Notes under the pieces: model-generated | What the model saw: only the letters and a program-made list of their open reading frames with translations | Told to the model about the DNA's origin: nothing | Database searches by the model: none | Made by a program: the position numbers and the translations under genes | Shown here: positions 1 to 41,190 of the stretch, one piece after another | Layout: each line of letters opens with the position of its first letter | Numbering within the stretch: the stretch's first letter is position 1 | Assembly: GCA_905182715.1 (NCBI GenBank) | Contig: CAJJCP010000025.1 | Location: forward strand, 1 to 41,190 | DNA: 41,190 nt | Reading direction: 5' to 3' | From: an uncultured Candidatus Poseidoniales archaeon | GTDB taxonomy: Archaea > Thermoplasmatota > Poseidoniia > Poseidoniales > Poseidoniaceae

Positions 1-94
1 TCTTACGAACACCAACACTGCGCAACATTTGCGTTCAATCCTATTCAATAGAACCATAACCACTACGCAACACGGACTGCTTGGAGGAGACCTC

Positions 95-757
95 ATGCCA
101 ATAGACACAGCGGACATATTTGGAAGCGATCAAGTGGGAATTCACTTGGCTGCAGTTGGAAATGTCCTTCTCCATCCTCTCGAATTGCCGAAGCTTGTTC
201 TTGAAATTCTGGAAACTTCATTGCAACTTGAAATGCACCCAGTTTCGATTGGTGGCTCAAACCTCATTGGCGCTCTTGTTGCTGGTAATTCTCGTGGAAT
301 GGCAGTCGCTGATATTGCTACAGAGTCTGATATTGACACGTTGACTGCATTTGGCGATGTTGTCGTCATGGAAGGTGGTGTCAATACTGCCGGTAATCTC
401 CTCTTAGTCAACGAACAAGGTGCAATTGCTTCTCCATCCATTCCTACTGCTGGACTTGAAATCATGGCTGAAGCCATGGGTGTCCAAGTCGCTGCAACCA
501 CCATTGCTGGCCAAGATGTCGTTGGTAGCCTCGGTGTTACGACTGACCAAGGCGTTCTACTGCATCCTGACGTCACTCCTGATGAAGTTCAACTCATCCA
601 AGATGTTCTTGGCGTACCTCCGATGGTCGGAACCGTCGCTTTCGGCTCTCCGTATGTTGGGGCTGGTGTTTGTGCTTCCAATCATGGCGCTGTCGCAGGA
701 ACCGAGACTACAGGTCCTGAATTGAACCGTATGGAAGACGCTTTGGGTCTTATTTGA
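95..757 (+). CDS. eif6: Translation initiation factor 6 (aIF6)
   Basis: Archaeal aIF6 binds the large ribosomal subunit and keeps it from joining the small subunit too early. The 220-residue product is the usual family length and shows the repeated Gly-rich pentein-type pattern (NSRGMAVADIAT, NEQGAIASPSI, TDQGVLLHPDVT, ASNHGAVAGTETTGPEL) typical of the family. I chose the ATG at 95 because GGAGGA lies six bases upstream (83-88). A TTG at 29 in the same frame would add 22 residues with no family resemblance. The first 94 bases hold no gene I can recognise; archaeal aIF6 often follows rpl31e, but no clear L31e tail is seen. PurC follows 51 bases downstream on the same strand. Confidence 0.93.
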   Translation: MPIDTADIFGSDQVGIHLAAVGNVLLHPLELPKLVLEILETSLQLEMHPVSIGGSNLIGALVAGNSRGMAVADIATESDIDTLTAFGDVVVMEGGVNTAGNLLLVNEQGAIASPSIPTAGLEIMAEAMGVQVAATTIAGQDVVGSLGVTTDQGVLLHPDVTPDEVQLIQDVLGVPPMVGTVAFGSPYVGAGVCASNHGAVAGTETTGPELNRMEDALGLI

Positions 758-808
758 CCTAAATGTTTGACTGAAATGTTCAAAGACCTTTGTCGCCGGT
801 CCTTCTCT

Positions 809-1714
809 ATGGCAGAGATGCTCTATCAAGGTAAAGTCAAGCAAGTTTGGTCAACAGATGACCCCGATATTCTCGAATTTCGTTTTACGAACCAAATTTC
901 AGTTTTCGATCAGATCATCCCTTCATTGATTCCACGTAAGGGTGAATCATTGAACAGAACGACAGCTCACTGGTTCAAATTGATTGAAGATGAAGGTATT
1001 TGCGGAACTCACCTTGTTGAAGTGAATGCTGCTGACCGCTGCTTAGTTCGTAAAGTTGAGATCATCAAGGAGCCAGGGATGGTTCCTCGTGACATGGAAT
1101 GGGTCTTTGTACCTCTGGAAATCATCTGCCGACATTACCTCTCAGGCTCTGCATGGCGACGTTTCCAACGTGGTGAACTCACTGCAGTGCAATTGGGTGT
1201 TTCCGAAGATTGTGAATATGGTACAAAACTGAACAAGCCTTTCCTCGAAGTTACAACCAAATTCGAAGCATTCGATCGGAATATCACCAATGAAGAAGCA
1301 TTAGTCATCTCCAACATTACCAAAGACGAACTCGATACAATCTTCGATGCAGTACTCAAAATTGATGCTCTCATTGAACGTGAAGCTGCAAAGAATGGTT
1401 TGATTCATGTTGATGGCAAGAAGGAATTCGCTCTCGGTCCAGGTCGAAAAGTTGTCCTCGTCGATACATTTGGAACACTTGATGAAGATCGTTGGTGGGA
1501 TGCTGAAGCCTATTCGAACGGTGAATGCATTGAATTGTCGAAAGAGTCCGTTCGTACACATTACATCGAAACTGGACATCAAAAAGTTCTCGAGGCTGCT
1601 CGAGACGCTGGAACATCTGAACCACCTATTCCTGCACTGCCGCAAGAAGTCATTGACCAAACAGCAAATCTGTACGCTTCGATGTATGAGCGTCTCACTT
1701 CCCAATCTTTCTGA
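809..1714 (+). CDS. purC: SAICAR synthase (purine biosynthesis)
   Basis: Phosphoribosylaminoimidazole-succinocarboxamide synthase joins aspartate to CAIR with ATP in de novo purine synthesis in the cytoplasm. The start MAEMLYQGKVKQVW is the canonical PurC opening (LYxGKxKxV) and fixes the ATG at 809; the frame is open 14 codons further up without similarity. Further family blocks are VPLEIICRHYLSGSAWRR and LVDTFGTLDEDRWW. The latter is the DTFGTLDE-type variant of the more common ADExxPD block. At about 301 residues it is somewhat longer than many bacterial forms. No clear Shine-Dalgarno site precedes it. The TGA stop at 1712-1714 abuts the stop of the convergent gene with no spacer. Confidence 0.95.
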   Translation: MAEMLYQGKVKQVWSTDDPDILEFRFTNQISVFDQIIPSLIPRKGESLNRTTAHWFKLIEDEGICGTHLVEVNAADRCLVRKVEIIKEPGMVPRDMEWVFVPLEIICRHYLSGSAWRRFQRGELTAVQLGVSEDCEYGTKLNKPFLEVTTKFEAFDRNITNEEALVISNITKDELDTIFDAVLKIDALIEREAAKNGLIHVDGKKEFALGPGRKVVLVDTFGTLDEDRWWDAEAYSNGECIELSKESVRTHYIETGHQKVLEAARDAGTSEPPIPALPQEVIDQTANLYASMYERLTSQSF

Positions 1715-2404
1715 TTAGGAATGTGAGCGAAGAAAAACACCGACATCTCTTCGTTCAGCGGCTCTGAGAATTGCGATTAAGTTTCGACTCACGTCTCGCA
1801 TGCCTCCATCGATTGCTTCCTCAGCAGTGACGCTCCACGAGCGTCCAGAAAGAGCTAATCGTAATTCTTTGACCTGTTCATTATTCAAGAACCCCTTAAT
1901 GTTCATTCCTGCTGCACCATTTTGATACCGCTCGTGGCCAACATGAGATGGCCCACATCGCTGTGAGAGTATTTCGAGTAATTTCACAATCGTGTCATAT
2001 CCTTCATTTGATTTTGGCTGAGAACGCAAAGTGTTCGGACGTATGAATTCATGCATATAGCTAATCAAGGAGCCATCTCCCCAAGGAAACCTTCCAATTT
2101 TTTCTCTTAAGACTCCATCTGCAATCATCATTGGCTTATCGTCACTCGAGAGTTCAGTACACGTCGTAAACAAGAGAACTGCATCGTCCCATGGTATGTT
2201 TTGCCTTTGGTCAGGTGTCTCAATACCTTGTTTCTTCAATCGTTGCTCCAAGAACACATCTTTCTTTACGAGACGTGTCCATTCCTCGGTATCACCGTTG
2301 GAATGAGATTCTAATGCCGTGAGGACCGCTTCCGCACGCTTGCCATTACAAGCATCAAGTGTGATGAACGGTGGAGTTCCACTCGCAAATCGATCAAGGT
2401 CCAT
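1715..2404 (-). CDS. Conserved-looking hypothetical protein, 229 aa
   Basis: I do not recognise a family. The product is soluble, with no signal peptide or membrane segment, and mixes charged helices with motifs such as GRFPWGDGSLISYMHEF and a His-rich stretch GPSHVGHERYQNGAAGM. Codon use looks normal for its neighbours, and the reading frame is unbroken, which argues for a real gene. It lies 40 bases downstream of the giant surface-protein gene on the same strand, so it could be the distal gene of that transcript. Its stop abuts the purC stop (TGA|TTA). No function is proposed. Confidence 0.75.
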   Translation of the reverse strand: MDLDRFASGTPPFITLDACNGKRAEAVLTALESHSNGDTEEWTRLVKKDVFLEQRLKKQGIETPDQRQNIPWDDAVLLFTTCTELSSDDKPMMIADGVLREKIGRFPWGDGSLISYMHEFIRPNTLRSQPKSNEGYDTIVKLLEILSQRCGPSHVGHERYQNGAAGMNIKGFLNNEQVKELRLALSGRSWSVTAEEAIDGGMRDVSRNLIAILRAAERRDVGVFLRSHS

Positions 2405-2444
2405 GTTGACTCGCCATCGTGAGACTTTGATAAGCCCTTGCTTC

Positions 2445-4946
2445 TCACTTGTCTCTCAATAAGCGATTCATTCGGTCTTCTCTGCTCAAACTCTTCTCGT
2501 CACCATCGCCCATTTCCCTTCGGAGTGATGCGAGGCGACCCGAGGGGCTTTCATCGAGTTCATCTTGAATTTCGATGACCTCTTGTTCAACAACAATTGT
2601 TTCCTCTTCTGGTTCTTCAAATACTTCTACAGTACTTTCTTCATCAAATACGAATGAAAACTCATCTTCCATTTCTTCCTCTTCTTCTTCAGGCTCAGTC
2701 ACTTTAGGTTTGATGGTAGTAAGCGGTTTTGATTGTCCACTCTTTTTACTTGGCTTTGGTGATGAACTCTGTGTGAATACGCCAGCAAAGAAGGCGACAA
2801 TGAGTACAACAACTGCGACACCAATACTGATGAAAATATCACTTTGCTCAACGACTGGGTCATTTTCAATAGAAAAATATGCAGTTGCTTTGTTATCCTC
2901 GAGGTTATCATCAACATCGTAAGGAGAATCACATGAGAGTGTAGCCTCCAGGCGGTCATTATCCGGTAGGCCTTGCGTATCACCAATGATCACAACAGGT
3001 GCATAATCTGAATTCACGACATCGACTATACGGGTCGTTGACCAGTCGGAATCAATACTTTCAATTTGTATTCTGCACGTGACATCAGCGAGTCGTTCAT
3101 ATTCACTCCTTTGAATACTAATCTTTAATTCACCATCATTTGCTGAGAAGGAGAATATGGCGAGATTCCACCCACTGCTTCTGGATACTGTTGAAATCGT
3201 TTGCGTCTCAAGGATTCGTCCATATGAATCAATGACCATCACTTGAACTTCAATCATTCCAGCCTCAGGTGTCCATCCAGATACATTCACATCAAAGCTA
3301 CCATTTTCCTCAGAACCAAGTTGTACTGAACTCTCGATCAAATCGACCTGTTCTCCTGTATTACTCAAGAGAATCAGCGTCGCTCGAACTGGTTCGTTGG
3401 ATGCACGAACCGTGCATTCACCAACACTTCCACTCAAAGCGACTAGGCCAAGTTGAGAAAAGGCTGTACTTTCAAGGTTACAGTTGACGACGACATTTGG
3501 AAGTTCATACCCTGCCAGATACAATGAGAGCGTTTCGTTCCCATCGGTCGATGAGAGGAAGATGACTTCATTTTGGTCAGTCCCCATCGAAATGTGGATC
3601 GAGTTCTCATCGACTGAGAACTCCTCATTACTCGTCAAGTCATCTTGACTTACATTTGAATTCAAGAGAATACTCACTTGTGTTCCGGATGCGGCACGAT
3701 AGACTGGAGTTGAGCCAAAGGCAAGTGTTCCCCTCTCTATTTCGATATCATGTATCTGCAGTCCTAATGTTGGGTGAGTAATTTCAAGAGTTGCGAGGAA
3801 TCGTTGCCCAGTCCATCCTTCACTTGGTATCAAGTTAAGCGGAATTCCAAGAAGTTGATTTGGTGCGACTACCATTTGGCTTGGACCTTCAACCGTCCAG
3901 CCGTTTGGTAAACCTGCCACACTCATTTGGAGTACAGCCACATCATTTCCACTGTTTTCGATCCATGCTGTTGGCATTCCTCCTTGATCATTTATCTTCC
4001 AAATCCCTTTGTGTCCAATGACAATATTGGGTGCATCTCCAACTCGCACAGGTATTTCCTGCACTGTTGTACCTGAGCCATCAGCATCACTGATTCGAAG
4101 TTTAAGAATTCCAATCTCTCCAGCTACTGCATCTTCTGGTGGAGTCACAAAAACAGTGACAGTGGTCGATTCGAATGGCTGTACTGTTTCTGCACTCTCA
4201 GGATATGAGATGTTCCATCCCGCTCCTGCCTTGTCAAAATATGGAGCACGGGGTGCATTTCCGAGTTGTTCGACTGTTAGCGTAACGTTTTGCCCAGCCG
4301 GATCGATGGTCAATGAGGTATTCGCCAGATTGAATCGCCAACCGGATACATGATCGACGGTAAAGACGAGCGTGATATCTTTGATCCAAATGTCTTCTGA
4401 ATACACTCCAAATTGCATATCTGCTACTGTTGCAGACCATGTGTTGGAAGGGACTGTGAATTCCAAAGAGTAACCCTCGGATTGATTGACGGCGACCTGT
4501 TGACCGGTGAACGTCGGTGCGTTCCATGTCGAACTGTCGAGGCCTGAATACGCATAGGTGAATGAAGGAACAATTCTCAAGGTGTCCTCCGCATTTCCAG
4601 TATTCTTTGCGGTAAAACCAATGGTGATTGAATCATCAGGAGCAACAGAATATTCTGTGCCAGATGTCATGTTGATCTCCCAACGATGGTCGGGTTCAGC
4701 TTCGACAAAGAGGCTCACGGAATCAACAACATTTGGGTCGCCAAGTGAAGTCCAATGGAATTCCAATTCAAAGGGTGTTTGAGCAGGAACATCCGCACCT
4801 AACGTAACCTGAACCGTGGCAATCGTATATGCCAATGGACCGAGGGAGCGCTGTTCAAGAGATATAAAACTGAAATTGACCGATGGTGAATGTGGCTCAC
4901 GGTACTGGATTCGCTTGGGCAGAGAGAAGGAACTCGTCAACTCCAT
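2445..4946 (-). CDS. Giant surface protein, C-terminal part (membrane anchor)
   Basis: This frame holds repeated beta-sandwich segments of NEW3/CARDB type (for example FTAKNTGNAEDTLRIVPS), then one transmembrane helix (ISIGVAVVVLIVAFFAGVF, about residues 700-720). A Lys/Pro-rich stretch and a long acidic tail rich in Glu follow, ending in SREDRMNRLLRDK. The ectodomain would face outside and the tail the cytoplasm. It has no signal peptide of its own. Its first residues overlap the end of the upstream frame by 50 bases and then continue a beta-sandwich already in progress. I therefore read it as the second half of the same protein, separated by a one-base frame break at about 4897-4946. An independent gene starting at the ATG at 4946 is possible but less likely. 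Confidence 0.8.
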   Translation of the reverse strand: MELTSSFSLPKRIQYREPHSPSVNFSFISLEQRSLGPLAYTIATVQVTLGADVPAQTPFELEFHWTSLGDPNVVDSVSLFVEAEPDHRWEINMTSGTEYSVAPDDSITIGFTAKNTGNAEDTLRIVPSFTYAYSGLDSSTWNAPTFTGQQVAVNQSEGYSLEFTVPSNTWSATVADMQFGVYSEDIWIKDITLVFTVDHVSGWRFNLANTSLTIDPAGQNVTLTVEQLGNAPRAPYFDKAGAGWNISYPESAETVQPFESTTVTVFVTPPEDAVAGEIGILKLRISDADGSGTTVQEIPVRVGDAPNIVIGHKGIWKINDQGGMPTAWIENSGNDVAVLQMSVAGLPNGWTVEGPSQMVVAPNQLLGIPLNLIPSEGWTGQRFLATLEITHPTLGLQIHDIEIERGTLAFGSTPVYRAASGTQVSILLNSNVSQDDLTSNEEFSVDENSIHISMGTDQNEVIFLSSTDGNETLSLYLAGYELPNVVVNCNLESTAFSQLGLVALSGSVGECTVRASNEPVRATLILLSNTGEQVDLIESSVQLGSEENGSFDVNVSGWTPEAGMIEVQVMVIDSYGRILETQTISTVSRSSGWNLAIFSFSANDGELKISIQRSEYERLADVTCRIQIESIDSDWSTTRIVDVVNSDYAPVVIIGDTQGLPDNDRLEATLSCDSPYDVDDNLEDNKATAYFSIENDPVVEQSDIFISIGVAVVVLIVAFFAGVFTQSSSPKPSKKSGQSKPLTTIKPKVTEPEEEEEEMEDEFSFVFDEESTVEVFEEPEEETIVVEQEVIEIQDELDESPSGRLASLRREMGDGDEKSLSREDRMNRLLRDK

Positions 4947-7900
4947 TTCCAGGGTTTTCTAATTTCAAACGAATGTTCTGAGGTTCCGTCACATTCATTG
5001 AAACGCTCTGGCCAACAGAATCAGGGAGTGGCTCGAGCAGAGTTGCTTGAGAACGATAGATTTGCAATACTTGCAAGGAGAAGGTCAAGTTTGAATGAGC
5101 GACTGTAGTATCTGGTGTTGAAAATACGTGACGGTAGGGTACAGTGTTTGGTGGCAGTTGAAGCGTGAGTGTTCCCGTAGCCACACCATTACCACTTCCA
5201 GCAAGTTCGAGGTTTGAACCATTGAGTGAGAGGTCTCCACTTGTCGACCATTGCCAATTTGTTTGAATCATTTGTGCATCAGCAGTATTCCATTGCAGGA
5301 CTCCACTTGTCGGAAGGTCAGCATCAATTTGCCATGAGAGTGTTGAGTTGGGGAGGCTACGGGTATGCAACGGCGTAACGATTGTTGTTACGGCTGTGAA
5401 TTGAATCTCTACGTCTTCGCACAAGGTCTCAGTTCCACTTCCTATGCAAAGAGTGAGTGTGGTTGATGTTGTCGAACCAAGGGCTACTGACCCGGGAACA
5501 TCGAGGTGTGCAAACACTTCGACATCTTCGGTTGGGTCTAATGTCAAAGCAAATATTTCATCACCATTTGAATCATGTAGAGAAGGAGAACCACCCCAAG
5601 ACGGTGCAGTCCAATCGATCGATGTCGTCGATTCTTGTGCATTACCCAGATTTTCAACAACCATCCAAGCCTGAGCAGTTCCTTGAATACGACCGTATCC
5701 ATCGCTCATTCCCAATCCACTTGGCCCGGTGACTGAAAGTCCTCTCGTACGAAGAACTTCAAGAGGCAACTGAATGGTCGTTACAATCGATGTATCGTCA
5801 TTGAGCGTTAAGTTGAGGTCGACAAAACTGTTGTCGTCACCCAAAGCATTACTCGGGATTCCAACATTGAACGTAATTGTAACCGGACTGTTCGGTATGA
5901 GGCTCGGTTGAACATTCGCACCATTTTGTAAATTGAAAGTCCAACCCGAAGGCAGTGCACTGTCATCCCATGTGAGGCTCCAATCAGCAGTTCGTGAGCC
6001 AAGTGCGACCAATTCAATATCGATCGATTCTGTCGAGCCCGGTGATATGCGAGGCGTTTCAATCGGAAGGTCAATTCGCGCCACATACGGTTCGACGATT
6101 GCCAATTCAGTCGTCGCTCTGTTGTTATCTTCACGCGCTTCAGTGAGGTTACCATTCACGTCCAAAATCATCGTGAAATTATGGATCCCCAGTTCTGCAG
6201 TCACAACTGCACTAAAGGTAAGTGGGCCACCTTCTCCAGAAGGTGAAACCGGTTTGACATCGTCAAAGCGCTCTCGAACGATTTCATTTCCGTTCATCAA
6301 CAAAACAACGTCGAGGTCATCATCATTTTCAATGGTGCCGATATTGGAGAATTGCCCAGTAACAGTGACTTGTTGACCAGGGTCTGGTTCAGCAGGGTTG
6401 AAACTGATTCCTCTTTGGTCGGCAAGTGGTGCAAAGTCAGCAGCAGCTTGTGAGACGAGTGTATCTCCAATCAATATGTCGAGAATCCCATCTCCATCCA
6501 TGTCTGCAATTGCAGGTCCAGCCCACACCCTGTGGGGCATAGCCAAAGGAGATGACCACTCGTTATTGATGTCTGCAGAAGCACCAGTCTCGCCATCAAA
6601 TGCCCAGAGACGTTGACCAAAGGCAACGATAATCTCAGGTACATCATTACCATCAAGGTCCATCCAGATTGGGGGCGAAACGGCAATTTCATCATTATCG
6701 TTGCCAGTTCCTCGTTGCAAATCTCGAGTCCATTCTTTCAAAGGAGTTGTCAGGCTAATGTCGTGACATCCAACCATTCCTTTTCTGTTGAAGTTAAGTG
6801 AAGATTCCGAATACCAAGTCACCCAGCAAAGACGGTCATGAATTCCATCATTCGTTGTGTCAATAGGGAGCGGCTGTGCATCTGCATAACCATTTTGTGC
6901 ACGGAAATTAAAAATCTCGCTCGTAGAAGTTAATTCCATCCCAATGAATCGGGCCCCGTTTCCTGTTGTACGTCCGTTCGAATCAGTAGGTACGGTTAGA
7001 ATCATTTCAGGAGCATCATCGTTGTCCAGTTGGACGATGACGGGGCCGGGTAGGCGTAGGCGTGGTGAATCTGAATCAGAATCTGTACCTTGGATTGCTA
7101 CTCGCTCCCAGTCAAGTGAGCCGGAGGCCCCATCTATTCTCCAGACCCACATGTTGCCTGAATTCGAATCTATTGTCGTGAGGACGACCGCTGATGTTGA
7201 ACTGTCAAGAGCAGCCCATGTGGGGTCGGATGGATGTGTTCCTCGGTCAAGAGAGATATCCCAGTTGGGTTCAGAGGGCACACTTGTCGTCAAAGCGAAA
7301 GAAAGTACGGTAGGGTCTCCTGTATTCTCTTCAACAACAGCAATGACTAATTCGGGTGTTCCATCGAGTTCTAAATCAGCGAGAAGGGGTTGAGTTACCG
7401 AAAGATGATTGGAGTTGCTTGTCGGCAGGTGTGGGCTTGTAATTCCGATACGATAATCAGCATCACTGTAACTCCAAAGTTTTTCATTACTATGGCCCGA
7501 CTTTTGCCATCCAGACTCGGTGCATGTCAACTCTGGTGACCATAGTTCGATTTGGAGTGAACTTGTTGTATCATAAACAATGAGAATTTCTGGTTTTCCA
7601 TCATCATTGATATCGTGCACGATTGGTGTTGAACGAATTTCATTGGTTTGCCCGAGACTGACTTGCCAAGCGATCTTTGCATCATCACCTGAAAGTATGC
7701 TCAAAATACTCTCTGAGCCATCGTTCCATACCATGACTGCAAACAATTGACCTTGTCCGCAACGTTCGAGTGCTGCATTGGGTGCAGTAATACTTTGAGA
7801 AAAATCAGCGATAATCGAACCGTATGCGTCCGCTCCATCGTCAAGACCAATCCAGTTGACGACTGGACTGTCAATGACGCCATATACAGTCACATCCTCA

Positions 7901-8169
7901 ACGCTACCTTCACCCGGTCCGCCATCAGGTCCATGCGAAGGCATCGTACCGTTATGGGTCGGAGTTCGGGCGTATTGGCCCCATGGTTGTGTATCTCCGA
8001 GCCATGTTTGATTCTCGTTGGAGGAATAGATGACTGCGGGATTTTCAAATTGACCTGAGTCGTTCGTTCCGTTGATGAAAAGTGGTGAAAGAGAGGACAG
8101 TACCAACAGCAATAATGGCAAAATAGCGCAAGCAATTTTGGCCGCTCGATGCAACGATTTGCTTGTCAT
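4897..8169 (-). CDS. Giant surface protein, N-terminal part (FG-GAP and CARDB-like domains)
   Basis: The product opens with a signal peptide (charged start, then IACAILPLLLLVLSSLSPLF at about residues 12-31), so it is exported. At least six FG-GAP/VCBS-type calcium loops follow: DINDDGKPEI, DLELDGTPEL, QLDNDDAPEM, DTTNDGIHD, DLDGNDVPEI and DMDGDGILDI. These suggest an integrin-like beta-propeller covering roughly residues 180-580. A CARDB-like domain lies at about 585-695 (FNPAEPDPGQQVTVTG through DVNGNLTEAREDNNRATT), followed by more beta-sandwich repeats. The frame ends inside one of these (NPGNGVDEFLLSAQ) and the downstream frame carries on. Joined, the protein is about 1900 residues with one C-terminal anchor. 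Role unknown; adhesion or substrate binding is inference. Confidence 0.85.
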   Translation of the reverse strand: MTSKSLHRAAKIACAILPLLLLVLSSLSPLFINGTNDSGQFENPAVIYSSNENQTWLGDTQPWGQYARTPTHNGTMPSHGPDGGPGEGSVEDVTVYGVIDSPVVNWIGLDDGADAYGSIIADFSQSITAPNAALERCGQGQLFAVMVWNDGSESILSILSGDDAKIAWQVSLGQTNEIRSTPIVHDINDDGKPEILIVYDTTSSLQIELWSPELTCTESGWQKSGHSNEKLWSYSDADYRIGITSPHLPTSNSNHLSVTQPLLADLELDGTPELVIAVVEENTGDPTVLSFALTTSVPSEPNWDISLDRGTHPSDPTWAALDSSTSAVVLTTIDSNSGNMWVWRIDGASGSLDWERVAIQGTDSDSDSPRLRLPGPVIVQLDNDDAPEMILTVPTDSNGRTTGNGARFIGMELTSTSEIFNFRAQNGYADAQPLPIDTTNDGIHDRLCWVTWYSESSLNFNRKGMVGCHDISLTTPLKEWTRDLQRGTGNDNDEIAVSPPIWMDLDGNDVPEIIVAFGQRLWAFDGETGASADINNEWSSPLAMPHRVWAGPAIADMDGDGILDILIGDTLVSQAAADFAPLADQRGISFNPAEPDPGQQVTVTGQFSNIGTIENDDDLDVVLLMNGNEIVRERFDDVKPVSPSGEGGPLTFSAVVTAELGIHNFTMILDVNGNLTEAREDNNRATTELAIVEPYVARIDLPIETPRISPGSTESIDIELVALGSRTADWSLTWDDSALPSGWTFNLQNGANVQPSLIPNSPVTITFNVGIPSNALGDDNSFVDLNLTLNDDTSIVTTIQLPLEVLRTRGLSVTGPSGLGMSDGYGRIQGTAQAWMVVENLGNAQESTTSIDWTAPSWGGSPSLHDSNGDEIFALTLDPTEDVEVFAHLDVPGSVALGSTTSTTLTLCIGSGTETLCEDVEIQFTAVTTIVTPLHTRSLPNSTLSWQIDADLPTSGVLQWNTADAQMIQTNWQWSTSGDLSLNGSNLELAGSGNGVATGTLTLQLPPNTVPYRHVFSTPDTTVAHSNLTFSLQVLQIYRSQATLLEPLPDSVGQSVSMNVTEPQNIRLKLENPGNGVDEFLLSAQANPVP

Positions 8170-8310
8170 TATTGTGTAGAGGACTTCGGGGGTTGTTATG
8201 GCTTATGGCGGTGTGAGTTAAAAACAGCCGATTCTCAGTTGCTTTTGCCGCCCTCAAAGGCATATACGACTGTGATTTGCATTTGTGTCCACCCTTTTAT
8301 GTGCGAGTGC

Positions 8311-8320
8311 ATTAAATAGG
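8311..8320 (+). promoter_or_regulatory. Possible TATA-like element upstream of the rpo7 operon
   Basis: The 276-base divergent gap between the surface-protein gene and rpo7 contains ATTAAATAGG, an A/T-rich box of archaeal TATA type, read towards rpo7. It lies about 130 bases before the rpo7 ATG, which would imply a long leader. A 30-codon open frame (8338-8430, MTTVDFSLEAHAG...) falls in that leader; I cannot tell whether it is translated. No other element was recognised in the gap. Confidence 0.3.
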
Positions 8321-8445
8321 GGTCCTCAGTGGCGAGAATGACTACGGTCGACTTCTCTCTCGAGGCGCATGCCGGTGAAGGACGGAATGGGATTACCCAC
8401 TCCTTCTTCATTTGTGCTACCGAGAATTAGTTTGAGGTGAATACG

Positions 8446-9000
8446 ATGTATAAAATTGTCACAAAGGAAGATACGATCCGCATTCCAGCAGAGTACATGC
8501 GCAAGGGTGCATCTTTGAACGACCACATCGACCGTCTTTCGATGACTGCTTTTGAAGGCCGTTTCGATGACCATAACCGATTTGTTTTAGTGACTTCAAA
8601 CCACGAACCTCTTGGTCGTGGACGAATTATTCACGGCGATGGTGCAATCTATCAACGAGTTCGCTTTGATGCAGTTTTGTTCTGCATGGATGATTACGAA
8701 GTTGTCGAAGGCGCAGTTTCTGAAGTCAATGAGTTCGGTGCATTCGTTCGAATTGGCCCAATGGAAGCTTTGCTTCACAAGTCCCAAATCATGGAAGACC
8801 AAGTCGAAGCAAACGTTGGCGCTGGAATGATTACAGGCCGCCAATCGAACCGAAGTATCGGTGTCGGCAACTCAGTTCGAGCACGTATTGTATCCCTTTC
8901 CCCTGACACCTCCGATCCTCGTCGTTCGAAGATTGGTTTGACCAGTAAGCAACCAGGACTTGGCTGCCACGACTGGCTCGGCGAAGATGAGAATGTGTGA
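8446..9000 (+). CDS. rpo7: RNA polymerase subunit Rpo7 (E')
   Basis: Rpo7 pairs with Rpo4 to form the stalk of archaeal RNA polymerase, which contacts the nascent RNA and helps open the promoter. The N-terminal part (MYKIVTKEDTIRIPAEYM) is the typical tip domain, and the C-terminal half is an S1 fold (GAVSEVNEFGAFVRIGPMEALLHKSQI). Length, 184 residues, is normal. I chose the ATG at 8446 because GAGGTGA (8434-8440) sits five bases upstream and the family starts MYK; a GTG at 8437 lies inside that ribosome site. It heads a four-gene cluster with spt4, rps24e and rps27ae, a standard archaeal arrangement. Confidence 0.96.
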   Translation: MYKIVTKEDTIRIPAEYMRKGASLNDHIDRLSMTAFEGRFDDHNRFVLVTSNHEPLGRGRIIHGDGAIYQRVRFDAVLFCMDDYEVVEGAVSEVNEFGAFVRIGPMEALLHKSQIMEDQVEANVGAGMITGRQSNRSIGVGNSVRARIVSLSPDTSDPRRSKIGLTSKQPGLGCHDWLGEDENV

Positions 9001-9010
9001 GGTGTGAAGT

Positions 9011-9214
9011 ATGGTTAAGATTCCTTTCGCATGCGGTGAATGCCACCTCGTTCTCGAAGACGGCGTGGACATGTGCCCTCGTCACCCATCAGCCCGTGTT
9101 TCTTCGGAACACCAAGGATATGTCATTATCATGAATCCTCATCGCTCGGAAATTGCCAAGCGCTTGAAGATTGAACAACCGGGCAAATACGCCCTCAAAG
9201 TAAGCATTCGTTGA
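9011..9214 (+). CDS. spt4: Transcription elongation factor Spt4 (RpoE'')
   Basis: Spt4 dimerises with Spt5 and clamps RNA polymerase for processive elongation. The 67-residue product has a zinc-binding cluster (CGECHLVLEDGVDMCPRHPS) followed by the family core (GYVIIMNPHRSEIAKRLKI) and the ending GKYALKV. Length is normal. GAGGTG lies six bases before the ATG and overlaps the end of rpo7, so translation is probably coupled. The third zinc ligand is Cys and the fourth position reads His in CPRH, where many homologues have Cys; small variations of this kind are common in Spt4. Confidence 0.95.
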   Translation: MVKIPFACGECHLVLEDGVDMCPRHPSARVSSEHQGYVIIMNPHRSEIAKRLKIEQPGKYALKVSIR

Positions 9215-9227
9215 AGGAGATGAAAGT

Positions 9228-9545
9228 ATGGATATAGTATCGCGCAAAGAAAACAAACTACTCAACCGTGTGGAAATCGATTTCCGCTGGCAACATGAAG
9301 GTCAAGCTACACCGTCCCGCAAAGCTGTTATGGATTTAGTCCGTACACTTGAACCAGGATCGAACCCTGACTGCATCGTCGTCAAGGAATGCAACACACG
9401 CTTCGGTCAACCATTGACTACAGGCAAGGCATTCATCTACGCTGATGTTGGCTCAATGACAGTTGAACCTGAATATATTCACAAGCGACATGAACAATTC
9501 CGTTCAGCGTCACCAGCACCTGCTAAAGAAGGAGGTGACGAGTGA
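9228..9545 (+). CDS. rps24e: Small-subunit ribosomal protein eS24
   Basis: Ribosomal protein S24e of the small subunit. The product is 105 residues with the family core [21 protein letters not shown] and [16 protein letters not shown] short polar tail ([11 protein letters not shown]) extends past the conserved fold. AAGGAGATGA lies four bases upstream of the ATG. The final codons form the ribosome-binding site of rps27ae, and the stop overlaps its start by one base (TGATG), so the two are translationally coupled. Confidence 0.95.
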
Positions 9546-9718
9546 TGGGAGACGGTCCTAAAGCTGGAGCAAAGTGGTCCAAGTACTCCGTTGGAGAAGA
9601 TGGCACACTCACTCGTAAAGCAGAATTCTGCCCACAATGTGGTCCAGGTGTTTTCCTTGCAGTTCACTCGAACCGCAAATCATGTGGCCGATGTGGTCAT
9701 ACTGAAACCAACGAATGA
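9545..9718 (+). CDS. rps27ae: Small-subunit ribosomal protein eS31 (S27ae), 57 aa
   Basis: A short gene encoding the zinc-ribbon ribosomal protein S27ae. The translation starts [16 protein letters not shown] and contains CPQCGPGVF and CGRCGH, the two zinc knuckles, with [11 protein letters not shown] between them. The length of 57 residues is normal for archaea, where it is a stand-alone protein and not fused to ubiquitin. AAGGAGGTGA, a near-perfect anti-16S match, lies six bases upstream inside rps24e. kae1, a frequent downstream partner, is absent. Only three bases separate its stop from the convergent Sco gene. Confidence 0.94.
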
Positions 9719-9721
9719 ACT

Positions 9722-10357
9722 TCAGTTCATCATTGAACGTAAATCGTTCAAGATACCTTCTGAATTCCAGTTATCATGTGTCCAGCGTACGCGCTGGTAC
9801 CCATACTCATCAACCAATACGACACCGTCGGTATGTTGGACATCATAGTACACCGTATGCCCTCTTCCAAGACTCGTACTGCTGTTAGCCTCTGTAAGTA
9901 CAACTCCAATAGAGAAGTCAGTCCAAACCTGTTCGATAAGTGAGAGGTTCTCCTCAGTTTCTACAGTGGTTGTAAGGTGCGGCCAAGTGACATTGTACTG
10001 TTCCATGTATTCTGTGAGAGCAATTGGACCGTCACGCCACGGGTCAACAGTGATTGAGATGAAACTGACGTTTGAACGCTCATTTTCACTGAGTTGAGAT
10101 TCGAGCCATTTCATGTCTGAAGTTGTCGTTGGACATACATCTGGGCAATTGACGTAGATGAAACCAAAAACCACAATGTTCCCATCCAATGTTGTGGAAT
10201 TAAATCTTGAGTCATTATGATCTTGTAACTCAAATGTTCTGTACTGTTGAACTGGATTAATATCTTCGCCTTGGAAGTAGTCAGGCTCTGCAGGATTCAA
10301 ACAACCGGCATTCATCATCATAATAGAGAGACAAATCACAACCAAGTACTTGTTCAC
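9722..10357 (-). CDS. Sco1/SenC-family copper-binding lipoprotein
   Basis: Sco proteins have a thioredoxin fold and deliver or sense copper for cytochrome oxidase CuA assembly on the outer face of the membrane. The copper motif is CPDVCP (Cys71, Cys75), and the third ligand is the His in YDVQHTDGVVLVD (about His175). The product starts with a signal peptide ending MNAGC, a lipobox (Cys19). At 211 residues it is full length. It starts nine bases after the end of the large TSP3-hydrolase-YHYH gene and would share its transcript. The link to a terminal oxidase is family knowledge; no oxidase gene is in the window. Confidence 0.92.
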   Translation of the reverse strand: MNKYLVVICLSIMMMNAGCLNPAEPDYFQGEDINPVQQYRTFELQDHNDSRFNSTTLDGNIVVFGFIYVNCPDVCPTTTSDMKWLESQLSENERSNVSFISITVDPWRDGPIALTEYMEQYNVTWPHLTTTVETEENLSLIEQVWTDFSIGVVLTEANSSTSLGRGHTVYYDVQHTDGVVLVDEYGYQRVRWTHDNWNSEGILNDLRSMMN

Positions 10358-10366
10358 TGTGATGCC

Positions 10367-13282
10367 TCAGTCATTGTTGCGATTGCCTCGAACAAAGGCT
10401 GCACCGATGATGACAAGGAAAATCCATGTCGTATTCCATAGCAAGCCTCTGACGTCGATTCTGTCTTCGACTGAATCAAACAGTTCGGGCATATGCGAAT
10501 AGAGAGTTTGTGCAGCATTACCGCCTGGAGGGCCTCCGCCACCGCCGCCGCCACCGCCTTGACCGCCGCCTGCATTGGAGTCATCAGCAATGCCATGGTA
10601 GCAGAGCAAGAAGTATGGGAAACCAATCATTGGGACAGTATCACCATTGGTATCAACGACCGTCGAACTTGAACCACTCAGTGGTGTTGAAACGTAGTAG
10701 TATGTTCCCTGAGGATATTCTGGAGTCGAACCGAATCGGCCATTACATTGGTCTAAATCTCCCAATCCACTGACATAGTTCCAATCATCGATTCCATTGT
10801 AACCTTGGTCACCACCATCGCTGGTTCGCTCAATAGCATAGGAAGATTTCATGCCCTTGACGACTCCATCGTCACCCCATGTGTACATGCCATAGATTGG
10901 ATAGCCATCGAATGACCATCCGATGATTGGTGAATGTTTGGTGGAATCAATCAGACTCCAGTCGTAATCTTGCATTGTTTCACCGCTTTCAGGTTCCCAA
11001 TACTGGCACATCGCATCCCAGTGGTAATGAACACCAGTCGGGCCAGCGTGTGCGCCACAATACCCGAGGTCAATTGGTTGGCGATCTTCTGTGAAGTAGA
11101 AGAAATCAAGAGCGACTGCGTCACCACCTGGCCCCTCTTCAGGTCCAAAAATAGGAACTCCGTTGGCTGCAACGGCAACTTGCCCTCGGTCCGCTGCACA
11201 TTCCCATTGTCCATTTGCAGCAGGACAGTTTGTTGAGACGTGACCGCCGGTTGTATCGTTGGTTGGATTCAAAGGGATACTCCATGTGTGAGATTGTACA
11301 TCCCCTGGTCCGAATGCTGAAACCCAGTTATGGTTCGGGATTCCATTTGAATTGACATTCATTTCTGTTGACGATGCGGATACAGTCACTTCACATTGGA
11401 ACCAAGGACCTGAGCCGCCACCGTTCGGTGCATTGACGCCGTTGGTGTTTTCATTGTAATTGTCATTGACTCCATTATCATCTCGAACCCATGGCCCATT
11501 GCCATCTTGGCAATACCATGAATCGACTGGGTCATAGGGCTCAATGCCTGCACGAATGAAGGTAAGGATTTGGTCGAAATGTTGGTCATTCTCGTAAGGC
11601 AAATGGTGCGCAGCAGTTTGGCTATGCAAATCAAGCGAGCCAGTAAACTTCTGAGCAAGGGCTGGTGCGAGGTCTTTGAAAGCCCCATCATTTTCACCTG
11701 AGAAAATCATTGCGGGAGTTGAAAATGGTGCTGCATCATCAATCGTATCCATTAAGCCATGATGAGTTGTTGGCAAGTAACCATTGTAGAGCATAACTCT
11801 GTCAAAGGTGTTCTGTGTGTTTGCAAGATAGACTGGAATCATTGCGGAGCCTTGTGAATAGCCAAGTAGAGCATAAAATGGCCCGTTGTCTGTAACCATT
11901 TGGTCAAGATAGGCTATGGATAAATCTGCCCAATCCGGATCCGTTGTTGGTTCACCTTTACCACCAGGTGGGTCTTGATACCAAACATTTCCACTTTCAG
12001 GTGTGCTGGCGAATACAAATTCAAATTCAGGTAATGCATCAACGAGGTCTTGCATTCCTTGTTGTGATGCTAACCCCGAAGCAGAATCGCCACCTCCATG
12101 AAGTGCGAGGATTTTCATTGATGTGGGGTTGGGTATGCTTGACGTGCATCCTACAGCATTGACAATCTCGCCCGCCGGCGTATTGGGACATTCATCAATA
12201 TCGTTGGTCACTCCATCACCATCATCGTCTTTTTGCGATGCGGAGCAGCCAGCAGTATCTACTGATTCTCCAACCGGTGTGTTGGGACATAAATCAAGAA
12301 CGTTATTCACGCCATCTGAATCACCATCTTTTTGTGATTCAGAACATCCATTGACATCGACACTTTCCGAAGTCGGCGTGTTAGCGCATTGGTCAACATC
12401 GTTCATCACACCGTCCATGTCGGTATCAGTTTCGGATTCTGAGCAACCGGTTGCATAGACGGGTTCTCCTTCGGGAGTTGAATCACATTGATCAGCCTCG
12501 TCGAGAACACCGTCGCTATCGAGATCTGTTTCAGGCTCCGGCGGCACAGGAAGATTCACTCGAATGGTCGAGGTTGATTCGGTAAACAATCCACATGAAG
12601 CGATGATGTCACCTTCAGTGTTGTGGTATGAGGTATTGACTGACATGCTGTATCCCCCAGTCGTCAAGTTTTCATCTCCGTCGATGAGGCGTGCAGGACT
12701 TTGTCCTTGTGGATGATACTCTATACTGCAAGTGTTTGGGAATTTGTGTACCATCAAGCCTTGTAGGGTTCCGATTGAAGAACCCTCTTCAGGTTGAATC
12801 CAAAGGAATGAAAGAAGTACATCATTTTCTTCTGGAGTAATTATGGTTAATTGAGATATTGAAACATTGCTCGTCAACCCATCAGCATCAGTAGCCTGAA
12901 TTTGTAAAATCCAAGTCCCTGGTTGTGAACGTTCAGTCATGATTGACCATGAACCATCTGCCGCTGGAGTCGTACTGTGTGGTTCTCCAATCTGTTGAAG
13001 AGTATTTGCATCAATCAGTACGATTGTCACCGTTGTTGTCGTGAGTTCTTCATCAAGAACGAATCCGCTGATACTCGCGTTTTCATTATTCCATTGATGT
13101 ATGAATTCAGCCGCATTCAAGACACTTGGTGAAGTATTGATTGCCTCGGTAGAATCTTGCTGTACCTCTTCATTGGTAGCAGTTTCTTCATTGCTGGTAG
13201 TCTCATTCATCATGAGTAAAAACCCAGAACTTACCATGAGTAAAGCCAGAACACCGCTAATTATCACCATTTTTGATTCCAT
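10367..13282 (-). CDS. Membrane-anchored fusion: TSP3-like repeats, FSH-type serine hydrolase, YHYH domain
   Basis: A 971-residue exported multidomain protein. Residues about 5-25 are a signal or anchor segment. About 45-220 is a beta-sandwich region. About 250-377 holds four Asp-rich TSP3-like units ending in Cys (DTDMDGVMNDVDQCANTP and relatives). About 385-580 is an alpha/beta hydrolase resembling the FSH/phospholipase-carboxylesterase group, with MKILALHGGG and nucleophile elbow GYSQGS (Ser near 472), a likely Asp in GENDGAF and a His near YENDQHFD. About 675-895 is a YHYH domain (GVHYHWDAMC, GWSFDGYPIYG, GFPYFLLCYHG). A poly-Gly linker (about 905-917) leads to a C-terminal membrane helix and RGNRNND. 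It lies directly upstream of the Sco gene, hinting at a copper-related role for the YHYH part; that is inference. Confidence 0.9.
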   Translation of the reverse strand: MESKMVIISGVLALLMVSSGFLLMMNETTSNEETATNEEVQQDSTEAINTSPSVLNAAEFIHQWNNENASISGFVLDEELTTTTVTIVLIDANTLQQIGEPHSTTPAADGSWSIMTERSQPGTWILQIQATDADGLTSNVSISQLTIITPEENDVLLSFLWIQPEEGSSIGTLQGLMVHKFPNTCSIEYHPQGQSPARLIDGDENLTTGGYSMSVNTSYHNTEGDIIASCGLFTESTSTIRVNLPVPPEPETDLDSDGVLDEADQCDSTPEGEPVYATGCSESETDTDMDGVMNDVDQCANTPTSESVDVNGCSESQKDGDSDGVNNVLDLCPNTPVGESVDTAGCSASQKDDDGDGVTNDIDECPNTPAGEIVNAVGCTSSIPNPTSMKILALHGGGDSASGLASQQGMQDLVDALPEFEFVFASTPESGNVWYQDPPGGKGEPTTDPDWADLSIAYLDQMVTDNGPFYALLGYSQGSAMIPVYLANTQNTFDRVMLYNGYLPTTHHGLMDTIDDAAPFSTPAMIFSGENDGAFKDLAPALAQKFTGSLDLHSQTAAHHLPYENDQHFDQILTFIRAGIEPYDPVDSWYCQDGNGPWVRDDNGVNDNYNENTNGVNAPNGGGSGPWFQCEVTVSASSTEMNVNSNGIPNHNWVSAFGPGDVQSHTWSIPLNPTNDTTGGHVSTNCPAANGQWECAADRGQVAVAANGVPIFGPEEGPGGDAVALDFFYFTEDRQPIDLGYCGAHAGPTGVHYHWDAMCQYWEPESGETMQDYDWSLIDSTKHSPIIGWSFDGYPIYGMYTWGDDGVVKGMKSSYAIERTSDGGDQGYNGIDDWNYVSGLGDLDQCNGRFGSTPEYPQGTYYYVSTPLSGSSSTVVDTNGDTVPMIGFPYFLLCYHGIADDSNAGGGQGGGGGGGGGPPGGNAAQTLYSHMPELFDSVEDRIDVRGLLWNTTWIFLVIIGAAFVRGNRNND

Positions 13283-13339
13283 GTATCCAATCTCCTAACA
13301 CTGGCATATAATCCTTCGGTGTTTTTGAAGGACGTTGAA

Positions 13340-14275
13340 TCAGTTGACGTCAAATGAAGATTCTACGAACTCTCCACTGTTCATGAGTATGAGTGTCGAA
13401 TCATTGTAGGGGATAAGTTGGACTGGGATCTCATCAAAGTCGAACCTTTGGTGTATTGTATCTGAGAAAAGCACCTCTTCTCGCCATCCAGCAATGTGCC
13501 ACGCATCATGTTTCACACTCCACATTGCATGTTGGACCGAACCTTTGAGTTTGAGAAGAGTCTGTGGAGTATCTGGGCGAAGCCAGAGGACGTCACCGTT
13601 TTCGAAGCAAAGAAGATGACTTTCCTCATGAGTGTAGACCGAATTAAGAATCCCATTACATTCAATCACTTCTGAATTCAACAATTCTCCTGTTTCACAC
13701 AAATACACATTGTGAGCAGCCCCTCTTGACCAAACATGAAGGCAAGTGCCGTGTATTGAAGCAGAAATAACCACTTCTCCATGCGGGAATCGTTCTAATT
13801 CTTTCCATCGAGGTTCAGGCATTCTCCAATGTTCAGCTTTATCGATTCCCATTGCATAGATCCCCTTCTTCCAGAGAATGAATACAAATTGTTCATCTGT
13901 TGAACATAAGGCAAGAGGCTCAGCATCCAATACATGGGACCAAACTGCTCCTGCTGGATGAATTGCTGCATCGATGGTTGTTCGTGTACGAAGTTCTCCT
14001 CGGTCGGAACCATCTTCAAATCCTTCCTCCAATGCAAACGATGCCATTCGTGCGAGCATAAGTTCATGATCGACCCATGTCACAATCATTTCCTTTCCGA
14101 GTAACGCAGTACTTTGCACAGGGCAAGGGAACGGTTTTCGAACTTTACCTGATTTTTGTAATTTTGAATCGAGTTGGAGAAATTCTCCATCTATGCCTAC
14201 TGCGACATAACCATCATCCCACTGCCAGATTTGGGCAGGGTGAAACGGCAATGCCTCGACATTGAACTCGGTCAT
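13340..14275 (-). CDS. Hypothetical protein, possibly beta-propeller-like, 311 aa
   Basis: I do not recognise a named family. The soluble product shows regularly spaced short beta-type stretches with Trp and Asp (IWQWDDGYVAVG, MIVTWVDHELML, FVFILWKKGIYAMG, LHVWSRGAAHNVYL, HLLCFENGDVLWL, SVKHDAWHIAGW), a pattern seen in beta-propellers. No signal peptide is present. I prefer the ATG at 14275 (MTEFNVEALPF); a GTG at 14296 would add seven residues. It is divergent from the D-aminoacyl-tRNA deacylase gene, with about 75 bases between starts, and follows the TSP3-hydrolase gene by 57 bases on the other side. Confidence 0.7.
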   Translation of the reverse strand: MTEFNVEALPFHPAQIWQWDDGYVAVGIDGEFLQLDSKLQKSGKVRKPFPCPVQSTALLGKEMIVTWVDHELMLARMASFALEEGFEDGSDRGELRTRTTIDAAIHPAGAVWSHVLDAEPLALCSTDEQFVFILWKKGIYAMGIDKAEHWRMPEPRWKELERFPHGEVVISASIHGTCLHVWSRGAAHNVYLCETGELLNSEVIECNGILNSVYTHEESHLLCFENGDVLWLRPDTPQTLLKLKGSVQHAMWSVKHDAWHIAGWREEVLFSDTIHQRFDFDEIPVQLIPYNDSTLILMNSGEFVESSFDVN

Positions 14276-14351
14276 GGTACGGGGTTGCGGTGGCACTTTG
14301 TCAATACTCGTATGTGCGAGATATGAAATGTCGAAGATGTTACCGCTTCAC

Positions 14352-15321
14352 ATGGGCGATGTTCATGTTGTCTTGATTGCGGTCAGTGCAAGTGATATTG
14401 CTTCAACAAACCAAGCAGATGCTTTGAGAAGAATCGCTGATTGGAATGGATTGGATATCAGTCGAAGGCCATCCAGCATATTCACGCCTCCATGTTCGTA
14501 TGTGGGTCCTTCCGGGGAGTATTCTCCAAGAAGACTTTCTGGCCCGCCGATGGAAGCAATCAACTGGAGAGGTTGTCGATGAAATTATTTTCCCATCGCG
14601 TCATTCTGCAGCAAGTGGCCGACCATCACTCACACTTCACCCGATTGGAGTCATGCAACTCGACACAGATGCAACCCCTCAGTACGGTGGTAAGGCTGGA
14701 GATGCGCCTCCACCTTCGACTCGTCTCGCCTCTTGGTGGCAAGAACTTGTTCGTAAATCCGAACATGCAGAACTTGGCGAGGAGTTTGATTCTTCACTCG
14801 AAGTTACTCACCACGGTCCATGGTTAGAAGTTCCATCACTGTTCATTGAAGTTGGTTCAACTTCTGCGACCTGGGGTCATGTAGGTGCTGCTGAGTTTTT
14901 GGCAGACATCATTCACCGAGGACTTGGTTTGGATGGAGGGGAAGGATTTGGAACATGGGACTCGCAACGTGATGCAGGCCTCCCAGTCTTGATCACCCTT
15001 GGTGGTGGTCATTATGCACCTCGGGCGAATAATCTCGCACTTCATTCGGGTCTTCAACTCGGTCATATGCTTGCAACATATGCTCTTCCGTTCACAGCTC
15101 CGGAACTGGAAGGTGATGAACCAGGAGGCAATTGGAAACAATCGCTTAATGCGGCATACATTGCTACCAAAAAAGCATATCCGAATGGAAATATTATTTT
15201 TTCAATGGATAAAAAAGCGTTCAAGGGTTGGCAACGGCAGGCAATACGTAACCATCTCGAATTCCTTCAAGCACCTTTGTTGACTTCAAAAGCAATCATA
15301 GCCCTTTTGGATGAGATTTGA
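14352..15321 (+). CDS. dtdA: D-aminoacyl-tRNA deacylase, archaeal DTD2 type (one frame break)
   Basis: DTD2 removes D-amino acids wrongly attached to tRNA. Hallmarks are SRHSAASGRPSLTLHPIG, SLEVTHHGP, FIEVGSTSATWGH and LGGGHYAPR. The frame carrying these begins at an internal ATG (14446) and lacks the expected N-terminus. The missing part, MGDVHVVLIAVSASDIAS followed by ALRRIADWNG, lies just upstream in another frame from 14352. The two join if one extra base between about 14446 and 14462 is removed. Other in-frame starts are 14328 and 14337. The gene is either truly broken or carries a one-base sequence error; conservation on both sides of the break favours error. Proline dehydrogenase follows 61 bases downstream. 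Confidence 0.88.
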
Positions 15322-15322
15322 G

Positions 15323-15362
15323 CAGTACAATTTGAGGTAAGCCTCAAGAGTCTCCTGTACTG
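15323..15362 (+). other. Nested inverted repeat between dtdA and proline dehydrogenase
   Basis: Outer arms CAGTAC (15323-15328) and GTACTG (15357-15362) enclose an inner hairpin TTGAGG-TAAG-CCTCAA (15332-15347). The structure begins two bases after the dtdA stop and ends 20 bases before the proline dehydrogenase start. It could be an RNA hairpin or an operator; there is no T-rich tail marking it as a terminator. Confidence 0.4.
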
Positions 15363-15382
15363 ACGGGTAATTAGGTGGGTAC

Positions 15383-16362
15383 ATGGTGAGTTGGTTTTCC
15401 AAGTCAATTGTCGCAATGACTGTCCGAATGCCGAAATGGTTTGTCGGCTGGGTTTCTCGACGCTATGTAGCCGGCCCTACCTCTGGCTGACGCGGTTTCA
15501 ATCATGCAACGCCTCTCCAAAGGAGAATGCATGTTTTACAATCGATGTGCTCGGAGAAGAGATTACTACGTTGACTGAAGCGCAGTACTTTTTGGATGAG
15601 TATCTGGCTGTCATTGCTGCGATTCATAAGCATAATCTTGATGCGAACCTTTCGATAAAACCAACTGCTTTTGGGCTCTTAATCGATGCGAAGGAAGGAA
15701 TGAAAAACATCGAAAAAATTGTCCGAATAGCGAGTGAACACGACCTTTTTGTTCGTCTCGATATGGAAGATTACCGCGTGACTACAACAACCATTCAAGT
15801 TGTTCTCGACCTTCACAAGCAGGGTTTGACCAATGTGGGTGTTGTCTTACAAGGACGATTATTCCGTACTCTTGACGATATTAATTTCCTTGAAACAGAA
15901 TTGGGTCCTGCTGCGGATTATCGTATCTGCAAGGGGATTTACCTTGAGTCCGAAGATATTGCCTACACTTCGTACCAAGACATCGTTGATGCGACGAATG
16001 CCTGCATCGACCGAATGCTAGCGGCCGGTTCATACTGTTCAATTGCAACGCATGATATTCCCGTTGTCGAATATGCAAAATCTGCATTGAAATCGTATGG
16101 CATGGGTCCGAATATTCCTGACCCTCGTCCAAACGCCGGTCCTTCTCGAACAGCAAAAGGCCCTGGTTATGAATTTCAAATGCTTCTTGGAGTACGTGGC
16201 CCTCTTCGTAGGAAATTAGCAAAGGAAGGGCATCGTACACGAGTTTACATTCCATACGGTGAACAATGGTATGAATACAGTATTCGTCGATTAAAGGAGA
16301 ATCCAACCATTGGAACTCAAGTTGCAAAGGCATTCATCATGCCATGGACAAACCGACCTTGA
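15383..16362 (+). CDS. Proline dehydrogenase (two frame breaks near the N-terminus)
   Basis: PRODH oxidises proline to pyrroline-5-carboxylate with FAD, the first step of proline use. The family blocks are FTIDVLGEE, LSIKPTAFGL, VRLDMED, VVLQGRLFRT, YRICKGIYLE, IATHD, GYEFQMLLGVRG and RVYIPYGEQWYEYSIRRL, all in order. The true N-terminus (MVSWFSKSIVAM, then WVSRRYVAGPT) starts at the ATG at 15383, preceded by TAGGTGGG, and is in a different frame. LADAVSIMQRLSKGECMF is in a third frame. Removing one base at about 15482 and one at the T run 15534-15537 joins all three into a roughly 325-residue protein of normal length. Its stop abuts the convergent gene (TGA|TCA). Confidence 0.9.
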
Positions 16363-17193
16363 TCAGTTTCGTGGTCGCTTGGTTTTTCGCTTGTTCGAAG
16401 GTGTAACACCTTTCTTTGTGATTTCCTTTGGAAGAACTGGGTCAGGATTGAATCCGAGTTTACCTTCCTTCCATGCTTGACGACGTTCTCGAGGAGTTCG
16501 AGGAGCGAAATGTTCTGCAACCGGTGGTTCATGGAGGTACATACGCTTGATATCATGCGCTTCAACTGTGCCGCGAAGTGTTCGAGCATGGCCCATGTGT
16601 ATTGCACGAATTCGCCAAGTTCGACCTTCAAGGTCCATGAGGTTTCCAGCAGTGAATGTTTTGTCAGCAGGAACAACGAGTACATCTGATGAAGAATCTT
16701 CTCCACGGGTCATTGTGAGTTTAACACGGACCATGTCACATCGGAGTGCAGAAGCACGAACGACGAGGCTTGCATCACTGTGTTTGACGTATCTTCCATC
16801 TTTCATTTCGATTTGATTGATGGACCACAATTTGTCATCTTCTTGGAATACATCTTCTAGTTCCAGACGTTCATCGGCATCAATCTCGATGACCTTCGTG
16901 ATCGACGAAGGACCTTCAGTAAGGATAAATGGAATCTTTACAACTGGAGGTGGGCGGATGTGAACAGTATGCACTTTGCTGCACTCTTCACACTTCAACA
17001 AGTAATCTGCACCGTCACCCTTTGGCTTCTCTTTGAGAATAATATGGCCCATGACATCGTCACAATCAGGGCAATGGACAGCATTTTCGAGTAAAATCTC
17101 ATCTTCACCGACGAAGCCATCATCTTCGGCTTCATTTTCAAGCAAAACTTCATCTTCTTCGATGAAATCATCCTCTTCGACAGTGTCATCCAT
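16363..17193 (-). CDS. HVO_0476-family zinc-finger protein
   Basis: The 276-residue product starts with an acidic tract containing two similar Glu/Asp-rich copies (EEDEVLLENEAEDDGF and GEDEILLEN). A zinc-binding unit follows (CPDCDDVMGH ... CEECSKVHTVH, about residues 42-75), then a long mixed domain and a basic C-terminal tail (KRKTKRPRN). This layout matches archaeal HVO_0476-type proteins, whose function is unknown. The acidic head and basic tail suggest nucleic-acid or ribosome contact, but this is inference. It is divergent from the methyltransferase gene with 96 bases between starts. Confidence 0.75.
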   Translation of the reverse strand: MDDTVEEDDFIEEDEVLLENEAEDDGFVGEDEILLENAVHCPDCDDVMGHIILKEKPKGDGADYLLKCEECSKVHTVHIRPPPVVKIPFILTEGPSSITKVIEIDADERLELEDVFQEDDKLWSINQIEMKDGRYVKHSDASLVVRASALRCDMVRVKLTMTRGEDSSSDVLVVPADKTFTAGNLMDLEGRTWRIRAIHMGHARTLRGTVEAHDIKRMYLHEPPVAEHFAPRTPRERRQAWKEGKLGFNPDPVLPKEITKKGVTPSNKRKTKRPRN

Positions 17194-17289
17194 GGATATC
17201 CCTGTCTATGCGCTATGGCTCTCCCGTTTGAAGCCACCGGCTCAACTGCATAAGCGAGCCTTGAAGGAGTTTCGCCGGAAGGCACCGAC

Positions 17290-18034
17290 ATGGCGGAACA
17301 AGAAAGTGTCGATTCCGAAGTTGGAAAAGAGCATGTACTCGCCCATTTACTCTCCGCCGATGACTCTCGGCCACGTGACGAACCTGAAATTGCCAGTAAC
17401 ATCGGAACACAATTGCAACACATGGCCCTCAGCACATGGTCCATCTCCATATTACGCCGGCTTCGCGATGCGTTCGGACGGCTCAAACCTCAATCAATTC
17501 TCGAAGTTGGAGCAGGTATTGGCCATCGGAGTGCATGGATTTATGATTTGTTTGAGAAAGATGGAGCAACTCCTGAACGCTATCAATTGGTGGAGGACGG
17601 TGCCAAATTCGCAGTCATTATTCGCCGTCTCATGCTACGGCATGATGCCGAATCTTACACCAAAATTGTTGTTGGTAATCTTGATGCGCTCATCGCTGAA
17701 ACCAATGCCTGGCATGCGGCATCTTCGACAGGCGTCGAAGTCGGAACACCTCCTTTGGAAAATCAACACGATGCCATTATCGTTGATGGTACTTCTGAAA
17801 ACCGAGCACGCTCATGTTCAATCGTTGCTGCCTTTCCTTTCACCAAGTGGAGTTCTGTTTACTGTTGAGCCCGACATGCCACTTGGAAATGTTGAGGAAG
17901 ACGATAAAGAAGGAATGCGCTTGGTCGACGGTTTCAACCAATGGATGGAATGCATTCAAACTGCCAATGAGACACATCACATTGCCTTCATGCCGTTATT
18001 CGGTGGCACCTTGGTTGCAATGACCAAGAAGTAA
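17290..18034 (+). CDS. SAM-dependent methyltransferase-like protein (one frame break)
   Basis: A class I methyltransferase fold is suggested by motif I, ILEVGAGIGHRSAWI (about residues 70-84), then a strand-loop with an acidic residue (YQLVEDGAKF), DAIIVDGTSENRAR, and a late strand GVLFTVEPD. The final part (HVQSLLPFLSPSGVLFTVEPDM to the stop at 18034) is in a different frame from the start. Deleting T17812 restores one 247-residue reading frame; without it the protein stops at 17868. The ATG at 17290 is the only good start, as an in-frame stop lies 36 bases upstream. Substrate unknown. Confidence 0.78.
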
Positions 18035-18041
18035 AATCGAT

Positions 18042-18953
18042 TTATGCATTTGCAGCATCAAGTAAGGCTTGAATTTGCAATAACCCATAGCCATAATCAT
18101 CGTCGTGACCTGATTGCCCTTCTTTTGGTGTCACTGATTGTTCGATCCAATTTTTAATTTGTTCAGTATTCGAAGATGAGGTGGCGTCAGCAAGTTCTGG
18201 GTTTTGCTGAAGGAGAAGAGCGATTGCTCCAGTCACATATACGGTTGCAGCACTGGTTCCATCGACCAGTGACCATGAACCTTCATAATTGATGACGGCC
18301 ACTTTTTCTGCAGGAGCGACTAATTCTGGTTTCTTATGAGGATCTGAACGAGGTGCAAGAAGGGGGAGTGGTAAGATTCTACCATTGTTATCACCAGTCG
18401 ATGAGCCAATCCAGTGTTCACCAGATTGAGTGGCACCCCCGACACAGATGACGAAGCGTTCTCCACAGGGATTGGCGACATCACCATCGTCATTTGCTCC
18501 TCCATCGTTTCCAGCAGCAGCAACCACGATGACTCCTTGGTCGATAGCATCGTTCGTAGCCTCATCAGAGCCACGTCCAGTTCCTATGTCTAGTGGCAAG
18601 AAGTCCGGAGCCCCTCCGAGAGAGAGCGAGATGATATCTGCATCATTGGTTACGCACCAATCAATTGCCTCCGCAACGAGCTCATCAGAACCAGAGCCAT
18701 CTTTCCCCAATGCCTTAGCAACAAGTAAGTCGACACGAGGGGCAATACCTTGCATCCATCCATCTGCGACAAGAATACCTGCCATACTTGTACCGTGGCC
18801 ATTGTCATCATAGGGTGATGATTTGGATTGAACGAAATCCTTCCATAGGACGAGATTGAAGGAATCAAGATCTTTGTGTTCAAGCATAATACCCGAATCG
18901 ACAATGCAGACACGGACATTATCACCGCTCGAGCTTGATTCCAGAGAAGCCAA
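18042..18953 (-). CDS. Subtilisin-like serine protease (S8 family), catalytic part
   Basis: The catalytic triad of family S8 is complete: Asp in VCIVDSGI, His in DDNGHGTSMAGI, and Ser in DGTSAATVYVTGAIALL, with the oxyanion-hole Asn in VAAAGNDGG. The frame opens only about 15 residues before the Asp strand, which is short for an S8 enzyme, and has no signal peptide. Coding-like sequence continues upstream to about 19229 in other frames, so the true N-terminus is probably lost to frame breaks. It is the last gene of a minus-strand cluster behind the cysteine desulfurase. Location in or outside the cell cannot be told without the N-terminus. Confidence 0.88.
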   Translation of the reverse strand: MASLESSSSGDNVRVCIVDSGIMLEHKDLDSFNLVLWKDFVQSKSSPYDDNGHGTSMAGILVADGWMQGIAPRVDLLVAKALGKDGSGSDELVAEAIDWCVTNDADIISLSLGGAPDFLPLDIGTGRGSDEATNDAIDQGVIVVAAAGNDGGANDDGDVANPCGERFVICVGGATQSGEHWIGSSTGDNNGRILPLPLLAPRSDPHKKPELVAPAEKVAVINYEGSWSLVDGTSAATVYVTGAIALLLQQNPELADATSSSNTEQIKNWIEQSVTPKEGQSGHDDDYGYGLLQIQALLDAANA

Positions 18954-19229
18954 TTAAGTCAGAATATATTTCTTGTGATTCGATGGCTTGGTCGCCAGGT
19001 CGGTAGGAGACTAACCCGTTTTCTCCAAACACGATGAATCCAATATACACCATCGATGCGAGAATCAAGGATGGCGACCCCGATGGAGAGAGTGCACGCT
19101 GGACAAATGCTAAGTTGTCTTCAAGTGGTTCACTTTGAAGTTGCGGGGATGAGAGTGCTCAGGATTCGGATCCTGGTACGGAGGTGGAGCCCAAATGTCG
19201 TTCTCTCCTCTTCTCTCACATTCATTCAC
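18954..19229 (-). pseudogene. Frame-broken N-terminal region of the S8 protease
   Basis: The 276 bases between the protease frame and the desulfurase stop contain no intact gene, but they look coding in pieces on the minus strand. One frame gives NDIWAPPPYQDPNPE from a GTG at 19229. A second gives LQSEPLEDNLAFVQRALSPSG and later FIVFGENGLVSYRPGDQ and YSDLIGFSG, running into the protease. A third gives GVAILDSRIDG in between. At least two frame changes are needed to link them. An alternative is a decayed separate gene. Confidence 0.5.
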
Positions 19230-19237
19230 CTCTTTGC

Positions 19238-20456
19238 TTAACTAAACGCGTGCACTGCTTCTGAGAATATTTCTGCAAAGAGTCGAGCCTCTTCTTCAGT
19301 GTTGTAAAGATAGGCTGAGGCTCGTAGAGAACCGTTCGGAGTGACCCCGCGAATTAAACCATGAATGTACACAATGCTGCCCACTACGGACCATCACTCC
19401 AGCCGCCTCATCCAAGAGTATGGCGATATCATGCACAGGAATGTCTCCCATCAGAACCGAGCATATGCCTCCACGCTTTCGTGCATCCAACGGTCCGATG
19501 ATTTCGATTCCAGGTAAATCTTTGATACCATCTGTCATGATTTGATTTAATCGAATTTCATGCTTATTGACCTCATTCAGGTCGATATTTGAAAGATAAT
19601 CCACAGCCGCACCCGTCGCAATCATCCCCGAGAAGTTCCCTAACCCTCCTTCGAAACGACCGGGCGGAGAGGCCCATTTAATTGAATCATAGGTTGCATT
19701 TTCTACCGTCTGGCCACCGGCTTGTATTGTACGCAGGCCATCGAGTAAGTCGTAGCGACCCCAGAGTCCTCCCATTCCAGAGGGTCCACACATCTTGTGA
19801 ACTGAGAACGCTAAAAAGTCGATGTCAAGGTTTTGTACATCGACGTTCATGTGCGGTGTCGATTGTGCCCCATCAACGCAAACCAGTGCGCCGTGATCGT
19901 GGGCAACTTTACTGATTTCTTTGAGTGGAGTCTTGACACCATCAAGATTTCCTACATGGCTCATCGACACAAGTTTCAGTCGAGAACCTGCATCGGCACA
20001 GGATTCCTCAAAAGCCTCCATATCGAAGGTATTATCCGCATTTGAAGCAACGACTCTGTGGTCAATTCCTTGTTCCTGTTCGAGTTGGAGCCATGGTACT
20101 AAGTTTGAATTATGCTCACGGTCGGTTGTCAGTACCACGTCTCCTTTCGACCATGATAATCCGTGCGCAACTTGGTTCAGTGAATGTGTAGCATTCCTCG
20201 TGAACACGACTTCATTGGCAGATTCAGCATTCAAAAAATGTTGCAGTTTGGAACGGGAATTGGAAACTGCCCGTGATACTTTTGTTCCATATCGGTGAAC
20301 AGACCTTCCTCCGCACCCAGGATTCAGTGTGTAATACTCATTGATGGCATTTACGACAGAATCCGGCTTTAAGGTCACGCAAGCGTTATCCAAGTACGCC
20401 GGAGCATCATCTTCACGCAATGTCGGAAAATCTTCACGTAACTTCTTCGTATCCAT
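19238..20456 (-). CDS. Cysteine desulfurase, SufS/Csd type (C-terminal frame break)
   Basis: A PLP enzyme that takes sulfur from cysteine for Fe-S cluster or tRNA thiolation pathways. Visible are the PLP-lysine motif SVHKMCGPSGMG, the His region DREHNSN, the Asp in CVDGAQ, and the active-site Cys in VRSGQHCVHSW. After HSWFNSRG the frame derails, but a neighbouring frame gives VTPNGSLRASAYLYNTEEEARL and on to a stop at 19238, the normal C-terminus. The break is in the G-run at about 19343-19352. I chose the ATG at 20456; its A is the last base of the zinc-ribbon stop (TGATG), implying translational coupling. TTG and GTG codons just upstream are in frame. Confidence 0.9.
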
Positions 20457-20644
20457 CACCAAGCCTCCAAGTCAGGCAGGAAATCAAGGGCAGGTGCATT
20501 GATTTCACATTGTGGACAATCATATCGAGTCGGTGTGACGGCCGAGCAGAGTTTGCATTTTGAACCGATGAGGTTCGTTTCCGAACATCCTTCAGATAAG
20601 CATGGGACCGTTATCACGCCATCTTTGTTTCGAACAATATTCAC
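20456..20644 (-). CDS. Small zinc-ribbon protein, 62 aa
   Basis: The product has three Cys pairs (CLSEGC, CKLC, CPQC), enough for one or two zinc sites, and ends PALDFLPDLEAW. It starts at a GTG that overlaps the stop of the upstream membrane-protein gene (GTGA), and its own stop overlaps the desulfurase start by one base. This three-gene coupling suggests joint production. I do not recognise a named family; a role as an adaptor or sulfur/metal carrier near the desulfurase is only a guess from context. Confidence 0.72.
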   Translation of the reverse strand: MNIVRNKDGVITVPCLSEGCSETNLIGSKCKLCSAVTPTRYDCPQCEINAPALDFLPDLEAW

Positions 20645-21588
20645 TGAAACTTCGCACTCAGGGCATCTTGATTCGTTGCCATCGGGTTTGAAACTCCCCC
20701 GTCCAATTCCATTTCGGCATTAATTGCAGCTCGCGTTTTAACTTGTGCACCAGTGCCAAGCATGCGTTGAGGGAACCATATGAGACCGATGAAGAGAGGG
20801 ACCGAAATACTTCCCGTGATGACATGCGTCGTCAACGAACCGATTCTTTCAGCACCTCGTTCAGCGACGAAATGCGCACCAGACCATGCTGATATGGTAA
20901 TCATTACGAACCAGAGGGTGAGCACTAAACCCCATCCACGGAGCGAATGTTCAGCCATCTCAAGTTCCATCAATCGAACATCTTCGTGAACGTGATGCTC
21001 TTCAACATGGTAATCACGTGTTTCAACAACGGCTTTACCAAAATAGTAAATGAAGAAAATCACGACAAGGGTGGCTAATGTACCCTCCATCATTCCTCCA
21101 AGCCTTGCATCGATTGGGAAATTGATTTGGGTTTTATGATACAGAATCTGTGCCACGACGGTCATGTTCCAAAAGAACAGCAATGAAATTGCATGTATTC
21201 TCATGATTGGGAATAATCTCCAAACTTGCATGGTAAACAAACCCCAAGCAACGAAAGAGAGCAGCATTTGGAAATACCCAAATCCGCCTACAGCCGCTAA
21301 TCCCTCGAGCCCATATATTGTGGCATCTCCACCGCTGAGGATTTCGGGCGAAAGAGAGCCGAGAAGAAACGCCAATACTCCAATGCCAACTGTACCCCAA
21401 TGTTCTAGTCCCCATTCGCGTACTGCTAACTTCGATTGAAAACGCAATTCAACTTGGAACGTATCCAACGGTTTTGCGATCGGATGGACTTCATTAAACG
21501 AGAAGAAAGGCTCCATATCTCGTAAACGAAATGGTAGGACTTGATGGTCTTCATCAAGTTCACTTGGAGCTTGGACCCCTTCGCTCAT
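20641..21588 (-). CDS. Polytopic membrane protein with His-rich loop, 315 aa
   Basis: Six hydrophobic segments are visible at about residues 64-84, 97-122, 131-150, 166-187, 219-240 and 256-275. Between the fourth and fifth lies a charged loop with four His in a short span (RDYHVEEHHVHED, about 191-203), a possible metal-binding site. The soluble N-terminal 60 residues look cytoplasmic. No known transporter or cytochrome signature was recognised. It is the first gene of the cluster with the zinc ribbon, cysteine desulfurase and protease; its stop overlaps the next start by four bases. Confidence 0.8.
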   Translation of the reverse strand: MSEGVQAPSELDEDHQVLPFRLRDMEPFFSFNEVHPIAKPLDTFQVELRFQSKLAVREWGLEHWGTVGIGVLAFLLGSLSPEILSGGDATIYGLEGLAAVGGFGYFQMLLSFVAWGLFTMQVWRLFPIMRIHAISLLFFWNMTVVAQILYHKTQINFPIDARLGGMMEGTLATLVVIFFIYYFGKAVVETRDYHVEEHHVHEDVRLMELEMAEHSLRGWGLVLTLWFVMITISAWSGAHFVAERGAERIGSLTTHVITGSISVPLFIGLIWFPQRMLGTGAQVKTRAAINAEMELDGGVSNPMATNQDALSAKFQ

Positions 21589-21698
21589 AGACTTCCGAAG
21601 TTGTTACCCTTTGAATTGTTTTGTATTGAAACACATGAAGGTTGCCTAACTTCTCATGGGTGAGCGTTAAACGGTAATGCTAAGTCGGCGGAATATAA

Positions 21699-21781
21699 GC
21701 CGAGATCGCATAGCCTGGTATTGCGCGCGACTGGAAATCGTGTTTCCTTTGGATTCGGGAGTTCAAATCTCTCTCTCGGCG
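21699..21781 (+). tRNA. tRNA-Ser (anticodon GGA)
   Basis: Class II tRNA folded by eye. Acceptor arms are GCCGAGA (21699-21705) and TCTCGGC (21774-21780). The D stem GCA/TGC is at 708-710 and 722-724. The anticodon stem CGCGA/TCGTG encloses loop CTGGAAA, giving anticodon GGA at 21733-21735. A long variable arm, as expected for serine, precedes the T arm GGGAG-TTCAAAT-CTCTC. G21781 is the discriminator. CCA is not encoded and no intron is seen. Confidence 0.95.
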
Positions 21782-21848
21782 CTTCAGTGACTCTTTTATG
21801 ACTTTTTAGATCACGCTGTTAAGTGACTTTGACCAAGTAGAAGTGAAG

Positions 21849-21920
21849 AGCCACCGGCGAGAATTGAACTCGCGACCTCCTCATTACCAATGAGGTGCTA
21901 TACCGCTAAGCCACGGTGGC
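21849..21920 (-). tRNA. tRNA-Thr (anticodon GGT)
   Basis: On the minus strand the acceptor arm GCCACCG pairs with CGGTGGC. The D arm is GCTTAGCGGTATAGC, the anticodon arm CCTCA-TTGGTAA-TGAGG gives anticodon GGT, and the T arm is GCGAG-TTCAATT-CTCGC. The discriminator is U and CCA is not encoded. It converges on tRNA-Ser with 67 bases between the two 3' ends. Confidence 0.95.
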
Positions 21921-22045
21921 AGTAAAGACGGCCACCAACACGTGGATTATAACCGCTTCGCGTCACTCATGAATTGATTAAATGGACCTTTCAACATGAG
22001 CATCCCCTCAAAGGCTATAAGGTGATTTTTAGAAATGCGAGATTG

Positions 22046-22061
22046 GAGAAGGCAACTTCTC
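22046..22061 (+). other. Hairpin with GCAA tetraloop before the small coiled-coil gene
   Basis: GAGAAG-GCAA-CTTCTC forms a perfect six-base-pair stem closed by a GNRA-type tetraloop, ending 13 bases before the ATG at 22075. If transcribed it would be a stable leader hairpin near the ribosome-binding region. Confidence 0.45.
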
Positions 22062-22074
22062 TGGATGGGATACA

Positions 22075-22260
22075 ATGGAGCGAGAGCAAGAAAACAAAGT
22101 GGAGATGCGACAACGAGTTCGTGATCTTCAGAGCCAAGTAGATGAATTGAAAGACCTTGTGAATACGCTCTTGAGCGTAATTTGTGAGGAGCCGGATGGG
22201 GTGCACAGCGGTGCTGCTCCGACAATTCCGGGGCAACCTGCAAATAATTACTGCATGTGA
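22075..22260 (+). CDS. Small coiled-coil protein, 61 aa
   Basis: The first 40 residues form a charged heptad helix (RQRVRDLQSQVDELKDLVNTL), a likely short coiled coil. A Pro/Gly/Asn-rich tail ending NNYCM follows. No family is recognised. Support for a real gene comes from the ordered amino-acid pattern and from the stop, which abuts the rtcB stop exactly (TGA|TTA) as at three other convergent junctions in this window. No strong Shine-Dalgarno site is seen. Confidence 0.6.
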   Translation: MEREQENKVEMRQRVRDLQSQVDELKDLVNTLLSVICEEPDGVHSGAAPTIPGQPANNYCM

Positions 22261-23736
22261 TTATCCTTTGATAACAGCTAGCGGATTCAATCGGACCACG
22301 GGTCGTGCCAATCCTGCTTTTGCAGTTAAATCGATAACGTCATCAACATCTTTGTAGGCATCTGGGGCTTCTTCCGACAACACATTTGGTGTTGATGCAT
22401 GAATCCGAATACCTCGGTTTTCAAGTTCCAATTTCAATGCTTTCCCATCAATTATTTGTTTTGCCTTACTGCGCGACATGGCTCGGCCAGCACCATGGCA
22501 AGAAGAACCGAAGGCGATGTTTTGACCATTTTTTGGTCCTGCCATGACCCATGAACCTGTTCCCATGTCACCGGGGATGAGGACAGGTTGACCTGAGAGA
22601 TGGTTCGAATGTTTCATTTCCGGACTGTCACCACTGAATGCTCGCGTGGCACCCTTGCGATGGACGCAGCACGTACATCCCTTACCATCGATGCGATGAA
22701 CTTCGACTTTTGCAATGTTGTGTGCTACGTCGTAGAGAGTCTTTGCTTCTCCATCGTCACCCATCTCCAATCGGAGAACTTCACGCAAACGATGGGCGAG
22801 GGCACTTCGATTCGCAAATGCAAAGTTGGCAGCAGCGTTCATACCGTCAAAGTAAGCTTGACCTTGAGGTGAATGGAATGGAGCAGATGCTAATTGTCGG
22901 TCAGCCAGTTCATAGCCCCATTCTTCATCGACCCATATGTTGCCTTGTTGTTTGTATCTCCGTTCAAGACTTCGTACGTGGTCGCTGCATACTTGATGGC
23001 CAAGTCCCCGTGAACCTGAATGAATCATTGCGACAATTTGCCCATCATATAATCCCCACTTTTCGGCAGTTGTAGCATCGACCGTTTTCCCAACCGTTTG
23101 CAATTCCAAAAAATGATTTCCACTCCCTAATGTTCCAAGTGCACGCAATCCACGTTCTCTGGCACGTTGAGAAATCTCTGCATCAATCGTTTCCAGTTGT
23201 CCACCGGATTCGAGATGTCTCAAATCTTCATCGTAGCCATAGCCGAGTTCAATCGCAGCCGGCGCTCCGCCTTGGATGATGTTGTCGAGGTCACTCATGG
23301 TGATGTCGAGTCCACCCTTTCCTGAGGCGCCCGCAGGTATTCTTCCCGCTAAACGTCCTGCGAGTTTTTTGAGATTTGGTATGTCCTTTTCAGTAGCATC
23401 GAGCGCTAACATTCGAACGCCACAATTGATGTCAAAACCAACACCTCCAGGTGAGATCGCACCGCCAAAGTCGCCTTGTTCAGTATCGGTCGCAATGACC
23501 CCACCGATCGGAAGGCCATAACCAAAATGCCAATCCGCCATACCCCAAGCTTCACCCACTATCCCAGGAAGGCTTGCTGCATTGATGAGTTGTTCCGGAC
23601 CACGGTCATCTGCGTGTTTGAGAAGATGTGCTTCATCGGTGACCAGACGAGCATCGACTTTCATTCGGCCATGTGCTTTGATGCGCATGGTGCCGTCACC
23701 TTCAGAGGTGAGATAATCGCGCCAATCACCGGCCAT
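22261..23736 (-). CDS. rtcB: RNA-splicing ligase RtcB
   Basis: RtcB joins 2',3'-cyclic phosphate and 5'-OH RNA ends using GTP and Mn2+, mainly to seal split tRNA halves after intron removal. Metal and guanylation motifs are visible: GGVGFDINCGVR (metal Asp and Cys), LGSGNHFLEL, IHSGSRGLGHQV, and SSCHGAGRAMSR with the guanylated His, followed by DVDDVIDLTAKAGLARPVVRL. The 491-residue length is normal and the frame is intact, with no intein. I chose the ATG at 23736; a GTG two codons up is also possible. It is divergent from alaS with a 118-base gap. Confidence 0.96.
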   Translation of the reverse strand: MAGDWRDYLTSEGDGTMRIKAHGRMKVDARLVTDEAHLLKHADDRGPEQLINAASLPGIVGEAWGMADWHFGYGLPIGGVIATDTEQGDFGGAISPGGVGFDINCGVRMLALDATEKDIPNLKKLAGRLAGRIPAGASGKGGLDITMSDLDNIIQGGAPAAIELGYGYDEDLRHLESGGQLETIDAEISQRARERGLRALGTLGSGNHFLELQTVGKTVDATTAEKWGLYDGQIVAMIHSGSRGLGHQVCSDHVRSLERRYKQQGNIWVDEEWGYELADRQLASAPFHSPQGQAYFDGMNAAANFAFANRSALAHRLREVLRLEMGDDGEAKTLYDVAHNIAKVEVHRIDGKGCTCCVHRKGATRAFSGDSPEMKHSNHLSGQPVLIPGDMGTGSWVMAGPKNGQNIAFGSSCHGAGRAMSRSKAKQIIDGKALKLELENRGIRIHASTPNVLSEEAPDAYKDVDDVIDLTAKAGLARPVVRLNPLAVIKG

Positions 23737-23854
23737 GGTCACTGGTCGAGTTATTCCCCTTTGAGGATTGTTCTCCGTTTCTGCATTAAAAGACCCATAG
23801 GTTTCAAGGTGTGTCGCTTGGTCGGCGACTTGTTCCTTTGGGGAGATGAGTCAT

Positions 23855-26704
23855 ATGGGATTACCACCGATTGATTTGGCTGTGTTCAAAAACGAGGGCT
23901 TTGTTCGTAACCAATGTCGAATCACGGACCTTTGGTTTTGGACCACTGACCCTTCACGTGATACCTGTGGTGACACGACTGAGGACGAGTATACATTCAT
24001 TGGAGCACCTCTTATCGAAGGTTACCCAATGCGAGGTAAAGCATTGAAGGACGCTATGCGAGAGTCCTTCCTCACCTTTTTTGAAAACGTCGAACACACA
24101 CGCATTGAACCCTATCCAGTTTTGGCAAGATGGAGAGATGACATCCATTTGACGATCGCTTCCATTGCCGACTTCCAACCTCATGTGACTTCTGGTGAAG
24201 TTGAGCCTCCAGCAAACCCTTTGACGATTTCACAACCGTGTATTCGGTTGACTGATGTCGATGCTGTGGGCCGTTCCGGTCGTCATCTGACGACGTTTGA
24301 GATGATGGCCCATCACGTATTTAATCGGCCTCAAGAAGGAAAAACATACTATTGGATGGAAGAATGTGTTCAATATTGTCACGATTTGTTGACCAAGACG
24401 TTCAACATCTCTTCCAATGAAATCACCTACGTGGAGAATCCATGGTGTGGTGGTGGAAATGCTGGTGCGGCGGTTGAAGTCATTGTTGGTGGACTTGAAT
24501 TAGCGACATTGGTGTTCATGAATCTTGAAGAACATCCCGATGGTGATATCGAACTGAAAGGTGATTTCTACCGTGAAATGGATATGCAAATTATTGACAC
24601 TGGCTATGGCTTGGAGCGTTTTTGCTGGGCTGCAGCTGGCACACCAACCATCTATGAGGCAATTTATCCCGAGACGGTTTCTTGGCTCAAAGAGATGGCC
24701 GGTTTCTCCTCGATTACCTCTCAATGGCCCGAGCTTGACTTGGATGCATTGCTCGGTGAAATGAGCCGCCTCAATGGAATTATGAACATTGAACCAGGAG
24801 TCGATGCTGAAGAACTTCGTACCACTTTCTTACGCCGTTTGGGCGAACGCGGTATTACCGTAACCTCGGAACAATTCTCAGCGGTTACTGAGCCTCTCTC
24901 GAAAATTTATGCCATTCCCGATCACCTTCATGCTTTGAGTAACATGCTCGGAGATGGACTGGTTCCTTCGAATGCCAAAGCCGGCTACCTCGCCCGAATG
25001 CTTGCCCGCCGAACTTTACGCCTGCGAGATGATTTAGGCCTCACCATTTCACTTTCCGAACTTGCAGAACATCACATCACCATCAACCTTGGTGGACAAG
25101 CGATGAAACAAACTCATGACGGTCTTCTTGGAATTCTTCAACTTGAAGAAGAACGGTACGAAGAAATGATTCGTAAAGGTGGTAACGTCATTACAACTCA
25201 ACTCAAAGGCATCCCGATTGATTCTGAATCGATTCCTGACGAGACCCTTTTCCAACTCAATGATTCCCACGGCCTCGCACCAGACATGGTCGTCGGATTA
25301 GCAAAGAACGCCGGTTGGAAGAATGTGCGTATTCGTACAGGTTTTGCCGCTGAAATGGCGGACCGCCATGCTCGTATCGCTAAGCAAGCTGCCCAAACTG
25401 TTGAGGAGATTCCACTCGTTGAACAGATCCCACACCTCCCCGCTACCGTCGCTCTGTATTACGAGGATGTACAACAACGAGAATTCGATGCCAGTGTGCT
25501 CGCGTGTTTACCACTTATCGGAGATGACCTTCCGTCCGGTGCAACACATGGGATTCTTCTTGACAAAACGTGTTTCTATCCTGAAGGCGGCGGCCAAGAA
25601 GGTGACTACGGGCGATTAGTTACGGATTCCACTCATCATCGTGTACTTGATACACGTAAAGTTGGTTCTCATGTCCTGCATTTGGTCGATGGTCCTTTTG
25701 AAACCGGTGATTTAGTTCATGGTAGCCTCGATTGGAATCGTCGAAAGCAATTGATGGACCATCACACTGCAGTTCACATTGTCGGAGGCGCAGCCCGTCG
25801 AATACTCGGACCTCATATCTATCAGGCAGGGGCAAACAAATCAGTCGAATCCGGGCGTCTTGACATCACTCATTTCAATCGATTAAATCGTGACGACCTC
25901 GATGCCATTGAATCCTTGGCGAATGAAGTCTTGGGTCAGGTTCAACGAACCGAGAAAACCGAATTGAATCGAAAAGATGCCGACAAGAAGTTTGGTTTTG
26001 ATTTGTATCAAGGTGGAGCGCCAAAAGGTAATTCCATACGCATTCTCCGCATTGCAGACCACGACATTCAGGCTTGCGGCGGCACACATCATGATGAACC
26101 AGGCCAAATCGGTTCTATTCGAATCATTCGTTCCGCTGCCGTTCAAGATGGTGTTGAACGCCTCCACATTGTCGCAGGACATGCTGCGTTGATGTATGCT
26201 CGAAATCAAGATTCCTTGTTGAGACAAGCAAGTGAAACGTTTGGTATTCCATCGCATGAATTACCAAAAGCATCCGAGCGGTTTTACTCCGAATGGAAGG
26301 ACCAGCGAAAGATGATTGAGCAACTTGAAGCTGAAATTGTTCGTTTGCGTACTGCTGGAGGCGGTTCAGATTCGTCTGAAGTCGATGGTGTACGTATTGC
26401 CATAATGGAGGTCAGCGGTGACCTCAAGAAAATGACAAAAATGCTCAAGGAACTTACACTTGATTCTTCAAAACCAACTCTTGCAGTTCTTGGTTCTAAG
26501 GAAGGCGGTGGAAAGTTGATGATTGCCGTTACTGAAAATACAATTGCCAGTGAACGGTATGATGCAGTTGTTTTACTCCGAGAGATTTCACATCACATCA
26601 AAGGTGGTGGAGGCGGTCGTCCAACACTCGCACAGGGTGGAGGCTCCCATCCAGAAGGTCTCGAAGATGCCCTTGAAGCAGCACGCAAGAGTGTTGGTGC
26701 TTGA
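23855..26704 (+). CDS. alaS: Alanyl-tRNA synthetase, archaeal type
   Basis: AlaRS charges tRNA-Ala and clears mischarged Ser or Gly. The opening FKNEGFVRNQC with FWTTDPSRDTCGD is the archaeal zinc-bearing N-terminus. The class II core includes SQPCIRLTDVDAVGRSGRH and VENPWCGGGNAG. The editing domain has HHTAVH (about residue 634) and CGGTHHDEPGQIG (about 742), the four zinc ligands. The C-Ala domain ends GGGGGRPTLAQGGG. At about 949 residues it is full length. Two starts are possible: GGGGAG touches the ATG at 23846 but lies nine bases from the ATG at 23855, so I prefer 23855. Its stop abuts the Nudix stop. Confidence 0.96.
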   Translation: MGLPPIDLAVFKNEGFVRNQCRITDLWFWTTDPSRDTCGDTTEDEYTFIGAPLIEGYPMRGKALKDAMRESFLTFFENVEHTRIEPYPVLARWRDDIHLTIASIADFQPHVTSGEVEPPANPLTISQPCIRLTDVDAVGRSGRHLTTFEMMAHHVFNRPQEGKTYYWMEECVQYCHDLLTKTFNISSNEITYVENPWCGGGNAGAAVEVIVGGLELATLVFMNLEEHPDGDIELKGDFYREMDMQIIDTGYGLERFCWAAAGTPTIYEAIYPETVSWLKEMAGFSSITSQWPELDLDALLGEMSRLNGIMNIEPGVDAEELRTTFLRRLGERGITVTSEQFSAVTEPLSKIYAIPDHLHALSNMLGDGLVPSNAKAGYLARMLARRTLRLRDDLGLTISLSELAEHHITINLGGQAMKQTHDGLLGILQLEEERYEEMIRKGGNVITTQLKGIPIDSESIPDETLFQLNDSHGLAPDMVVGLAKNAGWKNVRIRTGFAAEMADRHARIAKQAAQTVEEIPLVEQIPHLPATVALYYEDVQQREFDASVLACLPLIGDDLPSGATHGILLDKTCFYPEGGGQEGDYGRLVTDSTHHRVLDTRKVGSHVLHLVDGPFETGDLVHGSLDWNRRKQLMDHHTAVHIVGGAARRILGPHIYQAGANKSVESGRLDITHFNRLNRDDLDAIESLANEVLGQVQRTEKTELNRKDADKKFGFDLYQGGAPKGNSIRILRIADHDIQACGGTHHDEPGQIGSIRIIRSAAVQDGVERLHIVAGHAALMYARNQDSLLRQASETFGIPSHELPKASERFYSEWKDQRKMIEQLEAEIVRLRTAGGGSDSSEVDGVRIAIMEVSGDLKKMTKMLKELTLDSSKPTLAVLGSKEGGGKLMIAVTENTIASERYDAVVLLREISHHIKGGGGGRPTLAQGGGSHPEGLEDALEAARKSVGA

Positions 26705-27421
26705 TTAAAGCGTTCGTAACGCTTCTTTATCAAAATAAGACACGGCTACATTTCGTGCGTCATCTGGCGTAAACCATTTGACTTCTGAAATCTCTTCAGT
26801 CTGCAATTCCAATGTCTCAATGCCCCCATTCCAATTTGAACGGTAGGTGAACGATACAAATGAAATTCCATCATCAGTAAATATTTTCTGCGTGATAAGT
26901 GGTTCATTCTGTTCTAATACGATGCTCAAACCAATCTCCTCAAGCGTTTCTCGCACACACCCAATACTTGGATGTTCATCGTGGTCCATATAGCCGCCAG
27001 GGAGTGTCCAGAATCCTCTAAAGTGCCCACGTTCAACCTTTCCAAGTAAGACCTGTCCAGCATCATTACAGATCATGACTTTCGATACAAGGCGGTGAAT
27101 CGAACGGTAAATTGCTTCTCGTGCCACAGGGTGAACCGAGTCATCTGCAATCATTTCATCTTTCCATGCCCAGTGCTTTGGCCATTCAATGTCTGGATAT
27201 CCTTTGAGAACACGGTACACAAGTGTACCAAATACGATACGAGTTTCCCGTATGACCTTCCATTCAATACCCATACGTTCGATTTCGGCACGTGTTGGAA
27301 GTCGTAGTGCCGTCGCCTCGTTCTGGCGACCTTGAATTGGGAGTTGTGGACCATTCCCTTCTTGGTCAACCAGTAACACCTTCCCGTCGTGTTCAAGATG
27401 AACAACTTCCTCGGGATGCAT
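26705..27421 (-). CDS. Nudix hydrolase with N-terminal extension
   Basis: The Nudix box is complete: GGYMDHDEHPSIGCVRETLE followed by EIG (about residues 140-163), matching GX5EX7REXXEEXG. It cleaves nucleoside diphosphate derivatives; the substrate is not predictable. The 110 residues before it include VVHLEHDGKVLLVDQEG and a Trp-rich stretch (DIEWPKHWAWKD). This could be a second small domain or a degenerate Nudix half, as in NADH pyrophosphatase-like proteins, but no zinc Cys set is present. Divergent from the metallo-hydrolase gene by about 95 bases. Confidence 0.88.
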   Translation of the reverse strand: MHPEEVVHLEHDGKVLLVDQEGNGPQLPIQGRQNEATALRLPTRAEIERMGIEWKVIRETRIVFGTLVYRVLKGYPDIEWPKHWAWKDEMIADDSVHPVAREAIYRSIHRLVSKVMICNDAGQVLLGKVERGHFRGFWTLPGGYMDHDEHPSIGCVRETLEEIGLSIVLEQNEPLITQKIFTDDGISFVSFTYRSNWNGGIETLELQTEEISEVKWFTPDDARNVAVSYFDKEALRTL

Positions 27422-27514
27422 GTTCTTCGGTCCACCTCATGTTTCATCAATGCTCGTATGATTGTAATTTTTGAAGATGGTATTCTTCAAGTACATGTGC
27501 TCAATCGCTCACTC

Positions 27515-28225
27515 ATGAACTTCGAACAACTCAATCTTTCCGGCTGGGCAAAGACCTATCTGCTGGTAGACCCCGAAACTCGAATGGCTGCACTCGTCGA
27601 TCCTGTTTACGATTTCATGAATAAATATCTCGCAATCCTCGAGGCTCGTAACCTTGTTCTCTACTGCACCATTGCAACGCATACCCATGCCGACCATATC
27701 TCTGCATGCTCATCTCTTCGAGAGCGAACAGGTTGCGAATATGTGATGTGGAAAGATACACCATGTTTGAATGTCTCCAAATACCTCGAAGAAGGAGAAA
27801 TACTGATGCTTGGTTCAACTCCTCTCAAAATCCATCATGTGCCTGGACATACTAACGACCATGTTCTCATTGAAACTCCAACGCATTTGTTGACGGGTGA
27901 TTTCCTCTTTACTGGCCAAGGTGGTGTCGGTCGGGATGATTTGCCGAGTGGTCGCTTGCTCTCTCATTGGGAGTCTCTGAAAAAACTCGAATTGCTTGAT
28001 GGTGAACTTCTCGTCTGTACGGGACATGACCCGCCAGAGACCGTCATGCAAACACTTGATTGGAACCGTGCCAACAATCCAGTTCTTACGATGACATCCT
28101 TCGAACAATTTGAAGCATGGCAAAACAAAGTAACTGCAGGTTTGGGTGCGGTGTCGAAAATTAAAACAGCGCTTCCCGCCAATCTTTTCGCAGAGATACC
28201 TGATGTGATTCCTTGGATGGAATGA
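27515..28225 (+). CDS. Metallo-beta-lactamase-fold hydrolase, persulfide dioxygenase-like
   Basis: Metal ligands are visible: THTHADH, GHTNDH, TGDFLFTGQGGVGRDD and the final His in CTGHD. The single-metal persulfide dioxygenase (ETHE1) and glyoxalase II groups share these; DFLFTGQGGVGRDD resembles the ETHE1 form (GDxLxxxxxGRxD). An iron enzyme oxidising glutathione or CoA persulfide would fit sulfur metabolism, but glyoxalase II is the alternative. I chose the ATG at 27515 (MNFEQLNLSGW), which matches the usual family start; the ATG at 27458 is also in frame and would add 19 residues. Confidence 0.85.
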   Translation: MNFEQLNLSGWAKTYLLVDPETRMAALVDPVYDFMNKYLAILEARNLVLYCTIATHTHADHISACSSLRERTGCEYVMWKDTPCLNVSKYLEEGEILMLGSTPLKIHHVPGHTNDHVLIETPTHLLTGDFLFTGQGGVGRDDLPSGRLLSHWESLKKLELLDGELLVCTGHDPPETVMQTLDWNRANNPVLTMTSFEQFEAWQNKVTAGLGAVSKIKTALPANLFAEIPDVIPWME

Positions 28226-28263
28226 AACTCGCAACGTTGTGCATGGCCATTTGTATTCAAAGA

Positions 28264-30636
28264 TTACTTTTTGTTAGTATACTTTGAAATCCATACATCT
28301 TCTGATTTCGTTGGAAGCCCAGAAGGATTCTTTCCTGAGTTTGGACTACGCACCACCATGAAGCAGAGGGCGAAGAAAAGAACGATACACAACCCGATAA
28401 GAATATTCACTTGATTGCTTGAATCTTCATCAGATACATCTCCAACCACCTCTTCTTGCTCTTGCTCTTCCTCAACGACTGGATTTTCTGAATCCACTTC
28501 GATCAAACAGGAAGTGCAAAATACAGTATAAAATGATACAGAGTTCCCAGCCAAATCGGTAACTGTGATTGCAATTGTGACGTCAGGAGATTGATTGGAA
28601 AGGGACAAATCGATTGCAGCGATACCTTGTGTCAAGTCGATACTTTGCTTTTGAGTAAGAGTCGAAATTGTATATTCAAGAGATACTGCATCATCACTCA
28701 GCATGAATTGGACGGTATATTCACCAGTATGTAAATTGGAAAATGTTGCATTTTCCCAACCAACAAACCATCGACTGGTCTCGATTTTTGCTTCAGAATT
28801 GTAGAGTTTTAATTGTACTTTAGGTGCATTTCGGTCTTCATTAACTGAATCACTTAATGTCCAATCTTCAAAGTCTACTTCATTGCCAAATGTATCGATT
28901 CCACCGATCGCATACACTACAGTTACTTCTTCTCCGATTTGGGCTACCGTATCAACAGAGAGAGTATACTGCGAGGCTACGGTATTTTCGACCTGTGCCA
29001 CGAGTACCCAAAAGGCAGGCTCATCCATGTCGCTGTAGAGGTTGCGATAAATCATCCAATTTGTTCCAGACTCCATCCCATCACCCATCCAAGTGAGTTC
29101 TGTTGTTCCATCAGCGTGATAGTTTGCATTCAATATTGAAGGGACAGTTGGTTTCTTGGTATCTTCTACAAGAAGTGAGTTAAGAGAATTCAGACCAATT
29201 GAAATGTTGCTTTGTGCATAGGTTATGTTTTGAGTTCCAAAAGATGCGATTACGGTAATTGCGTACCATGCGTTTTCGGAAACTCCTGAGTCTAATGTCA
29301 AATTGTAGTGTTGAACTCCTGCATCAATAATCGCTACGAGTGTTCCATCTGAGGTCGTTCCAATTGGGCCTGTTGTTGACCTCCAAATCTGGTACTGAGC
29401 TTCAGAGTGGTTTTCTAAATCTGACCATGTTAACTGCGTAATTCCCATCGAGTGAGTTGCAGCCAAGTCTGTTACAATGTTTTGATTTTCGACCAAAGTG
29501 AATTCATTGGTCTGGGCATTTGGTGCCGCAGAAAGGTTCTGTTGTTGATTTCCCAGTTCATCTGATAGTGTGATGAGATAGTACGAGTCACCACTGTGCC
29601 CAGGAAGCACTGTGAAATTAAAATGAGTTGAATTGGCAGGCAAGAGAGCAATCTCTTCAACTTCATCAGCAAGCAGGTCGGTAATGCTTGTAGGGCTGCG
29701 CCAAATATGCAGTGTGTGATTGACATCTTCAATGACTGAGCCAGTCCAATTTAATTCAGTCGTAGAAATTGAAGCATTGAAGTTCACTTGCAGAGTTCCC
29801 GTGATCGACGACCCTACGTTATCTTCAGTAATCCCTTGTGGAAGAGAATTACTCGAGAGAAGCCTTTCATCCTGTACGCCACCAAAAGAATGTAAGACAG
29901 TATAATGTTGAACCCGACTTACATTTGGAGGGTGGGTGATTTCAAAGGAATGAATATCTGATGAAAGGTTCGACGCAATGCTCAATTTAACGATTGAGTT
30001 CCAATTGCTTCGATTTGCTTTGATTGCATGCCCCCATATGGATGTGGTGTGGTTCGAATCAACAGATGCATCCACTTGAGAGACATCAATCCAGCTTAAC
30101 TCAGTGGTAGAAGCAGTTGCATTAAACACGGCTTGGAGACTGTACGGGGAACGGATTGAAGAGCCGTATTCGTAAAGAGGTTCACTCAAAGAAGCATTAC
30201 CTATTGAGAAGTCATCGATTGTAGTGCCGTTGTTCAAAGTACTAAGAACGCCATAGTAGAATCCACCATCGGTATTTGCAGGTGTCTGAAATACAACCAC
30301 ATGTTGTCGGTTTTTACACATGGTGAGGGAATCCGAATCAAAGCAGGCCTGTATCTGGTCTTCGATGAGTTGCGCATTTTGATAATTTGAACTGTTTAGC
30401 GGCTCATCTGAACGGTAAAGTGAATAATTGGTGTTTTTCAAATCTTCAAGAATGAGGTAGTCATTGGTATCAATATTTTCCCAAATCAATGTCACAGTTT
30501 CGTTTGTCAAATCGAATGCAGCAGTGAGGTTCTTTGCCCCAAGGTCAGGTTCATTCGTGCCATCGGCTTGAACTGTGCTCAAAAGTGGCAGCAGCAAGAG
30601 GGTCGTCAAAAAAATCGAGATTCGGCGTTTGTTCAT
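28264..30636 (-). CDS. Exported membrane-anchored protein with fibronectin III-like repeats
   Basis: The 790-residue product has a signal peptide (ISIFLTTLLLLPLLSTVQA) and one C-terminal membrane helix (ILIGLCIVLFFALCFMVV, about 745-765) with a short basic tail. Between them at least five segments repeat the fibronectin III pattern of a TxLxW strand followed by a Trp/Tyr-Arg strand: ETVTLIWENI/YSLYRSD, TELSWID, TELNWTG/HIWRSP, TQLTWSD/YQIWRST and TELTWMG/WMIYRN. Many N-x-S/T sites suggest glycosylation. An acidic Glu-rich linker lies just before the anchor. It is a surface protein of unknown partner. Confidence 0.88.
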   Translation of the reverse strand: MNKRRISIFLTTLLLLPLLSTVQADGTNEPDLGAKNLTAAFDLTNETVTLIWENIDTNDYLILEDLKNTNYSLYRSDEPLNSSNYQNAQLIEDQIQACFDSDSLTMCKNRQHVVVFQTPANTDGGFYYGVLSTLNNGTTIDDFSIGNASLSEPLYEYGSSIRSPYSLQAVFNATASTTELSWIDVSQVDASVDSNHTTSIWGHAIKANRSNWNSIVKLSIASNLSSDIHSFEITHPPNVSRVQHYTVLHSFGGVQDERLLSSNSLPQGITEDNVGSSITGTLQVNFNASISTTELNWTGSVIEDVNHTLHIWRSPTSITDLLADEVEEIALLPANSTHFNFTVLPGHSGDSYYLITLSDELGNQQQNLSAAPNAQTNEFTLVENQNIVTDLAATHSMGITQLTWSDLENHSEAQYQIWRSTTGPIGTTSDGTLVAIIDAGVQHYNLTLDSGVSENAWYAITVIASFGTQNITYAQSNISIGLNSLNSLLVEDTKKPTVPSILNANYHADGTTELTWMGDGMESGTNWMIYRNLYSDMDEPAFWVLVAQVENTVASQYTLSVDTVAQIGEEVTVVYAIGGIDTFGNEVDFEDWTLSDSVNEDRNAPKVQLKLYNSEAKIETSRWFVGWENATFSNLHTGEYTVQFMLSDDAVSLEYTISTLTQKQSIDLTQGIAAIDLSLSNQSPDVTIAITVTDLAGNSVSFYTVFCTSCLIEVDSENPVVEEEQEQEEVVGDVSDEDSSNQVNILIGLCIVLFFALCFMVVRSPNSGKNPSGLPTKSEDVWISKYTNKK

Positions 30637-30733
30637 TTTACCCCTCGTGCCATGCTGTTCAAGCCCTCCTTATGTCAATTTTCCATGCATTCCATACCAA
30701 AATGCTCTTGGATGAAGGTGGAGACGGGTAATC

Positions 30734-31156
30734 ATGCTCCATGATGTCATCCATGAAATGGACCCCTCGGAACGGTTTCAATATGCTCAACTTTTGGCTT
30801 ACTTGGCAAGTGTAGATGGCGAGGTTTCTCGTATCGAAATGGCCTTTTATGAACAAAGGCTTGGTGCCACCCTCCTTTCTCCTGGACGAAAGCAACAACT
30901 TCGTGAGAGCATGTTGCAACAACTGGACTTAGATGCACATCTTGCAAAGATGCAACCACGTTCGATTAAATTAGCATTGAGAGATATTTGTTTAATGACA
31001 ATGGTCGATCGAGAAGTTGATGATTCGGAACGCAGCGTTCTGGACAAAGTAGCAACAGCTGCTGGCCTCACTCAGCAAAATGTGGACCAATTACTGAATT
31101 GGACTGTGAAAGGATTCCATTGGATGCAAGAAGGTTACAATGTATTGGATTACTAG
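30734..31156 (+). CDS. TerB-like domain protein, 140 aa
   Basis: The all-helical product shows the two TerB-type repeats: LLAYLASVDGEVSRIEMAFYE (about residues 20-40) and LMTMVDREVDDSERSVLDKVA (about 85-105), each with an acidic DGE/DRE loop that binds metal in TerB proteins. It is a soluble cytoplasmic protein. The family is linked to stress and membrane-associated complexes, but no specific role can be given. It is divergent from the fibronectin-like surface gene, with 97 bases between starts. It is the last ordinary gene before the repeat-bounded island. Confidence 0.8.
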   Translation: MLHDVIHEMDPSERFQYAQLLAYLASVDGEVSRIEMAFYEQRLGATLLSPGRKQQLRESMLQQLDLDAHLAKMQPRSIKLALRDICLMTMVDREVDDSERSVLDKVATAAGLTQQNVDQLLNWTVKGFHWMQEGYNVLDY

Positions 31157-31226
31157 ATCTTTCACTTCACCAGAAGAAAGAGCAGATTCAGTAACTCTCC
31201 TTTGAAACGATGCGAGTACGGTGCGC

Positions 31227-31323
31227 AGGCTGTGTACTGAGGAACTGAACACCCATTGTACTCTTCCATAATGTCTTGAGGGGTTTGAGAGAACCCTTGC
31301 GACTTCACGGAAATGATATGTCG
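31227..31323 (-). repeat. 97-nt island-end repeat, left copy (inverted relative to 40122-40219)
   Basis: The reverse complement of these bases matches 40122-40219 at nearly every position: CGACATATCATTTCC, AAGGGTTCTCTCAAACCCCT, CAAGACATTATGGA, GTACAATGGGTGTTCAG and CAGTACAC are shared. It contains a small hairpin GGGTT-CTCTCA-AACCC whose stem is kept in both copies while the loop varies. Its inner edge touches the stop codon of the SGNH lipoprotein gene. The outer side (31157-31226) holds nothing I recognise. Confidence 0.85.
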
Positions 31324-32190
31324 CTACTGTTGATTTTGTTCATTGAGAACAGAGTCTGCAATGACTCGAATGTCTGTGTCCCACTGAGTAAATTCCGGCA
31401 TATCCAAAGGTTCGAAACCATGGACTGCATGAAGCCAAATGAGGGTTCCTGTGTCGATTGTCAATTGCCCTGCATGACCTTTAGCGTCTGTGAAAATTGA
31501 AGTTGGCTTAGGTCCGCTTAATTTCTCAATGTCACCTTCCAATTCACCTGCTTCAAACATCTCGCGTAATTCATAGGCAATTGCTCCATGATGGAAAGTG
31601 AAGATATCAGCATCAGGATAGTCGGAACTCAAGTTTGTTCCAAGGCTAGCCCATGATCTATATGCTTCATCTGAGCCATCTCTAAATTCGCTTGCGTTAT
31701 CATAATCTTCTGGATAATCTTTCCAGGGCAGGGCTAAACCGATTCTAGTATTCGCATTCCGGTCGAGTGCATATTCAGTGAAATTCCAAATTGCTTCATC
31801 CGACTGAGCGCCTGATTCAATAAATTCGATACTACAACAAATCATGATTAGAACATCAATTTCTCCTGTATCAAGGAACTCTTTGATACGCTCGCTGTCC
31901 GCTTCATCAGCCCACAGAGCATCTGGAGCCCCGTTCGGCCCTCCACTAAATTGAGCGTAAGCGGCGTGGTTAGAAATTCCGGATGTATGTGCATAATCTT
32001 CAAGCAATTTTGCAAATTGTCTACCGAAACTATGGCCAATATAGAGAACATTGTAATCTTCCGAGTCTACATCCTCTGGTGGACGATCAATCATGTCAAG
32101 TTCTCCATCACCTTTCCCATTACGCAAACAACCCGATAAAGAGACTGTAAACATCAAAACAACAAGAAAAAGTGCAACCTTTTTGTTCAT
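31324..32190 (-). CDS. SGNH-hydrolase-like lipoprotein
   Basis: The product starts with a lipoprotein signal peptide (MNKKVALFLVVLMFTVSLSGC, lipid Cys21). After an acidic linker comes YNVLYIGHSFGRQF, matching block I of SGNH/GDSL-like hydrolases with Ser54 as nucleophile. A C-terminal Asp-His pair in FTDAKGHAGQL is a candidate for the rest of the triad. The substrate could be a glycan or ester; this is inference. I start at the ATG at 32190; the open frame further up is repeat sequence. The first 29 codons lie inside the 180-bp duplicated segment, so a second copy of this signal peptide exists at 36136-36223. It is divergent from TSP3 giant 1. Confidence 0.72.
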   Translation of the reverse strand: MNKKVALFLVVLMFTVSLSGCLRNGKGDGELDMIDRPPEDVDSEDYNVLYIGHSFGRQFAKLLEDYAHTSGISNHAAYAQFSGGPNGAPDALWADEADSERIKEFLDTGEIDVLIMICCSIEFIESGAQSDEAIWNFTEYALDRNANTRIGLALPWKDYPEDYDNASEFRDGSDEAYRSWASLGTNLSSDYPDADIFTFHHGAIAYELREMFEAGELEGDIEKLSGPKPTSIFTDAKGHAGQLTIDTGTLIWLHAVHGFEPLDMPEFTQWDTDIRVIADSVLNEQNQQ

Positions 32191-32282
32191 GATTCTTCTA
32201 AGTAATCGTTCGTATATGTAACTTCTGTGACAGTGGTGTAACCCTTCCGACACCCTCTGTACAGACAGTCCACGCGTCGGTA
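32103..32282. repeat. 180-bp direct repeat, copy A
   Basis: Identical to 36136-36315 except at one base (T at 32219, G at 36252). It spans the first 29 codons of the lipoprotein gene, its upstream region and a terminal motif ending CACGCGTCGGTA. Sequence diverges exactly after GGTA, followed here by the leader of TSP3 giant 1 and in copy B by the leader of giant 2. Promoters for both divergent genes probably lie inside or just beside it. Confidence 0.95.
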
Positions 32283-32330
32283 GCCACTGATCCAAAGGGT
32301 TCGACTTACAAGACTCCAGCCAAACTACAA

Positions 32331-35300
32331 ATGCTCAACACAAGTCGACAAGCCATGCGCAACATCACTCCTATGTTCCTTGCCTTCTTGATGATAATCG
32401 CCAGCATTTCTACCTTTGGTGAAATCACCGTTCAGGACCACGAACAAACGTCTTTGGAACTGACCGAAACCGAATCGATGCACACTGGCAACACAGATAC
32501 AGATATGGACGGTGTTTTGGATACAAACGATGCTTGTCCAAACACTTATGGAACCAGCACTGAAGACCGAATAGGTTGTATCGACACAGACGGTGACGGA
32601 TGGTCAGACTTAGGTGATGATTTCCACAACAAAGTCACACAATGGAAAGACACTGATGGTGATGGGCTTGGTGATAATTGGGGAGATGAATCATTTTGTA
32701 AACCATCTCACTGGCCAGGAGAATTCGTTGAAAATGCAATATTAACAGATGATTCTCCACTTGATTTTGATAACGATGGTTTTGAAGATGAAGGATTAGC
32801 GACTTTCCCCCAGTATATCATAGAGCCGTCTGTGCCTTTATCACTGTTGGATATAGCAGTAAATTCCTCAGCAGCAATATGTTCTTCAACACAGACGAAT
32901 GGAATCAATAGTGACAGATATTTCCTAGACCAAGTATGGTATGATGATTCAGGCTCTTTACATATTATTTCTACAAACTCTATCAATATAGGTCCCATGC
33001 ATTGGGAATTACAAACCAATCATAGTATTTGGGATGGGGTTTCTTGGACTGTGAATACACTTCAAGATGAAAATGGTTCATACTCTTTGGGATTTACCGA
33101 TTTGGCATATGTCAATAACACAATTCACGCGATTGTGGATGTATACCTAAATTCTTCAATTTTGACTGGAACTGCTAAGTATGGCATATATACAGAGTCT
33201 GGAAATTGGCATTTTCAAAACATATCAAGCAGCTTTGGTCCTTTAGATCTTGGAGATTATGAATTGGTCGCTTCTGAAGTCGGTTTTTCGGATGATGTAT
33301 ATTTAGTGACGGGTAATGCAGGCGATCCAGTGTACTACCAAGTTTACTCGAATGTGACATATGCAAATAATGGAATCTCAGAATCTATTGAATTAAACGC
33401 CCACTGGATGGCTTCAGTCGACAGTATCAATGGGTGGCAAGGTCAGCTACATTCGACTATAAAGTCAATGGATGGCTGGCCCGGTATACTTTTCAGTGAG
33501 CAGACACTTAATTATATGGACTTCTATATCGATTCTTTTGGTGACTTAACCGTTGTTCAAGACCTGAGTTTACTTATTGAGTATAATCATAGAATTGGGA
33601 TTGTTCTTGACTGGAATTGTGGATATTATTCTGGCGCGGGCATGGAGGCAGAATCTGTTGAACCAATAGCCCATTTGGATCCTTTTGATAAGATGCATTT
33701 ATTCTCCATCGATATAGTACAAAGAGGCCAGTTGTTTTTTGGTGTAAGTAATTCAAGTTATTCTAGCCTTAGTGGTGATGCCCGATGTATTGACATGGAA
33801 CCTTTTGATTCTCCTGATGAATTTGGTTTTACTTCTGGACAGAATCTCAAAGATTATTACCTCGGTGGCGATGAAGACCTCGAAGGGGTCAATCTCAGAA
33901 TGGAAGTCGATTCCAATGGGTTTACCCATGTTGTGTATACCAACTGTTTTTATGATGAATGGGCACCTATGAAACATCGAATAAAATATGCGATTTATGA
34001 CGGAGTCGAATGGGATATTTCTATAATTGTACCTTTTGATGTAGATTGCGCAGAGAACTTAGACTTCGTATTATCAAATGACGATCAAGCCTACATTGGC
34101 TATACAAATCTGAATGGTGAACGGATGAGTATATTGAAAGAAAGTGATGAATCTATATCAAATGATGTGGTTTTCGATTCCTGTCCAATCTTTTATGGCA
34201 CCAGTACTGAAGATGTTGCAGGCTGTATCGATAATGATAATGATGGCTGGAGTAATGCTGAAGATTTATTCCCTGGAGACTCAAATGAATGGGAAGATTC
34301 TGATGGTGACGGAGTTGGGGATAATTCGGATGAATTCCCGGACGATTCCACTGAATCAGAAGATTCTGATGGTGACGGAGTCGGTGATAATTCAGACCAA
34401 TTCCCATATGACTCAAATGAAAGTATAGATTCTGATGGAGATGGGTTTGGAGATAATTCTGATGCTTTCCCGGATGATTCTGACGAATCAGAAGACTCAG
34501 ATGACGATGGAGTTGGCGATAACTCTGATGAATTCCCATATGACCCAACACAATTTGAAGATAATGATGAAGATGGATATGGTGATAATATAAATGGAAA
34601 TAATCCGGATTTATTCCCTAATAATTCCTCTGAATGGGCTGATACGGATGGTGACGGTCATGGAGATGAAGAACATGATGAATTCCCACTCGATTCAACA
34701 GAATCCGTCGATACAGATAATGACGGAACTGGCGATAATGCAGATATCGACGATGATGGTGATGGCGTTTCCGATACCAACGATACTTTCCCACTTGATT
34801 CAACAGAATCCGTTGATACGGATAATGATGGTTTTGGTGATAACTCTGATACCGATGATGATAACGATTTAATTCTCGATATTGATGATTTGTTCCCACT
34901 CGATTCAACAGAATCAATCGATACAGATAATGACGGAACTGGCAATAATGCAGATATTGATGATGACGGTGATGGCGTTTCTGATACCAACGATGCTTTC
35001 CCACTTGATTCAACAGAATCCGTCGATACAGATAATGACGGAACTGGCGATAATGCAGATATCGACGATGATGGTGATGATGTTTTTGATACCAACGATA
35101 CTTTCCCACTTGATTCAACAGAATCAGTCGATACAGATAATGACGGAACTGGCGATAATGCAGATGTCGACGATGATGGTGACGGTGTTTTTGATACCAA
35201 CGATACTTTCCCACTTGATTCAACAGAATCCGTTGATACCGATCACGATGGTATTGGTAATAATGCAGATACTGATGATGATGGTGATGGAGTTTCAGAT

Positions 35301-35528
35301 TCAAGCGACGATTTCCCTGAAGATCCAACAGAATGGGCTGATGTGAATGGAGATGGTCTTGGAGATAACAAGGATCCTCTAAGTTCCTTCGAAAGTGCAC
35401 AACAAGCACCAGCCCTCTCACTGCTTGGAATTGCTGTAGTTCTTGGAATCATGTTTATGCTCTATCGTGCTCAACCACCTCTAAGGAATGAAGATAAATC
35501 TCTTGCTGAAATTGCTGAGGAAGAGTGA
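32331..35528 (+). CDS. TSP3-repeat surface protein 1, 1065 aa
   Basis: Exported: a signal segment (ITPMFLAFLMIIASISTFG, about residues 12-30) opens the protein. One TSP3-like unit (DTDMDGVLDTNDACPNTYGT) is followed by a roughly 480-residue beta-rich domain with no recognised family, then a second Cys-type unit (FDSCPIFYGTSTEDVAGC). A long Asp-rich array follows, then a membrane helix (SLLGIAVVLGIMFMLY, about 1030-1045) and an acidic tail. The Asp repeats should bind many calcium ions and stiffen the stalk (TSP3 knowledge). There is no PGF motif before the helix, unlike giant 2. The frame is unbroken. ATG 32331 or 32355 could be the start. The beta-rich part looks more A/T-rich than neighbouring genes. 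Confidence 0.88.
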   Translation: MLNTSRQAMRNITPMFLAFLMIIASISTFGEITVQDHEQTSLELTETESMHTGNTDTDMDGVLDTNDACPNTYGTSTEDRIGCIDTDGDGWSDLGDDFHNKVTQWKDTDGDGLGDNWGDESFCKPSHWPGEFVENAILTDDSPLDFDNDGFEDEGLATFPQYIIEPSVPLSLLDIAVNSSAAICSSTQTNGINSDRYFLDQVWYDDSGSLHIISTNSINIGPMHWELQTNHSIWDGVSWTVNTLQDENGSYSLGFTDLAYVNNTIHAIVDVYLNSSILTGTAKYGIYTESGNWHFQNISSSFGPLDLGDYELVASEVGFSDDVYLVTGNAGDPVYYQVYSNVTYANNGISESIELNAHWMASVDSINGWQGQLHSTIKSMDGWPGILFSEQTLNYMDFYIDSFGDLTVVQDLSLLIEYNHRIGIVLDWNCGYYSGAGMEAESVEPIAHLDPFDKMHLFSIDIVQRGQLFFGVSNSSYSSLSGDARCIDMEPFDSPDEFGFTSGQNLKDYYLGGDEDLEGVNLRMEVDSNGFTHVVYTNCFYDEWAPMKHRIKYAIYDGVEWDISIIVPFDVDCAENLDFVLSNDDQAYIGYTNLNGERMSILKESDESISNDVVFDSCPIFYGTSTEDVAGCIDNDNDGWSNAEDLFPGDSNEWEDSDGDGVGDNSDEFPDDSTESEDSDGDGVGDNSDQFPYDSNESIDSDGDGFGDNSDAFPDDSDESEDSDDDGVGDNSDEFPYDPTQFEDNDEDGYGDNINGNNPDLFPNNSSEWADTDGDGHGDEEHDEFPLDSTESVDTDNDGTGDNADIDDDGDGVSDTNDTFPLDSTESVDTDNDGFGDNSDTDDDNDLILDIDDLFPLDSTESIDTDNDGTGNNADIDDDGDGVSDTNDAFPLDSTESVDTDNDGTGDNADIDDDGDDVFDTNDTFPLDSTESVDTDNDGTGDNADVDDDGDGVFDTNDTFPLDSTESVDTDHDGIGNNADTDDDGDGVSDSSDDFPEDPTEWADVNGDGLGDNKDPLSSFESAQQAPALSLLGIAVVLGIMFMLYRAQPPLRNEDKSLAEIAEEE
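34296..35300 (+). repeat. Asp-rich TSP3-like repeat array in giant 1 (66-nt then 105-nt units)
   Basis: The array starts with 22-residue units of the form DSDGDGVGDNSDEFPDDSTE. After 34690 it switches to 35-residue units that insert an ADIDDDGDGVSDTND segment before FPLDSTESV. The 105-nt units are close copies of one another at the DNA level, which points to recent expansion. Confidence 0.9.
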
Positions 35529-35530
35529 TT

Positions 35531-35568
35531 CCTCGTTAGAGATAAACTTCTACTTGTTGTTAACGAGG
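35531..35568 (+). terminator. Hairpin directly after giant 1
   Basis: CCTCGTTA (35531-35538) pairs perfectly with TAACGAGG (35561-35568) across a 22-base loop, two bases after the stop at 35528. A transcript-end hairpin is the simplest reading. No long T run follows. Confidence 0.45.
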
Positions 35569-35604
35569 GTGATTTCATAACACCTTTGTAAACAATTCAG
35601 TAGA

Positions 35605-35955
35605 TTGAAGCGTTCGCTATGGAACATATACGTTCCTACCCACTGGTTGGATGGCGAGGCGAACATTGCCACTTCGGGGTACTACGCATCTCACTATGCC
35701 TGTTTTGTCATCAAGGGCCGATTTATCAGGGTGAACAAGCAATTTCAAGATCCACGTGCCAGTTTGCTCTATGCACAGAAAGTGATTGGTGGACACTTCG
35801 TTCTTGGTGAAGCTGCTATTCTGCGAACAGAGCTGGACGCTGATGCACCAGCAACGATCGCAAACCTAGCTTCGGACTATCGAAAATGGTGTATCAAGAT
35901 TGGTGCTCCTCTTGAGAACAGTTCAAATACTGTTAAATTCGGTGTATTGTCATGA
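35605..35955 (+). CDS. Hypothetical protein, possibly 5'-truncated
   Basis: The frame opens at a weak TTG start and runs 116 residues. The core (SHYACFVIKGRFIRVNKQF, then QKVIGGHFVLGEAAILRTEL) looks like a normal folded protein, but I do not recognise it. Its stop overlaps the next start by four bases (ATGA), so the pair was once an operon. The lack of a good start and its place just after giant 1 suggest that the 5' end may be missing. Confidence in coding is moderate. Confidence 0.5.
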   Translation: MKRSLWNIYVPTHWLDGEANIATSGYYASHYACFVIKGRFIRVNKQFQDPRASLLYAQKVIGGHFVLGEAAILRTELDADAPATIANLASDYRKWCIKIGAPLENSSNTVKFGVLS

Positions 35956-36263
35956 AGGAAGTCAAGTGCCCTAAATGTGATTCAAAGTTTGAAATGGATG
36001 CCACCGGCTACGCGGATATTGTAAACCAAGTCCGAGGAGATGAATTTGAAAGCGAACTGAACAGCCGACTCAAGGATTTGGAAGCAAATCACAACATGAA
36101 ACTTGAACTTGCTGAACAAAGCATTGCATCTGAAACTCCATCACCTTTCCCATTACGCAAACAACCCGATAAAGAGACTGTAAACATCAAAACAACAAGA
36201 AAAAGTGCAACCTTTTTGTTCATGATTCTTCTAAGTAATCGTTCGTATATGGAACTTCTGTGA
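35952..36263 (+). pseudogene. Truncated DUF2130-type protein fused to repeat copy B
   Basis: The first residues, MKEVKCPKCDSKFEMDATGY followed by ADIVNQVRGDEFESEL, match the typical N-terminus of DUF2130 proteins: a zinc-like CPxC pair, then the start of a long coiled coil. After about 60 codons (position 36135) the sequence becomes the 180-bp repeat, and the remaining residues to 36263 are repeat read in an unrelated frame. The rest of the usual 400-plus-residue protein is absent. The gene was cut by whatever event placed repeat copy B here. Confidence 0.7.
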
Positions 36264-36315
36264 CAGTGGTGTAACCCTTCCGACACCCTCTGTACAGACA
36301 GTCCACGCGTCGGTA
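36136..36315. repeat. 180-bp direct repeat, copy B
   Basis: Second copy of 32103-32282 with one mismatch. On the minus strand it still encodes the lipoprotein start MNKKVALFLVVLMFTVSLSG and a few codons after, but then runs into the truncated DUF2130 fragment, so it gives only an orphan signal peptide. Its right end (CACGCGTCGGTA) is the left arm of a long hairpin. Confidence 0.95.
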
Positions 36316-36354
36316 CGGACGCGTGAGATGCCTGTCGCAAGGGTATACAGAGGG
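36286..36354. repeat. Long imperfect hairpin at the joint before giant 2
   Basis: CCCTCTGTA (36286-36294) pairs with TACAGAGGG (36346-36354), and CACGCGTC (36304-36311) pairs with GACGCGTG (36318-36325) around the six-base loop GGTACG. The left arm is the end of repeat B. The right arm (36314-36354) is a copy of the 42-nt motif at 40219-40260. Copies at 32282 and 40219 have only one half each, so the hairpin exists only where the two half-motifs meet. Confidence 0.8.
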
Positions 36355-36432
36355 TAATTTCAAAAAATATGGCTTTTTTAAGGGTTCAATTTCATCCATT
36401 CAAGTCTTAAGCGTCACCAGATTGGAAACTTC

Positions 36433-39400
36433 ATGCGCCTAAAGCCAACAACCTCGGTTGCCTTATTTTTGATGTTCCTTTTGGTGGCTCAAACTACCTT
36501 ATTGGCTGTGACAAATGATGTGAATACAACGATGTTAACATCGGAGACGAACGATGAAGATTCTTTTTCTGTTTCCGCTCGGAATGCCCCTTCATGGAGC
36601 ACACCGGTCTCGCTCGACAGCACAGATGACATCGGCTATCAATCCTCATTAGCAATTGATTCCAATAATAACCTGCATGTAACTTATTTGGACTGGACCA
36701 ATCAAAATCTTGAGTACACGACCTATGATGGCTCTTCTTGGAGCACACCGATCTCACTCGACAGCACAGATAGACGTCGGCAGAGATTCCTCATTAGCGA
36801 TTGATTCCAGTGATAACCTGCACGTGACCTATCTTGACACTACCAATGAGCAATCTTGAGTACATGACCTATGATGGCTCTTCTTGGAGCACACCGATCA
36901 CACTCGACAGCACAGATAACGTCGGCAGGCAATCTTCATTAGCGATTGATTCCAATGATAACCTGCATGTAACTTATCTTGACTGGACCAATCAAAATCT
37001 TGAGTACATGACCTATGATGGCTCTTCTTGGAGCACACCGGTCTCACTCGACAGCACAGATGACGTCGGCTGGCAATCCTCATTAGCGATTGATTCCAAT
37101 GATAACCTGCACGTGACCTATTATGACTACACCAATGGCAATCTTGAGTACATGACCTATGATGGCTCGTCTTGGACCACACCGGTCTCGCTCGACAGCA
37201 CAGATGACATCGGCTATCAATCCTCATTAGCGATTGATTCCAATGATAACCTGCATGTAACTTATCTTGACTGGACCAATCAAAATCTTGAGTACATGAC
37301 CTATGATGGCTCTTCTTGGAGCACACCGGTCTCACTCGACAGCACAGATGACGTCGGCTGGCAATCCTCATTAGCGATTGATTCCAATGATAATCTGCAC
37401 GTGACCTATCTTGATTCATACCCCTATTACAATCTTGAGTACATGACCAATGACGGCTCCTCATGGAGCACACCGGTCTCTCTCGACAGCAGAGGTGACG
37501 TCGGCTATCGATCCTCATTAGCGATAGATTTCAATGATGGCTTGCACGTGACCTATTATGACGACACCAATGGCAATCTTGAGTACATGATCTCCAGCAA
37601 TAACACAGGTGGCAACAACAGTGGTGGGAATACCTCTCAAGTATGGAGCACACCTGCAACACTCGACAGCACAGGTAGCGTCGGCTATCAATCCTCATTA
37701 GCGATTGATTCCAATGATAACCTGCATGTAACCTATCTTGACGACACCAATGTCAATCTTGAGTACATGACCTATGATGGCTCTTCTTGGAGCACACCGG
37801 TCTCACTCGACAGCACAGATAACGTCGGCAGTGAATCCTCATTAGCGATTGACTCCAATGATAACCTGCACGTGACCTATGTTGACAACACCAATGAAAA
37901 TCTTGAGTACATGACCTATGATGGCTCTTCATGGAGCACACCTGTCTCACTCGACAGCACAGGTAGCGTCGGCTGGGAATCCTCATTAGCGATTGATTCC
38001 AATGATAACCTGCATGTGACCTATCTTGACTACACCAATGACAATCTTGAGTACATGACCCATGATGGCTCTTCTTGGAGCACACCGGTCACACTCGACA
38101 GTACAGATGAGGTCGGCATACAGTCCTCACTAGCGATTGATTCGAATGATAACCTGCACGTAACCTACCTTGACGCCACCAATGGCAATCTTGAGTACAT
38201 GACCTATGATGGCTCTTCATGGAGCACACCGATCTCACTCGACAGCACAGATTTAGTCGGCTTTTATTCCTCATTAGCGATTGATTCCAATGATAACCTG
38301 CACGTGACCTATTATGACTACACCAATGGCAATCTTGAGTACATGACCTATGATGGCTCGTCTTGGAGCACACCGGTCTCGCTCGACAGCACAGATAACG
38401 TCGGCTGGCAATCCTCATTAGCGATTGATTCCAATGATAACCTGCACGTGACCTATCTTGACTACACCAATGGCAATCTTGAGTACATGACCTATGATGG
38501 CTCTTCTTGGAGCACACCGGTCTCACTCGACAGCACAGATGACGTCGGCTGGCAATCCTCATTAGCGATTGATTCCAATGATAATCTGCACGTGACCTAT
38601 CTTGATGATTACCCCAATTACAATCTTGAGTACATGACCTTCAGCAATAGCGCAGGTGGAAATAATTCCGGCAACAACTCAGGAAACAACTCAAATCTCG
38701 ATACAGACGGTGACGGATTGAACAATACGATCGACGATTGCCCAAACGGCAATACAAATTGGACATCCACGGCTACAACCGATTATGACGGCGATGGATG
38801 TCAAGATTCTAACGAAGACTCAGATGACGATAACGATGGAATACTCGATGTCAGCGATGCATTCCCACTTGACTCCTCGGAATCCGTAGATACAGACAAC
38901 GATGGAACTGGCGACAATGCCGACACCGATGATGACGGAGATAACGTTCTAGATGCAGACGACACCTTCCCACTCGACTCTTCTGAATCCGTGGATACAG
39001 ACAACGACGGAACTGGCGACAATGCCGACACGGACGATGATGGAGATAGCGTTCTAGATGCGGACGACGCCTTCCCACTCGACCCAACCGAATCTGAGGA
39101 TACGGATAATGACGGAACTGGCGACAATGCCGATACCGACGATGATGGAGATAACGTTCTAGATGCGGACGACGCCTTCCCACTCGACCCAACCGAATCT
39201 GAGGATACGGATAATGACGGAACTGGCGACAATGCCGATACCGATGATGATGGAGATAACGTTCGGATGCAGACGACGCCTTCCCACTCGACCCAACCGA
39301 ATCTGAGGATACGGATAATGACGGAACTGGCGACAATGCCGATACCGATGATGATGGAGATAACGTGACGGATGCGGACGACGCATTCCCACTTGATCCA

Positions 39401-40036
39401 ACCGAATCTGAAGATACGGATAATGACGGAACTGGCGACAATGCCGATACCGACGATGATGGAGATAACGTGACGGATGCAGACGACGCCTTCCCACTTG
39501 ACCCAACCGAATCTGAGGATACGGATAATGACGGAACTGGCGACAATGCCGATACCGACGATGATGGAGATAACGTAACGGATGCAGACGATGCTTTCCC
39601 ACTCGACTCCTCGGAATCCGTGGATACAGACAATGACGGAACTGGCGACAATGCCGATACGGACGATGATGGAGATAATGTGACGGATGCAGACGACGCC
39701 TTCCCACTTGACTCCTCGGAATCCGAGGATACAGACAATGACGGAACTGGCGACAATGCCGACACCGACGATGATGGAGATAACGTCCTAGATGTAGACG
39801 ACGCCTTCCCACTCGACTCCTCGGAATCCGCGGATACAGACAATGACGGAACTGGCGACAATGCCGACACCGACGATGACGGAGATAACGTCCTAGATGC
39901 AGACGACGCCTTCCCACTTGATTCAACTAAATCTAAAGATACTGTTTCCGACGAGGATTCATCGATTCCAGGCTTTACAGGAATACTGGCAACACTTAGC
40001 TTGCTTGGTGCAGCATTTATTCGTCGTAATGAGTGA
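36433..40036 (+). CDS. TSP3-repeat surface protein 2 with PGF-CTERM tail (three frame breaks)
   Basis: Reading through three breaks gives one protein of about 1200 residues. A signal peptide (TTSVALFLMFLLVAQTTLLA) is followed by about fourteen 48-residue repeats (SSLAIDSNDNLHVTYLD, then NLEYMTYDGSSWSTPVSLDS), likely a BNR-like or other propeller array. An Asn/Gly-Ser linker and about ten 35-residue Asp-rich TSP3-like units come next, then a tail PGFTGILATLSLLGAAFIRR plus NE. That tail fits the PGF-CTERM signal processed by archaeosortase A. Breaks are an extra base near 36772, an extra base near 36849 and a missing base near 39262; the longest open piece is 36834-39368. Start is the ATG at 36433. 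Confidence 0.85.
36590..38645 (+). repeat. 144-nt tandem repeat array (48-residue propeller-like units)
   Basis: About fourteen units spaced 144 bases apart, for example AATCCTCATTAGCG recurring at 37075 and 37219. Many units are nearly identical in DNA sequence, with changes concentrated at the VGxQ and LDxTN positions. One unit (about 37590-37650) carries an Asn/Gly-rich insert that resembles the linker at the end of the array, suggesting duplication of a whole block. Confidence 0.93.
38880..39935 (+). repeat. 105-nt tandem repeat array (35-residue TSP3-like units)
   Basis: About ten units spaced exactly 105 bases apart, reading DTDNDGTGDNADTDDDGD then a variable VLDADDAFPLD or VTDADDAFPLD. 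Units differ by a few silent changes. One unit near 39262 lacks a base. The unit design is the same as in giant 1. Confidence 0.93.
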
Positions 40037-40121
40037 ACGTGATCGTCGATAAGCAGGTTCTGATGTAGAGACCTCTGTAATCGAAAGTTCACACGGTATC
40101 TCATGGGTTGATACAGATAAC

Positions 40122-40219
40122 CGACATATCATTTCCACGAAATCGCAAGGGTTCTTTCAAACCCCTCAAGACATTATGGAGAGAGTACAATGGGTGTTCA
40201 GTCCCCCAGTACACTGCCT
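40122..40219 (+). repeat. 97-nt island-end repeat, right copy
   Basis: Inverted partner of 31227-31323, with a handful of substitutions and one inserted G. It keeps the GGGTT/AACCC hairpin (40149-40153 with 40160-40164). It is followed directly by the 42-nt motif at 40219, which the left copy lacks. The 85 bases between giant 2 and this repeat contain nothing recognised. Confidence 0.85.
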
Positions 40220-40260
40220 ACCGACGCGTGAAACGCTTGTCGCAAGGGTAATACAGAGGG
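40219..40260 (+). repeat. 42-nt GACGCGTG...TACAGAGGG motif, right copy
   Basis: TACCGACGCGTG, then TGTCGCAAGGGTAA, then TACAGAGGG. It matches 36314-36354 with a few changes in the first spacer and one extra base. Its beginning is the reverse complement of the ends of repeats A and B (CACGCGTCGGTA). Confidence 0.8.
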
Positions 40261-40285
40261 GTATCACAATTCGTTCAGACCATGC

Positions 40286-41190
40286 TTAGGATGAAATTTG
40301 CACAACGCATTTCCCTTTTGCTCGACCCGAAAAAGAGCGATTGAACGCCCCCTGCCAGCCATCTTCGGAATCTTCTGAATGGAAGTCCCAAACACCGTCG
40401 AGCACAGGCTTAATCACACCGCTTTCGAGATGATTTGCAAGCGTTGAGAGATCCTCATGACTTGGTGAAAGGAAGAGGTAGGTCCAGTTAGCGTTCATAG
40501 ATTGAGCAGCTTTGTACTCCTTGCGCTTCTCTCTCCTCTTCAAAAACAACTTGAGAATCCAAGCAGTTCCTCCGATTCTCCTAATTTCATCTAAAGTAGG
40601 CGTTCCTGCAATAGATACAATTCGTCCCCCTTCTTTGATGACTTTGACCATCTCAAGACCTTCTGCAGTTGTATCAAAACAAACATCGAATTTCGTACTG
40701 TCATCGTTTCCATATACTGTGACAAAGCTTCTCTGATTTGTAATCGAGGACTTCATCTGCACCAAGGCTCTTACACAAATCCATCTTTTCGCCTTTTGAT
40801 GCTGTAGTAACTACAAGTCCTGCTTTGAATACATGCTTTGCCAATTGAATGGCCATTGTGCCAACTCCACCAGCCCCTCCGGAGATGAAGACAGAGTCTC
40901 CTTCTTTCAGCCCAGATTCTTTCAGTACCTGGAATGCAGTCATTCCAGCGAGTGGAATAGATGCGGCTTCCTCGAAACTGATATTGTCTGGCTTAGTGAC
41001 AACATCAGATGTACGTGCAACACAAAATTCGGCCATCGCACCTCTGAACCACGGTGTCTTCTTGTCATCATCTACATCTCCCCATATGCGAGCAAACACA
41101 GGCTGTCCTACCGAAAATACTCCTTTGCTATCGGCTTTTTCCACAACTCCTGCAACATCATAAGAGATGACATGAGGGAATTCAGCAACA
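40286..41190 (-). CDS. MDR-family NAD(P)-dependent oxidoreductase (partial, one frame break)
   Basis: Medium-chain dehydrogenase/reductase of the quinone-reductase/zinc-alcohol dehydrogenase group. Visible are FPHVISYDVAGVVEKA at the window edge, EEAASIPLAGMTAFQVL, the nucleotide-binding SGGAGGVGTMAIQLAKH, SLGADEVLDYK and the late core DVCFDTTAEG. The classic catalytic zinc Cys/His set is not seen in the part present, so a zinc-free quinone reductase-like enzyme is more likely. The 5' end lies beyond 41190. The frame breaks at about 40727, where one extra base separates DYKSEK from FVTVYGNDDSTKFD; removing it gives a continuous protein to the stop at 40286. It lies outside the right island repeat. 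Confidence 0.85.

What the first reader, a model, noticed from the sequence alone, without database searches (positions are those of the whole stretch)
32103..36315. 180-bp direct duplication that copies a lipoprotein signal peptide and promoter region
Two copies with one mismatch flank a 3.85-kb segment holding TSP3 giant 1, a small ORF and a truncated DUF2130 gene. Each copy sits directly upstream of a TSP3 giant gene, and sequence diverges right after GGTA. This looks like insertion of a surface-gene cassette with duplication of the launch site, giving both giants the same upstream region. Near-identity implies a recent event, and recombination between copies could delete giant 1.
Basis: partly seen in the sequence, partly recalled or inferred. 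Interest (0 to 1): 0.72.

Follow-up and report, generated by a model that had tools for sequence, protein, structure and literature searches.

The report
Shuffled gene cassettes in marine archaea
The duplicated 180-base stretch is the end piece of one movable gene block in an array of such blocks in an ocean archaeon; the blocks meet changing neighbours at a fixed two-letter point (TA), which suggests a gene-shuffling system that we could not match to a known one.

Summary
In detail: 32103-32282 and 36136-36315 are direct 180-bp copies with one mismatch. Each is the 5' end ("head") of a minus-strand lipoprotein gene, and the divergence point GGTA| is a cassette junction. The window's right end is an array: lipoprotein, giant 1, DUF2130 remnant, second lipoprotein remnant (copy 2), giant 2, ADH, meeting at TA. 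Many cassettes end in a conserved ~112-bp tail element (E1), matched in 80 of 170 family genomes and 7 of 11 genera. E1 is followed by TA at the same position in 45 of 46 copies from other genera, then by varied sequence. Near-identical blocks have different neighbours in different genomes; 14 of 34 block boundaries lie at TA against 4.5 expected. In this assembly giant 1's tail joins two different followers exactly at TA. Copy 2 is thus best read as a truncated second lipoprotein cassette, not a target duplication. Integron, IS630 and IS110 tests failed. The enzyme is unidentified; a serine-type recombinase is my best guess. An assembly error at copy 2's left edge cannot be excluded without reads.

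The parts
31227..31323 (-). E1 tail element of the lipoprotein cassette (directly behind the gene)
   Evidence: 92% match to the E1 query; inverted pair I1/I2; its terminal TA reads TG here
31324..32190 (-). lipoprotein gene, 288 aa, intact; block 31232-32264 98.7% identical to G020:C11
32103..32282 (-). copy 1 of the 180-bp repeat = 5' end of the lipoprotein gene, its leader and cassette head (N form: TACCGACGCGTGGACTGTCTGTACAGAGGG)
32281..32282 (.). TA junction, lipoprotein head to giant 1 head (CACGCGTCGG|TA|GCCACTG)
32281..35638 (+). giant 1 cassette; gene 32331-35528, TSP3-like repeats, 1065 aa; no E1 tail
35637..35638 (.). TA junction at giant 1's tail; G000:C9 has another follower at exactly this point after 388 identical bases
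35637..36135 (+). remnant of a cassette with a small ORF and the 5' 61 codons of the DUF2130 gene
   Evidence: 95.6% identity to G028 over 389 bp (35747-36135)
36136..36315 (-). copy 2 of the 180-bp repeat = head remnant of a second lipoprotein cassette, truncated on the left
36314..36315 (.). TA junction, lipoprotein head to giant 2 head (CACGCGTCGG|TA|CGGACGCGTG)
   Evidence: folds as a hairpin, z -3.2, while copy 1's junction does not (z -0.8)
36314..36356 (+). M-form head of the giant 2 cassette; three relatives of the head and N-terminal region in G003 have matches that start at this TA (one of them lies at a contig start)
36314..40220 (+). giant 2 cassette; gene interrupted by frameshifts (ORFs 36433-36804, 36834-39368, 39365-40036)
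40110..40222 (+). E1 tail element of the giant 2 cassette, ending CAGTACACTGCC|TA|CC (TA at 40219-40220)
40219..41190 (-). start of the ADH cassette (M head at 40219-40260, then an alcohol dehydrogenase-like gene on the minus strand, in two ORFs here, with one indel against C9); whole cassette in G000:C9 about 5432-7188

Best explanation
The repeat is a by-product of a gene-cassette shuffling system in these archaea (Poseidoniales, probably Ca. Poseidoniaceae). Each cassette is one or a few genes bounded by a short head (TA-CCSWYTG..., often with an inner ACAGAGGG) and frequently by a ~112-bp tail element E1 ending ...CAGTACACTGCC-TA. A site-specific recombinase, not identified, joins cassettes at a quasi-palindromic site whose shared core is TA. 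Because TA is symmetric, joins can be head-to-head, tail-to-tail and head-to-tail, and cassettes can be inverted, lost, duplicated or passed between species. In the window two lipoprotein cassettes were once present. One is intact, head-to-head with giant 1. The other was head-to-head with giant 2 and was truncated, together with a DUF2130 cassette, by a deletion that left its 180-bp head. Shown: the array, an excess of breakpoints at TA, E1 conservation up to TA, and near-identical cassettes with different neighbours in different genomes. Inferred: the recombinase and its chemistry, the order of events, and any role in surface variation.
For: Divergence of the two copies falls exactly after TA. 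Giant 1's tail has two followers in one assembly, CGTTCC|TA|CCCACTG (window) and CGTTCC|TA|GCGTCGG (G000:C9), after 388 bp of 100% identity. The ADH cassette G000:C9:5431-7183 is 99.2% identical to G016:C45, ends at TA on one side and one base past TA on the other, and has different neighbours. The lipoprotein cassette is 98.7% identical between G000 and G020, while one block nearby (20002-28226) is 87%. The E1 query matches 35 of 62 genus genomes (some only partly) and 80 of 170 family genomes, 7 of 11 genera. In the discovery loci 60 of 63 E1 ends had TA by script, of which three were wrong picks on reading, so 57 of 63; without those three rows there are 53 distinct 12-nt followers with the consensus CC[CG][TA][CT][TG][GC]. 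In loci from other genera 45 of 46 had TA at the same place; two of these lie in L174, the same record as L016, so 43 of 44 are new. For shared blocks of >=350 bp and >=95% identity, 14 of 34 distinct boundaries lie 0-2 nt after a TA against 4.5 expected, P 5e-5.
Against: No recombinase is linked to all E1 carriers: serine recombinases in 5 of 10 genomes, relatives of the one inside an E1 cluster in 10 of 62 (several are fragments); G003, with ten matches to the E1-plus-head query, has none. The serine recombinase loci of G000, G021, G036 and G044 held no E1, E2 or head match. 20 of 34 block boundaries are not at TA; some end inside E1 or at GTACA a few bases before TA; at least three of the 14 look coincidental and two involve the window itself. 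An unfiltered test of alignment ends gave no clear TA excess, and among 1,152 automatic sharp breakpoints TA was the 13th of 16 last dinucleotides (53, about the background rate); both sets are dominated by protein-repeat matches. E1's TA may be part of a conserved element, so its constancy alone does not prove exchange. All sequence comes from assemblies, so single joins can be errors. E1 shows no clear covariation. Excess of the palindromic core in islands is modest.
Confidence: 0.68

Rival explanations
1. One reading: insertion of a surface-gene cassette created a 180-bp duplication of the target (launch site).
For: Direct repeats flank a 3.85-kb segment with giant 1.
Against: The right edge of the repeat follows the same TA rule as other cassettes; the left edge of copy 2 is a truncation inside two genes. 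The segment between the copies holds two cassettes, split at TA 35637-35638. Copy 2 has the base of three relatives and copy 1 a changed one.
Confidence: 0.1
2. Copy 2 and its left junction are an assembly or amplification chimera, or a join of two strains.
For: The genome is listed with 4.6% contamination; contig C9 starts inside giant 1 and carries the alternative continuation, with ADH copies 96.6% identical. Giant 2 and the ADH copy at this contig end carry frameshifts. The left junction of copy 2 matches giant 1 in a 22-nt inverted stretch at 95%, as in template switching.
Against: Copy 2 differs from copy 1 and has the relatives' base, so it is not a copied artefact of copy 1; its right junction follows the same TA rule as cassettes in other genomes.
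Confidence: 0.15
3. Ordinary homologous recombination between dispersed conserved repeats (E1 as a conserved terminator or 3' UTR) moves genes around; no dedicated recombinase.
For: Listed E1 matches are mostly 80-98% identical and often lie behind genes: in 54 of 78 copies a same-strand ORF ending near E1 dominates. Some shared blocks end inside E1.
Against: Heads and the giant 1 tail lack E1 and still break at TA; followers of E1 share a 7-nt motif; E1 conservation stops sharply at TACC (by reading).
Confidence: 0.15
4. An integron or another known mobile element (IS630/Tc1-like at TA, IS110 with bridge RNA, Xer/pdif modules).
For: Cassette layout with a ~110-bp 3' site resembles integron cassettes; TA at both ends resembles TA-targeting transposons; a tyrosine recombinase gene is present in 10 of 10 genomes.
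Against: The E1 end does not read as the attC core GTTRRRY (recalled consensus); the one tyrosine recombinase tested (G000) scores 101 against the integron-integrase cut-off 265; DDE_3 in 0 of 10 and Transposase_20 in 0 of 10 genomes. Other transposase families were not searched genome-wide.
Confidence: 0.12

Closest known systems
Integron gene cassettes / CALINs, including archaeal integrons (PMC9668308, passages seen)
   Same: Arrays of accessory genes, many with a ~110-bp site behind the gene, shared between genomes; neighbours vary; exchange point at the outer end of that site
   Different: No GTTRRRY core seen, no structure supported by covariation, both orientations occur, no integron integrase above its curated cut-off in the one enzyme tested; a word search of that paper's main text gave 0 hits for Poseidoni-, Thermoplasmat- and Marine Group (figures not held)
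Serine-recombinase inversion systems and cassette chromosome recombinases (Ccr, Mpi/Hin type)
   Same: Two-base core and joins in both orientations (core chemistry recalled); serine recombinases with best NCBIfam matches CcrB and XisF occur in some of these genomes, one inside an E1 cluster
   Different: The two tested score far below the family cut-offs (70 and 79 against 900 bits for CcrB), and many E1-carrying genomes have no detectable one
pdif (Xer) modules of Acinetobacter plasmids (recalled, not tested by a call)
   Same: Gene modules between short sites in alternating orientation
   Different: pdif is a conserved 28-bp site; here only TA and a degenerate 7-nt half-site are shared, with a long one-sided E1

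Membership tests
Integron cassette array | attC with GTTRRRY / RYYYAAC cores | tested here: not met
   E1 ends read CAGTACACTGCC|TACC, by inspection; the consensus is recalled, no attC finder was run
Integron cassette array | integron integrase (IntI) | tested here: inconclusive
   10 genomes have one strong tyrosine recombinase each, plus a weaker hit in two; only the G000 enzyme was scored, integrase_gron 101 bits against cut-off 265
Integron cassette array | structured folded site | tested here: inconclusive
   two E1 copies folded with z -0.47 and -1.43; 53-sequence consensus fold has no clear covariation
Serine site-specific recombination system | 2-bp core with symmetric half-sites | tested here: inconclusive
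   TA shared with degenerate inverted half-sites, 14 of 34 block boundaries at TA, 20 elsewhere
Serine site-specific recombination system | a serine recombinase in carrier genomes | tested here: inconclusive
   5 of 10, 10 of 62; one inside an E1 cluster in G016:C45, one beside E2 in G016:C10, none of four other loci with such elements
IS630/Tc1-mariner elements | DDE_3 transposase | tested here: not met
   0 of 10 genomes
IS110 (bridge RNA) elements | Transposase_20 domain | tested here: not met
   0 of 10 genomes
Target-site duplication | both edges are insertion edges around one inserted unit | tested here: not met
   left edge is a truncation in the DUF2130 and lipoprotein genes; the segment contains a further cassette junction
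Known structured RNA | Rfam match for E1 or heads | tested here: not met
   only tRNAs reached the gathering score in five sources

The most novel reading that the evidence does not exclude
A family-wide mobile gene-cassette system of planktonic archaea, independent of integrons: cassettes recombine at a palindromic site with a TA core, carry a conserved ~112-bp tail element, move between species and genera, and shuffle giant surface proteins, lipoproteins and metabolic genes in any orientation.
Probability: 0.5. Interest if true: 0.85.

Novelty: new variant of a known kind. Interest (0 to 1): 0.7.

Why it matters
Marine Group II archaea are uncultured and abundant in surface seawater (abstract start of PMC6461757). 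How they gain and vary surface and accessory genes is, as far as I know, open. A cassette system with a recognisable tail and junction would give a search tool for their mobile genes, would help explain why assemblies break there, and offers a defined DNA site for finding the enzyme in laboratory assays.

Tried and rejected
Considered and rejected or set lower: target-site duplication (left edge is a truncation); integron (core by inspection, integrase score); IS630 and IS110 (families absent in 10 genomes); E1 as a known RNA (no Rfam match) or a covarying structure. Carriage by phages or viruses was looked for and not found: no phage-record match, no exact match to three E1 patterns in IMG/VR, no relative of the G016 serine recombinase there; exact patterns would miss diverged copies. 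A first, unfiltered test of alignment end points showed no clear TA excess because protein repeats dominate; the automatic breakpoints suffer from the same; the stricter test is. Counts of palindromic cores in islands were mixed: AGGGTACC 23 against 9.5 expected and 1 in 201 kb of control; GGGTACC 43 against 38.8; GCCTACC 39 against 25.1 but no denser than in the control; CGGTACCG-type 9 against 11.7.

Paper searches whose listings showed nothing on cassettes or such repeats in these archaea, judged from titles and abstract starts only: (one search returned 0 papers). Seen by passages: PMC9668308 and PMC6461757 (0 hits for integrase, recombinase, cassette, mobile, repeat in the main text). No paper was read whole. 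The library lacks most subscription papers and preprints.
Full report
Observation. The direct repeat is real: 32103-32282 and 36136-36315, 180 bp, one mismatch, the only two matches in the held assembly. The window is bases 1-41190 of contig C25 of an unnamed 36-contig genome, 73% complete with 4.6% contamination, probably a metagenome bin. Of 16 loci found by the lipoprotein in named genomes, 14 are labelled archaea (seven Poseidoniales, Poseidoniaceae or Poseidonia, two Thalassarchaeaceae, five Euryarchaeota) and two Acidimicrobiaceae; all are titled MAG. The order and family of the window are inferred from these.

What the repeat contains. On the minus strand it holds the first codons of a 288-aa lipoprotein, its leader, and a head motif TACCGACGCGTGGACTGTCTGTACAGAGGG. 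Its last ~30-38 bases recur elsewhere: with the 180-bp query 10 of 59 genus genomes match, the own genome included; of the other nine, eight match only over 29-38 bases that end exactly at the final base of GGTA, and G020 over more. Copy 2 is preceded by a gene fragment that matches an intact gene in G028 at 95.6% and stops at 36135, so copy 2 begins at a truncation.

Second repeat, not in the finding. A ~100-bp inverted pair, 31227-31323 and 40122-40219, encloses the whole region. This element, E1, is dispersed: 35 of 62 genus genomes match a query of E1 plus head and 80 of 170 family genomes in 7 of 11 genera match E1 alone; some matches are partial, some genomes have several at 1-4 kb spacing. 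In 54 of 78 distinct copies a same-strand ORF ending near E1 dominates, in 23 an antisense ORF. E1 has no Rfam match, and a 53-sequence alignment gives no clear covariation. At least 10 of the 40 E1 regions fetched from other genera lie within 125 nt of a contig end, as expected of repeats with variable neighbours.

The junction. E1 conservation stops at ...CAGTACACTGCC|TACC. In discovery loci 60 of 63 distinct E1 ends had a TA by script; on reading, three of those (L086, L001, L013:17483) were picked at another place, so I count 57 of 63. Without those three rows, 53 distinct 12-nt followers share CC[CG][TA][CT][TG][GC]. Followers include heads, reversed E-type tails and unrelated starts, so several kinds of join occur. 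Both copies of the 180-bp repeat fit: CACGCGTCGG|TA|GCCACTG (giant 1) and CACGCGTCGG|TA|CGGACGCGTG (giant 2).

Exchange. In G000:C9 the 388 bp before giant 1's tail junction are identical to the window, then a different follower starts exactly at TA. The ADH cassette is 99.2% identical between G000:C9 and G016:C45, ending at TA on one side and one base past TA on the other, with different neighbours. A lipoprotein cassette is 98.2% identical between DAVD01000035 and CALSZZ010000004, with the left end at TA, the right match running a few bases past TA, and different neighbours on both sides. Among 24 shared blocks of >=350 bp and >=95% identity, 14 of 34 distinct boundaries lie 0-2 nt after a TA, 4.5 expected, P about 5e-5. 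Against this, 20 do not; some end inside E1 or at GTACA just before TA (the G000/G020 lipoprotein block does so at both ends), at least three of the 14 look coincidental, and two involve the window. Earlier unfiltered tests showed no clear TA excess. The lipoprotein cassette is 98.7% identical to G020 while one block nearby, 20002-28226, is 87%, which points to recent transfer. In G020 the giant-like gene, ADH and lipoprotein lie in another order and orientation.

Cassette contents. I scanned 109 of the 170 ORFs listed (38, 36 and 35 members; lists cut at 25 of 41, 38 and 48 families). They include aldo-keto reductases, short-chain and zinc dehydrogenases, HxlR/MarR regulators, transporters, a desaturase and one serine resolvase. 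The ORFs lie in regions reaching 3.5 kb beyond the outermost E1, so some are flanking genes (for example GMP synthase, NAD kinase). No transposase was among the families shown.

Enzyme. Tyrosine recombinase: one strong match in each of 10 genomes, plus a weaker hit in two. Only the G000 copy was tested in NCBIfam: XerA_Arch 185 bits against cut-off 220, integron integrase 101 against 265. Serine recombinase: 5 of 10; the copy in G016:C45 lies within an E1 cluster and one of two in G016:C10 lies by an E2 element, while the loci in G000, G021, G036 and G044 showed no such element; relatives in 10 of 62 genus genomes, some only fragments. DDE_3: 0 of 10. Transposase_20: 0 of 10. The symmetric TA core and free orientation suggest a serine-type enzyme, but this is inference.

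History of the locus (inferred). Two lipoprotein cassettes existed, one now intact beside giant 1, one reduced to its head beside giant 2. Copy 2 has the base also seen in G020:C11, L016 and L017 (GTTCC on the lipoprotein strand); copy 1 has the changed one; the paralogue in G020:C5 shows a third form there. A deletion fused the second lipoprotein gene to the DUF2130 gene; the join resembles a stretch of giant 1 in inverted orientation over 22 nt at 95%, as if templated. Recombination between the two copies could delete giant 1, but no such form was seen. In the 12 lipoprotein loci printed the upstream neighbours vary, several lack a recognisable head, and none shows the lipoprotein head joined to giant 2.

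Caveats. No reads were available; the genomes are assemblies, most or all probably bins. Giant 2 is frameshifted and the ADH copy has one indel against C9, so this contig end may be of lower quality or from a minor strain. The literature searches showed no description of such a system in these archaea; the library is partial and I saw listings and passages only.

Noticed in passing
window 35283-35304 and 36124-36145: The DUF2130/lipoprotein junction matches a TSP3 stretch of giant 1 in inverted orientation (22 nt, 95%), suggesting a template-switch origin.
   Followed up: partly
window 36433-40036 and 40286-41189: Giant 2 falls into three ORFs and the ADH copy into two, while C9 holds a 367-aa ADH ORF; pseudogenes or sequence errors near the contig end.
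   Followed up: partly
L049 388-484 and 1845-1941: A second tail element type (E2) with an E1-like start in some copies but another 3' half; here two inverted copies flank a 1.4-kb segment with two genes, both with outer TA ends.
   Followed up: partly
G020:C5 (L032, L012): G020 holds a second, about 72%-identical lipoprotein cassette with its own head and E1.
   Followed up: no
L141 7628-10472: Two serine recombinase genes about 2 kb apart in the same orientation (each 58% identical to the one in G016:C45), one next to an E2 element.
   Followed up: no
window 21699-21920: Two tRNA genes on opposite strands about 70 bp apart.
   Followed up: no
G003:C7 and G003:C6 (L088, L089): Three relatives of giant 2's head and N-terminal region in one genome, matches starting at the TA (one at a contig start), a multi-copy giant surface cassette family.
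   Followed up: no
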